Source of the DNA: Planctomycetaceae bacterium
Lineage (GTDB): Bacteria > Planctomycetota > Planctomycetia > Planctomycetales > Planctomycetaceae
Length of the DNA: 64,000 nt
Reading direction: 5' to 3'
Assembly (NCBI GenBank): GCA_020426325.1
Contig: JAGQQG010000009.1
Location: 1-64,000 of the forward strand
In this document: piece by piece, positions 1 to 64,000 of the stretch
Position numbering within the stretch: the stretch's first letter is position 1
Layout of the letters: every line of letters starts with the position of its first letter
The notes under the pieces: model-generated
Databases searched by the model: none
Seen by the model: the letters and a program-made list of their open reading frames with translations, nothing else
What the model was told of the DNA's origin: nothing
Made by a program: the position numbers and the translations under genes

Positions 1-2
1 TT

Positions 3-1382
3 CGAGGCATCGACAACAAAGGCTACTACCGCCTGTGGCGCGACCCCAGGTACTATCTCGACTTCACCGGTTGCGGCAACACCCTCAACATGATGAATCC
101 CCGAGTCTTGCAGCTTATAATGGACAGCCTTCGCTACTGGGTCACCGAAATGCACGTGGACGGATTTCGCTTTGACCTGGCCAGCACTCTGGCCCGCGAA
201 CTGTATGAAGTCGATCGCCTGGGAGCGTTCTTCGACATCATTCACCAAGACCCGATTCTCTCACGCGTCAAGCTGATTGCGGAGCCTTGGGACGTGGGAG
301 CGGGCGGATACATGGTCGGCAACTTTCCAGTGGGTTGGACCGAGTGGAACGGTCGTTATCGCGACACGGTTCGCAGCTTCTGGAAGGGTGATGGGAACGC
401 GGTGAACGAGTTTGCGACACGCCTGACCGGCAGTAGTGATTTGTACGAGCATAACGGTCGTCGCCCGTATGCTTCGATCAACTTCATCACCTGTCACGAT
501 GGATTCAGCCTGCAGGATCTCGTCTCGTACAACGACAAACACAACGAGGCGAATGGACATGGCAACACCGATGGCGACAATCACAATTTGAGTTGGAACT
601 GCGGAGCAGAAGGACCGACCGAAGACTCGGACGTGCTGGCGCTTCGGGATCGACAGAAAAGAAACTTCCTGGCAACGCTGTTATTCTCGCAAGGCGTCCC
701 GATGTTGCGGGCGGGGGACGAACTCAGTCAAACCAAGCAGGGGAACAACAATACCTACTGTCAGGACAACGAGCTGACGTGGATTAACTGGCAACTGACT
801 CCGCAGGAGCAGGACTTCCTGAGTTTTGTGCAATCGGCGATCAGGCTTTTTAAAGATCAGCCGGTGTTTCAACGGCGGCACTTCTTTCAGGGACGATCGA
901 TTCGAGGCAAGTCACAGAAGGATATTCACTGGTTGACTGCCAACGGCAAGGAGATGAGCGACTCCGACTGGCACTCCAGTCATGCCCGGTGCCTGGGAGT
1001 GCTTCTCAACGGACAGATGACTGACGAGATCGATGAGCGCGGCCGTCAGATCAACGGCGACACGATGCTCATGCTCCTCAATGCTCACCACCGGGAAGTT
1101 GCTTTCACTTTGCCTGGCGAGGACGTGAAAACGCTGTGGCGACTGGAACTGGATACGGCCCGACCGATGCCGGAGTCACGTCAGCATCCCCCTCAACGTG
1201 CGTACCGTCTGCTTCCCCGGTCGATGGTCGTGTTTCGTCAGAAAAGCCGACGCTGGTCTTTTTTTCGTTTGCGTCACGATGAGGGGAGTCCAGTCGTTTT
1301 GAAACCCCATGTGGAGAAAAAAACCGTTTCGAGTGCTGATCTCCCCCGGATTCGCTCCTCGGAGTTGACGACGGACGAATAG
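3..1382 (+). CDS. glgX: Glycogen debranching enzyme GlgX, 3' part (5' end outside window)
   Basis: This is a GH13-family alpha-1,6-glucosidase that removes branches from phosphorylase-trimmed glycogen in the cytoplasm. The reading frame is open from the first bases of the window, and the residues before the first in-frame ATG ([10 protein letters not shown], then the [13 protein letters not shown] stretch) are already GlgX-like. The gene is therefore cut by the window edge and does not start at position 90. The GH13 catalytic set is visible: the nucleophile Asp in GFRFDLAS, the acid/base Glu in IAEPWDVG, and the third Asp in [10 protein letters not shown], followed by the typical [11 protein letters not shown] loop. 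The C-terminus carries an extra Lys/Arg-rich tail of about 40 residues. The pyrophosphatase gene follows after 57 bp on the same strand. Identity as a GlgX/isoamylase-type debrancher is clear; the exact substrate is inferred from the family. Confidence 0.93.
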
Positions 1383-1439
1383 CCATTCATTCTGGTTAAT
1401 TCACAACCCTGCTGAGAATATCCGAAGAGCGATCGACCG

Positions 1440-1988
1440 ATGACACATCCCTGGCACGACGTCATTCCCGGTGAGAACCTCCCCCGGGAATTCCGGATGG
1501 TCGTCGAGATCCCCATGGGATCGAAGGTCAAGTATGAGTTGGACAAGGAGACCGGTCTGCTCAAGCTCGATCGAATGCTCTACTCCGCAGTGCACTATCC
1601 CGCGAATTATGGTTTCATTCCCCAGTCGTTTGCAGAGGATGACGACCCGTTGGATGTGCTCGTGTTGTGTCAGGAGCCGGTCGCCCCGCTGACTCTCGTT
1701 CAGGCACGGTCGATTGGAGTGATGACGATGGTCGACGGAGGCAAGAACGATCACAAGATTCTCGCGGTGGCCTTGGATGACCCCGAGTACAATCATTATC
1801 ACGAAGCTGCTGAACTGCCGCCGCATCGATTGAACATGCTGCGCCGGTTCTTCGAGGACTACAAACGGCTCGAGGGGAAGGAAGTCACCGTCGATGCGTT
1901 TCAACCGGCAGAGGCGAGTTGGCCGATCATCGACATCTCGCTCCTTGAGTACAGCGAGCGACGCCGTCGCGGTGCGCTCAATAAGTGA
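1440..1988 (+). CDS. ppa: Inorganic pyrophosphatase, family I
   Basis: This soluble enzyme hydrolyses pyrophosphate to two phosphates and pulls biosynthetic reactions forward. The 182 residues match the usual bacterial family I length. The metal-binding signature DDDPLDVLVL is present, preceded by the conserved YPANYGFIPQ segment; KNDHKILAV and the Lys-containing MGSKVKYELD near the N-terminus are also family features. The ATG at 1440 gives the expected N-terminus. The amidohydrolase gene begins 3 bp after its stop codon, so the two are almost certainly co-transcribed. Nothing unusual is seen in the catalytic residues. Confidence 0.96.
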   Translation: MTHPWHDVIPGENLPREFRMVVEIPMGSKVKYELDKETGLLKLDRMLYSAVHYPANYGFIPQSFAEDDDPLDVLVLCQEPVAPLTLVQARSIGVMTMVDGGKNDHKILAVALDDPEYNHYHEAAELPPHRLNMLRRFFEDYKRLEGKEVTVDAFQPAEASWPIIDISLLEYSERRRRGALNK

Positions 1989-1991
1989 TTT

Positions 1992-3227
1992 GTGGCAAAT
2001 TCGACGTCCTCTCACTGTCTGCGTGCCCGGTGGTTGTTTCCTGTTGATGGACCGCCGATTGACGATGGTGTCATCACGATTGAGGCCGGTCGGATTGTCC
2101 GTCTCAACAGCGGGCCTGATGCATCTGCGATCGACCTCGGGAACGTGGCCATCATCCCGGGTCTCATCAACACGCATACTCATCTGGAGTTCAGCGATCT
2201 GACAAGACCGCTGACACCTGCGCAGCCGTTTCCTGAGTGGATTTGTTCGCTGATGAGGCACCGGCAGCAACGATCGACTGATCGTCGTGAAGCCATTGAC
2301 CGCGGGCTTCGTGAGTGTGTTTCATCCGGCAGCACACTCGTCGGGGAGATTGCAACGGACGACACCACGGTCGAGAGACTCTCACCGGATACGCCTCAAG
2401 GATTCGTCTTTCGCGAACTGCTGGGGATTGGCGACGGTGTGTGTACGGAGCGCCTGGAGATCGCCCGACAGTTTTTGGAACAGGAGTCCTCCGATGCAGA
2501 CGTGATCCGTGGACTGAGTCCGCACGCTCCGTACAGCCTGTCCGAGGAGTTCTTTCGACAGTTGATCAATCTCGCTGTCGAGCGCGAGTCTCCCGTGGCC
2601 ATGCATCTGGCAGAGACGCATGAGGAGTTGGAATTGCTCCAGCAGGGGACCGGACTGCTCGCCAAGATGCTGAAGGATTTCGGTGTCTGGAGAGATCGAT
2701 TTTGGATGCCCGGGGGTTCAGTCGGTGCCTACCTGGAAGAGTTGTCACGGGCTCGACAGGCACTGGTGGTTCATGGGAACTATCTGACCAATGAAGAAAT
2801 TGAGTTCCTGGCGACACAACCGCAGATGACAGTCGTTTACTGTCCACGAACGCATCATTTCTTCGGGCACCGGAATCATCCCTGGCAACGACTGCTCGAA
2901 CGCGGAGTCAACGTGGCGTTGGGAACAGACAGCCGGGCGTCGAATCCAGATCTGAACCTCTGGGCCGAGTTACGGTTCCTCACGAAGCGACATCCGGAGG
3001 TCCCGCAATCGACACTGCTGGAACTGGCGACTGTGAATGGAGCAAGGGCATTGCGGGTGTCGGAGGAGACCGGCACGTTGACTGCAGGGAAGCGGGCCGA
3101 TCTGGCTGTCATCCGCCTCCAGCCCCCGGCATCCGGCCGAATGGCAGAAAAGGATTCGATTCAACTGATCTCGGCTGAGAATGATGTCATCGCAACCATG
3201 CGCGGGGGGAGATGGCTGCACCGATGA
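1992..3227 (+). CDS. Amidohydrolase, cytosine-deaminase/TRZ-ATZ type
   Basis: This is a metal-dependent hydrolase or deaminase of the amidohydrolase superfamily, in the subgroup that includes chlorohydrolases, S-adenosylhomocysteine deaminase and aminodeoxyfutalosine deaminase. The TIM-barrel metal ligands can be followed: the HxH pair in NTHTHLEF, a His in AMHLAETHEE, a His in VVHGNYLT and the Asp in LGTDSRASNP. A small beta domain is formed by both termini, as shown by the C-terminal segment GKRADLAVIRL. The start is a GTG three bases after the pyrophosphatase stop, consistent with translational coupling. The physiological substrate cannot be read from the sequence. A nucleoside or modified-base deaminase is more likely than a triazine hydrolase. 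Confidence 0.85.
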   Translation: MANSTSSHCLRARWLFPVDGPPIDDGVITIEAGRIVRLNSGPDASAIDLGNVAIIPGLINTHTHLEFSDLTRPLTPAQPFPEWICSLMRHRQQRSTDRREAIDRGLRECVSSGSTLVGEIATDDTTVERLSPDTPQGFVFRELLGIGDGVCTERLEIARQFLEQESSDADVIRGLSPHAPYSLSEEFFRQLINLAVERESPVAMHLAETHEELELLQQGTGLLAKMLKDFGVWRDRFWMPGGSVGAYLEELSRARQALVVHGNYLTNEEIEFLATQPQMTVVYCPRTHHFFGHRNHPWQRLLERGVNVALGTDSRASNPDLNLWAELRFLTKRHPEVPQSTLLELATVNGARALRVSEETGTLTAGKRADLAVIRLQPPASGRMAEKDSIQLISAENDVIATMRGGRWLHR

Positions 3228-3310
3228 CGGCTCGATTGCAATGCGTCCGACATCCGTTAACGTGACCAGACGGTACACCGACTCACGAGGCGGATTGAGG
3301 ACGCAGATTG

Positions 3311-5197
3311 ATGGCAGACGGGCAGATTGAATTCGGGAGTGATATCACGTCAACGGCCGAGCTCTCAGACGAGATGGCGTTGCAGAGTATTCGATGGCGA
3401 ACCTCAGCCGATCGGAAACTCGTGGCAGCAGCGAAAGCGGGCGACTGTTCTCGATTCGCAGGAGCATTGCGTAAGGGCCTTGGATCGCACTGCAAGTCTG
3501 CTCACAAATCCAATATAACGCCGACACTGCTTCAGAGTTTGTGGTCGAGACACGCGTTTGACGACAACGGATCCACGGGTGAGGTGTGCAGATTTTTGAT
3601 GGATCTCAATCGACAATTGAGGTCTTCAAAATCTGAAGCCAAGCAGTCTGCCGCCATCTCCCGAATCGTCAAGGGAGCACTCAAGACGGGCGGCCCGGAT
3701 GCGGAAGACCCGATTGGCTTGTTGGGATGGATGTCCGTATTGGCGGAGTTGAGTTCGCAGCTGGAGGATGAACTGCTCGTGAATCTGTGGCGGCGAACAC
3801 TGGATGCTTCAATTCTGTGCTCACAGAGACATGGAACAGATAAAGAGGAACTAATCGACCGGCTGCTCCTGGTCCGAGGTGAGATCCCCTGGCGAGGGGG
3901 ATTGCTCTTCGCCGATGTGCGTCATGCCGGTCAGATGAGAAAAGCGGGGCGTTCCTATCTGCGGAACGAACTTGAAGCACTCACAGATGGTGACGGCACT
4001 CCGCATGCTCGCACGCTCCATCGTCTGCCGCTGACGTTGGCTGCTTTCGTTCGATCGGCCGATGCTGGTGAGAAGAGTGGTAAGTCGCTCTGGGATGCTG
4101 AGTCGGCTGAGCGGTTTGAACAGTTGATTGAGCGGGTCGCAGCGATGTGTCTGGATGACGGACGGACGGCATTGAGCAATGGAGCATCGTTTGCTCCGGC
4201 TTCTCTGATGAAAACAGCATCCAGTCTGGCCGGTTTAGGCAAGCAAGTGCCGGCTGCCCAACGGGTTCACGCATTCCCCGACGATTCACTGATGTCGAGT
4301 CGAGTCAAGGATGCGAGGGGCAGACTGCGGAAAAAAATGCCACGGTTTGATGAGGAGAATTCACCCTCCTCTCAGTCAGACTGGGCAGGACTGGCCTGTC
4401 TGAGAAATAACTGGCTAAGTGGTTCGGACTGTTGTGTGGTCACACATCATCAGGCGCAACCTCAGGTCTGCCTGACTGCTTTCGAGCGACCGCTACTTGA
4501 CGGCGACTGGCAGACGACGATCGAACTCGATGGGAATGTGGTCGCTACGGGTGATGGCTGGGATTGTGTCTGCTGGTTCTCCGATAAGGATGTGGATTAT
4601 CTGGAATTGCAATCTGAGGGTGAGGGGATCACGACATTTCGTCAGGTTCTGTTGTCTCGGACTGACCACTGGTTATTGCTGACAGAAGGTTTTCTGGCGA
4701 AAGAGCAAGGGGATTACCGCCTCAGCTCGCGAATTCCATTCGCTGACGGAGTTTCGGTCGACGCCTGCCAATGGACGCGGCAAATGACACTGAGTCGGGG
4801 AAAGCTGGCGGCTCAGGTGTATCCACTTGCGCTGGATCAGCAACGGGTCAACAATGCACACGGAACGCTGAGTAATGAAAACGGCTGCTTGACACTTCAT
4901 CAGACGATGAAAGGCAAAGCCATCTATGCTCCGCTGGTCATTGACTGGTCGCCCGATCGGCGACGCCGTGAATCACAGTGGCGACAGTTGACTGTCGTCG
5001 AGGAGGGAAAAGTGCTGCGTCCCGATGAGGCTTGCGGATTCCGCCTGCGAGTTGGCAAACATCAGTGGTTAATCTATCGCAGCCTGCAGCCGGGGGAGAC
5101 CGCACGCACGGTTCTCGGTCACCACACGCCACATGAGACGGTGATTGCTGAGTTCGCCACGAGCGGCGAAGTCGAACCACTGGTGATGGTCGAATAA
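3311..5197 (+). CDS. Unknown protein, 628 aa, possible heparinase-like C-terminal fold
   Basis: I do not recognise this gene. The ATG at 3311 is directly preceded by an in-frame TTG; ATG is preferred. The N-terminal half (about residues 1-300) is helix-rich with many Leu and Ala. It is followed by a basic, hydrophilic linker around 320-350 and then a C-terminal half rich in alternating beta patterns and Trp (for example DGDWQTTIELDGNV and DGWDCVCWFSD). That architecture, a helical toroid followed by a beta-sandwich, recalls heparinase II/III-type polysaccharide lyases, but I cannot point to a catalytic triad, so this is only a structural suggestion. There is no signal peptide or membrane segment, so it is predicted cytoplasmic. 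It lies 83 bp downstream of the amidohydrolase gene and converges on the E2 gene. Confidence 0.75.
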   Translation: MADGQIEFGSDITSTAELSDEMALQSIRWRTSADRKLVAAAKAGDCSRFAGALRKGLGSHCKSAHKSNITPTLLQSLWSRHAFDDNGSTGEVCRFLMDLNRQLRSSKSEAKQSAAISRIVKGALKTGGPDAEDPIGLLGWMSVLAELSSQLEDELLVNLWRRTLDASILCSQRHGTDKEELIDRLLLVRGEIPWRGGLLFADVRHAGQMRKAGRSYLRNELEALTDGDGTPHARTLHRLPLTLAAFVRSADAGEKSGKSLWDAESAERFEQLIERVAAMCLDDGRTALSNGASFAPASLMKTASSLAGLGKQVPAAQRVHAFPDDSLMSSRVKDARGRLRKKMPRFDEENSPSSQSDWAGLACLRNNWLSGSDCCVVTHHQAQPQVCLTAFERPLLDGDWQTTIELDGNVVATGDGWDCVCWFSDKDVDYLELQSEGEGITTFRQVLLSRTDHWLLLTEGFLAKEQGDYRLSSRIPFADGVSVDACQWTRQMTLSRGKLAAQVYPLALDQQRVNNAHGTLSNENGCLTLHQTMKGKAIYAPLVIDWSPDRRRRESQWRQLTVVEEGKVLRPDEACGFRLRVGKHQWLIYRSLQPGETARTVLGHHTPHETVIAEFATSGEVEPLVMVE

Positions 5198-5221
5198 AGT
5201 CAGCCCCTCACCATCAGATCA

Positions 5222-6931
5222 TCAGATCGCAGAGAGCAACTGGAACGGGTCGGAGAGCATGTTGCACAGCGTGGCCACGAAGCGGGCTGCGTCGGCTCCG
5301 TTGATGACGCGATGATCGTAGGACAAAGCGAGCGGCAGCATCAGTCGTTCGCTGATTTCGCCGTCAATCAGTTGCAGCTCTTTCTGTCCCCGTGACAAGC
5401 CCAGGATGCAGACTTCCGGATAGTTGACGATGGGCGTGAAAGCTGTGCCGCCGATACCGCCGAGATTGGTCACTGTACAGGTTGCTCCCTGCATGGCATC
5501 GATCGGGAGCTTGCGATCCCGAGCGAGTGTTGCGAGTTCTGCAATCTCGCCGGCGACTTCCCGAATACTCTTCTGATCGCAGTCTTTGACCACCGGCACG
5601 AGCAGTCCGTTGGGCGTGTCGACCGCACAGCCGATGTGGTAGTACCGCTTGTAAACGATCTCCTGTGTCTCCGGATCGAGACTGCTGTTGAATTTCGGAT
5701 ACTCCTGCAAACATGTTGCCAAGGCCTTCATGACGATTGCGGTCATGGTGACTTTGGGACCATTTGCTCCAGCTCCTTGCGAGAACTTTTTGCGAGCAAC
5801 CTCCAGATCGGTCACGTCCGCCCTGTCATGTTGAGTGACGTGAGGGATGACATTCCAGGAAACGGTCAGATTCTCCGCAGCCGTGCGACCGATCTTGCTG
5901 AGCTTTTCACGGTCAACTTGCCCGAACTTGGAGAAGTCCGGAAGAGGCGGAGGAGCGAGTGAACCGGGAGCGAGAGTTGTCAGTTCTCGTCGGGCGGCAT
6001 GAGCGGTGAGACCTCCCTGCAGTCGCTGACGGACGAACTCTTGAACATCGTCCTGGGAAATCCGTCCACCGGGTCCCGAGCCGTCAACCTGCTGCAGATT
6101 GACGCCCAGTTGCCGGGCGAGGCGTCGCGTGGAAGGTGAAGCCGGCACCGGACCTCGACCGTTCCCTCCCGCATCGACGAGTTCAGGGACACGAGGAGCA
6201 CTCGGTTTCGTCGCTGCCATCGTCGATGACGCTGAAGCTTGTGGAGTCGGCTCTTTCGTTTGGCGGTTCGCGGGGACGTCTTTGACTGGTGCCTTAGATG
6301 TTGGTGCCTCTGTTGAACTGAGCGTCAGCAGCACTTGGCCGACATTGATCGTATCCCCAGCTGTGACATGGATCTTGTTGATTGTCCCCGACTGCGGGCA
6401 CGGCAACTCCACGACCGCCTTTTCCGTCTCAAGGTCCATGACGATCTGATTGGCGGTGATTTCATCCCCCTCAGAGACATGGATCTCTGCGATGTCGGCT
6501 GACTCGACTCCTTCTCCGATGTTCGGGAGCGTGAATTCAAACTCCTGAGTCTGGGAAGCAGTGCTGTCGTCGTTACGGGAACTGGAGACGTCGATGATTG
6601 TCGGCGTCTTATCGGCACCTTTGGTCTGTGCTTCCTGTGGCTCATCCGATTCTGGCGAGGCTGACGTCTCTTGACCGTTGCTGCTGGCCGCATCGCTGGG
6701 GGTGATGCTCAACAACGACTGTCCAACCTCGACCGTTTCTCCCTCTCCGACGTGCAAAGCATCGATTGTGCCTGAGAGCGTGATGGGCAACTCAACGACC
6801 GCTTTTTCCGTCTCGAGTTCCATGATGATCTGGTTTTCGGTGACCGTATCACCGGGAGAAATCATGATCTCGGCAATGTCAGCGGACTCGACGCCCTCGC
6901 CAATATTTGGAAGTTCAAACTCGATGCTCAT
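5222..6931 (-). CDS. aceF: 2-oxoacid (pyruvate) dehydrogenase E2 component, two lipoyl domains
   Basis: This is the dihydrolipoamide acyltransferase core of a 2-oxoacid dehydrogenase complex, most likely pyruvate dehydrogenase, transferring acetyl groups from E1 to CoA. Two lipoyl domains (about residues 3-78 and 130-205) each carry the lipoylated Lys in LETEKAVVELP. They share near-identical openings (LPNIGEGVESADIAEI), which indicates internal duplication. Pro/Ala/Ser/Thr-rich linkers separate them from a peripheral-subunit-binding domain at about 268-305 (SPSTRRLARQLGV, GPGGRISQDDV). The catalytic domain ends with the active-site motif SYDHRVINGADAARF. Length (569) fits a two-lipoyl E2. 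No E1 or E3 gene is adjacent: the upstream - strand neighbour is an unknown membrane protein. Substrate specificity for pyruvate is inferred from the overall type. Confidence 0.93.
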   Translation of the reverse strand: MSIEFELPNIGEGVESADIAEIMISPGDTVTENQIIMELETEKAVVELPITLSGTIDALHVGEGETVEVGQSLLSITPSDAASSNGQETSASPESDEPQEAQTKGADKTPTIIDVSSSRNDDSTASQTQEFEFTLPNIGEGVESADIAEIHVSEGDEITANQIVMDLETEKAVVELPCPQSGTINKIHVTAGDTINVGQVLLTLSSTEAPTSKAPVKDVPANRQTKEPTPQASASSTMAATKPSAPRVPELVDAGGNGRGPVPASPSTRRLARQLGVNLQQVDGSGPGGRISQDDVQEFVRQRLQGGLTAHAARRELTTLAPGSLAPPPLPDFSKFGQVDREKLSKIGRTAAENLTVSWNVIPHVTQHDRADVTDLEVARKKFSQGAGANGPKVTMTAIVMKALATCLQEYPKFNSSLDPETQEIVYKRYYHIGCAVDTPNGLLVPVVKDCDQKSIREVAGEIAELATLARDRKLPIDAMQGATCTVTNLGGIGGTAFTPIVNYPEVCILGLSRGQKELQLIDGEISERLMLPLALSYDHRVINGADAARFVATLCNMLSDPFQLLSAI

Positions 6932-7084
6932 CGTGGCAGGGCAATCGACAGGGAAAGGGAACGGTTGATGTCCAGCAGCTGAAGTACAGCTGGGATTGCA
7001 TGATAGTCAACGTGTCAACACGACAACAGAGCATTGACAGGGGACATCGCCGGCCGACGAGATGTTGTGTTGACCTTGAGGCGA

Positions 7085-8191
7085 CTAACTTTCCGAGGTC
7101 CCCGTGGACGTACCTGATGAGCTGTCCTCGATCTGCTGCGTGTCGAAGACGATGTCAACCAGTGTGGTCACGCCATGACCCGTGGCGGCATGGAAGCCCT
7201 TACGGATGTGCATCCTCCATAATGCAGGGCCGGAAAGACTATCGATCCCCTCCAATTGCGAGGGAAGGAAAATTTCGATGGATTCTCCGGGAGCCAGCTG
7301 CTCGCCAAGGTGCTGCTTGCAAATGTCCCATTCGCTGGTCAGAGGATGGTCAAGCATGTACACCGTTGAACCACCAGTCCCGTCTGCTGAGTTCTCTGAG
7401 CGGATGAAATTGTTGGCCAACAACTGCGAGGATTCATCATCGAAATCGCGTTTGAACAGGAGCGTTCGATCGAGCGGAGCGATCACCTGATCCTCGGACA
7501 TGTTTGTGAAGCGGACCCAGAGCTGGAGCACCGGCGAAGTGCGCTCGTGTTTCAGCCTGGTGTTGCCGGTAAAGTGGACGTACTCGATCGGTTCACGCTC
7601 AATGCGAAGCGGCTCAACCAGAATGTGGCCGAACTGTTGCTTATGTCCCAGCGGCAATGTGTGTTCTGCCGGTAGGGATGCGTTTTCTGGAGCATACCGA
7701 AACTCATTGGCATCCAGCGGTTCGACGTCGGGAAGGTTTTCCAGTTCGTGTGATCCGGATTGCATCACCAGCATGATGAGGTACAGACAGGCCAACGTGA
7801 CAGCACTCGCATAGCTCGCCAGCAGCGTCATCGCCATGCGTTGTCGTTTGTCACTCGACACAGTGGTCGAGGCGGACGGAACTCCAACACTTTTTTGATG
7901 GCCGCGACTGATGGGGGAGGCGTTATGCGCCTGCGGTTCCGTCAGGTGCAGGTTCAGTGAAGAGGGAAAACCGGACCCGCTGTCGGAGCGGTGCAGGCCA
8001 TTCAACAGAGCCAGTGCGCTGCTGCTTCCTGTTGTCGATTTGTGGCTCGCTCCCACGAGAACATGACTGTCACACGATGCTTGGTCCTGTTCAGAACTCC
8101 GCGACGAGCCTGACAGAGCATGATCCACGTCAATGCCATCGAACTCCGGTCGGGAGTCGGCAGGAAGACGGCCTGGCTTACGACTTTGCAT
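7085..8191 (-). CDS. Unknown membrane-anchored protein, 368 aa
   Basis: I do not recognise this family. The first ~115 residues are hydrophilic, Ser-rich and low in complexity. One transmembrane segment follows at about 120-142 (SYASAVTLACLYLIMLVMQ), preceded by SDKRQRM, so the N-terminus is probably cytoplasmic and the ~225-residue C-terminal domain outside. That domain is beta-rich (HILVEPLRIEREPIEYVHFTG, LQLWVRFTNMSEDQ, APGESIEIFLPSQ) and resembles an Ig-like or DUF4352-like fold in its spacing of hydrophobic strands, which is an inference only. It sits between bioD and the E2 gene, all on the - strand, with gaps of 77 and 153 bp. No link to biotin or lipoate chemistry is visible in the protein itself. 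Confidence 0.7.
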   Translation of the reverse strand: MQSRKPGRLPADSRPEFDGIDVDHALSGSSRSSEQDQASCDSHVLVGASHKSTTGSSSALALLNGLHRSDSGSGFPSSLNLHLTEPQAHNASPISRGHQKSVGVPSASTTVSSDKRQRMAMTLLASYASAVTLACLYLIMLVMQSGSHELENLPDVEPLDANEFRYAPENASLPAEHTLPLGHKQQFGHILVEPLRIEREPIEYVHFTGNTRLKHERTSPVLQLWVRFTNMSEDQVIAPLDRTLLFKRDFDDESSQLLANNFIRSENSADGTGGSTVYMLDHPLTSEWDICKQHLGEQLAPGESIEIFLPSQLEGIDSLSGPALWRMHIRKGFHAATGHGVTTLVDIVFDTQQIEDSSSGTSTGTSES

Positions 8192-8268
8192 GCGGGCTTT
8201 CCTGAAGTTTTCGATTGAGTCAACGGCAGCCTTGTTGCAGACCGGGCAGGCTCAAACATACGGGAGTC

Positions 8269-8967
8269 TCATTTCTGGGGTCCGAAGTGCTTCACCCAAC
8301 TTATTCTCTCGTCACCCTGCATGGGACGCAACCGATCTCGTTCGTTGAAGGGCATTGTCGCCAGTATCGGAACGGTTGTCCGGCTCACAATCTCGGCGAT
8401 CGTGCTTTCCGAGACTTCATCCGTCACCGGACGAATGTGGTTCAGCACCAGTCCAGCAATCGAAAGGTTCCTCGCCTCGGCCACTTCAATCGTCAACAAC
8501 GTGTGGTTAATGGTGCCCAGGATGAGTGGGCAGACGATAAGAAGTGGAAATCCAAGATCCCCGGCGAGGTCCGCGACTGTTTCGGTTTCGGTCAAAGGGC
8601 ATAACAGCCCGCCCACGCCCTCGACGCAGAGGAAGTCTACCCGGTCTGACCACCACTGGGCTCCCGTCCGCAGCAGGGATGGGTCAACATTACGGTTCTC
8701 ATGTCGGGCCGCAGCAGGAGGGGCCAAGGGTGCTGCAAACGTCTGAGGACAGATTCGCTCGATGGGGAAACGGTGATCGATGGCATCGGAAAGAATCTGG
8801 ATGTCTTCCCATCGCAGTCGACCGTCTGCTGCGACTTCTCCGCCACTACAGACCGGCTTGTAGCATCCAACACGATGACCGGCAGACCGCAACTCGCTGG
8901 CGATCAAACTCGCACAGTGAGTTTTCCCCGCACCCGTGTCCGTCGCTGTGATGAAAAGACCTTGCAT
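8269..8967 (-). CDS. bioD: Dethiobiotin synthetase
   Basis: This enzyme closes the ureido ring of dethiobiotin from 7,8-diaminopelargonate, CO2 and ATP, the penultimate step of biotin synthesis. The N-terminal P-loop TATDTGAGKT is intact, followed by YKPVCSG, the PL-A-PP-A-A motif typical of BioD around residues 80-90, and the CVEGVGGLLCPL segment that lines the diaminopelargonate site. At 232 residues the length is standard. No other biotin gene (bioA, bioB, bioF) lies in the window, so the pathway is scattered, or this is a detached copy. The ATG start is at the exact N-terminus expected for the family. Confidence 0.92.
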   Translation of the reverse strand: MQGLFITATDTGAGKTHCASLIASELRSAGHRVGCYKPVCSGGEVAADGRLRWEDIQILSDAIDHRFPIERICPQTFAAPLAPPAAARHENRNVDPSLLRTGAQWWSDRVDFLCVEGVGGLLCPLTETETVADLAGDLGFPLLIVCPLILGTINHTLLTIEVAEARNLSIAGLVLNHIRPVTDEVSESTIAEIVSRTTVPILATMPFNERDRLRPMQGDERISWVKHFGPQK

Positions 8968-9212
8968 GGAATGTCATTTTTAAGATGGATCTGTTCCACT
9001 CAGCATACCTGCATCGCGTGACTGAGCGAAGTCGGAGGAGTGCAAGTAAGGCGTAGTTATTTGGCTGAAAGCGGGGCCTTCGCCCTTATCCCTTTGATTC
9101 CCAGACTCCATACGAGTAGAATTGGGACGTACCTCTCCCTTTTCATAGGGCCAGATGAATCAGCAGAGCCAAATCACCTGTGGCTCGCTGGGAAAGTGGT
9201 GTGGTGCATTCC

Positions 9213-12200
9213 ATGGCCAATAATCCGTCTCAGTCGGATCAAGAAAAGTTTGTTGCGCAAGTTCGCCGACAGATCGCAGCCGGCGAAAAGGTCGATCTCC
9301 AATCACTGATCGAACAGTTCCCTGAGTGTGCAGACTGCTTGAAGGCTCTCATCGGGCCTGCATCTCACCCAGACGGCTCAATCGGGCTTGATGAGTCGAT
9401 CGTCCTTCACACCGATCCTAATCCCCCTTCAATCAAGATGGACACGACACGCGCTGATCCGCATCAGGACCACACTCGCGTCGACGATTTAATTCCACTT
9501 GGTCGGTTTGGTGAGTACGAGTTAATTCAACAGGTCGCGCTCGGCGGAATGGGGATTGTCTTTAAGGCCTATCAATACAGCCTGAATCGCGTCGTGGCCT
9601 TGAAGTCGATTCGGAAAGGCCGTTTCACAACCCCCCAGGAGATTGCCCGATTTCGCCAAGAGGCGCAGGCGGCAGCTGTTCTGAATCACCCAAACATTGT
9701 ACCGGTCCACGATTATGGTGAAGTAGACGGGCAGCATTTCTTTACGATGGAGTTTGTGGAAGGCCAGAGTCTGGCGGAGTGGACGCGGGAGCATCCGCTG
9801 CCAGCACAGACAGCTGCAGCCTATCTGAGAACAATCGCCCGCACCGTCCATTACGCGCACACAAAGGGCATCGTTCACCGTGACCTCAAACCTTCAAACG
9901 TCTTGATTGCAGCGAACGGTGAGCCACGGATCACTGACTTTGGTGTTGCCAGGCCCTTGGAGGAACATGGAAGCGGCCATGGCCAAATCGTCGGCACGCC
10001 GAACTTCATGTCCCCCGAACAGTCACTCGGTGGGGAAGGCGCTGCTGCGCCGGCCACCGATATTTATGCCTTGGGTGCTTTGCTCTACGCACTCCTCACC
10101 GGTCGTCCCCCGTTCCAGGCTGAAAGTGAACTGGAGACACTGGCACAAGTCCGCACCCAGGAACCGGTCTCGCCTCGTTTGCTGAACTCGAGGGTTCCAC
10201 GCGATCTGGAAACCATTTGTCTGAAGTGCCTGCAGAAGGAACCTCAACGCAGATACTCTACCGCAGCGAGTCTGGCAGATGACCTGGGACGATATCTGGA
10301 GGGCAAGCCCATCCTCGCCCGTCCTGTCGGTCGTGTTGAGACATTTTTGAGATTCTGCCAGCGGAACCCGGCAGTGGCGCTGCTGACTGCCAGTGCGATC
10401 TTTCTGACCATTACTCTCATCGGTGTTCAACGTATCGCGAACACACGATTGAACGAACTGATCGAACAGCTTGCGCATACAAATGGAAACTTGGAGTCAT
10501 CGCGAGTCGAGTTGCGATCAGCTCTGGAAGTCAGTCGAAAGAGCCAGACGGCGATTGAGGATCTGCTGTACGTTTCAGACATGAGGGAAGCCGGTCTCGC
10601 CTGGAAGAACGGCGATATGCGCCAGCTGGCGAGTTGCCTCGAACGGCAGCGCCCTGTTGCTGGAGCAAGGGACCTGCGGGGGGGTGAGTGGGACTTCCTC
10701 TGGTATCACGCACGAATTCCCTCACGGATCGTCTCAGAGAATGAGATGCCACTGTACTTCGTGTGTTATTCCCCCGATGAGAAGCTGATTGCCACGGCCG
10801 GAATGGATGCAATCGTTCGTCTCTATGATGCAGAAAGCTACCAACAGCGATTGGCAATTGAGACCGGACAGATTGAGGTGAACGGGCTCGCATTCACAGC
10901 TGACGGAACTGTTCTTGCATCTGCGGGGGACGATGGAACGGTTCGCTTCTGGCAGCTGGACTATGACACAGGGACAGCTCGGGAGATTCGCTCGATCAAA
11001 GCTCACGAGTTTCAGGTGTACAACATTGTATTCACACCTGATGGTCGGACGCTGATTTCTGCAGGCCGAGACCCGGTGATTCGCATCTGGGATGTTGAGA
11101 CGGGGCAGGCACTCGGCACCCTGGAAGGTCATGAGGAGACCGCTGGTGCGATTGCACTTTCGGCAGATGGTCGCCAACTGGTCTCCGCAGCGAACGATGG
11201 TCAAATTGCCCTATGGGATGTCGAGAAGCAGTCACTCATTCGCAAGATGGACCCCGACATCGGCAGATTGACTGCGATCAGTCTCTCACCCAACGGCCAC
11301 GAAGTGGTTATCAGTTCTGCAAACTCCAAGGTTCAGGTGCTGTCGATTCCAAAGCTGGAAGTCACCCATGCGTTTGAACACCTGGATGCCATCCAAAGCT
11401 GCCTGTTCTCACCGGACGGACATGCGGTCATCGCCAGCGACCGGGGAGGCATGATCCGGTTTTGGCCGTTGACTGATGACATCGAGGCTTGGAAAACAAG
11501 AGTTGGGATTCACAACTTGCCGGTTTGGAAAGCGCATCGAGACCGCGTCTACGCAATGGCGATTGCTCCAGACGGCCAGCACATGCTATCGGTCGGAGAC
11601 GATGGCAAGTTGCTCGCCTGGGAACTCTCCCGCAATTCAGCGGACTGGACATTGCAAAAAGAGTCGGGCAATGTCGTTGCCATGGCCTTTATGGGCGAGA
11701 GCGGCCTGCTCGCGACAATCGACGGGCACCGAGTCGAAATCTGGAATCCGGAAAACGGCAGTTTGGTCCGGACTTTGTGGGAGTCGGACGAGGAGATCAG
11801 CAGCATCTCCTGCTGTCACGGTGGCATTACTCTGGCGGTTGGAGGAAAGCAGGGGGTCGTTCATATCTGGAAGATCCAGGATGATGAGACACACGTCACG
11901 ATGTCACTTGGCGAAGAGTTTGACGTCAATCGAATTTCAGTCTCTCCCAAGGGCACTTACCTGGCGGCTGTTGAGCGATATCAAACCGACGAAACCGATG
12001 TCTTGCGGGTCTTCGACGTGCAAACGGGCGAACGGATTGCATCGATTCGATCGACCAATTGCGACTCTGCTGCATTCTCGCAAGATGAACAGTATCTCCT
12101 TGCCAGCGGGCCCCTCAACAAGGTTCAGGTCTGGCGGGTTCCCTCGGGTGAGCTCACCGTCGAGGAGTTCGCCCATGTGAATTCGATCAACGAGATCGCA

Positions 12201-12587
12201 TTCAGCCGAGATGATCAATGGGCTGCGACAAGCAGCGATGACCGTACGGTGAAACTCTGGGACGTCAACAGCTGGGAGCAGAAATCGGTACTTGAAGGAC
12301 ACTTGGACGCCGTCGAATCCGTTGCCTTCTCACCGGACACCAAAACGCTTGCATCTGTGGGCGATGATCGAAGTATCAAGTTCTGGAACATCCCCTCCGG
12401 GCAGATGATTTTTGAGTTGGACCTGCAAGACGAAGTCGCGGGTCAGATTGCGTTCTCACCCAATGGCAAATACATCGCCTGTCGTCTTAAAGAAACATCG
12501 GGCCCTCAGCAGGGATACCAGGTCCATCTTCTCGATTGGCGGAACCGACAAACGTTGCCGATAGACAATGATTACGTCCTGAAGTGA
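9213..12587 (+). CDS. Transmembrane Ser/Thr protein kinase with C-terminal WD40 repeats
   Basis: This is a Hanks-type kinase fused to a beta-propeller region, an architecture common in planctomycetes. The kinase domain has a glycine-rich loop (VALGGMGIVFKA), the ATP-binding Lys in VALKSI, the catalytic loop in VHRDLKPSNVL, DFG in ITDFGVARPL and the MSPEQ activation-segment end, so it should be active. A transmembrane segment follows the kinase (AVALLTASAIFLTITLIGV). A short coiled-coil-like stretch comes next, then about 600 residues of WD40 repeats, shown by recurrent SPDG/SADG turns and closing WD dipeptides such as IRIWDV and VKLWDV. The propellers would lie on the other side of the membrane and could act as a sensor or scaffold. 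The start is uncertain: ATG at 9213 is chosen over an in-frame GTG at 9180. The signal sensed is unknown. Confidence 0.92.
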   Translation: MANNPSQSDQEKFVAQVRRQIAAGEKVDLQSLIEQFPECADCLKALIGPASHPDGSIGLDESIVLHTDPNPPSIKMDTTRADPHQDHTRVDDLIPLGRFGEYELIQQVALGGMGIVFKAYQYSLNRVVALKSIRKGRFTTPQEIARFRQEAQAAAVLNHPNIVPVHDYGEVDGQHFFTMEFVEGQSLAEWTREHPLPAQTAAAYLRTIARTVHYAHTKGIVHRDLKPSNVLIAANGEPRITDFGVARPLEEHGSGHGQIVGTPNFMSPEQSLGGEGAAAPATDIYALGALLYALLTGRPPFQAESELETLAQVRTQEPVSPRLLNSRVPRDLETICLKCLQKEPQRRYSTAASLADDLGRYLEGKPILARPVGRVETFLRFCQRNPAVALLTASAIFLTITLIGVQRIANTRLNELIEQLAHTNGNLESSRVELRSALEVSRKSQTAIEDLLYVSDMREAGLAWKNGDMRQLASCLERQRPVAGARDLRGGEWDFLWYHARIPSRIVSENEMPLYFVCYSPDEKLIATAGMDAIVRLYDAESYQQRLAIETGQIEVNGLAFTADGTVLASAGDDGTVRFWQLDYDTGTAREIRSIKAHEFQVYNIVFTPDGRTLISAGRDPVIRIWDVETGQALGTLEGHEETAGAIALSADGRQLVSAANDGQIALWDVEKQSLIRKMDPDIGRLTAISLSPNGHEVVISSANSKVQVLSIPKLEVTHAFEHLDAIQSCLFSPDGHAVIASDRGGMIRFWPLTDDIEAWKTRVGIHNLPVWKAHRDRVYAMAIAPDGQHMLSVGDDGKLLAWELSRNSADWTLQKESGNVVAMAFMGESGLLATIDGHRVEIWNPENGSLVRTLWESDEEISSISCCHGGITLAVGGKQGVVHIWKIQDDETHVTMSLGEEFDVNRISVSPKGTYLAAVERYQTDETDVLRVFDVQTGERIASIRSTNCDSAAFSQDEQYLLASGPLNKVQVWRVPSGELTVEEFAHVNSINEIAFSRDDQWAATSSDDRTVKLWDVNSWEQKSVLEGHLDAVESVAFSPDTKTLASVGDDRSIKFWNIPSGQMIFELDLQDEVAGQIAFSPNGKYIACRLKETSGPQQGYQVHLLDWRNRQTLPIDNDYVLK

Positions 12588-12707
12588 GCGGGGTGATCCA
12601 AACCGACTTGTTGACGAGTCCAGCTGTCCATCTGGGAGCAGATCCGTTGCAGATCAAGCGAGAATTGTCCACTCGCAGAGTCGAAGGGGGATATCTACAA
12701 TCCCGAG

Positions 12708-14174
12708 ATGAGAAACCAACAGGCAACAAAACTGCTCTTCGAATTGTCTCACCCCGGTCGGCGAGGAGCGATTTATCCGGCATCCGACGTCCCTGATCGA
12801 ACACTCGGAGATCTGTTCCCTTCTGATCACCTCGCAGAGAGTCTCCCCCCTCTTCCCGAGGTGACCGAACCGGATGTGGTCAGGCACTTTGTGAACTTGT
12901 CGACGCTCAACATGTCGGTCGATACCCACTTCTATCCGCTCGGCAGCTGTACGATGAAGTACAACCCCAAGCGGCACGAACGGCTGGCCCGACTCCCTGG
13001 GATCGGCGACCTGCATCCAAATCAGCGTCCCGAGGATCATCAGGGAATGCTCGCATTGCTGTTCGACATGCAGGAGATGCTCTCAGAGGTCGCAGGATTG
13101 CCGGCCGTCTCACTGCAGCCCGCTGCGGGCGCCCAAGGGGAGTTCACAGCCCTACTGGCAGCGGCGGCCTACTTCCGGGATCGTGGTGAGAACCGGACGA
13201 AGGTCCTCTTCCCCAGCAGTGCCCACGGTACGAACCCCGCGAGCGCGGCCCTCGCAGGCTTCGACACGATCCAACTCAAACAAACATCCAACGGCCTGGT
13301 CGACCTCGAGGAACTTGCCTCTCATCTGGACGACCAGACCGCTGTGTTCATGATCACGAATCCCAACACAGTCGGACTGTTTGAACCCAACATCAAACGC
13401 ATCTCCAACATGTTGCACGATGTCGGCGGACTCGTGTACATCGATGGAGCAAACATGAACGCCATCCTCGGCATCACTCGCCCGGGCGATTTTGGGGGCG
13501 ACATGATGCATTACAATGTCCACAAGACATTCACCGGACCGCACGGTGCAGGCGGACCGGGATCAGGTCCCATCGCAGTGAGAGACTTTCTGGCGGATTA
13601 CCTTCCCGGACCCATCGTGCATCGGGGTGATGACGGTTCCTACTCGCTTGAGACTCCGTCCAAGTCCATCGGGCGAGTTCGATCGTTCTTCGGGAACGTC
13701 GGCATTTTGGTCCGAGGCTACTGTTATCTGAGAACGCTGGGGGCAGCCGGGTTGCGGGACGTGTCGGAGCAGGCAGTCCTCAATGCGAATTACCTCAAGG
13801 CAAAACTCGAAGACATACTACCGGTCCCGAACGGCCAACGCTGCATGCACGAGTTCGTTGCCTCTGCAAAACAGGTCAAACAGCAGCGCGGAGTGACTGC
13901 GATGGACATCGCCAAACGGCTGCTCGATTACGGGTTCCATGCGCCGACGGTCTACTTCCCTCTCGACGTCCCGGAAGCGATGATGATGGAACCGACAGAG
14001 ACGGAATCCAAAGAGACGCTGGACGCCTTCGCTGATGCGGTGCGGTCGATTCTCTCGGAAGATCCGGACCTGCTGCACACTGCACCGCACTCAACGTCAG
14101 TCAGCCGTCCTGATGAAGTGACAGCCGGCCGTAATCCCTGCCTGTCGTGGATGTCCTGCCCAGCAGGACAATGA
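12708..14174 (+). CDS. gcvPB: Glycine dehydrogenase (decarboxylating) subunit 2
   Basis: This is the PLP-binding half of the split P-protein of the glycine cleavage system. It decarboxylates glycine and passes the aminomethyl group to lipoylated GcvH. The PLP Lys lies in YNVHKTFTGPHGAGGPGSGP, and the upstream motifs FYPLGSCTMKYNPK and SSAHGTNPASA are hallmarks of subunit 2. At 488 residues the length is that of GcvPB; a partner GcvPA is required but is not in this window. The stop codon overlaps the next gene by ATGA, so the lipoate-ligase family protein is translationally coupled. That fits the need to lipoylate GcvH. Confidence 0.96.
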   Translation: MRNQQATKLLFELSHPGRRGAIYPASDVPDRTLGDLFPSDHLAESLPPLPEVTEPDVVRHFVNLSTLNMSVDTHFYPLGSCTMKYNPKRHERLARLPGIGDLHPNQRPEDHQGMLALLFDMQEMLSEVAGLPAVSLQPAAGAQGEFTALLAAAAYFRDRGENRTKVLFPSSAHGTNPASAALAGFDTIQLKQTSNGLVDLEELASHLDDQTAVFMITNPNTVGLFEPNIKRISNMLHDVGGLVYIDGANMNAILGITRPGDFGGDMMHYNVHKTFTGPHGAGGPGSGPIAVRDFLADYLPGPIVHRGDDGSYSLETPSKSIGRVRSFFGNVGILVRGYCYLRTLGAAGLRDVSEQAVLNANYLKAKLEDILPVPNGQRCMHEFVASAKQVKQQRGVTAMDIAKRLLDYGFHAPTVYFPLDVPEAMMMEPTETESKETLDAFADAVRSILSEDPDLLHTAPHSTSVSRPDEVTAGRNPCLSWMSCPAGQ

Positions 14175-14968
14175 CGTCAGCGGTCAGGGCCTCGGCTCAG
14201 CCGGACGTGAACATGACAGCCAACTTGCGGGTCATCATCGAAGATAAAGCGACCAGCGGCGCCTGGAACATGGCCGTCGATGAGGCCTTACTCGAAACAG
14301 CACTGGAGTCGAACGTCCCGACCCTGCGTTGGTATCAGTGGAACGAACCAACACTGTCACTAGGTCATTTTCAGTCGGAGGATGACTCGACGATTGACAC
14401 CCGCTTCGCGTCCCTGGCGAAGGTGAGACGGCTCTCTGGAGGAGGCGCCATCCTGCACGACCGCGAGTGGACATATTCGATCTCGATCGGCCCTAGTCAT
14501 CCCCTGGCTGCTCATCCGGGTCGGCTGTATTCGCTTGTGCATGAGACAATCGTTGGCGTCCTGCGAGAATTCCGCGTTCCTGCCCAACTGCGTGGCCAAG
14601 CAAACGACGCGCTGGACCATCACTTCCTCTGTTTCAGCCGTGGCGACGCGAACGACGTCGTTGTCGGCCATCACAAGATTCTGGGCAGCGCCCAGCGCCG
14701 ACGACGCGGTGCAATATTGCAGCACGGTGCGTTGCTGCTTCAAGCGTCAGAATATGCTCCCGAATTCCCCGGCATTCACGAGTTCTGTACGTCGCCATTG
14801 GATGAGCGGCGGTTGTTCGACACCGTGACAAGGACGGTCGCTGATGCTGTCGATGCCACGTGGAAATCTGGTACGTTGACAGATGCGGAGCACCAGAGGG
14901 CAGAAGTGCTCATGGCTGATGAGTACAGTCAGCTCCACCGGCCCTCGAAAGGTCCCTCATCGACATAG
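14171..14968 (+). CDS. Lipoate-protein ligase A family protein
   Basis: This belongs to the biotinyl/lipoyl ligase (BPL/LplA/LipB) fold and probably attaches or transfers lipoyl or octanoyl groups to carrier proteins such as GcvH and E2. The N-terminal WNMAVDEALLE, the RRLSGGGAILHDREWTYSI motif, which corresponds to the RRxSGGGAVxHD signature, and the Lys-containing HHKILGSAQRRRRG segment are all present. The ATG at 14171 overlaps the gcvPB stop as ATGA and is preceded by AGCAGGACA. An upstream in-frame ATG at 14147 would lie inside gcvPB and is less likely. The protein is about 265 residues and lacks the extra C-terminal domain of E. coli LplA. It could therefore be an octanoyltransferase (LipM-like) rather than an ATP-dependent ligase. 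Confidence 0.88.
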   Translation: MTSAVRASAQPDVNMTANLRVIIEDKATSGAWNMAVDEALLETALESNVPTLRWYQWNEPTLSLGHFQSEDDSTIDTRFASLAKVRRLSGGGAILHDREWTYSISIGPSHPLAAHPGRLYSLVHETIVGVLREFRVPAQLRGQANDALDHHFLCFSRGDANDVVVGHHKILGSAQRRRRGAILQHGALLLQASEYAPEFPGIHEFCTSPLDERRLFDTVTRTVADAVDATWKSGTLTDAEHQRAEVLMADEYSQLHRPSKGPSST

Positions 14969-14980
14969 GACAACGGCGAT

Positions 14981-17900
14981 ATGGCGAAATCGCATCTCAG
15001 AGTGTTTGTTTCTCAGTGGTTTGTCGCATTCCTGCCTGTTGTCTTCGCACTTGCAACTTCGCCCCTCTTGCACGGTGATGAAGCAACCGTTTTGGCACAG
15101 TTGCAACGCTCTCGTGATCGATTCGCTGATGCTGACAGTTGGGCCGATCGCCGCGCTGAGTTGCGTGAAGAGTTTCTCAAGGGAGCCGGATTGTGGCCCC
15201 TGCCCTTGCGCCCACCTGTCGAGGCCATCGTGCACAGTTGGCGGGAGCATGGTGACTACTCGGTCGAGAATGTGGCGCTGGAGACGTTTCCCGGCTTCTA
15301 TTGCACGGGGAATCTCTACCGCCCGATCGGCCGCAAGGACCTCAGTCCGGTCATCCTTTGCCCGCACGGCCACTTCCGTCCGCTGGGCCGCTTCCGTGAT
15401 GATCAGCAGATCCGTTGTGCTCACTTCGCGCGGATGGGAGCAACGGTGTTCTCTTACAGCATGGTCGGCTGGCAGGATTCGCAGCAGACAACCCACGACG
15501 ATCCACGAGTCCTCGCGCTGCAAACATGGAACAGCCTGCGGGTTGTTGACTACCTCACGAGTCTCGACCGGGTCGATCCCACTCGTGTCGGGATCACCGG
15601 AGCCTCGGGCGGCGGAACGCAGACATTCTTTCTTGCACTGATCGACGATCGGGTGAAAGTGTCGGCGCCGCTGGTCATCGTCTATCCCTGGACGGCACCA
15701 GAGGGCTGCCTGTGCGAGGGAGGTTTGCCCGTCATGCAGGCTGCAAACACCAATGCCATCGAACTTGCAGCAGCCATCTCACCCCGACCTCAGTTGCTCA
15801 TCTCTGTCGGGAACGATCCGACCGAGACGTTCCCCCAGACCAGCTTCCCGTTCATCAGGCACATGTATGACCTCTCCGGTGCCGGGGAGAATGTCCGAAA
15901 CGTGCATCTCGCGGATGAAAAACATGACTTCGGCCCCTCCAAGCGAGAACTCGTATACGAATTCTTCTCGGAGCATCTCCCGCTTCGGCCGAACGAGTTT
16001 GTCGCCCCGAATGCTCCGACCGCTCAAACCTTGCTGTCGGAAGACCTCACGAAGATCACGATCGAAACGCCCGAACAAATGGAGGTGTTTAACACTGAGC
16101 ATCCCCTGCCGGCTCATGCGGTCATGGGAAGTGATGCGGTTGCAGTCTCCTTCGACCGGCATCTCGATGAGTTGCGGGAAGAACCGCGCGAGACGGCAAA
16201 TACAATTTCGATCAAGGATGCGACTGAGGCTGAGTATGTCCCTCAAACATTAGGGGACGCGGACGAAGCACTGATGTTCACACCGCCCGGTTTCAACAGT
16301 GTGGGCGTTGCGAAAGTCGCATCTGCAACCGAACGAGGAACGCTGGACATCGTGGTCATCGACCGCGAGACACAGCGACCCACACCTTGCCGGATCAACG
16401 TGGTCGGCCCCGACGGCAACTATTACGAGCCGGATGAGTCGGTCCTGAAGCAGTTCAGCCTCACCGGCATGTGGCCTCAGAGTGGCTGGGGCAACCGGCA
16501 GGGCAAGGCACCGGTTCGCTATCTGGGTCATTATTTCTACTCCAATGGTCGTGACCGAGTGAATGTCCCCGCTGGCGTCGTCAGGGTTGAGGTGTGGAAA
16601 GGGTTCGAGTACCGACCTGCGACCGTCACCATCAACGTCAGTGCAAACACTGAAATACAGGTCGAAATCACGCTCGACAAGACCGCTTCGATGACCAAGC
16701 ACGGTTACTGGTCGGGCGATCCACACATTCACATTCAGCGGCGCAGTGAAGCGGACGAGGCACGGATTTTCGATCTGCTCGCCGCTGAGGACACTCACTT
16801 CGGCACCGTTCTCGCCTACAACGAGCCGGCCGGTCCCTATGCTGGGTTCATGGATGCGATGGAGTCACCGCAGTTTCGTCAGCTCGGTGTGGCGTCCATC
16901 GCTGAGCGTGATGGATACTCCATTCTCTCCGGGCAGGAGTATCGAAGCGGGAATTACGGGCATTTGAACCTGTTCCTCCTCGATGAACTGGTGATGCCGG
17001 GCGAATCAATTGATGCCAACAACTGGCCTCCGTTCGGCCATGTCGCTGCAAAAGCGAGGGAGGCCGGCGGAGTCGCATTCTATGCACACGGTGGATATGC
17101 CCAGGAAATCTACGCGGATATCGTGCAGGGCAGCATTGATGGTGTCGAGCTTTTGCAGTTTGGGGTTTATCGCGGCATCGGCCTCATTGACTGGTATCAC
17201 ATGCTGAACACCGGTTTTCGGGTGCCTGCGGTCGGGGCATGCGACTATCCGGCCTGTCGAAAGCTCGGAGACTGTCAAACGTATGTCTGGAGCGAGGACA
17301 AACCCGATATTGAGGGATGGCTGCGCGGAATGGCCCGTGGCGAGAGCTTCATGACGAGCGGCCCACTGCTGCTGCTGGAGGTTGACGGACATCGGCCGGG
17401 GGCAGAGGTTACTCGAACGGGCAACGGGCCGCACACTGTCAGTTCGCGTGTCCGCGTCCGGTCCGAAGTTGCCCCTGTGACGCACGTCCAACTCATCGTC
17501 AACGGCCGAGTCGTCCGTGAGATGCACCTTCCTGCGAGTACGGGGCAGGGGAGCTGGATCGAATTGGATCATACGATCGAACTCGAAGAGTCTGCCTGGA
17601 TCGCAGCCAGAGCCTACTCGCTTTCACCGCATGGGACACCCGATGCCGAGTCTCACACCAACCCAGTCTATGTCACGATCAACGATCGAGCTGCCTACAA
17701 TCAGCAGTCGCTTGATGTGATGGTGGCTGCGATCGACAAACAGATTGCGATCCACAAAGAACGTGAGTTTCCTGAACGGGCACAGGTCATCGCCTACTTC
17801 GAGCACTCGCGAGACATCCTGATGTTGATCCGTCAGGCGGGTGGGGCCTCAGCGACCGGGCATCCCTCGGAGATCGCCCGGACGATGGGGACCATTGATG

Positions 17901-20884
17901 ACCCCGGACGACGCAGCCACACGGACGAAGAGTTACAGGCCTTTCTCAAGCCGCAACCAGCCTTGCCCATCGAAGAGGTCCTCAAGTCGTTCGAGTCTGT
18001 TGACGGCTTCGAGATGCAACTCGTCGCTATCGAGCCACTGGTCTACGACCCGATCGCTGGGGCATTTGACGAAGACGGGAACCTCTACGTTTGCGAGATG
18101 CGAGATTACCCGTACAAGCCTCAGGCAGGTGATGATCCCATTGGTACGTTGCGACTCCTCAAGGACACAGATGGCGACGGCAATTTCGATGAAAGCCACG
18201 TGTTCGCGGATAAGCTCCTCTGGGCGGGCGGAGTGGCCTGCTGGCAGGGAGGTGTCTTCGTCGCTGCCGCACCGGACATCTGGTACTTCAAGGACACCGA
18301 CGGCGACAACCGCGCGGATATTCGCCGCAAGGTCTACACGGGCTTTGGCACCGGCAACCAACAGGCCATGCTCAACAACCTGACCTGGGGACTTGACCAC
18401 AAGATCTACGGAGCAACGGCCGGGAACGGAGGCCAGATTCACTATGGAGAGAATCCGCATGGCTTCCCCGAACCGATCGACGTCAGCGGTCGGGACTTTC
18501 GCTTTGATCCGGTGTCGGGCGAGTTCGAGACAATTACGGGTACGATCCAGTTCGGCAACACGTTCGATGACTGGGGCAATCGCTTTGTGTGCAGTGAGTC
18601 ACGACCACTGCTGCATGTTGTGCTGCCACAACAATACCTCGAACGGAACCCTTATCTGCCCGTGCCGAACGCCATCAACAACCTCACGGACGGTCGCCCT
18701 GTTCCCATCTTTCGCATTAGTCCGCTTGAACGCTGGCGGATGATCCGGTCGAGCCGCCGTGTCGCAGCCGGAGCACGATCGCCAAATTCCGCGGGGGCCA
18801 GCCATCATGTGATCGATGCGGCTGCGGGAGTCACGGTCTATCGGGGAGGAGCCTACCCCCCGGAGTTCAATGGCAACATCTTCATCGGCGGTGCACAGAG
18901 CAATCTCATCCACCGCCGGATTCTCACCCCGGACGGTGTCACCTTCAGCTCGGCAAGGGCAGACGAGGGGACCGAGTTTGTCCGGTCGTCGGACAACTGG
19001 TTTCGCCCTGTCAACTTCATCAATGCCCCGGATGGCACTCTCTATGTGCTCGACCTCAGCCGCGAGATTCTGGAGTCAATTCACGTGCCAGACGATGTCA
19101 TGAAGTTCATCGACCTGAAGAGCGGCCGGGCGAATGGACGCGTGTACCGAATGGCCCCACCGGACTTTACCTATCCTGGTCCTCCGGATATCGGCACAGC
19201 CACGACTGCGGAACTGGTTCAGGCGCTCACCGATCCGCGCGGATGGTGGCGGATGACGGCCCATCGACTGTTGTACGAACGACAGGACGCCTCAGCCGTT
19301 GGTCCGCTCCGAGAGATGCTTACTCATGCATCACCACAGACACGTCTGCATGCCTTGTGGTCGCTGCAGGGTCTGTCCGCTCTCAGTGATGCAGACCTGA
19401 AGCTCGTGCTGTCCGACGAACATCCGGGGGTTCGCATCAATGCGATGCAACTGGCAGAGAGTCGGCTCGACGCCAACCGCGATCTGCTGGCTGAAATCAT
19501 CAAACAGGCGGACGACTACGATGCTCGAGTCCGTATGCAAGCCGCCTTCTCACTCGGCGAGTCCACTGATCCGCAGGCAGCCCAAGCTTTGGCCAGGCTC
19601 GCCCGGTCAACACATGACGACGTCTGGCTCCGCACGGCCGTCCTCAGCTCGGCAAGTGAACTCGCTGCAGACATGTTCGTCACCCTGCTCTCTGACCGGG
19701 AATACGCTGTCAGTGGTGAAGGGAAAGGTTTTCTCACTCAATTGGCAACCGTCATCGGAGCGCACGCGCAGCCAACCGAGATCAGCCAGGTGTTGGAAGC
19801 ATTGGAGGTCGGCGATGTCGCTCCTCAGTCCCTGTTGATTGCTCTCGGGTCGGGACTAGAGCGCAGTGGTGAACGACTCACAACGGGAGACATCACATCG
19901 CCGCAAGCCGCGTCCTTCCTGCAATCAGTCGTTAACTCGGCCTGTGACACGGCAATCGACCAGACAGCCGAGGAATCGGCGAGACTGCTGGCAATTCAGC
20001 TTCTTGGAGTCATCCCGTTCGAGGAGAGTCGCGATCTCCTGAGCCAACTACTCGAGGTATCACAGCCGGAACCGGTCCAACTGGCCAGCGTGCGCTCACT
20101 CTCAACATACGCAGAGGCGGACATAGCTTCGATCCTGCTCGATGGGTGGGAGAGTCACACGCCCGCAGTCCGGAAGGAGATGCTGGAGGCCCTGCTCGCT
20201 CGGCCGGATCGGACGCGACAGTTCCTGGAAGCGGTCAAACGGGGCCAAGCATCCATCGCTCAGCTCGATCTGACTCAACGTGACCTGCTCATCAAGAGCG
20301 AGGATGACGAAGTCCGCAGGCTGGCAGATGAACTGCTGGGTGACACGGTTACCGCTTCACGTGCAGCCGTACTGGCAGAGTATCAGCAAGCATTGGAATT
20401 GAGTGCTGACGTCTCGCGGGGCAGCCGCATCTTCCGCGAGCAGTGTTCGATCTGCCATCGGCTCGACAACGTAGGCTACGAACTCGGACCCAACCTCGCT
20501 TCAACCGCGAGTCGCGATCCCCAGGCCCTGCTTACGCACATCCTCACACCGAACCAGTATGTTCTGCCGAACTACGAGAGCTACGTCGTCGTCGACACGA
20601 ACGGGCGAGTCTTCACCGGAATCCTTACATCACAGTCTGCCACAAGCGTGACCCTCAAACGTGAGGAGAACAAGACCGAGACCATCCTCAGGACAAACAT
20701 CGATGTGCTGAAGGGGACGGGCAAATCGATGATGCCCGAAGGCCTCGAACAAAAGATCGATAAACAGTCGATGGCCGACCTGATCGCCTTCCTGCAGGAA
20801 TCGCGGGCCTCCGACGCTGAGCCCCCACTCGCGATTGGAACTCTGCCCGGACTGATCGAGCCGGAAGAGGAGAATGACCGTTGA
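14981..20884 (+). CDS. Giant exported fusion: esterase, CehA/PHP hydrolase, beta-propeller, HEAT, c-heme domain
   Basis: This single frame of 1,967 residues joins at least five modules. A signal peptide covers about residues 1-31. An alpha/beta-hydrolase resembling acetyl-xylan esterases follows at about 50-330, with the nucleophile in GITGASGGG. Around 570-860 lies a CehA/McbA-like PHP metallohydrolase with the His cluster SGDPHIHI and a second motif FYAHGGY. From about 1000 to 1410 there is a sorbosone/PVC-type propeller (DEDGNLYVCEMRDYPY, KDTDGDGNFDES). HEAT-like repeats fill about 1410-1780. The C-terminal planctomycete heme-binding domain has the c-heme site CSICH. It would act outside the cytoplasm, perhaps coupling deacylation, hydrolysis and sugar oxidation to electron transfer. 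Start and frame integrity are well supported because every module is in frame. The gene lies 12 bp after the lipoate ligase gene. Confidence 0.9.
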   Translation: MAKSHLRVFVSQWFVAFLPVVFALATSPLLHGDEATVLAQLQRSRDRFADADSWADRRAELREEFLKGAGLWPLPLRPPVEAIVHSWREHGDYSVENVALETFPGFYCTGNLYRPIGRKDLSPVILCPHGHFRPLGRFRDDQQIRCAHFARMGATVFSYSMVGWQDSQQTTHDDPRVLALQTWNSLRVVDYLTSLDRVDPTRVGITGASGGGTQTFFLALIDDRVKVSAPLVIVYPWTAPEGCLCEGGLPVMQAANTNAIELAAAISPRPQLLISVGNDPTETFPQTSFPFIRHMYDLSGAGENVRNVHLADEKHDFGPSKRELVYEFFSEHLPLRPNEFVAPNAPTAQTLLSEDLTKITIETPEQMEVFNTEHPLPAHAVMGSDAVAVSFDRHLDELREEPRETANTISIKDATEAEYVPQTLGDADEALMFTPPGFNSVGVAKVASATERGTLDIVVIDRETQRPTPCRINVVGPDGNYYEPDESVLKQFSLTGMWPQSGWGNRQGKAPVRYLGHYFYSNGRDRVNVPAGVVRVEVWKGFEYRPATVTINVSANTEIQVEITLDKTASMTKHGYWSGDPHIHIQRRSEADEARIFDLLAAEDTHFGTVLAYNEPAGPYAGFMDAMESPQFRQLGVASIAERDGYSILSGQEYRSGNYGHLNLFLLDELVMPGESIDANNWPPFGHVAAKAREAGGVAFYAHGGYAQEIYADIVQGSIDGVELLQFGVYRGIGLIDWYHMLNTGFRVPAVGACDYPACRKLGDCQTYVWSEDKPDIEGWLRGMARGESFMTSGPLLLLEVDGHRPGAEVTRTGNGPHTVSSRVRVRSEVAPVTHVQLIVNGRVVREMHLPASTGQGSWIELDHTIELEESAWIAARAYSLSPHGTPDAESHTNPVYVTINDRAAYNQQSLDVMVAAIDKQIAIHKEREFPERAQVIAYFEHSRDILMLIRQAGGASATGHPSEIARTMGTIDDPGRRSHTDEELQAFLKPQPALPIEEVLKSFESVDGFEMQLVAIEPLVYDPIAGAFDEDGNLYVCEMRDYPYKPQAGDDPIGTLRLLKDTDGDGNFDESHVFADKLLWAGGVACWQGGVFVAAAPDIWYFKDTDGDNRADIRRKVYTGFGTGNQQAMLNNLTWGLDHKIYGATAGNGGQIHYGENPHGFPEPIDVSGRDFRFDPVSGEFETITGTIQFGNTFDDWGNRFVCSESRPLLHVVLPQQYLERNPYLPVPNAINNLTDGRPVPIFRISPLERWRMIRSSRRVAAGARSPNSAGASHHVIDAAAGVTVYRGGAYPPEFNGNIFIGGAQSNLIHRRILTPDGVTFSSARADEGTEFVRSSDNWFRPVNFINAPDGTLYVLDLSREILESIHVPDDVMKFIDLKSGRANGRVYRMAPPDFTYPGPPDIGTATTAELVQALTDPRGWWRMTAHRLLYERQDASAVGPLREMLTHASPQTRLHALWSLQGLSALSDADLKLVLSDEHPGVRINAMQLAESRLDANRDLLAEIIKQADDYDARVRMQAAFSLGESTDPQAAQALARLARSTHDDVWLRTAVLSSASELAADMFVTLLSDREYAVSGEGKGFLTQLATVIGAHAQPTEISQVLEALEVGDVAPQSLLIALGSGLERSGERLTTGDITSPQAASFLQSVVNSACDTAIDQTAEESARLLAIQLLGVIPFEESRDLLSQLLEVSQPEPVQLASVRSLSTYAEADIASILLDGWESHTPAVRKEMLEALLARPDRTRQFLEAVKRGQASIAQLDLTQRDLLIKSEDDEVRRLADELLGDTVTASRAAVLAEYQQALELSADVSRGSRIFREQCSICHRLDNVGYELGPNLASTASRDPQALLTHILTPNQYVLPNYESYVVVDTNGRVFTGILTSQSATSVTLKREENKTETILRTNIDVLKGTGKSMMPEGLEQKIDKQSMADLIAFLQESRASDAEPPLAIGTLPGLIEPEEENDR

Positions 20885-20931
20885 TCAAAACGAAAAATCC
20901 ACTCGAAGCTCCGGTCGCACTGCGAACATGG

Positions 20932-21864
20932 CTATGAGGCAACGCCGATCGGCAGTTCCAGTTCTTCGAGGTTTTTCTTGATGATCTGTCGCTTGTCTTC
21001 TGTCAGACGGTGGAGGGGGTCGGCCATCTGGTCGGTGCAGAGGCCGACGTGAGACATCGCACACTTGACCCCCTTGAGATAGCCGGACGGGGGATCACCG
21101 ACGCCGTAGAGTTTCTCAGCGATCCGAAGAATGCGGTGTTGCAGGCGGTGCACCTGTCGGACGTCCGCATTGATGGCTGCGTCGTACAGTTCGACGTACA
21201 ACGACGGAACGAGGTTGGCACCACCGCACACGCCGCCGTTGCCCCCCATGAGCACCGACTCGGCGAGCAACTGCTCCGGCCCCATGAAGACCGGGAAGTC
21301 CTCGCGACCGGCGGTCAGCTTGAGGAGGTTGCCGTAGTACATCATGTCCCCGGAGCTGTCCTTAAAGCCGATGATGTTGGGCACATCCATCAACTCACGA
21401 GTCGCATCGAGTGAAATGGCGACCTTGCAGTGGCTGGGAATGTTGTACAGCACGACCGGTAGTGGACACTCATCTGCGAACTCGACGAAGTACCGTGTGA
21501 GGTCGTCCTGGTGGAAGGGGGTGTAGTAGGGGGGCGCGAGGACGACTGCGTCGACACCATGATCGGCCGAGAACTGTGCCAGTTCCATTGAACGCGTGTA
21601 AGACGTGTCGGTGACTCCCACGAGCAGCGGGACCCGGCCAGCCACATGTTTGGCCGATCGCTCGACGACTTCCTGTTGCACTTTGGTCGTCAGGCTCGGA
21701 GCCTCTCCCGTCGAGCCAAGCATGAACAGCCCGTGCACCCCGCCTCCGATAATATGGTCGATGACGCGTTCCAAGGCCGCATGATCAAGCTGATCTCGCC
21801 CGGCGAGAGGAGTGATCATGGGCGGAATAATTCCCTTCAGGAGGGGGGCGGCGGCGTCTGTCAC
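20932..21864 (-). CDS. DapA/NanA-family aldolase (dihydrodipicolinate synthase family)
   Basis: This is a class I pyruvate-dependent aldolase or dehydratase of the DapA family. The Schiff-base Lys is in NIIGFKDSSGD, the tyrosine motif is in VVLYNIPSH, and the GSTGE pyruvate-binding motif is in LFMLGSTGEAPSL. The start is assigned to a GTG at 21864 because GAGGA lies five bases upstream and the resulting 310-residue protein matches the family. A TTG at 21954, overlapping the cutA stop as TTGA, would add 30 residues without family character. Members act in lysine synthesis, sialic acid breakdown or sugar-acid catabolism. The catabolic neighbourhood makes a sugar-acid aldolase more likely than housekeeping DapA, but this is inference. 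Confidence 0.88.
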   Translation of the reverse strand: MTDAAAPLLKGIIPPMITPLAGRDQLDHAALERVIDHIIGGGVHGLFMLGSTGEAPSLTTKVQQEVVERSAKHVAGRVPLLVGVTDTSYTRSMELAQFSADHGVDAVVLAPPYYTPFHQDDLTRYFVEFADECPLPVVLYNIPSHCKVAISLDATRELMDVPNIIGFKDSSGDMMYYGNLLKLTAGREDFPVFMGPEQLLAESVLMGGNGGVCGGANLVPSLYVELYDAAINADVRQVHRLQHRILRIAEKLYGVGDPPSGYLKGVKCAMSHVGLCTDQMADPLHRLTEDKRQIIKKNLEELELPIGVAS

Positions 21865-21869
21865 GTTGT

Positions 21870-21874
21870 TCCTC
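21870..21874 (-). promoter_or_regulatory. Shine-Dalgarno site deciding the GTG start of the DapA-family gene
   Basis: On the - strand GAGGA stands five bases before GTG at 21864. No comparable site precedes the upstream TTG alternative at 21954. Confidence 0.6.
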
Positions 21875-21950
21875 AGAGTTGGCTGGTCTGGATTGATCGA
21901 TGTTTCTGCAAACTTCACTTCTCCATTGGTACGCTGAGAGAGGTCGAAGT

Positions 21951-22301
21951 TCAAGCGACAGGAGGAGGCGCTGCAGCGATTGTCTCATCCGTGATCCACT
22001 GGAGAAATGCCGGATTCCCGGATTTTATCGGCAGTTCGACCACGCAGGGACAGTCATACGAGTGCAAAACCTGCACGCGGTCGATGACCCGGGGGACGAG
22101 TTCCTGCCTCGTCTTGAGCAGCAGAATCGCCTCGCCGGTCTGCTCAATAGCGTCCTTCCAGTGGTAGATGGACGTCATCCCGTCCAGCACGTTGGCACAG
22201 GCGACGAGACGTTCCTCGACCAGTTCACGCCCGATTGCCACCGCCTCTTCGCGGTTCTCAGCGGTCACGTACAACAGGGAGTGCTGGGGGATCGATTCCA
22301 T
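21951..22301 (-). CDS. cutA: Divalent-cation tolerance protein CutA
   Basis: CutA is a small trimeric protein with a ferredoxin-like fold that has been linked to copper tolerance and other functions; its precise role is unsettled. The 116 residues contain the family motifs: LLYVTAENREEA at the N-terminus, RLVACANVL, the SIYHWKDAIEQTGE segment and a VLHSYDCPCVVELPI core near the end. The gene is on the - strand directly upstream of the DapA-family gene, with its stop 87 bp before that gene's preferred start. Confidence 0.93.
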   Translation of the reverse strand: MESIPQHSLLYVTAENREEAVAIGRELVEERLVACANVLDGMTSIYHWKDAIEQTGEAILLLKTRQELVPRVIDRVQVLHSYDCPCVVELPIKSGNPAFLQWITDETIAAAPPPVA

Positions 22302-22447
22302 CCCGCAACTCTATCACAAGTCCCCTCTTTCCTTCAGGGTGAGCGACCAATTTTGTGTGAGAGCGAAGAATCCGGTTGATGGATTGAACATTCGCTTACT
22401 TGGCATTCCCTCTCCCTGCTTCTCTGCGATTCACTTGAGAAGCTGTC

Positions 22448-22470
22448 CCTCTCCCTCCGGGCGGGAGAGG
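22448..22470 (-). terminator. Perfect hairpin downstream of the DUF1501 gene
   Basis: An 8-bp perfect stem (CCTCTCCC / GGGAGAGG) encloses a 7-base loop, 9 bp beyond the DUF1501 stop codon on the - strand. There is no clear U-tract, so it may be a transcript-end stabiliser or a dispersed palindrome rather than a classical terminator. Confidence 0.5.
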
Positions 22471-22479
22471 AGGATGATG

Positions 22480-23760
22480 TCAGGCGAACAGTTCGGTGAC
22501 CACTTCGCCTCCGTCGACGACCTTCATGGGTCGACCGAGCGGACTGATGTGCTCGTGGCGCGGGTTGACGTCGAGTGCGTGGCATAGCGAACACAAAAGG
22601 TCGGGCACGGAAACCGGCCGATCCTGGATTGCGGTGCCATCGTCGGTCGTCGAGCCGATCACCTGTCCTCCTTTGATGCCTCCGCCGGCAAGTGCCAGGT
22701 TGAAGGCTCGGGGATAATGATTTCGCCCACCGCGGGCCGTGATCTGCGGGGTACGACCGAACTCACCCATCCAGACCACAACTGTCGAATCGAGCAGCCC
22801 TCGTTGCTTGAGATCGGTCATGAGTGTGGCGTAGGCCGGGTCGACTTCAGCAGTCAACTCGCCCAGTCGTTCATAGAGGTCAGTGTGAGTATCCCAGCCC
22901 TGCTTACGGACTTCGACGAACGAGACGCCCGTTTCGACCAGGCGTCTCGCGAGCAGGCATCCGCGTCCAAACTCCGTGTCGCCATAAGCTGCTTTGAGAT
23001 CATCGGGTTCCTCAGAAATATCAAACGCTTTGGTCTGCTCGCTGAGCACGAGGTCCGTGGTCTTTTCGTAGAGTTCTCTTTGACTCTCGACGATGCTGCG
23101 ACCTCCCCGAACTGCGAACTGATCTTCGAGTCGGTTGAACAGTTTGAGCCTTCGCTGGACACGGGCATCAGCCACGGGGGACGAGACATTGCGGGGCATC
23201 TCACCCGGGTCCTGAACGACGAACGGTTCGTATTGAACGCCGAGGAAACCGGCACCCTCGGTGTTTCCAACCGACACGATTGCGGGCAGGTCGAGATCTT
23301 CAGAGCCAATCTGCTCTGCGACTGAAGCAGCAAAGCTCGGGTGCTTGACACTCCCCGAGGGGGTATAACCGGTGTGGATCTGATACGTCGCCCGTTGGTG
23401 GTTCCCTTCCTTGTTCGTCATCGAGCGGATGAGGGCGATGTCATCCATCACCTGAGCTGTCTTCTCCCACCCATTAGCAATGCGGATACCCGGGACGGAC
23501 GTTTCGATGGCTTCGACCTGTCCGCCGTTCTCATGATCCGGCTTGGGGTCGAAGGTCTCGAACTGACTTGGTCCTCCTGCCATCCACAGCAGAATCATCG
23601 ACCGTCCCTGCTTCCGCAGTTCGGCTGCCTGCAGGCTCAGCAGATCACGGAATGAGAGTGTCCCAGCCGCGAGTGCCCCTGCAGAGACCGCATGCAGGAA
23701 ACTCCTGCGGCTGAACCCGTGACGAGAAACGCCGACCTGTTCGTGACGTGTGAGATGCAT
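22480..23760 (-). CDS. DUF1501 exported protein with Tat signal
   Basis: DUF1501 proteins are abundant in planctomycetes and related to the alkaline phosphatase/sulfatase superfamily; their biochemical role is not established. The N-terminus has a twin-arginine motif (SRRSFLHAVSAGAL), which indicates export of a folded protein. Superfamily-like metal-site regions are LLWMAGGPSQFETFDPKP near the start and MGEFGRTPQ with GRNHYP towards the end. Length 426 is typical. The gene follows the DUF1549/DUF1553 gene on the same strand after 129 bp, the usual order for this pair, and the two are probably co-transcribed and act together outside the cytoplasm. Confidence 0.93.
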   Translation of the reverse strand: MHLTRHEQVGVSRHGFSRRSFLHAVSAGALAAGTLSFRDLLSLQAAELRKQGRSMILLWMAGGPSQFETFDPKPDHENGGQVEAIETSVPGIRIANGWEKTAQVMDDIALIRSMTNKEGNHQRATYQIHTGYTPSGSVKHPSFAASVAEQIGSEDLDLPAIVSVGNTEGAGFLGVQYEPFVVQDPGEMPRNVSSPVADARVQRRLKLFNRLEDQFAVRGGRSIVESQRELYEKTTDLVLSEQTKAFDISEEPDDLKAAYGDTEFGRGCLLARRLVETGVSFVEVRKQGWDTHTDLYERLGELTAEVDPAYATLMTDLKQRGLLDSTVVVWMGEFGRTPQITARGGRNHYPRAFNLALAGGGIKGGQVIGSTTDDGTAIQDRPVSVPDLLCSLCHALDVNPRHEHISPLGRPMKVVDGGEVVTELFA

Positions 23761-23889
23761 GAGTCGATCCTGAATTTGATAAGGGCGTGTGAGTCAGGCT
23801 GAGTTTTCTGTTTTCAGTGTCATGTCAGCAAACCGAGGTGTTGATCCCAGTTACTTTGAACTGAAAACTGATCATTGAGTACGGATCAC

Positions 23890-25758
23890 TCAGCGCTTGG
23901 TCAGGAATTCGCTGGAGTTCAGCAGCGACCACAGAATGTCTTCGAAGGCTTCGCCGCGTTCGCCGACGTCTGCGATGTGTTCGTGACAGATCTCTCGTTC
24001 GGTATCGGTAGGCTCGCGGGTGAGGACACGGATGTAGACCGCACTCAGCGCTCGGTCGTCATTGTCGGTGAGGCTGAGTAACCGCGTGAGCACCCCCCGC
24101 CCTTCCGCCTGAATGGCGTTGTTGGTCACAGGCGAATTCATCATGAAGAGTGCCTGAGGAATGCTGCCGACGAGATCCACTTGAGGAGTCGATGGGTCAT
24201 AGTTAAACAGCTGGGAGAAGGCAGCCTGACGAGCATCTTTGCCGTCGAGTCCCGGAACCGGCAGGCCCTTTCCTTTCTTCTTCGCTTTGAGTCGAGCAGC
24301 CTCCCGCCTCGGTCCGTCCGCGTTGCCTCCCAGAACTTGAACAACCGCGTTGAAGATCTGGTCGCCACGCAGTCGAGTTGGAGACATGGATGCAAACGCA
24401 GGCAACGCCTCGCTGTCACTTTCCTGAACGGAACGCTGATAGGCCTGTGTGTTGGCGATCGTCCGGAACAGCCATTTGACGTCATAGTCATTGGCAACGA
24501 AACCCGCAGCGAGCGTGTCGAGCACTTCGGGAAGTTGTGCCTGTCGCTCCGGTCCCATGTCGTCAATCGGCATGTAGAACCCCTCACCCAGCATCTCCGA
24601 CCAGATGCGATTCACGAATGCGCGAGCAAACCACGGATTGTCTGGAGACGTCATCGCGGCCGCCAGCGATGTACGTCGGTCGAGATCCTTGGTGCCGTAG
24701 GGAACAGATGCATCGTCAACGAAAAACACAGGGACCGTCTTCGTTCCCGGTTCCGAGGGGTTGTCGAGGTCAGGCATGAAATACTCGGTATCTCCGCGCC
24801 CCTTGGCCTGAGGCGGTTTCGGGAGATCCTTCACCTCTTCACGCGACACCGCTCCATCACCATTCTTATCAGCAATCTCGATCAGACGTTCGAAACGCTT
24901 GCCGAACTGCTTGTTTCGCTTGGCTTCCTCAGCCGTCAGATTTCCATCGCGATCGCGATCGAGGAATTTGAACAGCCGATCGGGATCGAACTGCCGTTTT
25001 CCACCACGGTCGTTATCAGCCGATTCAATGATGAAGGTGCGTTTCTCACCGCTTTGATCGCGACGAACACGAATCCGTGGGAAGAACGCTGCCAGTTCGT
25101 GAAAGTCTTCACGTTTCCATTGGTCATAGGGGTGATTGTGGCAGTTGGCACACTGAATCTGGATGCCGAGAAAGATGCGAGACGTCTCTCCCGCCAATTC
25201 GGCCGGGTCGCCATTGTGAGCAAACAGAAAGCCAGTGCTTCCCACTTCCTGTGTATCTCCCGTCGCTGTCAAAAGGTCGGTCGTGATCTCATCCCAGGGG
25301 CGATTCTCATTCAGCTGGTCAGTCATCCAGTCCTGGAAAACCCCCTGAGAACGTCGCGACTTCGCCTCGGTGGCACGAGAGTAAATGACCTCCCTCCAGT
25401 AGCTGCCCCAGGTTTTTGCGTAGTCCTTGGTGTCAAGCAGTCTGTCGATGACCTCCGCTCGCTTCTTCTCGTCTGTTGAACTGCGAAATTCGGCCAATTC
25501 CTGAGGCGAAGGAATGCGACCGGCCAGATCGAGGCAGACTCGCCTCAGAAAATCTTCGTCACGTGCGATTTCAGTCGGCGTCACTCCCTGATCGCTGAAA
25601 GAAGCATCCAGCAACTGGTCTACCTGGGCGGCGACCGCGACCGCATCTGATGAAGCAATCTCGGGGAGACCTTCGTCCGGTTGCCCGGCCTTGAGCGTGG
25701 CAAAATGTGCCAGAAGCACGACCAAACCTGCGAGAGTTGTCGTTTTTATCTCAGACAT
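23890..25758 (-). CDS. DUF1549/DUF1553 exported protein with embedded EF-hands
   Basis: This is the usual partner of DUF1501. The N-terminus has a short signal-like hydrophobic stretch. A DUF1549 domain follows (about residues 45-250), including FLRRVCLDLAGRIPSPQE and a CxxCH-type site in QCANCHNHPYDQW that could bind heme or metal. Between DUF1549 and DUF1553 lie two EF-hand-like calcium loops (DRDRDGNLTAEE and DKNGDGAVSREE). DUF1553 follows, with NPWFARAFVNRIWSEMLGEG and SPTRLRGDQI. The start at 25758 is preferred over GTG at 25797 and ATG at 25764 because AAGG lies seven bases upstream. Function is unknown; calcium-dependent folding or assembly outside the cell is plausible. Confidence 0.92.
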   Translation of the reverse strand: MSEIKTTTLAGLVVLLAHFATLKAGQPDEGLPEIASSDAVAVAAQVDQLLDASFSDQGVTPTEIARDEDFLRRVCLDLAGRIPSPQELAEFRSSTDEKKRAEVIDRLLDTKDYAKTWGSYWREVIYSRATEAKSRRSQGVFQDWMTDQLNENRPWDEITTDLLTATGDTQEVGSTGFLFAHNGDPAELAGETSRIFLGIQIQCANCHNHPYDQWKREDFHELAAFFPRIRVRRDQSGEKRTFIIESADNDRGGKRQFDPDRLFKFLDRDRDGNLTAEEAKRNKQFGKRFERLIEIADKNGDGAVSREEVKDLPKPPQAKGRGDTEYFMPDLDNPSEPGTKTVPVFFVDDASVPYGTKDLDRRTSLAAAMTSPDNPWFARAFVNRIWSEMLGEGFYMPIDDMGPERQAQLPEVLDTLAAGFVANDYDVKWLFRTIANTQAYQRSVQESDSEALPAFASMSPTRLRGDQIFNAVVQVLGGNADGPRREAARLKAKKKGKGLPVPGLDGKDARQAAFSQLFNYDPSTPQVDLVGSIPQALFMMNSPVTNNAIQAEGRGVLTRLLSLTDNDDRALSAVYIRVLTREPTDTEREICHEHIADVGERGEAFEDILWSLLNSSEFLTKR

Positions 25759-26008
25759 CGACATGCCTTGGGAATCAGGAGAACAAATTGCTGTCACTTA
25801 ACACCTTCCGTTTGAAACCCCGGAGCGAACACGAAGGTTTCGGTGAATTTTCGTGAATTCAGCCAAGAAGGGGAATCCCGGATTGAAACAAGGGCATCTT
25901 CAGATTTCACACCCTTCTGCGGTTTGCACGGATCGCACGCATTTGAGAGACTTCACCAAATGAGATTTCAACGTCGATTTGCCCCTCACGACCCGGAGCA
26001 CGGATTTC

Positions 26009-28327
26009 ATGGCGACTGCACAATCCTCCGCCACTAATGGCAAGTATCAGGTCATCGGGACGCGTCCCATTCGACACGATGGAGCAGACAAGGTCACTGG
26101 CCGGGCTTTGTATGGAGCCGATGTGAATCTGTCTGGCCTGCTCCGAGCTTACATGTTGCGTAGCCCGCATGCTCATGCCCGGATTAAATCGATCGACACC
26201 ACCGCTGCTGAGGCATACCCCGGGGTACATGCGGTCGTCACTAACGCCGACCTGCCGCCGGCTCATGACCGGATCGCTGAGTTGGGGGAGGGAGCCGTCA
26301 ACATGGCTCACCTCAGTTGCAATGTCCTCGCAGGGCCGAAGGTGCTCTACAAAGGGCATGCTGTCGCAGCCGTTGCGGCTGACAACATTCACATCGCCCA
26401 GGAGGCCGCCAAGCTCATCAAGGTGGAATACGAGCCACTGCCGCCCGTACTCGATGTCCGCAAGGCGATGGAGGATGACGCTCCGGTCCTCAACGACGAT
26501 GTTTACACTGAGGAATTCGGTGAGCGAATTAGCAAGAAGCCGAGCAATGTGGCCAAGCGACTGTTCTTCGAACAGGGGGATCCAGACAAAGCGTTTGCTG
26601 AAGCTGATGTCGTGGTCGAGCGGGAGTTTCACACGGCGACCGTGCATCAGGGGTACATCGAGCCACACACGGCGACAGCCGTCGCACACGGCGACGGCAA
26701 GCTGACCATCTACACGAGCACTCAAGGCTCTTTCACCGTCAGGCAGCAGGTTGCTGAGTTACTCGAAATCCCGATGACCAACATCAAGGTTGTGCCAATG
26801 GAGATCGGCGGCGGATTCGGTGGCAAGATCTCCGTCTACCTTCAACCTGTCGCAGCCCTGCTGGCGATCAAGACCGGACATCCGGTGAAACTCACGATGG
26901 ACCGGGCCGATGTGCTTGAGGCCACCGGACCGACGCCCGGCACCTACATGCGAGTGAAACTGGGTGCGGACAAGAACGGCAAGCTCATCGCGGGCGACGC
27001 CCATCTCGCCTACGAGGCGGGGGCTTATCCTGGATCACCCGTTGGTCCCGGCTGTCTGTGCGTCTTCTCGTGCTACGACATCCCGAATGCACGCGTGGAG
27101 GGGTATGACGTCTGCGTCAACAAACCCCGTACGAACGCATACCGTGCTCCGGGGTCCACGCAAGCCGCGTTCGCTGTCGAAACGGTCCTGGAGGAACTCT
27201 GCGAAAAGCTCGGTAAATGCTCGACCGAATTCCGCTTGGAGAACGCTGCCAAGGAAGGGACACGACGCGTTGATGGTGTCGTATACCCCGTGATCGGCAT
27301 GACCGAAACGGTCGAAGCCATCAAGAATTCCGAGCATTACAAGTCCGACATCAACACTGCCCCTTCGTACGGGCTGCACGGTTCCTCAAACGGCGAAAAA
27401 TTCCCACGAGGTCGTGGCATCGCCAGCGGCTTCTGGTTCAATGCAGGTCTCAAGTCGTCAGCTACCGTTACTGTCAACGGCGACGGCAAAGTCTCGCTGA
27501 TCGAAGGTTCGACTGACATCGGCGGGTCGCGTGCCTCGCTTGCCATGCAACTGGCGGAAACGCTGGGCATCAAAGCGGAAGACGTCAATCCCCGCGTGGT
27601 GGACACGGACAGCGTCGGTTACACCGACGTTACGGGAGGCAGCCGTGTCACACTGGCGACCGGCATGGCGGTCCATCAGGCGGGCCTTAAGGTCCTCGCC
27701 CAGATGTGTGATCGTGCTGCCCGCATCTGGGAATGCGATCGTAACGAGGTCAAGTACGAAGACGGTGCCGTCCACGGACCGGGCAAGAAGTCGATGACTT
27801 TCGCGGAATTGGCCGAGCAGCTCATCAAAACGGGCGACCCGATCACCGCTTCTGCCGCCGTCACCGCTCCAACATCGAGCAACGCTTTCGGCACTCATTG
27901 CGTCGATGTCGAGGTCGATCCAGACACCGGCAAGGTGACCATCCTTCGGTACACGGTCGCACAGGATGCAGGGACCGCCATTCACCCGGCGTATGTCGAA
28001 GGCCAGATGCAGGGCGGAGCCGTCCAGGGGATTGGCTGGGCCCTGAACGAAGAGTACGTCTACGGAGAAGACGGCGTCATGCAAAACGCCGGCTTCCTCG
28101 ACTACCGGATGCCGACGTCATTCGACCTGCCTATGATCGAGACAATCATCGTCGAGGTCCCCAACCCCGATCACCCCTACGGAGTCCGCGGCGTCGGCGA
28201 AGTCCCCATTTGCCCACCACCGGCCGCGATCAACGCTGCCATCCACAACGCAATCGGCATCCGCATGTATGAACTGCCCATGTCACCCCCGAAGGTGTTA
28301 GCACAGGTGCTGAATAGCCAACCCTGA
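26009..28327 (+). CDS. Molybdenum hydroxylase large subunit (xanthine dehydrogenase/CoxL family)
   Basis: This is the molybdopterin-binding subunit of an enzyme that hydroxylates purines, aldehydes or aromatic CoA esters. The domain order is normal: a small a/b-hammerhead domain (PIRHDGADKVTGRALYGADV), then MoCo-binding domains with GGGFGGKIS, an AYRAPGSTQ motif and, near the end, the catalytic Glu in RGVGEVPICPPP. ATG at 26009 is preferred to the upstream TTG at 25979, because GGAG precedes it and the N-terminus then matches the family. No FAD-binding or 2Fe-2S subunit gene is adjacent: the left neighbour is divergent DUF1549/1553 and the right flank is about 680 bp without a gene. The enzyme may share subunits encoded elsewhere. 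Substrate is unknown. Confidence 0.92.
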   Translation: MATAQSSATNGKYQVIGTRPIRHDGADKVTGRALYGADVNLSGLLRAYMLRSPHAHARIKSIDTTAAEAYPGVHAVVTNADLPPAHDRIAELGEGAVNMAHLSCNVLAGPKVLYKGHAVAAVAADNIHIAQEAAKLIKVEYEPLPPVLDVRKAMEDDAPVLNDDVYTEEFGERISKKPSNVAKRLFFEQGDPDKAFAEADVVVEREFHTATVHQGYIEPHTATAVAHGDGKLTIYTSTQGSFTVRQQVAELLEIPMTNIKVVPMEIGGGFGGKISVYLQPVAALLAIKTGHPVKLTMDRADVLEATGPTPGTYMRVKLGADKNGKLIAGDAHLAYEAGAYPGSPVGPGCLCVFSCYDIPNARVEGYDVCVNKPRTNAYRAPGSTQAAFAVETVLEELCEKLGKCSTEFRLENAAKEGTRRVDGVVYPVIGMTETVEAIKNSEHYKSDINTAPSYGLHGSSNGEKFPRGRGIASGFWFNAGLKSSATVTVNGDGKVSLIEGSTDIGGSRASLAMQLAETLGIKAEDVNPRVVDTDSVGYTDVTGGSRVTLATGMAVHQAGLKVLAQMCDRAARIWECDRNEVKYEDGAVHGPGKKSMTFAELAEQLIKTGDPITASAAVTAPTSSNAFGTHCVDVEVDPDTGKVTILRYTVAQDAGTAIHPAYVEGQMQGGAVQGIGWALNEEYVYGEDGVMQNAGFLDYRMPTSFDLPMIETIIVEVPNPDHPYGVRGVGEVPICPPPAAINAAIHNAIGIRMYELPMSPPKVLAQVLNSQP

Positions 28328-29005
28328 GTTGGCATAACACCAACAACGATTCATTGGATCTCACGAGAAGTGATCAGCAGGATTACCTGACGACAAAGAG
28401 CAATCGTGCACTTCAGGCTCGATGATCTTGTATCACGCAATTAGGGTTCGTCGTCGACTGCACATTCGTGCACGAGCAGCGATGATTGATTGTTGAGTCG
28501 CCATGCCATGGTTTCAGTTGCGAACCTTGAACGAATGGCCTCGAGTCCAATGATTCTTCTGGATGAGTATCGAGCGACGTTGGTCAAGAAATGAATTCTC
28601 AAGCAATAAAGAGCTGACCCGATACTCACGAACCATAGCTGTACGATCAGAGATCATGTCATCGCCCGTGTCATGGAATAGACTGCTGTCATTCCGAAAC
28701 ACTGCAAGGCTTCGTGATGAGTGCAACAGACACAGGCATCCATTGCCGTGAGTCTACGCAATTCGGTCCGTCAGTATTGCTCCTTCAAAGGCACTGAGGA
28801 TCTGACAATTGGTCATGAAACATGCCATTTTTACGGAAACCTGAAGGGGTCCTGAGATTCGCACTTCTCGCCAGCCTTCCGTTCCCTGGTCAACGGCACA
28901 CTCATTGCATCTTACGTGCACTCGTTAAATCTCCACCAGAGATTGACTCCCGTTTCCCTGTGCGGCTCGATGTGGAACGATGATTTGTTACTCGGAGAAA
29001 CCGAA
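28328..29005. other. Gene-free stretch of about 680 bp
   Basis: No convincing gene was found. Short frames of about 60 codons exist on both strands but lack family-like sequence or good start sites. A small hairpin (TGCAC, 4-base loop, GTGCA) lies near 28459. No tRNA-like cloverleaf was recognised. The right end presumably holds the promoter of the Cys-rich gene. Confidence 0.5.
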
Positions 29006-29437
29006 ATGAGACCAGTCGTTCGTACGTTCGTCTTCTCGCTGACTGTGGTGGCGTGCCTGGTATTTGAGAGTCAAACCTCTGAAGCAGGACTGTTCAAGAA
29101 ACTGTTTGGCTGCAAAAAGGCCGAGAGTTGTGAACCGGTCTGTTGTGAAGCTGAGCCCGTCTGTTGCGAGGCGGAACCTGTGTGCTGCGAAGCTGAGCCA
29201 GTCTGCTGTGAGACGCCGGCTGAAGTTCCGTGTTGCGAACCGGCTCCCGAGTCAGCACCTTGTTGTGAACCGGCACCGGAACCCTGTTGTTCAACAATTC
29301 TACCAGCACCCGTTCTGGCCCCTGGTGAGAAATTGGTTTGGATGTCGCCTGTCACCACCAGTCGCGTCATTTCATCAGACCAACCGACTGATGTGCCAGC
29401 TGTTGCGCTCTCGAAGCGTCTCAACAGCGCCTATTAA
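29006..29437 (+). CDS. Small exported Cys-rich repeat protein
   Basis: I do not recognise a named family. The ATG at 29006 has CGGAG upstream and yields a 143-residue protein with a clear signal peptide (VRTFVFSLTVVACLVF, cleavage near TSEAG). The mature part begins GLFKKLFGCKK and then has four tandem seven-residue units of the type EPVCCEA. Further CCEP/PCCEPAPE segments follow, rich in paired Cys, Glu and Pro. The C-terminal 40 residues are ordinary. Paired cysteines suggest disulfide crosslinking or metal binding in the periplasm or at the cell surface. An upstream frame extension to 28916 is considered untranslated. Confidence 0.8.
   Translation: MRPVVRTFVFSLTVVACLVFESQTSEAGLFKKLFGCKKAESCEPVCCEAEPVCCEAEPVCCEAEPVCCETPAEVPCCEPAPESAPCCEPAPEPCCSTILPAPVLAPGEKLVWMSPVTTSRVISSDQPTDVPAVALSKRLNSAY
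29132..29215 (+). repeat. Four 21-bp tandem repeats coding EPVCCE(A/T)
   Basis: Four consecutive 21-bp units encode three EPVCCEA heptads and one EPVCCET. The units differ mainly at third codon positions, so selection acts on the protein and the repeat is not very recent. Confidence 0.9.
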
Positions 29438-29502
29438 TACAACCGAAACCTCACTGGCGTTCCATGCCGAGACCCAGATTGCGAAATTGAGTTCGCTTTC
29501 TG

Positions 29503-29527
29503 GGTTCCTCCTTTTTTTGGAGGAATC
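29503..29527. terminator. Hairpin with poly-T loop between convergent genes
   Basis: A 9-bp stem (GGTTCCTCC / GGAGGAATC, one G-T wobble) encloses seven T residues. It lies between the convergent Cys-rich and phosphoesterase genes and could end transcription from either side. The T-tract is in the loop rather than after the stem, which is unusual. Confidence 0.4.
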
Positions 29528-29563
29528 GAACTTCGCCCGGACGGTCTGGCCATCACCGCAAAG

Positions 29564-30562
29564 TTATGAAACACGGGTGAACTGACGGTTGCGAATACGC
29601 GGAGCGATGTGTTCACCGTTGATCAGATCGGGATGCTTGTCGCGGCCAAGTTCTGCTGAGGAGGGACCCACCCACTGAGAAGTGCGTCCTTCGATTGTAA
29701 TCTGACCGTTGCCGGGGTCGAACGTCAATGTGCTGAAGAGGGCCTCACGATACGGGCAGATGGAAGCCAGGCGAGGATGGGCCGCATGTACTTCCGGAGG
29801 ATAGATCTCATGCGCGTAGTCACGTCCCACGACGACATAGGAGGCCGAATTGTGATGCAGGTAGTTGATCCCGCCGATTCGCGTCACATAGTCGATATGT
29901 GAATGCCCATTGATCGCAAGCACGATGCGATCAGCAGCAGTGCTCAGGATCTGTTGAACCTCAGCAGCATTATCAATCGCCCATGGTCCGGCCAGCGGCT
30001 GATGACTGAGAATGATCATCGGGCCTTTGTGGCTATCGAGTTCTCCCTGAAGCCATTCGAGTTGTTCGGGCCCGACGTGCGAGGGATACCCCCCCGCATG
30101 ATTGGGAGGGCGATCGTTCCCGTCGAGAATGATCACCCGCAGACCTGCGATCTCGTGAGCATCATACGATCGCTTGATCCCCCAGCTCTCCAATAGCTGT
30201 GCCGGCGAATATCCCTCATCGGTGTCATGGTTTCCCACAACATGCAGCGCACGAGAATGGGCCGCGTTGAACGTGTCGATGAGCTTTTGGTTGCTTTTTG
30301 ACGGGACCGCAAAGTCCCCCAGTTGAACGATCACATCCGGTTGAGCGTCACGCATCGCCTCGAGAAACGATTCCAGACGCATCGGACCATCGTGCATCAC
30401 GTCTTGGTGCAAATCTGCGATCAACCCCAGACGCACCGGTCGAGACATTTGAGGGAACGCGGCGCGAGACCACTGCGGAATCACAAACGTTGTCGTAGCG
30501 GCAGATGCGGCTTGCAGAAAGTGACGACGTGAGATGCGCTGCATTGGTGACTGATCAGACAT
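29564..30562 (-). CDS. Tat-exported calcineurin-like metallophosphoesterase
   Basis: This is a binuclear-metal phosphoesterase predicted to act outside the cytoplasm. The twin-arginine motif SRRHFLQAASAATTT is at the N-terminus. All metallophosphoesterase blocks are visible in order: GLIADLHQDV, VQLGDFAVPS, VVGNHDTDEG, ILSHQPLAGPW and INGHSHIDYV. At 332 residues the protein has little beyond the catalytic domain. The substrate (nucleotides, phospholipid head groups or phosphoproteins) cannot be deduced. It is transcribed towards the Cys-rich gene and away from the DsrE2 gene. Confidence 0.9.
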   Translation of the reverse strand: MSDQSPMQRISRRHFLQAASAATTTFVIPQWSRAAFPQMSRPVRLGLIADLHQDVMHDGPMRLESFLEAMRDAQPDVIVQLGDFAVPSKSNQKLIDTFNAAHSRALHVVGNHDTDEGYSPAQLLESWGIKRSYDAHEIAGLRVIILDGNDRPPNHAGGYPSHVGPEQLEWLQGELDSHKGPMIILSHQPLAGPWAIDNAAEVQQILSTAADRIVLAINGHSHIDYVTRIGGINYLHHNSASYVVVGRDYAHEIYPPEVHAAHPRLASICPYREALFSTLTFDPGNGQITIEGRTSQWVGPSSAELGRDKHPDLINGEHIAPRIRNRQFTRVS

Positions 30563-30962
30563 GTCATGACTCGAGTAGCCTTGTCAACGGCGATCCACTC
30601 TGAACGAGTGAAGTCATCTCCTAATCGCTTCCCAATGTTACGTCTCTCCCAAGGGGACTCCAAGGCTGTCACATTTAGTCCCGACGATCGACCGTTCTCA
30701 GCAAGGTCACGATTCTCTCTGTGAGCTGAATTCCGAAATCATGGACAACTGAAAATTCCTGTTGATATTGGAGTTTCCTGACGACTGGAGCGGGCAGTTG
30801 GAATGACTGCGATGATTCTACGGCTTTTTGCGACCATGACAGATCTCCCGATGAAATCGGCGCCGGCTGTATTTGTGAACGTTGATGCAAGTTGACTTGA
30901 TTGGTGTGCGACCTAGCTTTTCGAGGCGGAAACTTCGCACATTCATTCTGTAGATCGACACC
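30563..30962. other. Divergent intergenic region of 400 bp
   Basis: This separates the phosphoesterase and DsrE2 genes, which are transcribed away from each other. I see no gene, RNA or clear operator. A long - strand frame that enters it is antisense to the DsrE2 gene and has no family-like sequence. Confidence 0.5.
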
Positions 30963-31538
30963 ATGTCTGATGTTGTTGAAATTGACGTTCATGCGCCGTT
31001 GCTGGCTGCCCTGGAGGAACGAGTTCGTGCTCTGGAAGAGGTGGGAAAGAGTGCGCCCAACCCGGACTCCATGAATCTGTTGGTATTCAGCGGGGACCGC
31101 GATCGCCTTATGGCATCGTTTGTTCTGGCGACGGGAGCCGCTGCCTGTGGACAAGACGTTTCCATGTTCTTCACGTTCTGGGCCACCCCAACTCTTCGCA
31201 AGCAGGGGAAATCAATCGGCCGGAAGTCGCTCGTCGAGAGAGCATTCGGCTGGATGCTTCCCAAAGGAGTCAACCAGAGCAAACTCTCTCAGATGGACTT
31301 CTGTGGCATTGGTCGGGCGATGATGCAGCGTGAGATGCGTCAGAAAAACATTGCAGACCTTGACCAACTCATCTCAATAGCATCTGACCTCGGGGTCAAA
31401 ATTCGTGTCTGCGACATGTCCATGAATCTCATGGGGATTCATCCTGATGAACTCATCGACTATCCGGGCCTGGAGTTCTGCGGCGCCGCTCAGTTTGCAG
31501 CATCGTGTAGCGATGCCAACACAACGTTATTCATCTGA
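30963..31538 (+). CDS. DsrE2-type sulfur-carrier protein (DsrE/DsrF superfamily)
   Basis: DsrE2 proteins are peripheral proteins of sulfur-relay systems that usually appear with TusA and rhodanese and move persulfide sulfur between carriers. The 191 residues show the family pattern: a helical N-terminus, NLLVFSGDRDRLMASFVLATGAAACG, VSMFFTFWATPTLRK, the conserved Cys in KIRVCDMSMNLMGI and the terminal helix with CGAAQFAAS. A PAS-GGDEF-EAL gene follows 29 bp later on the same strand. A DsrE and a TusA gene lie 2 kb away on the other strand. The carried sulfur species and final acceptor are unknown. Confidence 0.88.
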   Translation: MSDVVEIDVHAPLLAALEERVRALEEVGKSAPNPDSMNLLVFSGDRDRLMASFVLATGAAACGQDVSMFFTFWATPTLRKQGKSIGRKSLVERAFGWMLPKGVNQSKLSQMDFCGIGRAMMQREMRQKNIADLDQLISIASDLGVKIRVCDMSMNLMGIHPDELIDYPGLEFCGAAQFAASCSDANTTLFI

Positions 31539-31567
31539 CGGTTTTTCCTCCTCGACCAGCAACAACA

Positions 31568-33619
31568 ATGAGTCAACGTGATCGATCTGCATCGACGACA
31601 GATGATTCCCGTGAAGGGAATCCGTCCGTCACTCAGGGTGCACACATAGCAGGCCGGCCTTCGACCTTTGATCGAGTCAATGAACAGCTCAAAGCACTCG
31701 ATCATCTGATTGGTTTTGAGCTGGGAGATGCTCGCACAGTGGCGTCACGTCTCGTCACCACCTTAGAGGACCTCTCCCAGGCGATTGACGAGGCGGAAGC
31801 GATTCATCAGGACGCGATCAATCATGCTGATGCGCTCTCTCAGGCACAGGCCGATGCACTCGTGCGTTCAGCGGAAATCATCGAGGAACTGGAGCAGACA
31901 AAGACACAATTGACGGAAGCCCGCCTGATTGCAGAACGACATCGTGAGGAACGTGTCAATCTTCTCAGCCGTGTCTTCGAGAACGCCCGCGAAGGGGTCG
32001 TGATCCTTGATGCTGAAGGATTGATCCAAGAGGTCAATCCCGTTTTCTTGAGAGTCGCCCAGACTGACGAAGCAAATCTGATTGGACTTCCATTACATCG
32101 CACGTTGGGATGGACATTTCCTGATTATGACAAGGTTTTAAGGTCGGTCATGTCGGGTCAGGCTTGGACAGGGCGCGCCATTGTGCCGAGGAACGAAGAT
32201 GACCGTTCATATCTCATCTCATTCAGCCCGGTCCAAGGCAAGGGAGAGCTTTCCAATGTGATCGTTCTGTTCTCGGACGTGACCGATATTGACAGAACCC
32301 AACAATGTTTGAAACGGCAGGCACTTCACGATCAACTGACCGGCCTACCCAATCGGAGATACTTCCGGGAACGCATTGAGGATCTGATCCAGGAAAGCTC
32401 TCGTATCCGCTCGGCTTTTGCAGTCTGCTTTGTGGACTTGGACGACTTCAAGCATGTTAATGATTCCCACGGTCACCTCGCGGGGGATCAACTTCTGGTC
32501 GAGGTTTCCCGTCGAATCCGAAAGCACTCCGGCCCTGATGCCTTTGTGGCACGCTTCGGAGGAGATGAATTTGCCATTCTGATTCCCAGAACAGATACCG
32601 ATCTCACCAAGACGGCGACCATCACCGACCAGGTCCTCCGGTCTCTCCGGGAGCCCGTCGATGTTTGGGGAACGGATCTCCGGGTCAGTGCGAGTCTCGG
32701 TGTCACGGAATACCCGACACAGTGCAACAACGTTGACGAACTGCTGCAGTACGCGGATGTAGCCATGTACTCAGCGAAGAAAGCCGGTCGCAACCAGATT
32801 CGAGCCTTCGCATCAGAGATGTGGGAAGCGATAGAACAGAGACATCGCATCCAGCGAGAGTTACATCGTGCCCTTCAAGAAGACGAGATCTCGGTAGTTT
32901 ATCAGCCCCAGATTGACTTGAAATCCGGAAGATGTATCGGGTGCGAAGCATTGGCTCGCTGGCGCACTCCCGATGGACAACAGATCTCGCCGGCTGAATT
33001 TGTGCCGGTTGCGGAACAAACCGGTCTGGTTGCCCCCCTCGGAGAAGCCGTCCTTAGAATGGTGTGTCTTCAACTTGCAGAGTGGGAAAGGATCGGCTGC
33101 CGTCCGGACCGAGTTGCTGTCAATCTCTCGCCACGACAACTCTATGAACGATCTTTCATTGTGGAAGTCCTGGAGATCCTTGAGAGTTCCGGGGCACAGT
33201 CAGATTGGTTGACACTGGAAATCACCGAGAATGCGGTGATGGAGGATATCCCGCACGCGATGCGGATTATGGATGAGCTCTCAGAGGTCGGATTCCACAT
33301 TGCGTTGGATGATTTTGGTACTGGGTATTCGTCACTCAGTTATCTCAAACAGTTCAACGTTCATTCACTGAAGATTGACCGGTCATTCATCATGGACCTG
33401 CCCGGTGATGAACGCGCCCGATCGATCGTGGAGTCTGTGATCCACCTGGGCCAAGGGCGTGATCTGACCGTCGTCGCGGAAGGGATCGAAACGCAAACAC
33501 AATATCGCGTCTTGAGAGATATGGGATGTGATATGGGTCAGGGGTACCACATTGCCCGCCCCCTTCAGCCAATGGACTTCGAGTCTTACTTTGAACCTCA
33601 AAAGCTGCTTTGCCGCTGA
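31568..33619 (+). CDS. PAS-GGDEF-EAL cyclic di-GMP protein
   Basis: This 683-residue protein has both cyclic di-GMP synthesis and breakdown domains. A helical, possibly coiled-coil N-terminus (about 35-130) is followed by a PAS domain (about 135-255, ILDAEGLIQEVNPVFLRV). A GGDEF domain comes next, with the intact motif RFGGDEFAIL but no RxxD inhibitory site at the usual position. The EAL domain has IGCEALARWR, LEITENAVME, DDFGTGYSS and KIDRSFI, so it should be a working phosphodiesterase. No membrane segment is seen, so it is cytoplasmic. Linkage to DsrE2 suggests that its PAS domain or its output is tied to sulfur or redox state, which is inference. Confidence 0.93.
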   Translation: MSQRDRSASTTDDSREGNPSVTQGAHIAGRPSTFDRVNEQLKALDHLIGFELGDARTVASRLVTTLEDLSQAIDEAEAIHQDAINHADALSQAQADALVRSAEIIEELEQTKTQLTEARLIAERHREERVNLLSRVFENAREGVVILDAEGLIQEVNPVFLRVAQTDEANLIGLPLHRTLGWTFPDYDKVLRSVMSGQAWTGRAIVPRNEDDRSYLISFSPVQGKGELSNVIVLFSDVTDIDRTQQCLKRQALHDQLTGLPNRRYFRERIEDLIQESSRIRSAFAVCFVDLDDFKHVNDSHGHLAGDQLLVEVSRRIRKHSGPDAFVARFGGDEFAILIPRTDTDLTKTATITDQVLRSLREPVDVWGTDLRVSASLGVTEYPTQCNNVDELLQYADVAMYSAKKAGRNQIRAFASEMWEAIEQRHRIQRELHRALQEDEISVVYQPQIDLKSGRCIGCEALARWRTPDGQQISPAEFVPVAEQTGLVAPLGEAVLRMVCLQLAEWERIGCRPDRVAVNLSPRQLYERSFIVEVLEILESSGAQSDWLTLEITENAVMEDIPHAMRIMDELSEVGFHIALDDFGTGYSSLSYLKQFNVHSLKIDRSFIMDLPGDERARSIVESVIHLGQGRDLTVVAEGIETQTQYRVLRDMGCDMGQGYHIARPLQPMDFESYFEPQKLLCR

Positions 33620-33732
33620 TGTCCCACAGGCACTGTGTCCTAGCGGAGTTCGGGCTTCGATTCACTGACGCTGGAGCAAGTTCGTCACTGGGAACCCCGC
33701 ACGACTCGGTGTCCCGTAGAAAACGATGTCAG

Positions 33733-34119
33733 CTACATTGTCAGGCACACACCCTGACCGGCCAGTTCGAGAACAGTAGCGAATCCACAGATCTCGGTGC
33801 CGTCCAGCATTTTCACAGACGGCGCAACTTCATGACTTCCGCTGCTGCACGTGCGATGGCAGACACTGCACAACAGCAGCCGCCCCCCCGCGAGTCGGAA
33901 CTCTTGGATCAAATCATCTAGCGGCGGAAACCCCTGAACGCTGATCCCCCGGGCACTCCCCTCAAAACCCCACACAGCTCCATCGCCGGTCAGAAAGATC
34001 GATGCCGGTTGCCCCATGGCGGCAGCTGACAAAGCTGCCGAAAAAGCGAGCGTGGCCATCTTTCCATTGTCTGACTTCCCGACCGTGAGGATGACGGTCA
34101 AGGTTTTTTCTTCACTCAT
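33733..34119 (-). CDS. DsrE-family protein
   Basis: This is a 128-residue DsrE/DsrF-like protein. The N-terminal strand and Asn-rich turn (LTVILTVGKSDNGKMA), the helix with AFSAALSAAAMGQPASIFLTGDGA and the Cys-rich block LLLCSVCHRTCSS fit a sulfur carrier with several candidate persulfide cysteines. It follows the TusA-like gene after 58 bp on the same strand, so they form a pair. The gene converges on the PAS-GGDEF-EAL gene. Confidence 0.8.
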   Translation of the reverse strand: MSEEKTLTVILTVGKSDNGKMATLAFSAALSAAAMGQPASIFLTGDGAVWGFEGSARGISVQGFPPLDDLIQEFRLAGGRLLLCSVCHRTCSSGSHEVAPSVKMLDGTEICGFATVLELAGQGVCLTM

Positions 34120-34177
34120 GGCTGGTCGCTTCTGTTAAGTGTCATCGCCGAAAGACGTGCGAGAAAAGATGGGGCAT

Positions 34178-34399
34178 CTATTTGATTCGCACACAAGCAA
34201 CTTGGATCTCGCCTTGGTCGAATGATTCCAGGCTGTGTCCCGTCTTGCGTGCCCACGCTTCGACATCCAGCTTGAAAGCAAGATCTGTTGCAGTGACTTC
34301 CAGCAAGTCCCCCGATTTCATATCGCGAGCAGCTTTGCTCATCTCGACAATCGGCATCGGGCAGTTCATCCCGCTGCAATCAAGCTTTCGTGTCTCCAT
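34178..34399 (-). CDS. tusA: TusA-family sulfurtransferase
   Basis: This small sulfur carrier takes persulfide from cysteine desulfurase or rhodanese. The CPxP motif in GMNCPMPIVEM supplies the active Cys, and DLLEVTATDLAF is the family beta strand. The start is fixed at the ATG ending at 34399 by an excellent GGGAGAAG site six bases upstream, giving 73 residues. The same frame extends 92 codons further upstream but that extension has no TusA character. Neighbours (DsrE, DsrE2) indicate a sulfur-relay role rather than tRNA thiolation alone. Confidence 0.9.
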   Translation of the reverse strand: METRKLDCSGMNCPMPIVEMSKAARDMKSGDLLEVTATDLAFKLDVEAWARKTGHSLESFDQGEIQVACVRIK

Positions 34400-34812
34400 G
34401 ACGTGCTTCTCCCTGATTGTCCATTGAAAACCGATTTGAGTTCGAACTGGATTCTCTTCAATCACAAGGAAACTGATTGTTGAGAACTTGAGATGTCCGA
34501 ACCACGAGTGATCAAGTGGGAAGGATAATGATTTCCGAAGTAGCGTGCACGTGAGCGATGAAGCAATTTGCCTCTGGAGACATCCCGGGACGGTTGGTTT
34601 TCTGATGTCCAGAACAGTTGGCTGAATCACTGATAGCCTGATGTCAGATGGATGACTTCTCTGGATGTCCTGCATGCTGGTCTGGACTTTTTTAAGAGAT
34701 GATTGAAAGATGGACTCAATCTATCAAGTTCATGCACCTGCCGACGAACATCAATCAGTGCATCAGCTCTGGGGGTAATACTGTTTTCTAGTCAGTGAGG
34801 GAGTCATCGAGT
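34400..34812. other. Divergent intergenic region of about 410 bp
   Basis: This lies between the tusA-like gene (- strand) and the Hsp20 gene (+ strand) and should hold promoters for both. No CIRCE inverted repeat (TTAGCACTC with its complement) was recognised next to the heat-shock gene. No other gene or RNA was seen. Confidence 0.5.
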
Positions 34813-35322
34813 ATGAACACCGAAACGCAGCAATCAGAAGGCCTGTTGACATCATCTGTCGAGCGATTGCGTCATGAACTGGACCGCTGGCTGGACGTCG
34901 CATGGTCGCAAGGGGAACGTGCCATCGATCAACTCGGCATGCGGGGGGCCGAGCGAGACTGGTGCCCACCGATCGATGTTGTCGAGACGGGTGATGCGGT
35001 TCACGTCGAGGTGGAACTTCCGGGCATCGATCCCGAGTCGGTCGAGGTCACACTCGCGGGCAATATGCTGACCGTCACGGCTCCGATTCGCTCTGTGGAT
35101 CAGCAAGGGCAAGTGCGACGACGAGAAAGACCTCGCGGTCGTTTCAAGCGATCGATTCCATTACCAGCGTCTGTTAATCCGGATGAAGTGACCGCCGAGA
35201 CTCGGCATGGCTTGCTGACGATCACGGTCGCTAAGGTCGAGAAAGAGAAAGTGCGACACGTCGTTGTGAAGGGCAGTGCATCGGAACCCGCCTCTGAGCC
35301 ACAACTCTCAACACCCGTGTAA
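34813..35322 (+). CDS. Small heat-shock protein Hsp20
   Basis: This ATP-independent chaperone holds unfolding proteins in soluble oligomers. The alpha-crystallin domain runs from about residue 50 to 145: WCPPIDVVETGDAVHVEVELPG at its start, then a basic RRRERPRGRFKRSIPLP segment and the GLLTITVAK closing strand. The C-terminal tail has no clear IxI motif. The ATG at 34813 is preceded by GAGGGAG; a GTG at 34795 would contain that site and is rejected. The gene converges closely on the unknown membrane-protein gene. Confidence 0.93.
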   Translation: MNTETQQSEGLLTSSVERLRHELDRWLDVAWSQGERAIDQLGMRGAERDWCPPIDVVETGDAVHVEVELPGIDPESVEVTLAGNMLTVTAPIRSVDQQGQVRRRERPRGRFKRSIPLPASVNPDEVTAETRHGLLTITVAKVEKEKVRHVVVKGSASEPASEPQLSTPV

Positions 35323-35343
35323 ATAGAACCTGTGTGACTGGGA

Positions 35344-35952
35344 TCAGGCAGCGCGTCGATGACCGTCGGTGTCCTGGTCCTGCACTGGAGAGACGACTTC
35401 CTGAAGCTCGATGATGCGTGCTGTGACCTTGGAGAGCCAATCATCCCAGCATCTGCCGAGATACGCCCCGACAACCAGTGACGAACCAAACGCAACCAGA
35501 CCATAGGCCCGCAGATAGCCTGCCAGCAAGTTGATCGCTTGGGGGAACAGATCGGACAAGGTTGCGGTTCCTTGTGTTGCCAAGATCTCCAGTGGCTCCA
35601 CGGCTCCCGGATGACCCAACCAGCGGCCGATCCAGGCTCCCATGACGATGGCTCCTGCCATTGGAATGGGACCCGTCGCCTGCCACCACTCGCGACGCCA
35701 GCCGAACACCAGCAGCCCGACCGAAAGGGTGAGCGGTGCTGTCATACCGATGAGTTCTCCATATCCGGAGGTTACAACCGACTCGTAGAACGACCTCCAA
35801 ATGGCTTCCAAAGTCGCCGGAATGCCTGCCAGACAACAGGACAGCACGAACGAGCCGGCAAGCTTGAGCCAAGCGGAGCCATCCAGTTCAAAGGCCCAGT
35901 GCCAAAGCCGTTGGAGCAGGGACCGTCTGCTTGAATCCTGTGTGACTGGCAT
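35344..35952 (-). CDS. Unknown multi-pass membrane protein
   Basis: I do not recognise the family. About 202 residues hold four predicted membrane helices: SFVLSCCLAGIPATLEAIW, TAPLTLSVGLLVFGW, IPMAGAIVMGAWIG and GLVAFGSSLVVGAYLG. The cytoplasmic tail is short. ATG at 35952 is preferred to a TTG at 35988. It is transcribed towards the Hsp20 gene and has no obvious functional partner. Confidence 0.65.
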   Translation of the reverse strand: MPVTQDSSRRSLLQRLWHWAFELDGSAWLKLAGSFVLSCCLAGIPATLEAIWRSFYESVVTSGYGELIGMTAPLTLSVGLLVFGWRREWWQATGPIPMAGAIVMGAWIGRWLGHPGAVEPLEILATQGTATLSDLFPQAINLLAGYLRAYGLVAFGSSLVVGAYLGRCWDDWLSKVTARIIELQEVVSPVQDQDTDGHRRAA

Positions 35953-36073
35953 GTCCACTATTCCGGTCGTGCTTCGCTGGAGAGTCAAGAATTGTGATGG
36001 CGATTACCTGATCGAGCCAATTGGGTCAACATCGAATTGACAGGAACGGCTCATCATCCATCCGACAATATTC

Positions 36074-37276
36074 GTGAATTCAAAACCTGGCTATCCGGTC
36101 GAATCGACAGCGACTAAAATCCATGGAAGGCCCGGTGCCGCTTTGATGGGCTTTGTGACGGCACATCGGTTGATGGCAAGTGACAAACTGCGACGGCAGA
36201 TCGTGTTTGAGTCTGCCCGTCTGATGTACTCCCGGCAGGAGTCTGAGTATTATCGCGCCAAGATGAAGGCGGCCCGCAAGCTGTGTCGCGGGTGGGTCAA
36301 GCCGAGTGATCTGCCGTCGAACGCGGAGATCCGACAGGAGATACAACGACTCGCCTGTATGCATGAGGGCGACTCGCGTCGTGCGCACCTGCTGGAGATG
36401 AGACTCGACGCTCTTCACCTGATGCGGCTGCTCGATCGCTTCAAACCCTATCTCATCGGCAGCACGCTCACCGGTCACGTCAGACAGGGGAGCGACATCG
36501 ACGTGCATGTTTTCACTTCCAGTGTCGAAGCCGTGGTCATGACGCTCCAGGACGAAGGCTACGACTGCGAGGTCGAACGCAAGCGGGTCCGCAAACACGG
36601 GGAGGAACGAGTCTTCACCCACATTCATATCCGGGATCGGTTTCCCATCGAGATTACGTGCTATGCAGCTGATCTGGTGAACTACCGGTTCAAAAGTTCG
36701 ATCACCGGGAAGGACATCGAACGGGCATCGATCGGCGAACTCGAGCAGTGCATCGCGGAGGAGCATCCCGATGTTGAGTTGGACGAAGCACTCGCCCGTT
36801 CGATGGATGTGGTCGATCGCTTTCAGGTGTATCGATCACTCCTGTTGCCGCTTGCCGAGGTCGAGCAGTCTCGCAAGTATCATCCGGAGGGGGATGCCCT
36901 CTATCACAGCCTGCAGGTGTTTGAGCTGGCACGAGACGCGCAGCCGTACGATGAGGAGTTCCTGCTGGCGGCGTTGTTGCACGATGTCGGGAAGGCCATC
37001 GATCCCGAGGACCAGGTTGAGGCCGGTCTGCAAGCACTGGATGGGTACATCACGGAGCGTACCGCATGGCTGATCACCCACCATATGGAAGCTCATCGCA
37101 TTTATGACGGGACCATTGGTTACCGCGCCCGAAAGCGACTTGCTGAGTCGGAAGACTATCCAGATCTGTTGCTCTTGGGCGAGTGCGACCGCGAAGGGCG
37201 CCTGGCCGGCATGGTCGTCCCGGATCTGGATGACGTGCTGGAGGACATTCGTGAAGTCTCACGATTATGCGGCTGA
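36074..37276 (+). CDS. Nucleotidyltransferase plus HD-domain protein
   Basis: This 400-residue protein joins a polymerase-beta-like nucleotidyltransferase and an HD phosphohydrolase. The transferase signature is LIGSTLTGHVRQGSDIDVHV, giving GS and DxD metal ligands. The HD domain starts near residue 275 with HSLQVFELA and has ALLHDVGKAIDPEDQ and ITHHMEAH. The fusion recalls GlnD, CCA-adding enzymes and some bacterial signalling proteins. Length and the lack of tRNA-binding domains argue against a standard CCA enzyme, and no ACT domain is present as in GlnD. The start is uncertain: GTG at 36074 is reported, and ATG at 36146 or 36173 would also keep both domains. The gene ends 13 bp before the convergent holB-like gene. 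Confidence 0.85.
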   Translation: MNSKPGYPVESTATKIHGRPGAALMGFVTAHRLMASDKLRRQIVFESARLMYSRQESEYYRAKMKAARKLCRGWVKPSDLPSNAEIRQEIQRLACMHEGDSRRAHLLEMRLDALHLMRLLDRFKPYLIGSTLTGHVRQGSDIDVHVFTSSVEAVVMTLQDEGYDCEVERKRVRKHGEERVFTHIHIRDRFPIEITCYAADLVNYRFKSSITGKDIERASIGELEQCIAEEHPDVELDEALARSMDVVDRFQVYRSLLLPLAEVEQSRKYHPEGDALYHSLQVFELARDAQPYDEEFLLAALLHDVGKAIDPEDQVEAGLQALDGYITERTAWLITHHMEAHRIYDGTIGYRARKRLAESEDYPDLLLLGECDREGRLAGMVVPDLDDVLEDIREVSRLCG

Positions 37277-37289
37277 GTGCTCCCGGAAT

Positions 37290-38318
37290 TTAGACCGGAA
37301 CACTGCCACGGCGGATTCGGGACAGTTCATCGAACATCCCTTCCAGGCAGAGCGGAAGCGGCATCGACTGCTGAAGGTGGATTTCAGCATCGAAGCATCG
37401 CTCCATCTGAGCTGCGAGGCTGTCCAGCTGCTCAGCATTGGCTAACGGATCGTTGGCGTCAGTGATTGGAATCTCTCGCAACTGTCCCCGGAAGAACTCC
37501 ACGCAGAACCGGACGATCCAGCCGGCGTGTCGACGTTGCGTTACCGGGTCACCACCTAACTCTTCCAGCGTTGCCAGCACCTGAGCCGTTGTTTCAAACG
37601 GATCGAGTTCCGCGCCGCTGAGGGACGCGAAGAGCCGCTCACGCAGAGATCGCAACTCCGGCTGGAGTAGTTGCTGAGCCGTCACCAGACTCCCTTCTGC
37701 CAGCAGCGTGACCTGCCAGGCTTCCTCGGGGTCAGAGGTGATGCCCTGAGAAACAAGCAGAGAACACAGGTCATCGTCCGGAAGTGGGGCAAAGCTCACC
37801 GGTTGACATCGTGAGCGAATGGTGGGCAAGATCGCGTCGGTCGACGGCGTGAGCAGGATCAGGATCGAACCGGGAGGTGGTTCCTCCAGAGTCTTCAGGA
37901 GTGCATTGGCACTGGCCGCATTCATCGACTGAGCATCATCGATGATCGCAACCCTACGGTCAGCCGACATCGGACGCATGGCCAACTCGTGACAGAGTCC
38001 CTCACGGCCACGACGTTCAGCAGCCCCCACGATCAATTCGATGGGCAACTCTCGCTTGCCTTCCGGTCGTGCCACAGTGAGTAGATCGGGATGAGTGCCC
38101 GCCTTGATCTGCACGCACGCATGGCATACACCGCAGGCATCCAACTCGGTATCAGAGGTACGTTCACAGAACAGGCACTGCACCAGCTTGAGCGCGAACG
38201 TCCGTTTGCCGATGCCTTTAGGGCCGATGAACAGATACGCATGAGACGAGCGCCCGCGGCGGAACGCCTGTCGAAACTGCTCCAGCGTCCGCTGATGTCC
38301 CCGCAGGTCTTCCCACAC
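37290..38318 (-). CDS. holB: DNA polymerase III subunit delta'
   Basis: This clamp-loader AAA+ protein works with tau/gamma and delta to load the beta clamp. The P-loop region is YLFIGPKGIGKRTFALK, followed by zinc-module cysteines (CLFCERT and CGVCHAC), the Walker-B-like VAIIDDAQSM and the sensor region ANALLKTLEEPPPGSILIL. The start is fixed at a GTG (38318) preceded by AGGAG seven bases upstream, giving MWEDLRGHQRT as N-terminus, the normal DnaX/HolB opening. In-frame starts further upstream (38333, 38450) add residues without family character. The P-loop is kept with GK-R, though delta' proteins often lack ATPase activity. About 342 residues is a normal length. Confidence 0.9.
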   Translation of the reverse strand: MWEDLRGHQRTLEQFRQAFRRGRSSHAYLFIGPKGIGKRTFALKLVQCLFCERTSDTELDACGVCHACVQIKAGTHPDLLTVARPEGKRELPIELIVGAAERRGREGLCHELAMRPMSADRRVAIIDDAQSMNAASANALLKTLEEPPPGSILILLTPSTDAILPTIRSRCQPVSFAPLPDDDLCSLLVSQGITSDPEEAWQVTLLAEGSLVTAQQLLQPELRSLRERLFASLSGAELDPFETTAQVLATLEELGGDPVTQRRHAGWIVRFCVEFFRGQLREIPITDANDPLANAEQLDSLAAQMERCFDAEIHLQQSMPLPLCLEGMFDELSRIRRGSVPV

Positions 38319-38325
38319 GTCACGT

Positions 38326-38330
38326 CTCCT
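38326..38330 (-). promoter_or_regulatory. Shine-Dalgarno site fixing the holB GTG start
   Basis: AGGAG stands seven bases before GTG at 38318. The site lies just inside the longer frame, overlapping the ATG alternative at 38333. Confidence 0.6.
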
Positions 38331-38498
38331 CATGCGCAACCGTTTGTCTTGATCCAGCAGGTTTGGTGATACCCGACCCCCGACATCATGTAAAGGAGAG
38401 GGAGTAAACGGCTCACTGCAAACGGTGTGTTCAATCTGGGCATTTCTCAATATGGGAGGGGAGCCGCAACTGTGGACGCCGCTGCAACTGCCCTCGCG

Positions 38499-38511
38499 GC
38501 TCCGCAGGAGC
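38499..38511. repeat. Short GC-rich palindrome (GCTCC, gca, GGAGC)
   Basis: A 5-bp stem with a 3-base loop sits inside an imperfect longer palindrome flanked by two direct CCCTC copies (38491-38495, 38516-38520). It may be a dispersed palindromic element; only genome-wide counting can show this. Confidence 0.3.
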
Positions 38512-38652
38512 GTCGCCCTCCCGACCTTGTTCCAACTTGATATGAACGTTGGCCCCAGGCAACGGCTGGATGTACTTCTGTGAACGTGACTAAAATCGAT
38601 CTGGTGTTTTTCAAATCGACGTGAAGATCGGTCCGTTCGTGAAAGGTCAATC

Positions 38653-38832
38653 GTGGAAGCCGAATATGTCTGTCAGAGCTGTGGGGAAGTGATCGTGATT
38701 CCGGTAGATACGTCGGTCGGAAGTGAGCAGGAGTATGTCGAGGATTGCCCTGTCTGCTGTCACCCGAATGTGATCACGGTGAACATCGAATCAGACGGAT
38801 ACATGAGCGTGCGAAGTGAGTTGGAATCCTGA
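38653..38832 (+). CDS. CPXCG-type Cys-rich zinc-ribbon-like small protein
   Basis: This 59-residue protein starts with GTG at 38653, with GAAAGG six bases upstream, and ends with TGA at 38830. It has two Cys pairs, YVCQSCGEVIVI near the start and DCPVCCHPNV in the second half, spaced like a zinc ribbon. This matches the CPXCG-motif cysteine-rich small-protein family found in many bacteria, whose function is unknown. The next gene (a membrane protein) begins about 96 bp downstream. The Cys pattern and the ribosome site make it a real gene despite its size. Confidence 0.82.
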   Translation: MEAEYVCQSCGEVIVIPVDTSVGSEQEYVEDCPVCCHPNVITVNIESDGYMSVRSELES

Positions 38833-38928
38833 AACATCGGGTTATGATCGGGTCAAAGTCGCCTGCTTCACCGTTGTGCGGGCGTTTCTCCTCAATCCGT
38901 ATGAGCGAATTCAGACTGGCGTTAGACA

Positions 38929-39480
38929 GTGAACCGCATCTTTTCGACGTTGGCCATCATCAGCAATCTGGGGCTTGGAGTGACGTTTATCCTGGGATGG
39001 ACCGTCATCAGCCCGGATGTGGAGGGGGCAACGGGCTTGCCCTTAACCGTCCATTTTCTCACCGCGCTGGCCGCCCTCACGTTGACGTTGCTTGTCCATG
39101 CAATCGTGCTCACGTACTTCATGGGAACAGGTCGCTGGATTGAGGAGACCTCACAGGCGTATCAACTGGGGATCGACTCACGGGAAGAGAACATCCGCCT
39201 CAAGTACCGGACCCTTCCCGGCATGGTCGCCTGCATCACGCTGCTCATCGTGACAGGGGGATTTGGGGCCGCCTCCGATCCGGGTGCGGGACTGAACATG
39301 CCTTCTGCTAAGACGATTCACATGCTGCTCGCCTGTGCATCCCTGCTCGTCAACGCCCTGGTCAGTTTCCTTGAGTATCAGACGATCCAGCGGAACGGTC
39401 GACTGATCGAAGAGATCATGACCTCCGTTCGAGCCATCCGCCAGGAACGGGGCCTCGATCAGCCCGTTGCAGCTGAGTAG
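38929..39480 (+). CDS. Unknown membrane protein, 183 aa
   Basis: I do not recognise a named family. A GTG start gives MNRIFSTLAIISNLGLGVTF, which begins the first membrane segment. Further hydrophobic helices are HFLTALAALTLTLLVHAIVL, MVACITLLIVTGGFGAA and IHMLLACASLLVNALVSF, so four membrane passes are likely, with a soluble basic C-terminus (SVRAIRQERG). His residues in and near the helices (VHFL, LVHAIVL, IHML) could bind heme or a metal, as in cytochrome-b-like subunits, but this is only a possibility. It converges on the protease gene, ending 7 bp from it. Confidence 0.72.
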   Translation: MNRIFSTLAIISNLGLGVTFILGWTVISPDVEGATGLPLTVHFLTALAALTLTLLVHAIVLTYFMGTGRWIEETSQAYQLGIDSREENIRLKYRTLPGMVACITLLIVTGGFGAASDPGAGLNMPSAKTIHMLLACASLLVNALVSFLEYQTIQRNGRLIEEIMTSVRAIRQERGLDQPVAAE

Positions 39481-39486
39481 CTTCGC

Positions 39487-40455
39487 TTACGGAGCCGGGG
39501 GCTTGTCAGGGTTTCTCCGCCGCGGGGCTTCGAGGTAGAGGTAGCCCGTGTTGGGATTGTTCTGATCGAATGCGAAGGCTTCCCGGTTGTTCAGGAAGTG
39601 CTTGAGATAGGTGACCGGGATGGCGAAGCCGAGTCCCTCACCGCCCGAGATTTTCATGTTCGTCACTCCGACGACTTCGCCTCGACGGTTGAACAAGGGC
39701 CCGCCGCTGTTGCCCGGATTGATCTGAGCAGTCGTCTGGATATAGACGAGTCCCTCAAAGGTGCGGTTGCTGGTACTGACGATGCCCTCGGAGACAGAAC
39801 GTTCCAGGCCAAGGGGATTGCCGATGGCGAAGACTTCTTCCCCTTCCTGCTGTTCGCCGTTCTCAGCCACAAACACCGGTCGGAACTCCAGATCGTCCTG
39901 CTCTGGAATCTGAAGCAGTGCAAGATCGAAGAACGGGTTGAGGGCAAGGATCTTGACGTCATCGATCCGTCGCTTGGAGAAGTCCCCCTGTGTCGTCTTG
40001 TGATAGATGGTGACCGCGATTCGCGTTTCCTGCTCGATGACGTGATAGTTCGTCACACAGTAGCCGCGTTTGTTGAGGATGAACCCGCTGCCGAGGCCAC
40101 TGGTGGTCTGCACCAACACCACCCCTTCTCCGAATTTCTCAGCCAGATCACGAATGCTGCGGATCGGCAAGTTGGCTGTCGCGTACACCCCTTCCGTCCG
40201 CACGTTGCTGACTGAGTCGTCTCCGGGAACTGCCACACTGGCTGCCTGTCGTGAGGCAATCCGCTCGACCGGGATACGAATCACGTCGACACCCACATCG
40301 AGATAGATCTCCTGCGTCGTCTCCTTGAGAATGTCTCCCTCAAGCCGCTGACCGCTCTTGAGCAGAATCTCCTCGCCAAGCAGAGCGAACGGACTCAACG
40401 CCAATGAAGCCCAAATGGGGAGCAGTAGCAAACGGTGTCGCCAGTTGATGGTCAT
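39487..40455 (-). CDS. Exported trypsin-like serine protease (HtrA/DegP type, no PDZ)
   Basis: A signal peptide ([19 protein letters not shown]) precedes a small beta-rich segment ([18 protein letters not shown]) and then a chymotrypsin-fold protease. The catalytic triad is complete: His in CVTNYHVIE, Asp in [11 protein letters not shown] and Ser in [12 protein letters not shown]. The protein ends about 40 residues after the protease domain, with no PDZ domain, so it differs from classical DegP/HtrA. Its ATG overlaps the stop codon of the upstream heme-lipoprotein gene (ATGA), so both are translated together. The role may be periplasmic quality control or processing of a specific partner. Confidence 0.9.
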
Positions 40456-41564
40456 AGTCCCTCATCGCCAAATGCATACTCGCCGTGACAGGCCGCACAC
40501 GCATTCTGCACCCTGTCACGTGCGATCGTGAACTCCTCGTAACTCCCAGCTTGAACAGCTGAGTTGATCGCCAGATTGGCCTCGACAAACTCGCGGACAA
40601 ACTCCTGGTAATGCGGTTCGTCAGCTGAATCGTAACTGTCTGTCGAGATCAGTCCACCGAAGACCACCAGAACGGTTGCTTCTCGGACAATCTCATCCTG
40701 ATTCCCATCGAACCTGTCCTTCGTGTTGATCTCCGATTTCAGCCAGTCGAATGAGCGTTTCGTCCGCTTCATCAGCTCACTTCGATCTGCCACGTCAGCG
40801 AATGGGACCGTCTCGATCGACTCGGAATTCGGGGGGGAGCCGCCGTTCAGGATGGTGATGATCTGTTCAAACGAAGTCTGGACGACCGAGTAGGGTTCGC
40901 GGCCAGTGCCGGATGCCTCGCTGGAGATTGTCGCAGCAAGATCGCGGACCTGTGCTGCGTGGTCTTTCCAACTCAGAGCCTCAGGATGAACCGCGACCAC
41001 CGCAGCGATCCCCGCCAGGACGACGCAGTCATTGACGATCGCTTCAAGGTTGCGATTGTAGGTTGCAACAGTCTTCAAGTTGGCGGTCAACCGGTTCCTG
41101 AGCTGTTTGACCTCCTCATTGAGCACATCGACGGATGCCAGCCGCCGCCAGTCTGCAACGGGCTGGGCCCTCTCAGAGTCAGTAATCTCAGACGGATCTG
41201 TGCTCTCAGGTGGAATCTCAACAGACCCATCGGACATCGTTGATGCGATTGTGTCGACGATGTCTGTTGTTCGATTGTCCGGATTGGTTTCGATCGACTC
41301 GGATGAGTCGTCCCCCGCTGCGACGGCCAACGGATCATCGAAGAACACATCGAATGGACTCGCTTCCGCTGATTTGGATTCAGAAGCGGGATTGGATGTC
41401 GCCTCGGCATGCAAAGGCTCGTCAGTCACATCATCCGGCTGAGACACGGTTTGGGAAACTGGCACAGATGCTGTTTCCCCACACCCGCTCGTCGTCAGGC
41501 ACACGCTGAGCACTGCAATCAGCGCAACTTTTGATCGAAATCGAAGAGAGAGGCGGGGCAACAT
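40452..41564 (-). CDS. Lipoprotein with C-terminal c-heme site
   Basis: The N-terminus is a lipoprotein signal ([15 protein letters not shown], lipidated Cys near residue 28). A long acidic, Ser/Thr/Pro-rich linker (about 30-130) leads to a helical domain with conserved Trp and Leu. The last residues are [17 protein letters not shown], a CxxCH heme-attachment motif in the position used by cytochrome c'/c556-like four-helix bundles. The ATG at 41564 has AGGA six bases upstream and is preferred to the adjacent GTG. It is translationally coupled to the protease gene downstream, so the protease may act on or with this cytochrome. A cytochrome-c' assignment rests on the C-terminal motif and helical pattern. 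Confidence 0.78.
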
Positions 41565-41763
41565 CACGATTCCTGGACCGGAGATTTCAGGTTCTGTTGA
41601 TTATGGGTGTGCGATCGAAACCCTGCAATGGCCAACTTTTTTTGGAATTCTCGGGAATCGCGACCCGACAGAGGACAGGACAATCACTATGCTTGAAGAA
41701 GAGAATCCTGACTACGATCCCGAATCCAACCGCTCCCCCCGAAAGAGCCTTTGGAGGAGTTTC

Positions 41764-42264
41764 ATGCCTCATCGCCTGCCACTGTTCAGCACAATCGCCC
41801 TGAGCCTGTTCACCGCAACCCTGTTCGCTGAGGAACCGGCCATCTCTCCTGAGATTGATCCGCCACTCTTGCCAGCTCCGTCGGTGACAGCGGCTCCAGA
41901 GTTCGTCCCTCCCGGGTCAGCCGGGACATATTCCGTTCCTCACGTCTCGCCTCCCGAGATGGTCACTCCGCCGTCCGTCAGCATCGCGCCTCCTGCAGTT
42001 GCTTATCAGCCGGTTGCGCTGTATCCGCGTGTTCGTGTGCGAAGCAAGCATAAGGCTCATCCTTACGGCGTCCCGACTATCGTCGCGGTCGCTGATCCTC
42101 GTGATCGAAGCTGCCTGGTGAACGTCGAAGTCTGCATGCCCCCCTGCGAGTGCCTGGGCGTCTTCCACAACCGACGCGGCAATCGCGTGACCTATGATTT
42201 CGGTCAATATGAAATCGAGATCATCTCTCGCCTGGGCGTTGTGATTGTTGACTACAACAGTTAA
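41764..42264 (+). CDS. Unknown exported Pro-rich protein
   Basis: The ATG at 41764 follows GGAGGAG by five bases and starts a signal peptide (LPLFSTIALSLFTATLFA). The mature 140 or so residues open with a Pro/Ala/Ser-rich region (PPLLPAPSVTAAPEF) and end with a compact segment containing three close cysteines (VEVCMPPCECLGV) and strands DFGQYEIEI and VVIVDYN. No known family is recognised. The frame extends upstream to 41689, but the ribosome site decides the start. It is divergent from the heme-lipoprotein gene. Confidence 0.78.
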   Translation: MPHRLPLFSTIALSLFTATLFAEEPAISPEIDPPLLPAPSVTAAPEFVPPGSAGTYSVPHVSPPEMVTPPSVSIAPPAVAYQPVALYPRVRVRSKHKAHPYGVPTIVAVADPRDRSCLVNVEVCMPPCECLGVFHNRRGNRVTYDFGQYEIEIISRLGVVIVDYNS

Positions 42265-42315
42265 CAACGTTTTGAAGACTTGCAGGACTCAGGCCTTCCT
42301 GATTACGAATCGTGG

Positions 42316-42335
42316 CACGGACATTCCTGTCCGTG
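42316..42335. repeat. Perfect hairpin, 8-bp stem (CACGGACA, ttcc, TGTCCGTG)
   Basis: A perfect 8-bp stem with a 4-base loop lies 52 bp after the stop of the exported Pro-rich gene. Together with the next hairpin it looks like a dispersed REP-type element rather than a simple terminator, as there is no T-tract. Confidence 0.6.
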
Positions 42336-42366
42336 ATCCAGCTTGTCAGTGAATCCGGTTCTCATC

Positions 42367-42384
42367 ACAGGCAAGAATGCCTGT
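42367..42384. repeat. Perfect hairpin, 7-bp stem (ACAGGCA, agaa, TGCCTGT)
   Basis: This second perfect palindrome lies 31 bp after the first and has the same form, a short stem with a 4-base loop and an outer pairing of CAGGCA/TGCCTG. Two different stem-loops of this style in tandem suggest a mobile or dispersed palindromic family. Confidence 0.6.
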
Positions 42385-42571
42385 TCCACTCGATGATTCG
42401 GGAATGAAAGAGCCTTCACCGCTCCTTCCGCTCCACAGCTGGTTAGTCTGGGAGGCTGGGTAAGAATGGGGCATGCGGGTGGAATGTGCAGAATGATTGA
42501 GCTTGCAGGGGTGCCTGTGATTCCCTACAAGCTCGGCCGATTCTGTCTATGTTTTGGGGAATTCCGCAGCA

Positions 42572-44557
42572 ATGACGCTCGGCCAGGCCATTCCGGATGC
42601 TACTCCGACGGTGACAATGCAGGCAGGCGGCCTGGAGGGGTTGATGCCGGTCGGTCTGGACGTTCGCGAAGGAGTTTCCCGCCCGTTTCGAATCGATGTG
42701 GAATTCCTCGCGAGTGATCCCAAACTCGACATCAAGTCACTGCTCGGTCAATCGGTGACGGTGACCTTTGAAGCCGACTCGAACGGAGCAGTGCGGGAGT
42801 TCGACGGCATTGCGAGCCGGGTCGAACTGGTGGGATATGATCTCAACGCTACGTTCTACAGGATGAGATTACGTCCGAGGTTCTGGTTCCTCAGGAAGTC
42901 TGCGAACTGCCGTATCTTTCAAGGGAAGAGCGCTCAGGACATCATCAGCCAGATATTCTCCGAGCAGGGCTTATCCGATTTTGAATGGAAGATCTCCGGT
43001 TCCGCAGGGACACTTCCCCGTGAGTATTGCGTGCAATTCGGTGAGAGCGACGCCAACTTCGTCTCGCGGCTCCTGGTGGAAGAAGGGATCTCGTACTACT
43101 TCACGCATGCTGACGGACTACATACGCTCATCCTCTCTGACGATCTGACGTGCGGTGACGCGGTGGCTGGTTCCGATGACATCCGACTGGCAGCCCATGA
43201 CAGCAACGGGCAAACGGGACAGTTTCAACACTGGTCGAGTCGGCTGTCGATGCAGACGGGGACTGTCACCACGCGCGAATACGACTTCCGCAAACCGCGG
43301 GCGGTCCTGGAGGGGACCAGTCAGGTGAACGTGTCGGCATTTCAGGGTCTCGGGGCAGAAGCGTATGAGTTGTACCGATACCCCTCGGGTGTCGCGAGAC
43401 AGCCCGACTCAGAGTTCGCGCTGGACGATATCACTGCGAGTGCTCAGATTCGTCTCGAATCTGTGCAGGCAGGTGTCAAAACAATCCGTGCGGTGGGGAA
43501 CGCGTACTGGCTGAAGCCGGGCGACATGGTCAACATCTCGACCGACTTCACCGACGAGAGCCAGCAGAGTTACGTCGTCCTGGATGCTGTTCATCGAATC
43601 GGCTATGAGAAACACGGACGTAGTCAGGGTGGTGACGGCTGGTACGACGGTCGATATCTTCTGCAACACGCAGCGAATCCAATCAGGCGTCGGCCTCGCT
43701 GTCGCAGTGTGAAGATGCCAGGGCCACAAACTGCGGTCGTCATTGGACCAACCGTCGGAGATCCGAATACGGACCAGTTCGGTCGTCTGCAAGTCTGCTT
43801 TCCGTGGGATCGTGAAGGGGCGAACACCTGCTGGCTGCGTTGCGTGCAATCATGGGCGGGAAAGGGTTGGGGAAGTTTCATTCTCCCACGTGTTGGGCAA
43901 GAGGTGGTGGTCGAATTCTTTAACGGTGATCCTGATCGTCCGATCGTCACGGGAGCCCTATATAACGCTGATATGACCGGACCGCTGACTTTGCCGGATC
44001 AAATGGCGCTTACGTCGATGAAGACCAAAACGCTCGGAGCAGAATCTCCCGATCAGGGGCATGAGTTGACGTTCGATGACACGTCCGGGACCGAGAGTAT
44101 TCTGCTGCACTCCGAACGGGACTTCGTCCGTGAGGTTGAGAATAACGACTCCCTCAAGGTGGGGTTTGACAAGCAGGACCCGGGCGATCAAACAATCGGC
44201 ATCTTTAACAATCAGGTGGTCACAATTGGAGATGACTCTGCTGCTGATGGCAGTCAGACTGTAACGATCAAGTCCAACCGGAGCGTGACCTTGAAAGAGG
44301 GGGACGACACGCTTTCGATTTCTCAGGGAGACTGGAATGTGTCGCTTTCGTCCGGCACGGCGACGATCTCCGCTGCTCAACAGATTGTCCTCAAGGTTGG
44401 AAGCACTCAGCTGACGCTCGATGCGTCCGGCATCACGCTTCAGGGAACAACCGTCGAGATCGATGCGGACGGATCTCTTGTGGCGAAGGCTGCGGAGATC
44501 AAAGAACAGGCGTCTGCCGAAATGACGTTGCAGGGCGGCGTTGTCAAAATCAACTGA
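42572..44557 (+). CDS. vgrG: T6SS spike protein VgrG (TssI)
   Basis: VgrG trimers form the tip of the T6SS needle, sitting on Hcp and carrying PAAR. The gp27-like N-terminal half (VREGVSRPFRIDVEFLASD, YCVQFGESDANFVSRLLVEEGISYYF) is followed by the gp5-OB and needle region (VVIGPTVGDPNTDQFGRLQV, PWDREGANTCWLRCVQSWAG, PRVGQEVVVEFFNGDPDRPIV). The C-terminal beta-helix has repeats rich in Thr/Ser/Val (ITLQGTTVEIDADG) and ends without an effector extension. ATG at 42572 is preferred to TTG at 42554. At about 661 residues the length is typical. It opens the + strand block with FHA, PAAR and the first giant protein. Confidence 0.95.
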   Translation: MTLGQAIPDATPTVTMQAGGLEGLMPVGLDVREGVSRPFRIDVEFLASDPKLDIKSLLGQSVTVTFEADSNGAVREFDGIASRVELVGYDLNATFYRMRLRPRFWFLRKSANCRIFQGKSAQDIISQIFSEQGLSDFEWKISGSAGTLPREYCVQFGESDANFVSRLLVEEGISYYFTHADGLHTLILSDDLTCGDAVAGSDDIRLAAHDSNGQTGQFQHWSSRLSMQTGTVTTREYDFRKPRAVLEGTSQVNVSAFQGLGAEAYELYRYPSGVARQPDSEFALDDITASAQIRLESVQAGVKTIRAVGNAYWLKPGDMVNISTDFTDESQQSYVVLDAVHRIGYEKHGRSQGGDGWYDGRYLLQHAANPIRRRPRCRSVKMPGPQTAVVIGPTVGDPNTDQFGRLQVCFPWDREGANTCWLRCVQSWAGKGWGSFILPRVGQEVVVEFFNGDPDRPIVTGALYNADMTGPLTLPDQMALTSMKTKTLGAESPDQGHELTFDDTSGTESILLHSERDFVREVENNDSLKVGFDKQDPGDQTIGIFNNQVVTIGDDSAADGSQTVTIKSNRSVTLKEGDDTLSISQGDWNVSLSSGTATISAAQQIVLKVGSTQLTLDASGITLQGTTVEIDADGSLVAKAAEIKEQASAEMTLQGGVVKIN

Positions 44558-44560
44558 TGG

Positions 44561-45487
44561 ATGAAGAGAGCGGCAAGGATGTCGGTCATTCTGGAGATCA
44601 CAGGAAATTCGGCGACCCCGGAGCAATTTGTGCTTCGTGCGGGCGAGGTTGCGGTCGTCGGCCGGTCGCCCTGGGTTGATCTGTCGCTGCCGGAAATCAG
44701 TGACATCGCAGACGAACACTTCGAGGTGGATTGCCGCAGTACTTCGTGCCGGGTGAAGTCGATCGATGGTCCGCTCCTGCGGAATCAAGTCAAAATCGAC
44801 AGTGCCCTGCTTGAGGACGGAGACATCCTGCGGGCAGGGAGCGTGGAATTCCGAGTCCGACTTTTCGGGCTCACTCTCGCCAAGGGTCCCGGAGAAACGA
44901 TTCGTCAGCTCGATGCGGGATCGACTGCGGATAACGCGTTCAGGCAATGTCTCCTGCGAGCCGGACTTTCGGAAGACGCGCAGAGGTATGTTGAGAACGG
45001 TGCCTATGTGCAGACATTCGACACCCTGTCGACAGCCGGGCTGACCAAAGATGCGTGCCGCTTCGCGATCGCAGCGATGTCACCCGCTGAGGCCATCACT
45101 CTGTCCCTACAGGTCTTGGGAAGTGACTGTGGTCTGTCACCCGACGATCGTGTTCAACTGCTGGAATATGCTGCCGGAACGAACGGGACGCTGACCGCTG
45201 AAATGATCGACCAACGAATGCAGAAGCTCCCATCGAAGTGTCCGGACGCATGGATTTGGAAGTCGGCCCGCTGGTTGAAGGGAAGTCTCTCTCCCGCAGG
45301 AATGCCAGTCGTGCCGCCTGTTCCGGAATTGTTCGCTGTCGCGATGAGCGTCGCCCTTGCCTTGGCAGCAGCTCGGAGCGAAAGAGACGTCATGGGGCAA
45401 TGGATGCCTCTTGTCCGTGAGCGACTCTTGCAGAATGACACCGAAGTTCATCCAGAGACTGTTGTCACAACACGCGCATCAGCCTGA
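44561..45487 (+). CDS. FHA-domain protein with DUF6931-like C-terminus
   Basis: An FHA domain at about residues 20-105 (AVVGRSPWVDLSLP, then DEHFEVDCR in place of the usual SxxHaxi block) would bind phosphothreonine peptides, although the canonical Ser/His pair is partly altered. A helical region follows, with SPAEAITLSLQVLGSDCGL and PDDRVQLLEYAAG. The C-terminal WKSARWLKGSLSPAGMP with PVPPELF-like and ALALAAARS segments resembles DUF6931, a domain reported with T6SS and FHA. It starts 3 bp after vgrG. T6SS FHA proteins link Ser/Thr phosphorylation to assembly in other bacteria, so a control role is inferred; no kinase gene is in this block. Start at 44561 (alternative 44579). Confidence 0.72.
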   Translation: MKRAARMSVILEITGNSATPEQFVLRAGEVAVVGRSPWVDLSLPEISDIADEHFEVDCRSTSCRVKSIDGPLLRNQVKIDSALLEDGDILRAGSVEFRVRLFGLTLAKGPGETIRQLDAGSTADNAFRQCLLRAGLSEDAQRYVENGAYVQTFDTLSTAGLTKDACRFAIAAMSPAEAITLSLQVLGSDCGLSPDDRVQLLEYAAGTNGTLTAEMIDQRMQKLPSKCPDAWIWKSARWLKGSLSPAGMPVVPPVPELFAVAMSVALALAAARSERDVMGQWMPLVRERLLQNDTEVHPETVVTTRASA

Positions 45488-45525
45488 AGTGGATCACAAA
45501 CTCAGCGTCAAGAAAGACAGATCAC

Positions 45526-45816
45526 ATGCCGCCAGCCGCAAGAGTGGGAGATGATCACGAATGTACGGAAGTGACCGGGGTGGTGCCTCATGTGGGTGGT
45601 CCGATACTCGGTCCCGGTGCAGTCAATGTACTCCTTGAGGGGATGCCGGCTTCGATTGTGGGTGATGAGTGTGAGTGTGAAGGCCCGGTGGACATGACAG
45701 TTATGGGTTCAGCGACCGTCATGATCAGCAACAAGCCGTCCGTCCGTCAGGATGATGAGACAGAACACGGAGGCATGATTGTTGCCGGGGCACCAACAGT
45801 GTTGATCGGTGGTTGA
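45526..45816 (+). CDS. PAAR-domain spike-tip protein
   Basis: PAAR proteins form the sharp cone that caps the VgrG tip. The 96 residues show the PAAR signature in order: MPPAARVGDDHECT, VPHVGGPILGPGAVNVLLEGMPA, the Cys/His zinc ligands in DECECEGP and TEHGGMIVAG, and the closing APTVLIGG. There is no extended toxin domain. It is 39 bp after the FHA gene, and its stop overlaps the TTG alternative start of the giant protein gene. Confidence 0.93.
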   Translation: MPPAARVGDDHECTEVTGVVPHVGGPILGPGAVNVLLEGMPASIVGDECECEGPVDMTVMGSATVMISNKPSVRQDDETEHGGMIVAGAPTVLIGG

Positions 45817-45869
45817 CGGACTCGATCGGTTCACATGGGCTGGAGATTCGACGAAAGACTCGGTCACGG

Positions 45870-48800
45870 ATGACACAAGCCTGGCGATTACAGCAGAATT
45901 CATCCTGGCTTCGCACGACAGCGATGCTCATGGCAGCTGCGCTGTTCCTGTGTGGACTGGCGGCCTTTTTCGTCACGTTGATTCAACCGTTTGAAGCCCC
46001 GAGATTGATCCTGTTGACATGTGACGGCGACCCGGCCACCGCAGGGGCTTCCCCCTTTCAACAACTGGCAACCTCTCATCATCGAGGCCTCTCCTTTAAC
46101 GAAGTCACGACTCCTCCGGGGCCCGACTGGCTCCAAGCGATCGAGAACCTTGGCGACGACATTCTCTCCCGGGATGTCGTGATCGTGTCCTTGCGGGGAA
46201 ATTGGGTCGACACACCTGAAGGGGCTCTGTCGTACGACAACCGTCAGGCGCCTGGTGCCGCGCCCAAGCTGCTTTTGCTTGACGACATCCTTGAACAGCT
46301 GAACGATCTTCCCGCAACTACGGTTGTGCTTTGTCTGGATGACGCAGACCCGGACCTCGATCAGTTCTCAGAGCGTTTACAGGAGGCTCAGTCCAAAGCG
46401 GATGCAAACCGCGTGGTGATCGTGACCTCGCATCGCCTGGGTGAGGAATCGTTTCCACTACCGATGCGGCGGTGTACGGCGTTCGGCCACGTGATCTCTC
46501 GTGCACTCTGTTCAGTGGCCGACCGCAATCATGATTCTGTCATCTCGATGCAGGAGTTCCTGACCACGATCGAGAGAGATGTTCAAGGGTGGGCAGCAGA
46601 GCTGACGGGGGGACGCGAAAGCCAAACCCCTTTGGTCATCGCACCCTCTGGGCTGTCCTCAGAAGCGACGGTCTGCCAGGTGCTCAAGATCGGAGCAACT
46701 TCGGCCGTCAAAACCGGGGGCACAGCCAAAAATACAGATGACGGAGCTTCATCTGATCGAACAGCTGGCGTCGAGTTGAGTCGGGTGACCACAACTTGGG
46801 ACCTGGCGACCGAATTGACTGATCGTGCCCTTGCGGGAGATGTCCCGTTGGTCGTTTGTCGCGGGATGCATCGCGATCTTGTAGAGCTGGAACGTCGCTG
46901 GCGATTTGGCGAATCGACACCCGCTCTTCGGGATGCCTATGACGCAATGCAGGCAACGCTGGAAAGCCTGTCGAAAGATCACGGAGCCCCTGCGAATTCG
47001 CCGCTATGGGCCAGTCTTTTGGCAGACTTGCTGGAACCGGTGAGTGGTGGGAAGTCGGTGGACGCTGCCTCATCAAGTCCGGCTGACCGGGGTGCCAACA
47101 CGCAGGATTCTCCGAGTGCACAACCGACAGTGCGTTCACTGCCCGTCTGGACCGGTTCGTCACGGATGAGGTCTCGCGACTCGTCAAGAATGGACGACCT
47201 CCGTCAGCTTCAGGAGATGATCTCCAGCGAAAAATCCCGGGATGCCATCGTGAACTGGCTTGAACAGGAAAGCTCCGACTCGCAGTCTCGCACTGCTCAG
47301 CTTGCGAGAAAGCTGTCGGACTTGCCGAACATTCCAGACGACCTGTGGACCGACGTTCTTCTGGCACGTGTGATGTTGGAACTCAACACTCAGGACAAGA
47401 CTGCATCCTCCTGGTGTTACGACGAATGGACTCACGCTGAGCAAGCGGCCCTGCGATCGGAAAGATTGCTCCTCGATCAGGTGGAACATGACTGGATCGA
47501 GCGGGCGCAGCAGTCGAATGCAGCGACGATGGCGAGCCTCATGCGCGGGCATGAAGTCGATGCTCTTCACCGGTCTGCGTCGAAGTTGTGTCGCAACCTG
47601 CTGCTGATTCTTCCCGACCTGCTGGAGACCGATCGGCGGCTGCAATTCTGGGAGAATGATCCCGCTGAAGTGGGAGACGTGCTGAATGGAGTCCTGCAAT
47701 CGGTCGCAGAATTGCGTCGGACGCTGTGGGAGGACTCACTCCCGGACACAGGTCATGTTGCCGGGCTGGTGCGAGCTATCGAAGCAGACAGACGCCGGTT
47801 GGCAGAACCTGTGCATCAGCTGACGACCCGCGCAACAATGCCCTCGCTCACATCTCCTCCAGCGAGTGATCTGCTGCGAGCGTTACGATCCGAACTGCTG
47901 ACCACACAGGAGCGGGCCAGTCTGCTCGCTGTCTGGCAAGAGCTCGGCAACGATTTACCGGTCAACGCTCCACACCCAACTTCCGCCGGACGCGTGATCG
48001 TTCACGGACTCTCCGCCGGATTGAAACGTAACTTTCAGCGACGGGAATTCTACAATCATCTATTCAAACCGATCACAAACGACGATCAAGCCCGTGAGCA
48101 ACCGTCAGACGATGCGGACTTACTCGATTCCCTGTTGGCCTACCAACAAGCCGAAACCGCTTGGTGTCACCAGCGACCTGGAGAGATACGTCATCAACTC
48201 GAACAATCTCTGTCGATGCCTATCGATGCCGGGACATTGGCGAGAGCGCAAGTCCTCTGGGATGCATGTGACGGCCTGACGGACGAAGCACAACTCCCGC
48301 CTCAGTGGCCACAGCTGTCGGAACGCATCGAGCAGTGCAGAACCACGCAGCACCTGGACTGGCAGATTCAACGAGTGAATCTGGCGAGAAATGATGCGAG
48401 CGATTGGGAAGCGGATTGCTACGATGAGCGTGAGTCCGACCTCCGTGCTTCTCGACCAATTTTCAGAGCATGGCCCCCTCCGGAGTATGATTCCTCCACG
48501 CTATTGGGCGGCCCCTTGACGGCAATGCTGAGCAACAAGGGCCCGGTTGAACTTCGGTTTGTCGTTCACAACATGTCAAACCGAGATCAGGATTATGTGC
48601 TCACGATGCAATACCCGGTGGATGAGTATCTGATCGAATCTCAAGTCGATCGTGCCGTTCTGCCAGCGGATGCCCCTCCCTGGCCTTATGGATCAACCGG
48701 AACCCAGACCGGACTCCCATTGAGTGTGAAAGGACTCGCGTCACGGGATGTGACGCTGCGTGTTCAGCCCCGATCGGTGGACGCTCGACCGGCAACCCTG

Positions 48801-50684
48801 CTCATAAGGTTACGGGGGGAGCAGTCGACCGTCAGAGCCACCTGCGAACTCAATCCGCCGCGAAAGATTCCCATCGAACTTATCTTGGAAGATGAGTTCG
48901 GCCCGGTGATCGAGGACGACCGAGGCTTCACGGTTGAACCGTTTCCGAACCGAGTTGGCACGCTGCACTGGCTGCTTCAGAGCAACTCGGAAACCGTGCA
49001 GCATGTTCGATTCTCAGTCCATGTGCTGGACGCGGTGCCTCCGGAATTGCCGAGGGAAGCCATCCCTACTGCATCCCTGACCGATTTTCTGGGGACTCTG
49101 TCTCGTGAAACGCACTCCATCGAACTTCCGGTGATCGAGTTGAGGCCTCACGGACCTCCACAACCGGTCGTCTTTCCCAAGGAGGATGACACGAAAGCCC
49201 CACTTGCCATGATGGGCGGACTGGTGGTCGTTCTGTCGGATGAGTCAACAGGGTTGACGACACTGCGACAGGTACGAATGAGGCCGCAGCGTCCACTGCG
49301 GTTTGCTGTCCCGCAGATCGACTATGAACAGACGACAGGACGAATCAGTCTCCGTATTGATGCTAGAGACATTGAACGTCTTCCTCGCGAAGGGATCCCG
49401 GTCTCAGCGGCTCTGGCAAACGACTCTGATCGTCCACTGCCCGCACGGACGATCGGGACGCTGAGTCGCCAGTCTCCACGGGCCATACTGACACTGCTTG
49501 CGGAACCGGAGCAGGACCATCGCGTTCATGTCCATGTGGCCGGTTGGCCGCGAGCCTTTATCTTTGACATCATCGATGGCACCCCGACACCTCTCCGCGA
49601 ACCTCAACTCCGGATCACATCGCCGGAGGCCAATCGTGTCTATCAGACAATTAACGTCGTTCCTGTGAGTGTTCAGCTCGACTCAGCTCCCGTGGGACTT
49701 GTGTCAACGGGTGACTCCTGGTTCGAAGTGGGAGTCGATGCGGACCATGACCGCCGACTGACCGGCGAGGCCGCCGTGCGTATCGAGCAGGATCGGCACG
49801 TCACCGTCGCATGGCTCGGAGCTAACCCGAACGGAACAACACAGTTTCAGGTCGGGGTTCAGGACTTCGATCTGTTGCTGCCGACGAGTGGACTTCACAA
49901 TCAGCGTGCCGGTTTGCTGGGACGGATCGTACGAGAGGGACATCCCGATCTCTGGTCAGAGGCGGTCCCGATTGTGTTCGATACATCGGGTCCCAAGCTT
50001 GCCGATCTCGAACTCCTGCCGGGGCCGGTCGTGACCATTGGTGAATCGATCGTAGTCACGGCACGGGCTGACGATCAGGGCCTGAGCGGCGTCTCGGATG
50101 TGCAGCTTGCACTCGACCCAACGCGGGAAGGAGTCTTCGGACCGTCAATCAAACCGATCTCTTCAACCCCCCTGGAAGATGGGACGTGGCGAGCCGAGAT
50201 GCCGACGAAATCGCTTGAGCAGGGACAGCACCTGCTTCTGGTCCGAGGCGTCGATCAGGCAGGAAATGCCGAAGATCCCCATCCGCTCTGGCTGGAAGCC
50301 ATCACTCCGGAAGAGGCCGCTCGCAGGCAATCCGCACGCACAACAAGCTTCTCAGGACAGCTGTTCTATGGGACAGAGCCGGCATCCGGTTTCAAAGTCG
50401 AGTTGATCGCCAATGAAGCTGAATCATCTGCCCCAGAAAAACCGATAACACCGGAGAAGTCTGTTCAATCGAAAAAGTCTTTCAATGCGACATCTGGAAA
50501 GGATGGGAGGTTTGTCATTCAATCGGTGACCGGAGGAGTCTATTCGCTTCACATCTCCGGTGTCCTGCGAGGTGAGAAGATCGAACGGGATCGCACGGTG
50601 ACGATCGACGTCAACAACCCGCCCGCTGCTCTTGCTGAGCGACTGGACCGACCACTGAAGACTGCTTCGGCCGAAATGCCCTGA
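45870..50684 (+). CDS. Giant membrane-anchored protein A: pseudo-caspase domain and large beta-rich region (T6SS-linked)
   Basis: This protein of about 1,604 residues has one membrane segment (about 18-39, AMLMAAALFLCGLAAFFVTL), with basic residues before it, so most of the chain should be periplasmic. Residues 45-265 have caspase (C14) layout: a strand at DVVIVSLRGNW where the catalytic His loop would be, TTVVLCLDDADP in place of the LDxCHSG Cys motif, then VVIVTSHRLGEES, a helix-like SRALCSVA and the EF-like DRNHDSVISMQEFL. Neither catalytic residue is kept. Helices fill about 300-900, Ig-like beta segments about 900-1490, and a carboxypeptidase-regulatory-like domain (FSGQLFYGTEPASGF) ends the chain. 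ATG at 45870 is used; a TTG at 45813 overlaps the PAAR stop. The role is unknown; it is encoded within the T6SS block. Confidence 0.82.
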   Translation: MTQAWRLQQNSSWLRTTAMLMAAALFLCGLAAFFVTLIQPFEAPRLILLTCDGDPATAGASPFQQLATSHHRGLSFNEVTTPPGPDWLQAIENLGDDILSRDVVIVSLRGNWVDTPEGALSYDNRQAPGAAPKLLLLDDILEQLNDLPATTVVLCLDDADPDLDQFSERLQEAQSKADANRVVIVTSHRLGEESFPLPMRRCTAFGHVISRALCSVADRNHDSVISMQEFLTTIERDVQGWAAELTGGRESQTPLVIAPSGLSSEATVCQVLKIGATSAVKTGGTAKNTDDGASSDRTAGVELSRVTTTWDLATELTDRALAGDVPLVVCRGMHRDLVELERRWRFGESTPALRDAYDAMQATLESLSKDHGAPANSPLWASLLADLLEPVSGGKSVDAASSSPADRGANTQDSPSAQPTVRSLPVWTGSSRMRSRDSSRMDDLRQLQEMISSEKSRDAIVNWLEQESSDSQSRTAQLARKLSDLPNIPDDLWTDVLLARVMLELNTQDKTASSWCYDEWTHAEQAALRSERLLLDQVEHDWIERAQQSNAATMASLMRGHEVDALHRSASKLCRNLLLILPDLLETDRRLQFWENDPAEVGDVLNGVLQSVAELRRTLWEDSLPDTGHVAGLVRAIEADRRRLAEPVHQLTTRATMPSLTSPPASDLLRALRSELLTTQERASLLAVWQELGNDLPVNAPHPTSAGRVIVHGLSAGLKRNFQRREFYNHLFKPITNDDQAREQPSDDADLLDSLLAYQQAETAWCHQRPGEIRHQLEQSLSMPIDAGTLARAQVLWDACDGLTDEAQLPPQWPQLSERIEQCRTTQHLDWQIQRVNLARNDASDWEADCYDERESDLRASRPIFRAWPPPEYDSSTLLGGPLTAMLSNKGPVELRFVVHNMSNRDQDYVLTMQYPVDEYLIESQVDRAVLPADAPPWPYGSTGTQTGLPLSVKGLASRDVTLRVQPRSVDARPATLLIRLRGEQSTVRATCELNPPRKIPIELILEDEFGPVIEDDRGFTVEPFPNRVGTLHWLLQSNSETVQHVRFSVHVLDAVPPELPREAIPTASLTDFLGTLSRETHSIELPVIELRPHGPPQPVVFPKEDDTKAPLAMMGGLVVVLSDESTGLTTLRQVRMRPQRPLRFAVPQIDYEQTTGRISLRIDARDIERLPREGIPVSAALANDSDRPLPARTIGTLSRQSPRAILTLLAEPEQDHRVHVHVAGWPRAFIFDIIDGTPTPLREPQLRITSPEANRVYQTINVVPVSVQLDSAPVGLVSTGDSWFEVGVDADHDRRLTGEAAVRIEQDRHVTVAWLGANPNGTTQFQVGVQDFDLLLPTSGLHNQRAGLLGRIVREGHPDLWSEAVPIVFDTSGPKLADLELLPGPVVTIGESIVVTARADDQGLSGVSDVQLALDPTREGVFGPSIKPISSTPLEDGTWRAEMPTKSLEQGQHLLLVRGVDQAGNAEDPHPLWLEAITPEEAARRQSARTTSFSGQLFYGTEPASGFKVELIANEAESSAPEKPITPEKSVQSKKSFNATSGKDGRFVIQSVTGGVYSLHISGVLRGEKIERDRTVTIDVNNPPAALAERLDRPLKTASAEMP

Positions 50685-50736
50685 TGAGGAGACCGGATCA
50701 GCGCGATCATCAGGGGATTCCTTTCAGAGACCTTGA

Positions 50737-51549
50737 ATGTGCTCTTCCCATAAGGATGATCGCCGCGTGGAGAACGAGTCCTTACATTGGAGCTTCCCGC
50801 GACTGGCCTCACTGCTTCTGGTGGCCGTCACAGGCTGTGCTGCCACCTATGCCACCATTCCCGAAGGTCCGGGAGTGCCGGTGGTTCATCGTCCGATGAC
50901 GCTCTGGACCTTTCTCGGAGTTGATCAACTCATCGATCATCACTACGAGAGCCATGATCGTCTGATGGCGAGAATCGGGCAGCACTTCCCTGATTTGGAG
51001 CCCAAGCCGCCACTCGTGCTGAACACGTCGCCACAAGCAGCCGCCTCTCCCAGTGTGGCGGTCCATAATGCGGCCTTCGTCCTTTCTGCAGAACAACAGG
51101 CTCCACAGAAAATCAAGGCCATCAAAGCCGTCGCCAAGGTGGGAGCCGCTGCGTATCCGCAGGTCGAGGAGGCACTGCTGGCAGGGATGGATGATCGGAA
51201 TCCCGATGTGCGTCTCGCCAGTGTTGAGGCCGTGCTCAAGACGTCGGGCGATGGATGCGATCCCTGCGATCTCACCGGGAACTGTACGCCTGCGATCCGT
51301 CATCAACTCTGGCTGATGGGATATGGGGTCCACGATGACGGATGTCCGCTGGAACCCTCGCCGGCTGTCCGTCGGGTCGCACGTCTGGCACTCGGTGTGT
51401 GCGGCGGACCAATGCCCGTTGAATGTCCGCCTCCGCAATCGAATGAATTTCCGTCACAGGAAATCATCGAGGAGGTGCTGGGACCGTACGATCTGGCAGA
51501 ACCAACTCCGGCAGACGGGCCGTCTGCGGGGCCTGTCCTCCCGGAGTAA
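50737..51549 (+). CDS. HEAT-repeat-like lipoprotein (T6SS-linked)
   Basis: The N-terminus LASLLLVAVTGCAATY is a lipobox, with the lipidated Cys at about residue 34 after a rather long hydrophilic lead. A later start, such as GTG at 50767, is possible. The mature 235 residues hold helical repeats of HEAT type (QKIKAIKAVAKVGAAAYPQVEEALLAGM, NPDVRLASVEAVL, PAVRRVARLALG) and several cysteines (GCDPCDLTGNC). It follows giant protein A after 52 bp and its 3' end overlaps the convergent giant B gene by 86 bp. It does not resemble TssJ, which is a transthyretin-like beta-sandwich. A substitute outer-membrane anchor for the complex is a possible role. Confidence 0.78.
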   Translation: MCSSHKDDRRVENESLHWSFPRLASLLLVAVTGCAATYATIPEGPGVPVVHRPMTLWTFLGVDQLIDHHYESHDRLMARIGQHFPDLEPKPPLVLNTSPQAAASPSVAVHNAAFVLSAEQQAPQKIKAIKAVAKVGAAAYPQVEEALLAGMDDRNPDVRLASVEAVLKTSGDGCDPCDLTGNCTPAIRHQLWLMGYGVHDDGCPLEPSPAVRRVARLALGVCGGPMPVECPPPQSNEFPSQEIIEEVLGPYDLAEPTPADGPSAGPVLPE

Positions 51550-54500
51550 TGAGCCCCTCGTCGTTCAGAACGGGGACACGCAGCGGAGCAGGCATGACCC
51601 GTTGCGAGGCCGTGTCAGGCATAGACAGTTGGATCTTCACAGGGGCGTTTTCGTCTTCGGCCTGAGCGTAGATGAACGTGTGCACCTCGATCTGGGCGTC
51701 GGGGTCGAGACGCCGACGGACTTTCTTGAGTGCGGGACCCGACATCCATGTGACGGCCAATTCACCCAAACCCGGCGATGTCGGTTGATGTCGGAGGATG
51801 CATTGAACGAAGTTCGCGGTCTGTCTCAGCTCCCATTGCACTCCCGGCGCCAATATGGAATCTCCCTTGGACGTCGAAGGCAACGATAAGGTTTCAACAG
51901 TGGTAGCCACCGCGTCGATCGCGCTGAGCCTCACATTTGCCTGGGGTGCGTCGACAGGCCACTGGTCTGTCGTGATTTGCATCACAGGGACAGGTGTTCT
52001 CGAAACGAACTCATCCCCTTGATAGATGAACGGCACTCCCAACTCTGCGCCCGACTGATCGAGCGGCTGAACCGTGATCTGATAGAGTTCGGGCCGAGCC
52101 AGATAGAGGCGATTTGCCTGTTTGATCGAAAATGTGAAGACTGCATCAGTGCCCGAACGTTGGTGCTGGTGTACTCCAACGAGCCAAGGGACCTTCTCAG
52201 AGTTGGTAGCATTCAAAGCAACGAATTGGCTTCGAGTTGATGTGTATTCCGCAGAGGGGAGTAGACCGGTGGAATCTCTCACATCATCGCCGAGCAGGTC
52301 CACAGCCTCTCCGCCGTTCAATTGGATGGCTGCGTTCGAATTCTCATAGGTCAGGCTGACGCTTGCCGGCAACCGATCGGTCCATGTTACGGGGGCGTTC
52401 ACAGGCGACTCATGCGATTTTCCGTCCGATCCGGTCCAAGTGAATGAAGCAGGTCCGACAAGGGAACGAAGCTTCTGAATCAACTGAGAAGCACGGCTGA
52501 CGTCCAGTTGCGATGTGCCTCCGGTCTGACTGGCGAGCGTGCCCAACTCATCACCAGCTGCCTGTTGATCCTTCGCCGACATTCCAAAGCCAATGACGTG
52601 GACAATCGCACCGGAGTCGTGAGCCTTGGCCAATGCCCCTGCGAACTCGACCCGTTGGTCCGGCGGGGGGTTGAACTGGTAGTTCCGTCCGTCGGTAATG
52701 ACTACGATGTGCCGCTGAACATCAGTCGGCAGTCCATCGAATCCAGCAGCGGCCTGTGAGACAGCCATGTACAATGGGGTTTCCCCCCACGGCAACAGGT
52801 CATCAAGTCGAGCGCTCACCTGGCCCAATTCCGGTGGACCAAACCGCCCGGGAGGCAGAATCGTCTCAACGTCGTGATAGGGCTGAAGACCATCGGGAAC
52901 AGCGAAAGTGTCAGCATAGCGCTTCTGGATAATCACCTTCTGCGACTTTGGATCATGCGTCGCACGGTGACCATAGAGCATGACTCCCACGCTGGCGTCT
53001 GTCTGGTCGGTCATCTCTTCGAGCAGACGCTTCAGGGAGGAGATTGCAGCAGTCAATTTTGTGGTCTTGCCCTGTTCTCCCTCACGAGGCACCTCTTCCT
53101 GCATGGAAGCGGAACAGTCGAGAATGAAAGTCATCGCCGCTCCTTTCATTTGTCGGCTGCTGACCGTGAATGTCGTCTCGGCTGCCGGATCGACCTCGAA
53201 CTCGCTGACGCGTCCACCTGCAGGGATGATGCGGAAATTGCTGCGATATTTGTTGCCACGAAACCACAGTTCTGCGAACAACGGCTGACTGACATCCTCA
53301 AAGCTGTTCGCAACGAGCTGAGCATTCAGGGGGAGATCGTTTTCGATGGTGGACATTTCCAACAGGTCATTCAGCGTGATGGAAGCTGCGCGACCGGGAA
53401 AGGCATCTTCCAGATGTTGAATTCCCACACGAGCCATGCCGTCCGGGAGTCCATTAACGTTTCCATTTGCGCGGACGCTGATGTGCGTACTGAGTTCGTC
53501 CGAGGGCGACACCGGGGTCAGGCTGGCCGCATCCAAGCTCAAGCCGGACTCCGCTGCGGCGATGCTGTCGGACAGTTGTTGGCGGAGACTGGTGATTTCC
53601 TGCTGACGTTCATCGGTGATCCCGGCGACGACTGTGAGCAGTCGATTGACCTGCTGGGACATCAGGATTTGATTCGTCTCCGGCAACGTGCCCCAGAACT
53701 CTCGCAGCGATCCTTCAGCAAGCCAAAGCAGCAGATCACTCCACGCGAGCCTGCGGTATTCCCTGGCCCAGTCGTTGTTCGAGGTCCTCGTGAGGCCTAT
53801 GACGCGACGGCTGCTCAGCAACTGATTGCCTGTTCCATCGTTCAGAGATTTCGCACTGGTTGGGGCGGAGTCGGACTTCTCCGCTTCGCTCAGACGACGG
53901 CAGAACTGTGCATTCAGACATTCCCAACGGGATTCACCTTGCGAGAATCCGGTTGCATGTTGAGGAGGTCCCGTCAAGACGAGCGCGGGATGAGCATCCC
54001 AGGAGCTCAACATCCGAGCCACCGACTGGCTGGGTTTGCGATTCACTGAAGCTTGCGGTTGTTGCGTACGAGCTGCAACGAGTTTCTGAAGAAGGACGAT
54101 TCGCTGTTCGGCAGGCGGGCGGCTTTCCTCGTCGTCAGTCCGACTGAGCAATGGGACCTGCAGAAGTCGTTCGAGCGCGTCTAGATCATCTGCCTGGAGA
54201 TGCCTGAGCGTGAGCAAGCGTGTCCATTCCTCATCAAACCGCGAGCGGAGTTCATTCCAGCCACGCTCCACAGCAAGAGGAGTGACCGGAGTGCTGTCCA
54301 GCTGTGGTGTTGGTGGATGCAATCGCGCGTCAAGGTCATTGATGCCGTTGAGGAGTGGCAGTAAGACCTGATTGACGAGCTGATCCTTCTGGTCCGAGGT
54401 ATTGGCATCGTGGACCGTTGCCCATTCAGCCAGAAACGGCAACTCCAGACGGATCCGGTCGCAGAGGGCCAGCTGTTGATGGAGTGTTGTTGATTCAGAG

Positions 54501-56176
54501 AGACAATGCTGCAACGAGGATTCACCCTGTGCCAGTGTGTGATTGATGTCCTCCAGTTGAGACGTCGCCCCGACTTGCAAGGCGTCGAATGCTTCCAGGT
54601 GATGCTTTCGAGGCACGTCCAGTGCTGCGATCAATTGGCGGCTGACACGAATATCCTCCGGAACGGCGATGTTTTCGAAGCGGGCGCGTTGTGACAGGAC
54701 TTTCTGAATCAGGTCCGGATGCTGCCAGCTGTCAGGCGGTGCGGCTTCCGCAAGCAGTGATGCCATTGCAGCAAGAGACGTCTGAGCCAGCAGTTCATTT
54801 TCACCCGTCGTGCGGCTTTGCTGGGTCAATGAGTCCCGATCAGCGGCCAGCAGCATCTCATCCTGTAAGGTTTGAGCCGAGTGAATCTGATCGGTCTCGA
54901 TTCCTGTTTGCTGCTGAAGCTTGAGCAGTGGATAAGCACCGACAGGCAGCGGATTCGCATCGGCTTGTCTTTGAAGATAACTGAGCCACCGAGTCACTTC
55001 GCGACCGGTCGTCATCGATTCCGCAGCTCCCGCCCGCCCGGACCACAGGTGACTCTCCCAGGATGCCAACGCACGAAGGAGCCGTCCGGCGGCCGGAAGA
55101 TCCTTTCTCCAGACATCCGTATGCAACAAATGATCGCATTGCCGCCAGGCATCGAGAAGTTCTGAATCTGCAATTTCGGGTTCCGCGGACGGAGCGGTCG
55201 ACAGCAGGTCGTCTCGTTGTGCGGTGGGAAGCGCATGAACCAGGCAACTCGTGGACTTCCCCAACTCGAAGACCTCGACAGGGTCCGACTCGGGAAGGGT
55301 TTTCTTCAGAAAGGAAATCAATTCTGTATTGGTAATGTTCCCATCAGACGCCTGGAGATCATCCGCTTCTCCGGCGAGGCCGTGCCACAATGCATCCTGA
55401 AGGACCGATCCGCGTCGTCCCCATGATCGCCAGCGGGTCTCCCCATCACCCGAACGACAATATACGGTGAATCTGGCGTACCTCTTCATGACATCCGGCT
55501 GCACCAACCACGCATCAACAGCTTCTGGAAAACCGTTGTACAGCCATCCGCTATCCCAGTCGGTGCGAGTCGGGAGGCAGTCAAGGACGAGTTGGGTGTG
55601 TTGACTCTCAGGTGCCATCTCCTCGATCTGCTTGCAGAAATCTGCGAGCAAGATCCAGGTGCCGGAATCGAACGGATTCGCGAACGGAGGGATCAGTGCG
55701 GGTTGGCCGTCCGGAGTGACCGCCCCCACTCCCCGAACATCAACGATCAAAACCTCTCCACGTTTGATCTGCGGATGCAGCGTGCGGATTGCCGTTTCCA
55801 GCTGATCCCAGGGACTGCTGGTCAAGCCGTCACCAAACCCGGCATTCTCGACTTGCAGAGTTAGACCATCCAGAAGGCCAAAGCGATCGCCGTCCTCATC
55901 GATCCAACTGGGAGAAGCAAAGGGGGTCGGATAAGAGTCTGCAAAGTAAACAAAAGCCGTGCGAGCGGGAACTTCCTGGACAAGCCACAGCCAACCTGAA
56001 GCCGCAAACAGAAAAGCAATGAGCGACAGGATCAGTCCGACTCCCGCTCCCCTCGTCACTCGGGGTGGTGGAGTAAGTTGGACAGAGGTCAGTCGATGCT
56101 TCGTGGGGGGCTGTCGTTGCAGAGACGCAACAGATCCCGGCACAGCGTCGGTCTGTGGTGCAGCAACAACCTCCAT
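51464..56176 (-). CDS. Giant membrane-anchored protein B: pseudo-caspase plus vWA domain (T6SS-linked)
   Basis: This protein of 1,570 residues mirrors giant A. Its ATG has AAAGG six bases upstream. A membrane segment lies at about 45-68 (GLILSLIAFLFAASGWLWL) after a basic tail, so the long C-terminal part should be periplasmic. Residues 70-320 show a caspase-like layout: VLIVDVRGVGAV where the catalytic His loop would be, TQLVLDCLPTRTD at the Cys position and the terminal SDGNITNTELISFL helix. The catalytic residues are not in place. A long helical part (330-880) leads to a von Willebrand A domain with an intact MIDAS site (FILDCSASMQ, Asp near 1020; VITDGRNYQF), then beta-rich segments to the end. 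vWA domains bind partner proteins through metal. Function is unknown. Confidence 0.83.
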   Translation of the reverse strand: MEVVAAPQTDAVPGSVASLQRQPPTKHRLTSVQLTPPPRVTRGAGVGLILSLIAFLFAASGWLWLVQEVPARTAFVYFADSYPTPFASPSWIDEDGDRFGLLDGLTLQVENAGFGDGLTSSPWDQLETAIRTLHPQIKRGEVLIVDVRGVGAVTPDGQPALIPPFANPFDSGTWILLADFCKQIEEMAPESQHTQLVLDCLPTRTDWDSGWLYNGFPEAVDAWLVQPDVMKRYARFTVYCRSGDGETRWRSWGRRGSVLQDALWHGLAGEADDLQASDGNITNTELISFLKKTLPESDPVEVFELGKSTSCLVHALPTAQRDDLLSTAPSAEPEIADSELLDAWRQCDHLLHTDVWRKDLPAAGRLLRALASWESHLWSGRAGAAESMTTGREVTRWLSYLQRQADANPLPVGAYPLLKLQQQTGIETDQIHSAQTLQDEMLLAADRDSLTQQSRTTGENELLAQTSLAAMASLLAEAAPPDSWQHPDLIQKVLSQRARFENIAVPEDIRVSRQLIAALDVPRKHHLEAFDALQVGATSQLEDINHTLAQGESSLQHCLSESTTLHQQLALCDRIRLELPFLAEWATVHDANTSDQKDQLVNQVLLPLLNGINDLDARLHPPTPQLDSTPVTPLAVERGWNELRSRFDEEWTRLLTLRHLQADDLDALERLLQVPLLSRTDDEESRPPAEQRIVLLQKLVAARTQQPQASVNRKPSQSVARMLSSWDAHPALVLTGPPQHATGFSQGESRWECLNAQFCRRLSEAEKSDSAPTSAKSLNDGTGNQLLSSRRVIGLTRTSNNDWAREYRRLAWSDLLLWLAEGSLREFWGTLPETNQILMSQQVNRLLTVVAGITDERQQEITSLRQQLSDSIAAAESGLSLDAASLTPVSPSDELSTHISVRANGNVNGLPDGMARVGIQHLEDAFPGRAASITLNDLLEMSTIENDLPLNAQLVANSFEDVSQPLFAELWFRGNKYRSNFRIIPAGGRVSEFEVDPAAETTFTVSSRQMKGAAMTFILDCSASMQEEVPREGEQGKTTKLTAAISSLKRLLEEMTDQTDASVGVMLYGHRATHDPKSQKVIIQKRYADTFAVPDGLQPYHDVETILPPGRFGPPELGQVSARLDDLLPWGETPLYMAVSQAAAGFDGLPTDVQRHIVVITDGRNYQFNPPPDQRVEFAGALAKAHDSGAIVHVIGFGMSAKDQQAAGDELGTLASQTGGTSQLDVSRASQLIQKLRSLVGPASFTWTGSDGKSHESPVNAPVTWTDRLPASVSLTYENSNAAIQLNGGEAVDLLGDDVRDSTGLLPSAEYTSTRSQFVALNATNSEKVPWLVGVHQHQRSGTDAVFTFSIKQANRLYLARPELYQITVQPLDQSGAELGVPFIYQGDEFVSRTPVPVMQITTDQWPVDAPQANVRLSAIDAVATTVETLSLPSTSKGDSILAPGVQWELRQTANFVQCILRHQPTSPGLGELAVTWMSGPALKKVRRRLDPDAQIEVHTFIYAQAEDENAPVKIQLSMPDTASQRVMPAPLRVPVLNDEGLITPGGQAPQTARLPELVLPDRTVPAPPR

Positions 56177-56462
56177 GCGGAACCTTTATGAAAACTCTAC
56201 GGACTCCTCCCGATTGATTCGACCCCGCCGGGAAGACCTTGAGCGAACGACGAGACAACGTCATCGGACGTATCGGAACAGCACAGGAACCATCTCCATC
56301 AGGCCTGAAGAACGGCAAGCTGATTGGCGAGGCCATTTGGACGGAGTCCACCCAACTCATTCGTCCGCGCAGGTCAAATGCGAGATTGCGGATCAGTCAG
56401 AGACGAACAGTCACGCGGATTGGTGGGAACAGGCCATCGAAAATCGGCTGTTCCGAGAGACG

Positions 56463-57959
56463 TCAAAAGTTCCAACGGGCTTCCAGAAGAATGCGTCCCG
56501 TGTACCAGCCTGCATCACCTGCAGTCACTCCGCCGCTGATCCCCAGTTCAGGGAGACCCAAATCCCCTTCAGGCCCAAGCACGAAACGGAGTCCGGGGAG
56601 GAACTCAATGGCTGTTTCTCCATCGACATCGGCTGTGCCACCCGTTGCGGTCGTCCGTTGACCATCCAGGAACGACGTCCCCACGATCTCGAAGGTCGGG
56701 AGGACGGCAAATGCATCGTTCTCGTACCAGATCTTGCTCAGACCGATTCCCCAGATGAGGACTTCACCCGCATAGTTTGCTGTGCCTGATATGGGGATGA
56801 CATATCTCAGCTGGCTGTGGATGTAAGTTTCGTCGGACCAGCGATATCGCACCAGCAGGCCCGGTTCGATAGAGACGTGTCCGCTCCCTAACCCGCGACC
56901 GGCTGGACCGGTGTTGACGTACGTCAGAGTTTGTTGTGTGACAACCCAGTCCCGGCCGTCAACAATGACCACTTTCCCACCCGTGACGAGGTCGCCGATT
57001 CCAACCGTGTTCTTGTTGATCTCAGGATTGATTGAGCGCATGGGGACTTCGATGATGGCAGAGGCACGGTCGGTCGCCGTCTCCATGCGGGCTCTGAGCG
57101 TCATGACATCCACAGACGATTCCACTCCGCGTCCCTTGGGAGGGGCTGCCCAGAAATACTCGGATCGATCCGGTTTTGAGATGCCCCAACCTTGATCATA
57201 TTGCAAGGCAATGTGTGTGAATGGTTTTGCGGAGTTGATGAAAAAAGGAGCGTACATCACACGTTCATGACCGATGCCATAGTCGCTGCAAGGGGGGATG
57301 TACGCTGCAGGAAACAACCGCTCCAACGGACCACATGGTTCTGAGCTTGGAGGACACGCGTAGCCTGTCCGGGCAGCGCGTCGCATGTTGATCCGCTCAC
57401 GCACATGGCCAGCTTCCAGAACGGATGCTGGCAGCTCGGATTCATCAAAGACGGCAGCGTTGAGGATGTCGGGGCTCGTCGATTCTCCCGAGTCATCATT
57501 CAATTCATGGTCTGCTGCTTCCGACTCCCATCGCATTTGGGGTTGAAACAAAGCATCCACATCAGCCAACGAACTCTCGATCACACTGTCGTCCGTTGAG
57601 TTCAAGGACCACTCCCGAAGGCCATCTGATTCAAGTGACGAATCTGGTGGGCCATGAACCGTCTGAGGAGTTTCGTCCGACGGGTCCTTGGCGGTCTTTC
57701 GAGCGGATCGGGACTCAAGGGATGAGAACTCTGACGTACGATCCGTGACCGTGTCCAGTTGATCCTCGAGAGAGGTGTCAGCTGCGTCCGGCTGGGTGCT
57801 TGCATCAAATCCCGGTGGACGTGGGTCGCTGGTCCGAATCGGGAGTGCATCTTGGAACGCACGTCGCAGAGGCAGAGCCGAAGGCCACTCGGCAGCAGTC
57901 AACAAACTGCTCCAGAGTACAAATGCACACGCCAGGATGAACGAGCGGGTCTGGCACAT
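56463..57959 (-). CDS. Probable outer-membrane beta-barrel protein (T6SS-linked)
   Basis: A signal peptide (TRSFILACAFVLWSSLLTAA) is followed by about 150 residues of acidic, low-complexity sequence, a Cys-containing segment (YACPPSSEPCGP), and a region of alternating aromatic and hydrophilic residues. That region fits amphipathic strands (HIALQYDQGWGISK, VSIEPGLLVRYRW, YIHSQLRYVIPIS, GRILLEARWNF). The C-terminal Phe after RWN is the outer-membrane insertion signal of beta-barrels. The start at 57959 was chosen for the signal peptide; a 58025 start adds 22 basic residues. It is divergent from tssK and follows giant B on the - strand. I do not recognise a named family. Confidence 0.72.
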   Translation of the reverse strand: MCQTRSFILACAFVLWSSLLTAAEWPSALPLRRAFQDALPIRTSDPRPPGFDASTQPDAADTSLEDQLDTVTDRTSEFSSLESRSARKTAKDPSDETPQTVHGPPDSSLESDGLREWSLNSTDDSVIESSLADVDALFQPQMRWESEAADHELNDDSGESTSPDILNAAVFDESELPASVLEAGHVRERINMRRAARTGYACPPSSEPCGPLERLFPAAYIPPCSDYGIGHERVMYAPFFINSAKPFTHIALQYDQGWGISKPDRSEYFWAAPPKGRGVESSVDVMTLRARMETATDRASAIIEVPMRSINPEINKNTVGIGDLVTGGKVVIVDGRDWVVTQQTLTYVNTGPAGRGLGSGHVSIEPGLLVRYRWSDETYIHSQLRYVIPISGTANYAGEVLIWGIGLSKIWYENDAFAVLPTFEIVGTSFLDGQRTTATGGTADVDGETAIEFLPGLRFVLGPEGDLGLPELGISGGVTAGDAGWYTGRILLEARWNF

Positions 57960-58190
57960 GCGCTCACAGGATTTCAGCGAGGAAATGCTTCGGAATGTGA
58001 ACGATCTCGAGGTCGGTCGGCGCAAACATCACCGAGAATACAGATGTTATCGGTTGTTCCGGTCAATTCGCTCAAGACGATTCGTTGGTTGAGTCGATTT
58101 CGGATGATAAGGAGCGTCTCCCCTTGATGTCGCTCAAAGTCCGTGTCCTGCAAAGCTCCCGAACCTTTCCCAGCCCCAATCACAGTCTCC

Positions 58191-59606
58191 ATGCGGCACC
58201 TCCCCGTTCACTGGTACGAAGGGCTTTTCCTCCGTCCGCATCATTTCCAGGCCCATGAGAGGCACTGGCAGGAAGCGCTATTTGCCTCGGTCAGTTGGGA
58301 CCATCCCCACTACTGGGGCATTCTGGAGATGGACCTCAGCCGGGATGCCCTGGCCGCCGGACAGCTGGAAGTTCGCACACTTCGCGCCCGGATGCGTGAT
58401 GGAACTCTGGTTGACCGAAGCGATGGGAACCCATTAGATCGCGTTGACCTGAAATCTGCCTTTGACGTGGCCTCGACCGTGACGGCCTATCTGGCCGTGC
58501 CACGACTGCATCTCGGTGAACAGAACGTTGGTAACAATGGAGCCGGTAGCCATCGCTTTCGAGAGAACAGGATGCTTCTGCAGGATGAAGCTAATGGGGG
58601 GAATGACCAGGAAGTCTCCTTCCGAGAACTGGATGTTCAAATTCGGCTGTCGACGGACGAACTGAGCGGGTTCGAAACACTCCCCATCGGCCGATTCCGC
58701 CGAACGGGCGAAAGTTCGGGAGCGACGGAACTTCTGTTGGACTACATTCCCCCCACAATTACCCTGCGGAGCTGGGCTCCGCTGGGAGAACTCTATCGGG
58801 ACATCTGCGACATCATCACACGCAAGCGAGATGTGCTTGCGTCACAAGTGGCAGCCGGGGGAATGGGTTTCGATATGCATGCCCCGGATGACGTCCAGCG
58901 TGTGTTGATGTTCATCACACTGAACCAGTTGCTGGGCGGGCTCCAGGCGTATGCAACGACTCGACACGTCCATCCGTTTGTTGCCTACACCGAACTCTGT
59001 CGAGCTGTCGGTGCACTGGATGCGTTTGACCGGAGTCGTATCGGAGAGTCCGTCCCCGCTTACGATCATGATGATCTGGGCACCGTCTTTCGGACATTGC
59101 GATCGAGAATCGAAAATGCAATTCGATCGGTGCAGGATCATCCCTACTATCAACGATACTTCCAGGGAGTCAGCTCGCGGATGCAGGTGACTCTTGAACC
59201 TGAGTGGTTCCATTCTGACTGGCAGTGGTTCGTGGGAGTCCGCAAGGGAGACCTTTCCGACACGGAGCTTCAGGACCTGCTCTCGCCGGGCAAACTCGAC
59301 TGGAAGCTGGGCAGTGCCCGTCAGGTCGAGATGCTGTTTACTCAGCGACTTCCGGGGCTCCAACTGCGACCGGTGGGTCATAAGTTGCCCGTTCTCCCGC
59401 CGCAACGGGACTGGATGTATCTGGAAGTCCCGAGGACCGATAGCCCGGCTTGGCGCGATGTTCAGGATTCCCAAACTCTCGCGATCCGTTTTCGCGACAG
59501 CCTGATCCTCAATCGTGATCGGCTGCAAGGTGAACGCCGAATCCTCGTGGACGATCAGGGAGACCCGGTTTCGCTGGAAATGGCATTGTTCGCAGTTCCC
59601 AGTTAA
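58191..59606 (+). CDS. tssK: T6SS baseplate protein TssK
   Basis: TssK links the baseplate wedges to the membrane complex. The N-terminus PVHWYEGLFLRPHHFQAHER is the TssK hallmark, followed by WDHPHYWGILEMDLS. The mid-region (LEYIPPTI-like, DYIPPTITLRSWAPLGELYRDI) and the C-terminal segment GLQLRPVGHKLPVLP are also typical. About 471 residues fits. ATG at 58191 is chosen; frame-internal upstream ATG at 58143 adds 16 residues with no family match. Its TAA overlaps the next ATG by one base (TAATG), so tssL is coupled. Confidence 0.95.
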   Translation: MRHLPVHWYEGLFLRPHHFQAHERHWQEALFASVSWDHPHYWGILEMDLSRDALAAGQLEVRTLRARMRDGTLVDRSDGNPLDRVDLKSAFDVASTVTAYLAVPRLHLGEQNVGNNGAGSHRFRENRMLLQDEANGGNDQEVSFRELDVQIRLSTDELSGFETLPIGRFRRTGESSGATELLLDYIPPTITLRSWAPLGELYRDICDIITRKRDVLASQVAAGGMGFDMHAPDDVQRVLMFITLNQLLGGLQAYATTRHVHPFVAYTELCRAVGALDAFDRSRIGESVPAYDHDDLGTVFRTLRSRIENAIRSVQDHPYYQRYFQGVSSRMQVTLEPEWFHSDWQWFVGVRKGDLSDTELQDLLSPGKLDWKLGSARQVEMLFTQRLPGLQLRPVGHKLPVLPPQRDWMYLEVPRTDSPAWRDVQDSQTLAIRFRDSLILNRDRLQGERRILVDDQGDPVSLEMALFAVPS

Positions 59607-60274
59607 TGAAACGACATGTTTCAACAGGTACATCGATGTCTCTCGATCTCGCCCAGTCTGTTGACCCCGTGTTCACCCATGTGCTCGATCTTCTTGAACA
59701 GATCGAAGCCGGTGAGGATCTCGATCCGCGTCGTGTGCAGATGCAAATCCGCGACCTGATTGAACAGGCAGATGCATCGGTTGGCGCAACACAAAGCTGG
59801 GAACTGGCTCGGTATGCAATCACTGCCTGGATCGATGAGGTCCTGCTCGATGCCGCCTGGTCCGGACACGAATGGTGGAGCAATAACGTCCTTGAAGTCG
59901 AACTGTTCCGCACCCGTGATTGCAGCGAGCAGTTCTATGTGAAGGCAGAGTTGGCACGGAGTCTCCCGAACTCGCAGGTACTTGAAGTCTTTTATGATTG
60001 TGTCGTCCTGGGATTTCGAGGGATATACCGTTCGGCAGAGATCGCGCAAGTGATCGGTCGTAATGATGGATTGTCGGAATCGCTGGAGGCCTGGCTGAGA
60101 CGAACGTCGCTGGCCATCGAGAAGAAGTCTCAGATCACTCCTCGGGTGGTCGGCCTTCCAAGCGGTGCTCCCCCAAGAACAGCACGCCGCTGGTTTGTCG
60201 GCACGGGATTTCTCTTGCTGGCTCTGGTAGTGATTGATGTGCTGATCTACCAACTGCGAGGTACATCCTCATGA
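59606..60274 (+). CDS. tssL: T6SS membrane protein TssL (DotU/IcmH)
   Basis: TssL is the inner-membrane anchor that binds TssK and TssM. The cytoplasmic DotU domain (WELARYAITAWIDEVLLDAAW, EVELFRTRDCSEQFYVKAE, FYDCVVLGFRGIY) covers residues 10-170 and one C-terminal helix (FLLLALVVIDVLIYQL) anchors it. It ends eight residues after the membrane helix, without a peptidoglycan-binding OmpA domain. At 222 residues it is the simple type. The start ATG overlaps the tssK stop; an internal ATG at 59636 (MSLDLAQS) is an alternative. Confidence 0.93.
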   Translation: MKRHVSTGTSMSLDLAQSVDPVFTHVLDLLEQIEAGEDLDPRRVQMQIRDLIEQADASVGATQSWELARYAITAWIDEVLLDAAWSGHEWWSNNVLEVELFRTRDCSEQFYVKAELARSLPNSQVLEVFYDCVVLGFRGIYRSAEIAQVIGRNDGLSESLEAWLRRTSLAIEKKSQITPRVVGLPSGAPPRTARRWFVGTGFLLLALVVIDVLIYQLRGTSS

Positions 60275-60394
60275 GTCGAATGAATTCCTTTCGCTTGCGG
60301 TTTGGCAGAAATCTCTCCCTCCTTTTTCCGAGATGATTCAGCCTCAGCACGGCATCCAGTAATCAGCATCGGATTCACTGAGAGACAGACGATC

Positions 60395-61969
60395 ATGTTC
60401 GACAAAATGTCAGAGCGAGCTGCGAACCTTCGCGTTGCGCTTGCAGGCGTCTCTGCCGCTGCATGGATCGCGCTGGCCACGTTCTCTGGGCTGTTGATGC
60501 TGACGGGCTTAGCTTGGTTGCTTGCGTGGAACAATCCCGTCTGGGTCCCCTGGGGGACGTACCTCACTCTGACTCGGGGCCTCTCCCTGTTGGGCATGGC
60601 CATTCTGGCTTGTGCTGCAGAGTATCTGTTGTTTCGCATCTGGTTTGACGAAACCCCGATCCCTGATCGCGAGCTTCGAGCCGGCTGGACCGCAGGTCTG
60701 CGTCATCTCGCACGCGAAGGGATTCGGCTGCAATCGCTCCCCTGCTTTATGCTGCTTGATCCGACCGATGCCTGTGAAAGCTGGTTCGATGCAGCCGGGA
60801 TCCGAGTTCAGCGACCAGAAGCATCAGACTCTCCGGTGCGGTGGTATGTCGCGGAGGAATCACTGTTCCTTGTCGTCCAGAAGCTGGGATGTCTCGAACC
60901 ATTGACGAAAGAACTGAACGAAGCCCGTCGCAGGCCATACCGGTATGCGATGCAGACATACGCTCATCAGACAGTCCCGCAACCTTCACTCGTCACAGCA
61001 ACTGCAGACAATAATCTTGCGACTTCCTTGGAGCTGGACGATCCGCAAGGACGGAAATCTGCGGACTCCGGATTCGGGTCGATTGACGTCCATGCTGTCC
61101 GTGAGGCTCTTCAAAATCCTCAGTCCAATACGATTCTGAACGATTCATTGGCGCTCGATCAGGTCGATGACACTTACACACCGGGCATGGCGGACATTCA
61201 CATCTCATCGACAGAGATCGCTCGTCAGTCACGCCGACTGGCGGACGTCTGTCGACGCTTGACCGCCTGTCGCCGTCCGGTTGTCCCTGTCAACGGAATC
61301 GGCGTGCTGCTGCCTGATGGTCTTCTGTCAGCCTTCACTGGGACTGGGGCTCGCCTGGGTCAGGCGCTTAGACATGACCTCGATCTGCTGCAGCAGGAAC
61401 TGGGGGTGATTGCCCCAGTGTCCGTGATCGTGGTCGGTGCCGAGGAAGATGCCGGCATGATTGAGTTGATCCGACGTTCTGGTCGAGATCAGTCCAAGGG
61501 GCGTCGTCTGGGATGGGGAATCGGCCCCAGTCGAGCCACTCAGGAACGCGTCGCGGAATTCTGCGAAGAGGTGATGCGCGCTCTGAGGTCAACTGTGGGA
61601 CGCCGATTGAGAGATCCGTTGAGTGTGGGACGTCCGGGGGCATATCGTTTGTTTCGATTGATGAGCAGTCTGAGGGGTGATCGCAGCGAGGAACTCCAGG
61701 CTCTGATCACACACGGGTTCGCGAGTGAAGGGACCAGGGAACCCGATCTGCTGGCCGAAGTCTCCATTGCGGCTACTGGAGTTCAACCGACGGAACGTGC
61801 ATTCGCGGGATCGACGTATCGGCAGCTCATCGAGAATCAGGAGTTCGTCGAATGGACTGTCGCCTCACGAAGACGTGAACGACAGTACCGCTGGCTGGCT
61901 GCCATCTGCGGGGGGCTCTCGATCATGGCGGCCCTCGTCCTCGTTGCTCTGCTATTCGGCGATGTCTGA
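60395..61969 (+). CDS. tssM: Short TssM-like protein lacking P-loop and periplasmic domain
   Basis: TssM normally has two N-terminal membrane helices, a cytoplasmic GTPase-like domain, a third helix and a periplasmic arm of about 600 residues that reaches the outer membrane. Here 524 residues have helices at about 22-45 and 62-83, then a degenerate segment LPCFMLLDPTDACESWFDAA where canonical TssM has GxxGxGKT. The family block ADVCRRLTACRRPVVPVNGI lies near 290-305. A final helix (AAICGGLSIMAALVLVALLF) lies at 500-521, and the chain stops three residues later. The whole periplasmic arm is absent, and the following 240 bp cannot encode it. This is not a frameshift but a shortened form. It probably still binds TssK and TssL. 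Confidence 0.85.
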   Translation: MFDKMSERAANLRVALAGVSAAAWIALATFSGLLMLTGLAWLLAWNNPVWVPWGTYLTLTRGLSLLGMAILACAAEYLLFRIWFDETPIPDRELRAGWTAGLRHLAREGIRLQSLPCFMLLDPTDACESWFDAAGIRVQRPEASDSPVRWYVAEESLFLVVQKLGCLEPLTKELNEARRRPYRYAMQTYAHQTVPQPSLVTATADNNLATSLELDDPQGRKSADSGFGSIDVHAVREALQNPQSNTILNDSLALDQVDDTYTPGMADIHISSTEIARQSRRLADVCRRLTACRRPVVPVNGIGVLLPDGLLSAFTGTGARLGQALRHDLDLLQQELGVIAPVSVIVVGAEEDAGMIELIRRSGRDQSKGRRLGWGIGPSRATQERVAEFCEEVMRALRSTVGRRLRDPLSVGRPGAYRLFRLMSSLRGDRSEELQALITHGFASEGTREPDLLAEVSIAATGVQPTERAFAGSTYRQLIENQEFVEWTVASRRRERQYRWLAAICGGLSIMAALVLVALLFGDV

Positions 61970-62208
61970 CAGAGTGGATCCGGACTGAATCAATTGTCGT
62001 CCGTTTCGATCGTCGGACGACTCGAACAGTGAAACTTCCATGGCGATGAGGCACTCACCGTCAGCACGGTCGTGCAGGTCGTTTCGGTTCTGTCACCTGC
62101 CGCAACGAGGTTGGTGAGAACCGGCAATTCATGCCGATGCTCTTGAAACCATGCAAATCGACGGGGCACCGTCCGTTTGGTCATGGACGAGCACTTCGGA
62201 CATCACTG

Positions 62209-63261
62209 ATGCTGACTGCGCCACTCGAACTCGATCAACTTGGAGCACCCGTCTCGGCCGACAGCGCGAGCGGCGAGAACCTTGCGTACACAGATCGCTA
62301 TCTGCAAATGGAGCGTCTCGCGCAAGGTCGTGCCGAGCAGCAATACGGCGATGCGGTCTACGATGCCGAAGAACCCGACTGGGAGGAGCTCGAGAAGCTC
62401 GCGATGGAATTGGCTGCCTCGACTCATGACCTGAGAGTGGGCGTCTATCTGACCCTGGGACTCCTGCGAACAAACGGACTCGAAGGCTTTGCCGACGGAC
62501 TGAACCTGCTGGCCTCATGGTTGGGCAACGAATGGGAAACGCTCCATCCGGAACTCGATCCCGATGACGGGCTTGAAGCGATCGAGCGATCCAACATCAT
62601 GCTTGAGCTGTGTGACGTGGAACGAACACTCTCAACTCTGGCGCGTGTCCCCATAGTCGAGCATCCCGTTCTCGGTCCTTGTGACCTTTACCAGTTGCGA
62701 ATCGCGAGAAGTGACAGTCGCGGCAGTTCACAGGACGATCATCTTCCCCTGCACGTCATCCGGGAGATGTTTCAGACGAGCGAGACCGCAGACCTGATTG
62801 CCACACAGTTACACGCACGACGAGCCGAGCAACTCGTCGATCAGATTGTCGACATCTTCCAGGACCATACCGGCACATCCCCCAATATGAGTCCTCTGGC
62901 GGACATGATGAGGGAAATTCATGCCTCGATCGAGGAAATGATGCCAGACAAGACGTCCTCTCAACCGAAAACAACTTCCGCTCCGGTCGTGCGACCACTC
63001 GAAGACTCTGCGCCCGAACTGCCTCCACCAACAAGGGAGGGGCAACGTGTCAAAAGTCGGCGTGATGTGCTCGCCATGCTGGATGAGTTGTGTGACTACT
63101 ACCACCGCAATGAGCCATCGAGCCCTGTCCCGTTGCTTTTGCAGCGATCGCGGCAGCTCGTTGAGATGGACTTTGTGGACATCGTGCGAAACCTGGCCCC
63201 GGACGGCCTTGCTGACGTGTCGCGTTGGGTCGGAGTACCCAGTTCCCGTGACGATCACTGA
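62209..63261 (+). CDS. tssA: T6SS cap protein TssA
   Basis: TssA binds the baseplate and sheath end and guides their assembly. The N-terminal ImpA domain has PVSADSASGENLAYTDRY, the Leu/Glu-rich PDWEELEKLAMELAASTHDL, LTLGLLRTNGLEGFADGLN and ASWLGNEWETLHPE. The C-terminal part has a Lys/Pro-rich linker (about 265-310) and a helical domain RRDVLAMLDELCDYYHRNEP, then RSRQLVEMDFVDIVRNLAPDG, the VipA-binding type. ATG at 62209 is used; an upstream ATG at 62131 gives 26 extra residues without match. About 350 residues. Confidence 0.9.
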   Translation: MLTAPLELDQLGAPVSADSASGENLAYTDRYLQMERLAQGRAEQQYGDAVYDAEEPDWEELEKLAMELAASTHDLRVGVYLTLGLLRTNGLEGFADGLNLLASWLGNEWETLHPELDPDDGLEAIERSNIMLELCDVERTLSTLARVPIVEHPVLGPCDLYQLRIARSDSRGSSQDDHLPLHVIREMFQTSETADLIATQLHARRAEQLVDQIVDIFQDHTGTSPNMSPLADMMREIHASIEEMMPDKTSSQPKTTSAPVVRPLEDSAPELPPPTREGQRVKSRRDVLAMLDELCDYYHRNEPSSPVPLLLQRSRQLVEMDFVDIVRNLAPDGLADVSRWVGVPSSRDDH

Positions 63262-63293
63262 TCCTCTTTGCCAGTTGACGGCCCTTCCAAAGC

Positions 63294-63298
63294 GAGGT
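63294..63298 (+). promoter_or_regulatory. Shine-Dalgarno site deciding the tssB TTG start
   Basis: GAGGT lies five bases before TTG at 63304. The upstream TTG at 63268 has no such site. Confidence 0.6.
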
Positions 63299-63303
63299 GT
63301 ACC

Positions 63304-63825
63304 TTGGGCGACAGCAGCCAGAAATTCATCGGTCGAAATCGACCACCCCGTGTGCAGATCGAATATGATGTAGAACTCTACGGAGCGGAAAAGGAAGTTG
63401 AACTTCCCTTTGTCATGGGAGTGATGGCCGATCTCTCAGGGAATCCCGCAGAGGAACTGGCTCCGATCGCTGATCGAACCTTCCAGGAGATCGATTGCGA
63501 TAACTTCGACGATCGGCTCAAAGCGGCCCGGCCCCGAGTCGCGTTCGCAGTTCCCAACACCTTGACGGGTGAAGGAAATGTGGCCGTTGATCTGACATTT
63601 GAGAGCATGGATGACTTCTCGCCCGCCGCTGTGGCACAGAAGATCGAACCTCTCAACACATTGATGACCGCACGTCAGAAGCTGTCAAGCCTGCTGACCT
63701 ACCTCGACGGAAAATCGGGGGCCGAAACGTTGGTCAATCGGATTCTCGAAAACGAAGAACTTCTCAAAACTCTTGCGGACGAGGCCCATGCTGCTGACGC
63801 CGCCGATGCCGGAAAGGAGGCGTAA
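63304..63825 (+). CDS. tssB: T6SS sheath small subunit TssB (VipA)
   Basis: TssB and TssC form the contractile sheath. The N-terminus SSQKFIGRNRPPRVQIEYDVEL is the standard TssB opening, reached when translation begins at TTG 63304, 5 bases after GAGGT. Later blocks ELPFVMGVMADLSGNP, DNFDDRLKAARPRVAF and FESMDDFSPAAVAQKIEPLN are typical. The 173 residues fit. The tssC start is three bases after the stop, so the pair is coupled. Confidence 0.95.
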   Translation: MGDSSQKFIGRNRPPRVQIEYDVELYGAEKEVELPFVMGVMADLSGNPAEELAPIADRTFQEIDCDNFDDRLKAARPRVAFAVPNTLTGEGNVAVDLTFESMDDFSPAAVAQKIEPLNTLMTARQKLSSLLTYLDGKSGAETLVNRILENEELLKTLADEAHAADAADAGKEA

Positions 63826-63827
63826 TC

Positions 63828-64000
63828 ATGGCCGAAACTCTCGTTGCCGAACCGATTGCCCGTGACGATCTCTCCGATCTGCTCAAGAAGGAGTTCCGTC
63901 CGCAAACTGAGACCACGCTGATCGCGGTCGAAGAAGCCGTCAAAACGCTGGCCACCCGCGCCCTTGAGGATGCGGATGTGCTCATCAGTGATGACGTGAT
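63828..64000 (+). CDS. tssC: T6SS sheath large subunit TssC (VipB), 5' part only
   Basis: The ATG at 63828 has GGAAAGGAGG seven bases upstream and runs to the window end. The 57 visible codons begin MAETLVAEPIARDDLSDLLK and continue to EEAVKTLATRALEDADVL, which match the flexible N-terminus of TssC. Position directly after tssB makes the assignment safe although most of the gene lies outside. Confidence 0.88.
   Translation, partial: MAETLVAEPIARDDLSDLLKKEFRPQTETTLIAVEEAVKTLATRALEDADVLISDDV

Follow-up and report, generated by a model that had tools for sequence, protein, structure and literature searches.

Non-catalytic caspase-fold proteins as probable structural components of a type VI secretion envelope complex in Planctomycetia

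The window, i.e., the whole stretch of 64,000 nucleotides analysed here (Planctomycetaceae bacterium, assembly GCA_020426325.1, contig JAGQQG010000009.1, positions 1 to 64,000), contains a type VI secretion system (T6SS) locus, in which the genes of two giant proteins (A and B), a lipoprotein (H) and a secreted protein (orf36) lie among the tss genes. The features of this locus are listed below by position in the window.

42554-44557, plus strand: VgrG (TssI), PF05954 2e-79
44561-45487, plus strand: FHA-DUF6931 protein, which often adjoins A
45526-45816, plus strand: PAAR protein, PF05488 3e-18
45870-50684, plus strand: protein A, 1604 aa, with a membrane anchor, a pseudocaspase domain, a long helical region and an Ig-like/CarboxypepD_reg beta region
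45909-45998, plus strand: membrane anchor of A, residues 14-43, hydropathy maximum 2.55
45993-46643, plus strand: pseudocaspase domain of A, residues 42-258, lacking the His and Cys, with an EF-hand-like loop at 218-229
46767-48479, plus strand: long helical region of A, spanning about residues 300-870, homologous to B up to about residue 680
48492-50681, plus strand: C-terminal beta region of A, Ig-like and CarboxypepD_reg-like domains
50737-51549, plus strand: lipoprotein H, with a lipobox, a weak HEAT-like repeat and conserved Cys residues, co-occurring with A and B
51464-56176, minus strand: protein B, 1570 aa, with a transmembrane segment, a pseudocaspase domain, a helical region and a C-terminal vWA domain
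52520-53131, minus strand: vWA domain of B, Pfam 6e-7, found in 9/9 homologues
55268-55966, minus strand: pseudocaspase domain of B, residues 71-303, located by alignment and profile search
56463-58025, minus strand: orf36, secreted, with a signal-like N-terminus and a beta-barrel-like C-terminus, adjoining B
58143-59606, plus strand: TssK, PF05936 2e-69, TIGR03353
59606-60274, plus strand: TssL (DotU), PF09850 2e-29
60302-61969, plus strand: short TssM, with TM1, TM2, a cytoplasmic domain lacking Walker A, and TM3 (residues 529-555) directly before the stop
62131-63261, plus strand: TssA (ImpA_N), PF06812 5e-28
63268-63825, plus strand: TssB, PF05591 5e-57

TssC starts at 63828 and extends beyond the end of the window, and the contig continues with Hcp, TssE, TssF and TssG. 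According to the Pfam matches, the locus encodes the baseplate, sheath and spike of a T6SS (tssA, tssB, tssC, tssE, tssF, tssG, tssK, hcp, vgrG and PAAR). The tss cluster ends with a 441-aa protein (L043:5397-6722, contig positions 69397-70722, minus strand), a possible cargo or accessory protein for which neither Pfam nor NCBIfam gave a match. FHA joined to DUF6931 is found beside A in many loci, and DUF6931 may be a T6SS-linked domain.

The reading frame of protein A is open from 45813 (TTG) to 50684, and its start was assigned to the ATG at 45870, in agreement with an alignment of close homologues, which begin M-T-x-x-W-R. A is not a chance frame, since its identity to relatives is 57, 50 and about 38 percent. 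A preliminary description of this DNA had placed A directly after PAAR and given it an N-terminal anchor, and both statements hold, as PAAR ends at 45816 and residues 14-43 form the sole membrane-like stretch of the protein. The helical region was modelled by AlphaFold2 as a chain of long helices, nearly all helix (pLDDT 79.9), an architecture in keeping with a spacer. A fold search with this model returned weak or chance-level matches, with neither TssM nor a known envelope part among them, a result that is compatible with a relation of the region to TssM; the matches of a whole-length profile of A were likewise weak or at chance level and did not include TssM. The C-terminal region, which is among the best conserved parts of A, showed weak Pfam matches to Big_7 and Big_13, while CarboxypepD_reg was matched in 8/10 homologues. 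No fitting NCBIfam model was found for A, B, H, orf36 or the short TssM.

The preliminary description also proposed a caspase-like (C14) fold for the first domain of A, which was upheld by structure prediction and comparison. The AlphaFold2 model of residues 42-258, built from 25 sequences, reached a pLDDT of 88.6 and a pTM of 0.88, and its best Foldseek matches were bacterial GSU0716 (PDB 3bij; E 8e-8), MALT1 and caspases. VIA-align superposed the domain on procaspase-6 with Z 16.7 and 3.1 A over 190 residues. Raptor (mTORC1) stood lower in the Foldseek list, and Raptor chains as well as the caspase-8:c-FLIP(L) complex were among the fold matches. Pfam Peptidase_C14 matched 2/25 relatives of the domain (best E 1.3e-6), and the domain profile reached ordinary, bona fide C14 proteins in many planctomycete genomes. 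A PDB sequence search with the same profile mainly returned EF-hand proteins, which match only at the loop, so that the caspase assignment rests on the structure, the C14 Pfam matches and the profile reaching C14 proteins. By fold and homology, the domain falls within the caspase alpha/beta group of the Peptidase C14 superfamily. A pattern search of viral contigs found no relative of the N-terminal domain of A.

The motifs SLRGNW (residues 107-112) and CLDDADP (residues 155-161) had been proposed to replace the His and Cys motifs of C14 peptidases, and the alignment agrees: D157 is the conserved Asp, A159 occupies the Cys position, and the aligned His is also gone. A lacks both the (S)GHG-like His motif and the Cys following the conserved LD that mark an active Peptidase C14. 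The nucleophile column holds Cys in 2/58 T6SS-linked domains versus 21/21 ordinary C14 relatives, and the His column holds His in 37/58 versus 21/21, where the ordinary proteins come from the same order and three truncated T6SS-type proteins are counted as T6SS-linked. Instead of Cys, the T6SS-linked domains have Gly, Asn, Ala, His, Ser and other residues at the nucleophile position. As predicted from these columns, lost catalysis is a property of the whole T6SS-linked family and not of A alone, which extends to the family the earlier view that A is not a protease. The EF-like end, which had also been recognized in A, is kept across the family. Within the domain, this loop (DRNHDSVISMQE, residues 218-229 of A) shows the highest conservation, with Asp at position 1 in 53/58 and Glu at position 12 in 56/58 T6SS-linked domains; it has the 12 residues and acidic positions 1 and 12 of an EF-hand loop and is a putative calcium site. 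Its retention points to a continuing role of the structural or calcium end of the pseudocaspase domain.

Proteins A and B are paralogous across some 650 residues (632 columns, E 6e-40 in a profile comparison). The homology spans the anchor, the pseudocaspase domain and the helical region, and the C-terminal halves diverge. In the vWA domain of B, D1020, S1022, S1024 and D1162 are invariant in 9/9 aligned B proteins, giving the intact DxSxS and downstream Asp of a MIDAS, a putative metal site. The gene of lipoprotein H sits between A and B, and the GC of its lipobox is invariant in 11/11 homologues. H and B are convergent genes whose 3' ends share 86 bases (51464-51549), and a similar overlap was seen in genome G087. 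The orf36 family has seven members at T6SS loci, two of the seven with a weak Phenol_MetA_deg match, and orf36 is regarded as a putative outer-membrane partner.

A survey of A and B covered 150 genomes from the order, and TssK is present in 40 of them. All 24 A-positive genomes (profile threshold E 1e-20) and all 25 B-positive genomes (E 1e-30) carry TssK, an overlap with a hypergeometric probability of about 1e-17 to 1e-18, which ignores the relatedness of the genomes and therefore has a smaller true weight. Among the TssK-positive genomes, 15/40 fell below the threshold for B and 16/40 below that for A; these counts reflect thresholds rather than a full census, and the genomes are partly MAGs. 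Many of the below-threshold T6SS-positive genomes carry giant proteins matched by the domain profile. A, H and B occur together at T6SS loci in the window's genus, Schlesneria, Stieleria, Rhodopirellula and others, and orf36 is found at some, not all, of these loci. Isolates of Stieleria, Rhodopirellula and Aporhodopirellula are among the bacteria with relatives, and the closest relatives bearing a name are MAGs labelled Planctomycetaceae, in agreement with a source in Planctomycetota. The T6SS linkage put forward in the preliminary description is thus borne out by the homologues.

Several A-H-B loci showed further features. Near A-H-B in Planctomycetes bacterium TBK1r lies a 511-aa protein (L112:18479-20014) that matches T6SS_VipA at residues 25-130 and VipB at residues 207-499 and is, as judged from its domains, an apparent TssB-TssC fusion sheath protein. 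Proteins of 502-555 aa with weak TssC matches lie beside A-H-B in other Rhodopirellula and Stieleria loci and, together with the fusion-like protein, hint that planctomycetes have a second T6SS subtype. Each of the A-H-B T6SS loci L060 and L062 (G088:C380 and G083:C46) contains two different TssC-like genes side by side. One contig labelled Deltaproteobacteria MED660 (L116, NZHD01000028.1) carries A-H-B and VgrG, reflecting either misbinning or transfer outside Planctomycetota.

The membrane complex of this T6SS is also unusual in its known parts. In the TssM of the window, the third membrane helix (residues 529-555) is the very end of the 555-residue protein, which has neither Walker A nor a periplasmic domain, and the other aligned TssM proteins of the class Planctomycetia stop at this helix or a little beyond it. 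Only the N-terminal PF14331 was matched in common by the eight scanned TssM proteins, and a PDB search with the TssM profile gave no match. In a phylum sample of 294 genomes, 9/9 TssM proteins of the class are 528-611 aa long and lack Walker A, whereas 21/21 out-of-class reads extend well past the TM3 point and all possess Walker A; the out-of-class open frames are mostly 1000-1700 aa, and the few shorter ones probably lie at contig ends. The periplasmic IcmF domain (PF06761) was found above the cut-off in 0/150 genomes of the order, and TssJ (PF12790) was detected in 0/150, including the genome of the window, although a very diverged TssJ could escape this model; the E. coli control was positive in both searches. 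Of the T6SS(i) membrane complex, TssL is present, and neither full-length TssM nor TssJ was detected. Among out-of-class Planctomycetota, PF06761 passed the cut-off in 12/29 genomes and TssJ in 14/29. Since the same model leaves TssJ undetected in about half of these genomes, TssJ absence alone is not diagnostic. Full-length B was found in 0/29 out-of-class genomes, and 3/3 same-class genomes in that comparison had B-profile matches in giant proteins; the contrast indicates that short TssM goes with giant pseudocaspases and long TssM goes without them. The out-of-class genomes G165, G197, G241, G307 and G426 encode TssM of 1400-1700 aa with Walker A and gave no match to PF06761 or TssJ, perhaps representing another planctomycete membrane-complex variant. 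While the preliminary description was right about the T6SS link of A, it missed the paralogy of B, the truncated TssM and the missing TssJ, which together give the scaffold idea its meaning.

Based on sequences and structure models, from which all evidence presented here derives, A and B are probably structural pseudocaspases in a replacement T6SS envelope complex of Planctomycetia. A is most likely a periplasmic scaffold, which would be anchored in the inner membrane and have a catalytically dead caspase fold as its first domain. The baseplate would be held at the inner membrane by TssL and the short TssM, beside which A and B would be anchored and would span the periplasm by their long helical segments and, in A, Ig-like segments. 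Caspases commonly pair via beta-sheets, and the pseudocaspase domains, together with the metal-site vWA domain of B, may serve as assembly contacts, with H and orf36 forming the putative outer-membrane end. A, B and H, probably with orf36, would then make up a class-specific envelope complex in place of the periplasmic half of TssM and TssJ. On balance, we slightly favor the view that the T6SS of Planctomycetia is distinct in using non-catalytic caspase-fold proteins as load-bearing parts of a trans-envelope channel, which would have evolved as a substitute for TssJ and the periplasmic half of TssM.

An unlikely but serious alternative is that A and B act as a trans-envelope sensor or regulator of T6SS firing, in which the vWA and EF-like sites bind ligand or calcium and the signal passes through the FHA-DUF6931 protein. 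The invariant DxSxS in the vWA domain of B, the retained EF-like loop and the FHA protein beside A in many loci would all suit such a role. However, it leaves the missing periplasmic half of TssM and the missing TssJ unexplained, and neither A nor B has a visible cytoplasmic signalling domain beyond the short N-terminus; in addition, A and B were seen only in TssK-positive genomes, which better fits a core part. It could also be argued that the functions of TssJ and the TssM periplasmic half reside in proteins too diverged for Pfam, leaving A and B as accessories only, since the Pfam models may be biased towards Pseudomonadota and about half of the out-of-class Planctomycetota with long TssM likewise lack a match to PF06761 and PF12790. 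This is quite improbable, because the TssM of the class stops so soon after TM3 that no diverged periplasmic domain can follow there, and the single conserved lipoprotein noted in this locus, H, weakly resembles HEAT repeats and is not TssJ-like.

Two roles for A were considered and rejected as very improbable. The position of its gene directly after PAAR might point to an effector delivered by PAAR, or to an effector adaptor, but A has an N-terminal anchor and an architecture conserved from end to end, its paralogue B has the same anchor, and both are associated with the core tss genes across genera. Moreover, effectors usually vary at the C-terminus, and the C-terminal part of A is among its best conserved. 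Nor is A at all likely to be a functional protease whose active site is unusual: Cys in 2/58 and His in 37/58 of the relatives could be taken as remnants in favor of it, but the aligned residues of A are neither His nor Cys (A159 at the nucleophile position), and the relatives replace the nucleophile with many different residues.

The proposed complex can be compared with several known systems. Like the canonical T6SS(i) with TssJLM, the planctomycete locus has TssL, the N-terminal transmembrane and cytoplasmic part of TssM, and a standard baseplate, sheath and spike; unlike it, TssM lacks Walker A and the periplasmic domain, TssJ was not detected, and A, B and H are present instead. In the T6SS(iii) of Bacteroidota, tssJ, tssL and tssM are all absent and are replaced by TssNQOPR (PMC10781749). 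There, as proposed here, lineage-specific periplasmic proteins, each with one N-terminal membrane helix, and a lipoprotein replace the usual envelope parts, and the paper describing them does not mention caspase-like folds (PMC10781749). However, as judged from the description of T6SS(iii), the planctomycete locus differs in keeping TssL and half of TssM. The T6SS of Acinetobacter is reported to have no TssJ, for which TsmK and a new TssM domain for homo-oligomerization compensate (PMC10564176). The likeness lies in the missing TssJ and the compensation by lineage-specific envelope proteins; TssM is reported to have gained a domain there, whereas here TssM is cut short and its partners would be giant pseudocaspases (PMC10564176).

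Regarding the fold itself, A shares with bacterial C14 proteins (GSU0716, PDB 3bij) and ordinary planctomycete C14 proteins the overall structure, the Asp before the nucleophile and the C-terminal EF-like loop. It differs from ordinary C14 proteins in lacking the catalytic Cys and His and in carrying, besides the caspase fold, a membrane anchor and about 1300 further residues. In Raptor (mTORC1) and c-FLIP(L), a non-catalytic caspase fold serves as an interaction module; the resemblance of these pseudocaspases to A is one of fold only, and their context is unrelated. Literature searches on planctomycete T6SS, TssM truncation and bacterial pseudocaspases, covering published open-access articles and a few subscription papers, found no description of such a system. 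To our knowledge, there is no earlier case of a caspase fold recruited into a secretion machine.

The way in which a T6SS spans the envelope is understood chiefly from TssJLM and, since recently, also from TssNQOPR of Bacteroidota. Because short TssM with A and B and long TssM without them occur inside one phylum, the replacement idea is directly testable. If true, the combination of TssL, half of TssM and giant pseudocaspases in planctomycetes would be another solution to envelope crossing.

Follow-up and report, generated by a model that had tools for sequence, protein, structure and literature searches.

Two giant, membrane-anchored proteins with a degenerate caspase fold as probable substitutes for the TssM periplasmic domain in a planctomycete T6SS

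Two described T6SS membrane complexes come closest to the one considered here. Like the TssJ-TssL-TssM complex of T6SS-i, the planctomycete set has TssL, a homologous cytoplasmic part of TssM, and a lipoprotein and large, anchored, predicted periplasmic proteins encoded in the locus, but it differs in being without the TssM periplasmic domain and the TssJ family and in having instead two giant proteins, A and B, that have no sequence homology to TssM. In the Bacteroidota T6SS-iii, TssNQOPR is used instead of TssJLM, with a vWA domain in TssR and PKD (Ig-like) domains in TssP (PMC10781749). The likeness is that of a lineage-specific complex with a vWA domain (in B, as in TssR) and Ig-like domains (in A, as in TssP), whereas planctomycetes differ in retaining TssL and a short TssM and in building giants of ~1,600 aa with a seemingly dead caspase domain. 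A Pfam scan of A and B to E 10 listed no TssN, TssQ, TssO, TssP or TssR family, and such families may be absent from Pfam. Two reports place knowledge of T6SS genes in Rhodopirellula baltica as far back as 2009 (PMC2660368, PMC5394234), and a literature search, with coverage that leaves aside preprints and most subscription papers, found no account of the two giants.

The window, by which we mean the whole stretch of DNA that was analysed, comprises the first 64,000 nucleotides of contig JAGQQG010000009.1 from a member of the Planctomycetaceae. Its relevant features are as follows.

42554-44557, plus strand: VgrG (TssI), by Pfam
44561-45487, plus strand: FHA-DUF6931 protein adjoining A, by Pfam and recurrence in loci
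45813-50684, plus strand: giant A, 1,623 aa, with anchor, predicted dead caspase-like domain, helices and Ig-like C-terminal part, by Pfam, profile comparison and hydropathy
50737-51549, plus strand: HEAT-repeat protein encoded between A and B, putatively a lipoprotein by its lipobox-like VTGC and a candidate for anchoring in the outer membrane
51464-56176, minus strand: giant B, 1,570 aa, an open frame with relatives in all T6SS-bearing genomes sampled in the class
51527-52450, minus strand: B residues ~1243-1550, C-terminal beta-rich region, by model
52451-53149, minus strand: B residues ~1010-1242, vWA domain, by Pfam and fold comparison
53105-53119, minus strand: B residues 1020-1024, MIDAS core DCSAS, by site conservation among relatives
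53150-53545, minus strand: B residues ~878-1009, beta-rich linker, by model
53546-55225, minus strand: B residues ~318-877, long helical region, common with A to about residue 709, by predicted secondary structure and profile comparison
55226-55978, minus strand: B residues 67-317, caspase fold, predicted to be without catalysis as V150 and L201 take the places of His and Cys, by model, fold comparison and dyad columns
55979-56035, minus strand: B residues 48-66, lone N-terminal membrane anchor, inside-positive, by hydropathy scan
56463-58025, minus strand: protein without a Pfam family, putatively secreted or in the outer membrane, whose place next to B is conserved
58143-59606, plus strand: TssK
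59606-60274, plus strand: TssL (DotU), by Pfam
60302-61969, plus strand: truncated TssM, 555 aa, without periplasmic domain, by Pfam and membrane-helix scan
62131-63261, plus strand: TssA, by Pfam
63268-63825, plus strand: TssB, by position and by profile matches in other loci

The genes for sheath, tube, baseplate and spike are all present (TssB, C, Hcp, E, F, G, K, VgrG and A, with TssB assigned by position and profile), and Pfam recognizes the DotU and IcmF-N families. The order is VgrG, TssK, TssL, TssM and TssA, then TssC, Hcp, TssE, TssF and TssG, with TssC following TssB directly beyond the window end. Right after tssG, at the end of the tss operon, lies a gene for a 441-aa protein with no Pfam family (L047:5597-6922, minus strand). 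Many planctomycete T6SS loci also carry two TssC genes in tandem, ~1.6 kb apart (G073:C16, G026:C50, G045:C1, G063:C1 and others), which perhaps indicates a sheath of two subunit kinds.

At 555 residues, the TssM of the window shows a match to the IcmF-related N-terminal family alone and ends 3 residues past its last membrane helix. Fetched stretches from 44 TssC-positive genomes of the class show a whole TssM in 26 and only a cut one in 1; the whole proteins measure 478-596 aa, and in 22 of the 26 genomes no more than 25 residues lie between a clear last membrane helix and the end of the protein. Among 99 relatives (from the window's own genome, its family and its class; 41 TssC-positive, 58 TssC-negative), computation demonstrates that neither periplasmic family of TssM (PF06744, PF06761) nor the TssJ family (PF12790) occurs in a single genome, each search giving a positive E. 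coli control. The wider phylum sample holds 392 genomes, 85 of them TssC-positive; PF06744 is found in 12, all TssC-positive and none in the class. Stretches were read from 20 of the 69 TssC-positive genomes of other classes, where tssM was whole in 12, cut in 2 and outside the stretch in 6, and all 12 whole genes are long (1,146-1,606 aa). None of these 12 long-TssM genomes is among the B matches. The preliminary description had proposed comparing the occurrence of the giants with TssM length, and the comparison came out as anticipated there, with short TssM accompanied by giants and long TssM without them. We consider this complementarity the strongest argument that one has replaced the other.

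The replacement does not appear to have arisen by simple fission of TssM. The cytoplasmic part of the short TssM aligns with full-length TssM at E 6e-13 (hhalign), whereas neither giant shows sequence homology to full-length TssM in the same comparison (best E 0.3 with B and 0.08 with A). The idea that B is the homologous outer half of a split TssM was rejected for want of any profile similarity, and the role of the giants must therefore be argued from absence, position and co-occurrence.

Giant B is encoded by 1,570 open codons starting with ATG. A hydropathy scan finds exactly one membrane-helix-like stretch in 31 of 33 B relatives; in B itself this stretch (residues 48-66) is preceded by five K/R and two D/E residues, so that the N-terminus is predicted to be cytoplasmic and the remainder periplasmic. 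AlphaFold models residues 36-880 with mean pLDDT 82 and pTM 0.80 from 33 aligned sequences, and a second model, of residues 860-1550, reaches pLDDT 87 and pTM 0.68. Pfam recognizes the vWA part alone. The ORF, hydropathy, models, Pfam and neighbouring genes together bear out the preliminary description of B as a giant of the T6SS locus with an anchor, a caspase-like layout lacking His and Cys, an extended helical region and a vWA domain whose DCSAS site is intact, and the evidence for its two recognizable folds is considered in turn below.

Fold comparison covered the caspase and vWA parts of B, and the families reported are those among the matches listed. The alpha/beta domain (model residues 33-282) matches caspases with Z 16.6 and 3.2 A rmsd over 204 aligned residues (VIA-align), and every one of the 50 matches listed is to a caspase or MALT1. 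For the caspase-like domain, the probability in plain Foldseek is 1.00, but the E is only ~1e-3. The catalytic dyad was assessed in an alignment of 33 B relatives, 11 A relatives and 9 caspase-like proteins pulled by the B profile from the same or related genomes. V150 and L201 of B occupy the columns that hold H and C in all nine planctomycete caspase-like proteins. The catalytic His is kept by 20 of the 33 B relatives and by 2 of the 11 A relatives, the catalytic Cys by 2 of 33 and 0 of 11, and the two residues occur together in none of the 44 (0/33 B, 0/11 A). Judged by these residues, the caspase domain of B is predicted to be dead. The planctomycete caspase-like proteins of the peptidase C14 type have the fold and the motifs GLxGxAD..VsLxEL and QxP in common with the giants, which differ from them in that the catalytic pair is never complete and in being membrane anchored and fused to helices and vWA. 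The window's genome also encodes caspase-like proteins with both His and Cys intact (L193 and L194, at G000:C81 and G000:C142), and some of its intact proteins apparently continue, by eye, into a formylglycine-enzyme-like part.

The vWA domain of B is recognized by Pfam at E 6e-7, and its model has a fold match with Z 22.0, in which 181 residues align at 1.8 A. All 17 relatives compared have the MIDAS residues D1020, S1022, T1133 and D1162, and S1024 is invariant in the 8 sequences of a closer alignment, a pattern by which B has a complete predicted metal site. It is plausible that this MIDAS grips a partner in the periplasm, as had been suggested. A link of B to TssR was also considered and rejected, the Bacteroidota pattern-search matches being, by length and by eye from their sequences, generic 460-aa secreted vWA proteins.

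Giant A has the same plan as B and ends in Ig-like domains whose Pfam scores fall just under or well under the cut-offs. Profiles built from clean sets of 13 B and 11 A sequences align B 56-709 with A 46-718 at E 1.9e-30, over ~650 residues; iterated profiles in which A and B were mixed were left out of the homology claim. All 11 A sequences are found by the B profile (full-sequence E 8.5e-31 to 1.2e-7), and phmmer placed no A relative among the B matches and no B relative among the A matches. From this computed homology, B is a diverged paralogue of A over ~650 residues. In a maximum-likelihood tree of 43 N-terminal parts, 11 B sequences of the window's clade (support 99/98) stand apart from 12 A sequences (89/93), which makes the A/B split older than those genera and speaks for an early duplication in the branch of the family that includes the window. 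The whole tree, with several long branches and with A/B labels of its far rows assigned by the analyst, does not resolve A and B into one clade each, requiring 4 changes against a shuffled mean of 14.6. The suggestion that the two arose by duplication and divergence therefore stands as regards their shared plan and an old duplication in the window's clade, but not as two clean clades throughout.

The preliminary description had further asked whether the giants co-occur in other genomes, and computation finds that members of the A/B family accompany T6SS closely. Neither of the two outcomes it had named as contrary, unrelated N-terminal domains of A and B and a lack of co-occurrence, was thus obtained. 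A search with the single B sequence matches 21 of the 41 TssC-positive relatives and none of the 58 TssC-negative ones; the A sequence matches 11 genomes, 10 of which also match B, the other being G039 (78% complete, no TssC match), where an A-like fragment lies at a contig end. With the B profile, every one of the 41 TssC-positive genomes gives a match, and the frames concerned are 1,156 aa or longer. A cut-off of E 1e-25, set after the list was seen, keeps 40 of 41 TssC-positive and 0 of 58 TssC-negative genomes; these genomes are related, so Fisher values are only a rough guide. The one miss, G097, has a locus that matches a wider profile at E 5e-58. Weaker matches in TssC-negative genomes involve mainly the caspase-like part, and among the matches listed those in G033, G067, G089 and G093 are short, in frames of 1,157-1,302 aa. 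A 1,576-aa match in TssC-negative G077 was rejected as a giant, its caspase being intact (SGHG, DACR). In G001, of the same genus as the window, A, B and TssC all go without a match at E 1e-5, and in G063 two T6SS loci (G063:C1, near 3.08 Mb and 4.27 Mb) both carry giants of the A/B family.

The wider samples agree. Within the phylum sample, B is found in all 16 TssC-positive genomes of the class (12 of which are also among the 99); outside the class it is present in G383 (83% complete, no TssC match), and the other matches there involve the vWA region only. A pattern scan of 84,980 species returned 43 loci, with long matches in planctomycetes (strains of Rhodopirellula, Stieleria and Aporhodopirellula among them) and, beyond planctomycetes, in two records, whose labels are Deltaproteobacteria and simply bacterium.

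Gene order, likewise established by computation, ties the giants to tssM itself. Directly downstream of the short tssM and in its orientation, B is encoded in 12 genomes: nine have gaps between -4 and 143 bases, and in three the frames overlap further because starts were taken at the first possible codon. Six of these 12 show the order A-tssM-B, and in G026 the upstream giant is cut by the stretch end. Both giants are visible in the fetched loci of 22 genomes, where the A and B labels are rough, resting on a simple vWA pattern. The window's genus has another layout: FHA, A and the lipoprotein on the plus strand, B and the putative outer-membrane protein on the minus strand, and then tssK, tssL, tssM, tssA, tssB and tssC, with B encoded on the strand opposite to the tss operon.

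Several neighbours of the giants recur as well. The HEAT-repeat gene converges on B, the last 86 bases of the two overlapping; its relatives adjoin A or B in many planctomycete T6SS loci, a simple lipobox pattern being present in only about half of those listed, and its product is a candidate TssJ stand-in. The gene at 56463-58025 encodes a 520-aa secreted protein with a terminal phenylalanine, perhaps an outer-membrane barrel, and its relatives adjoin B in several loci. The FHA-DUF6931 gene beside A recurs in these loci and possibly provides a phospho-regulatory arm.

We believe that A and B are likely to be periplasmic subunits of the planctomycete T6SS membrane complex, standing in for the TssM periplasmic domain. 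Slightly more guardedly, we also think it probable that this is a further type of T6SS membrane complex, to date observed in this planctomycete class, in which TssM is cut at the periplasmic boundary and its outer half is replaced by a duplicated, anchored pseudo-caspase pair, with B contributing a metal-dependent vWA grip and A an Ig-like part. The part list of this complex is well supported, and from it we infer its topology, assembly, binding partners, MIDAS ligand and the structural role of the giants. TssL and the TssM that stops at its last membrane helix would form a platform in the inner membrane and cytoplasm on which the TssK baseplate docks. Through one N-terminal helix each, A and B would place ~1,500 residues apiece in the periplasm, where together they might build the cage or channel that the TssM periplasmic domain forms elsewhere. 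The non-cutting caspase fold could serve as a scaffold or dimerization module; caspase folds pair readily, a property that would fit two paralogous partners. Through its vWA domain, B would bind a partner, most likely the Ig-like tail of A, the HEAT lipoprotein or another B, with its MIDAS contacting an acidic residue of that partner, perhaps in A or the lipoprotein.

It seems appropriate to ask whether other roles would explain the same observations. The giants might serve the T6SS as a module for sensing and gating in the periplasm rather than as load-bearing parts of its membrane complex, a role for which the TagQR-to-PpkA/Fha arm of the T6SS threonine phosphorylation pathway would be the model. 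The FHA-DUF6931 gene beside A in the window and many other loci would fit a regulatory module, as would a lipoprotein encoded between A and B, and this reading gains from the weakest point of the replacement reading, namely that the giants have no sequence tie to the TssM periplasmic domain. Other points that count against replacement are that B lies opposite to the tss operon in the window and that G383, with B, and G039, with an A-like fragment, are without a TssC match. Nonetheless we judge it unlikely, since a sensing module should be dispensable in some systems, whereas giants accompany every one of the 41 TssC-positive relatives, and since it offers no account of why TssJ and the TssM periplasmic domain are missing. 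The same fixed membership in T6SS loci, coupled with the repeated adjacency to tssM and the joint absence of A, B and TssC from same-genus G001, makes it very improbable that A and B are unrelated passengers, even though gene order differs among genera.

Two further readings take their cue from the domains. The giants might travel with the T6SS as adhesins or contact proteins of the cell surface, attaching to the target cell by their vWA and Ig-like parts, the membrane complex being built from other, unseen proteins. The vWA pilus adhesins PitA and SpaC are among the Foldseek matches, and exposure of the TssR vWA domain is a matter of speculation in PMC10781749, but an N-terminal membrane anchor in 31 of 33 relatives and the tight linkage of the giants to tssM render this improbable. 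Alternatively, the N-terminal domain might be enzymatically active, as a caspase-like protease with T6SS parts or effectors as its substrates. The caspase fold and the His kept by many B relatives are what such an enzyme would offer; against this, the complete pair seen in all nine aligned active paralogues is met in none of the A and B sequences, and we give the proposal almost no credence.

If the giants do substitute for the TssM periplasmic domain, they would constitute a second independent invention, after the Bacteroidota TssNQOPR, of a periplasmic T6SS cage with vWA and Ig-like modules. How a T6SS crosses the envelope without that domain is a question raised by the Bacteroidota work, and here a single phylum offers a clean contrast between the two arrangements. 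The analysis names parts to purify and would give a dead caspase fold a use in a secretion machine. It also suggests that annotation relying on TssJ and a full TssM can misjudge the T6SS of planctomycetes.

Follow-up and report, generated by a model that had tools for sequence, protein, structure and literature searches.

The window, by which we mean the whole stretch of 64,000 nucleotides analysed here, belongs to a genome of 6.85 Mb (95.6% complete, 424 contigs) and from 42.5 kb onwards carries a T6SS cluster in the order VgrG, FHA/DUF6931 protein, PAAR, a giant Ig protein, a lipoprotein, a giant vWA protein and a barrel protein (both on the minus strand), TssK, TssL, TssM, TssA and TssB (Table 1). 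Beyond the window, some 5 kb of the same contig (L002) hold TssC, Hcp, TssE, TssF and TssG, of which tssC was assigned by gene order and its use as a phmmer query and the others by Pfam. The core tail and baseplate set of a type i T6SS (tssA-C, tssE-G, tssK, hcp, vgrG and PAAR) is therefore present, and judged by its genes the system looks functional; the TssJLM membrane complex is incomplete, with TssL in place, TssM lacking its periplasmic arm and TssJ absent. No ClpV (TssH) gene was seen in the cluster (42554-64000 plus L002), and several related clusters possess a ClpV-like gene. Upstream of the cluster, a trypsin-like/HtrA-type protease is predicted at 39487-40455 on the minus strand.

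Table 1. Features of the T6SS cluster, in positions of the window.
Feature	Position	Strand	Basis
VgrG spike	42554..44557	+	TIGR03361 E=5.8e-133
FHA-like / DUF6931 protein	44561..45487	+	Pfam
PAAR tip protein	45526..45816	+	PF05488 E=3.3e-18
Giant Ig protein, up to 1623 aa; predicted layout: cytoplasmic tail with WR, single TM helix, Ig-like C-terminal domains	45813..50684	+	hhalign, weak Big_7/Big_13 matches
Lipoprotein, lipobox VTGC, weak HEAT-like repeats; candidate TssJ analogue	50737..51549	+	sequence features
Giant vWA protein, 1570 aa; predicted layout: cytoplasmic tail, single TM helix, caspase-like domain, helical stalk of ~550 residues, vWA, beta C-terminus	51464..56176	-	VWA E=6e-7, AF2, VIA-align
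Protein predicted to form an outer-membrane beta-barrel; has a signal peptide and an aromatic C-terminus (LEARWNF); no Pfam match	56463..58025	-	sequence prediction
TssK baseplate subunit	58143..59606	+	TIGR03353 E=2.1e-76
TssL/DotU of the short form, membrane helix at the C-terminus	59606..60274	+	PF09850 E=2e-29
Short TssM, 524 aa, three membrane helices, GTPase-like cytoplasmic domain, armless	60395..61969	+	PF14331, AF2 model, hhalign
Degenerate P-loop of short TssM, residues 120-130, LLDPTDACESW	60752..60784	+	aligned on GxPxxGK[ST] of full-length TssM
Conserved TssM block RRPVVPVNGI, residues 293-302	61271..61300	+	alignment of 25 short and 11 full-length TssM
Helix 3 (membrane) and 3-residue tail of short TssM	61883..61966	+	hydropathy, AF2
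TssA	62131..63261	+	TIGR03363 E=4.7e-61
TssB sheath	63268..63825	+	TIGR03358 E=4.7e-55

TssM is regarded as the backbone through which the baseplate of a T6SS is tied to the outer membrane. The gene runs from an ATG at 60395 to a stop at 61967-61969; an upstream TTG at 60302 is a possible alternative start, and the orthologs begin near the ATG. The earlier note had read from the letters a protein of two N-terminal helices, a soluble domain with the RRPVVPVNGI block, a third helix and a stop three residues later, and the open reading frame, Pfam and AlphaFold all agree with that layout. The sole Pfam match is IcmF-related_N (PF14331, E=1.1e-11, residues 280-464, above cut-off), which encloses the block, and the Pfam search matched IcmF_C nowhere in the protein. 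An AlphaFold model built on 25 orthologs (mean pLDDT 80.4, pTM 0.75) has helices at residues 21-46, 59-84 and 489-523 flanking the soluble domain, with the chain ending at 524. Hydropathy likewise gives three membrane helices, PF14331 and hhalign both set the IcmF-related_N cytoplasmic domain between the second and third, and the large periplasmic TssJ-binding domain (IcmF_C) is missing. Homology to full-length TssM is, on profile comparison, not a matter of chance, because hhalign aligns the two profiles at E=6.8e-26, in a match that ends at column 464 of 1265, which is helix 3.

Many TssM proteins carry a Walker A nucleotide-binding loop, and the short TssM has none. At that site the window's protein reads PCFMLLDPTDACESWFD, placed by the joint alignment on GEPGSGKT of full-length TssM, so that the LLDPTDACESW picked out by the earlier note does occupy the P-loop position. 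GK[S/T] occurs in 0/25 short orthologs versus all 11 full-length planctomycete TssM aligned, a count that covers the aligned sequences only and excludes loci L114 and L115, for which a wrong longer frame had been picked. By VIA-align the model resembles small GTPases (YsxC/EngB, Arf) in its fold, at Z 11.2 and rmsd 3.9 over 170 aligned residues, and no TssM chain appears in that match list; Foldseek gave weak matches alone and a sequence search of solved structures nothing relevant. As the modelled small-GTPase fold is kept and Walker A is gone, the soluble domain appears to be a GTPase fold with a defunct loop, from which we infer that the short TssM does not bind nucleotide. In Agrobacterium, the TssM Walker A is reported as necessary for Hcp secretion, according to the title of a reference in PMC3213119.

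The short form is conserved beyond the window. Across 25 orthologs, conserved at 16-60% identity, 24 stop 2-53 residues past the last helix predicted by hydropathy; in the remaining one (L027) the scan missed helix 3, and its C-terminus nonetheless aligns with the other 24. Relatives were found in 45 of 170 genomes of the order by protein search and in 48 by profile. Two samplings of the phylum returned frames of 540-611 residues matching the full-length TssM profile in the class of the window only (families f1 and f2); in the other classes TssM frames mostly span about 1,130-1,680 residues, with few shorter. Because the short form is conserved over that range of identity and present in 48/170 genomes, 60395-61969 is, by sequence comparison, neither a truncation nor a broken gene.

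One must nevertheless consider that an arm is encoded and has been overlooked. Profile searches of the window's own genome (PF14331, PF06744, PF12790; 95.6% complete) returned the short TssM as the one PF14331 match and found no second TssM, IcmF_C or TssJ, and a six-frame scan of the contig, cluster included, with that half of the full-length profile which covers the arm found nothing. The earlier note had exposed its reading to two findings, a second full-length TssM or TssJ in the genome and a frameshift concealing the arm; the searches gave neither gene, and no frameshift hides the arm, because the short form is conserved. There is next to no chance that the gene is a sequencing error, a pseudogene or a recoded gene in which slippage restores the arm: Citrobacter tssM1 offers a precedent (PMC4256274) and the gene contains one homopolymer run of at least six, a G6 at 61910, but a poly-A slippery site of the Citrobacter kind (PMC4256274) is absent from the gene. 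Truncation, pseudogene and recoding were accordingly ruled out by the shared end point, six armless frames and the missing poly-A tract; the gap from the stop to tssA is 161 nt. It is somewhat less far-fetched, if still very improbable, that a canonical arm and TssJ lie elsewhere, too divergent to detect or missing from a draft in 424 contigs. Against this stand the conservation of the short form and the distribution of IcmF_C, which the same search detects in other classes of the phylum, only outside the window's family, and in none of the sampled genomes of that family, several single-contig genomes included.

Candidates for the missing function lie in the same cluster. Both giant families comprise proteins of 1,550-1,900 aa with, in nearly all members, a single predicted membrane helix near the N-terminus, and some 1,500 residues of each are predicted to be mostly periplasmic (the Ig giant of the window probably starts at the ATG at 45870). 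The two are paralogs, matching by hhalign over 624 columns of their N-terminal halves (E=2.8e-40), and differ in their C-terminal halves, vWA in one and Ig-like in the other. The model of the vWA giant (pLDDT 73, pTM 0.55) contains a caspase fold at residues 67-317 (VIA-align Z 16.7, 214 aligned, rmsd 3.3) and a vWA domain (Z 14.9, 129 aligned, rmsd 1.9), separated by a helical stretch of about 550 residues and a beta region; by paralogy, the Ig giant would have a caspase-like part too. The catalytic His and Cys pair of peptidase C14 is not conserved across either family, the window's copies having no His, and Pfam recognised no toxin domain. The arm of TssM was also sought within the giants and not found: comparison of both profiles with full-length TssM was null (E=0.42 and 0.17), and no TssM chain appears in the VIA-align list for the vWA giant, where the helical stalk is barely covered. 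As the giants thus bear no sequence relation to the arm, any replacement would be by unrelated parts. W[RK] motifs occur in the cytoplasmic tails of 10/11 Ig giants and 10/14 vWA giants, where shuffles average about 4-5; they are present at 45870-45926 of the window as well as in giants of L039, L041, L053, L057, L059, L063, L067 and L149. The motif, possibly a docking peptide common to both giants, speaks for a shared apparatus; the window's own vWA giant, whose tail has no WR motif, counts against it.

Distribution and gene order tie the giants to the short TssM. In the 170 genomes of the order, a near-complete vWA giant is found in 44/48 genomes with short TssM vs 0/122 others (Fisher p about 2e-36, a value that ignores shared ancestry); the exceptions are G020, whose TssM is marginal, G061, which has a fragment, G071 and G090, and weaker matches elsewhere fall mainly on the caspase-like part (residues ~70-350). 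The vWA giant follows tssM on the same strand, starting no more than about 200 nt after it, in at least 22 genomes (e.g. G117, G130, G014, G013, G019, G133, G005, G089), and in several (e.g. G005, G014, G117) the Ig giant ends just upstream of tssM. Comparison of 23 loci showed the giants, the lipoprotein and the barrel recurring with tss genes, both giants being present at 15/15 loci with full surroundings. Counting against the giants as part of the membrane complex, those of the window's clade adjoin vgrG, outside the tssM operon. Beyond the window's own family, flanks were inspected at four short and 10 full-length TssM loci. In a second family, FHA-PAAR-VgrG-Hcp of G365 adjoins both giants and the lipoprotein at a distance of 40 kb from tssM, and a vWA giant has the same setting in G525; at the other two of the four loci (G488 and G285) giants are absent within ~100 kb. 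None of the giant, lipoprotein and barrel families lies near the 10 full-length TssM loci of other classes (up to 20 kb each side). In G005 the vWA giant has further neighbours within the T6SS cluster (L060:1958-11620), namely a sigma factor, a WD40 giant of 1782 aa and a kinase that carries an FGE-sulfatase domain, perhaps a regulatory cassette.

Gene fusions point to partners. In G088 the lipoprotein and barrel form one 1351-residue open reading frame (L065:4787-8839, minus strand; A3 E=9e-25, A4 E=3e-64), in G071 TssL (DotU, residues 5-170) is joined to the short TssM in one frame of 737 residues (L074:7012-9222, minus strand), and in G090 a Ser/Thr protein kinase occupies the N-terminus of a short TssM of 956 aa (L047:16904-19771, plus strand), which suggests phosphorylation control built into the TssM anchor. 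Roughly one in two members of the lipoprotein family carry an ordinary signal peptide in place of a lipobox, which counts against the lipoprotein as an outer-membrane partner.

The reading that we favour, and hold to be reasonably probable, is a divided alternative membrane complex, in which TssL and the short TssM form a platform and the giants, lipoprotein and barrel replace the arm and TssJ. TssL and the short TssM would serve as an inner-membrane platform only, docking the TssK baseplate, the soluble domain of TssM being the relic of a GTPase fold that has lost its P-loop; spanning the envelope, the task of arm and TssJ, would have been handed to other proteins. The two giants, each held by one N-terminal helix, would cross the periplasm with a caspase-like domain, a helical stalk and vWA or Ig-like domains, and reach the lipoprotein and beta-barrel protein as the outer-membrane end. 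The earlier suggestion that this system bridges the envelope another way is the best reading, because neither a second TssM or TssJ nor a hidden frameshift was found, and candidate replacements now accompany it; its physical side is less firm, in that we infer from predicted topology, gene linkage and co-occurrence that the giants contact TssL and TssM, span the periplasm and open a path for the needle.

Sensory or surface roles for vWA, Ig and caspase-fold proteins are also imaginable, and a less probable alternative is that the TssL/short TssM platform alone anchors the baseplate, with no dedicated trans-envelope channel, the giants acting as contact sensors or firing regulators. In its favour, all three kinds of domain typically serve recognition and signalling, one short TssM carries a fused Ser/Thr kinase, and giants can sit with vgrG, PAAR and FHA far from tssM. 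Against it, a core part would better explain why the giants and tssM occur together almost one to one and share an operon, the lost arm and TssJ would stay uncompensated, and the lipoprotein and probable barrel are co-conserved. The vgrG-PAAR-hcp neighbourhood, in the window and the second family, would suit secreted or surface effectors, or adhesins, merely accompanying the spike genes. We consider this improbable, given that the giants have one predicted N-terminal membrane anchor with a cytoplasmic tail, number about one copy of each per system, contain no toxin domain that Pfam recognises and share an operon with tssM in many genomes.

Set against known systems, the divided complex resembles each in part. 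In enteroaggregative E. coli (T6SS type i) TssM has 1129 residues, and TssM normally links TssL to the outer-membrane lipoprotein TssJ via a 744-residue periplasmic domain (PMC3213119). The short TssM shares with it two N-terminal helices, IcmF-related_N, a third helix and adjoining tssL and tssK, but has three residues past helix 3 in place of the TssJ-binding domain, no TssJ and no Walker A. Type iii systems of Bacteroidota lack TssL and TssM, and a TssNQOPR membrane complex stands in for TssJLM (PMC10781749). These, too, have no TssJ and an alternative membrane complex with a vWA protein (TssR) and an Ig-like one (TssP, PKD-domain), whereas the window's system keeps TssL and TssM. Compared at Pfam level only, neither giant matches the TssN, TssQ, TssO, TssP or TssR families, and the likeness to TssR and TssP may be convergence. 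Citrobacter rodentium (tssM1) and Yersinia (tssM3) likewise use a TssM without the C-terminal domain in a working T6SS; their short form stops inside the periplasmic domain (residue 807), and slippage also makes full-length TssM, which is needed (PMC4256274), whereas the window's short TssM has no arm encoded at all.

Boyer et al. 2009 reported the presence of a T6SS in Rhodopirellula baltica as a matter of distribution only, and nothing on the baltica TssM or membrane complex was found there (PMC2660368); nor was a description of planctomycete TssM or of the giants found in the full-text literature, a scope that leaves subscription papers and preprints aside. The T6SS itself is hence known and the membrane complex variant appears new, which a search of that scope does not prove. 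There is about an even chance that, after TssJLM and TssNQOPR, this is a third, independently evolved T6SS membrane complex found across the class Planctomycetia, made of an armless, P-loop-less TssM with TssL, two caspase-fold giants, a lipoprotein and a beta-barrel.

A conserved lineage whose TssM is cut at the inner membrane parts the platform job of that protein from its bridging job, and illustrates how evolution can swap one membrane complex for another. Such systems now score as incomplete in T6SS searches based on full-length TssM and TssJ, and the short form would let them be found. The giants, lipoprotein and barrel offer a testable replacement set in bacteria with an unusual envelope.
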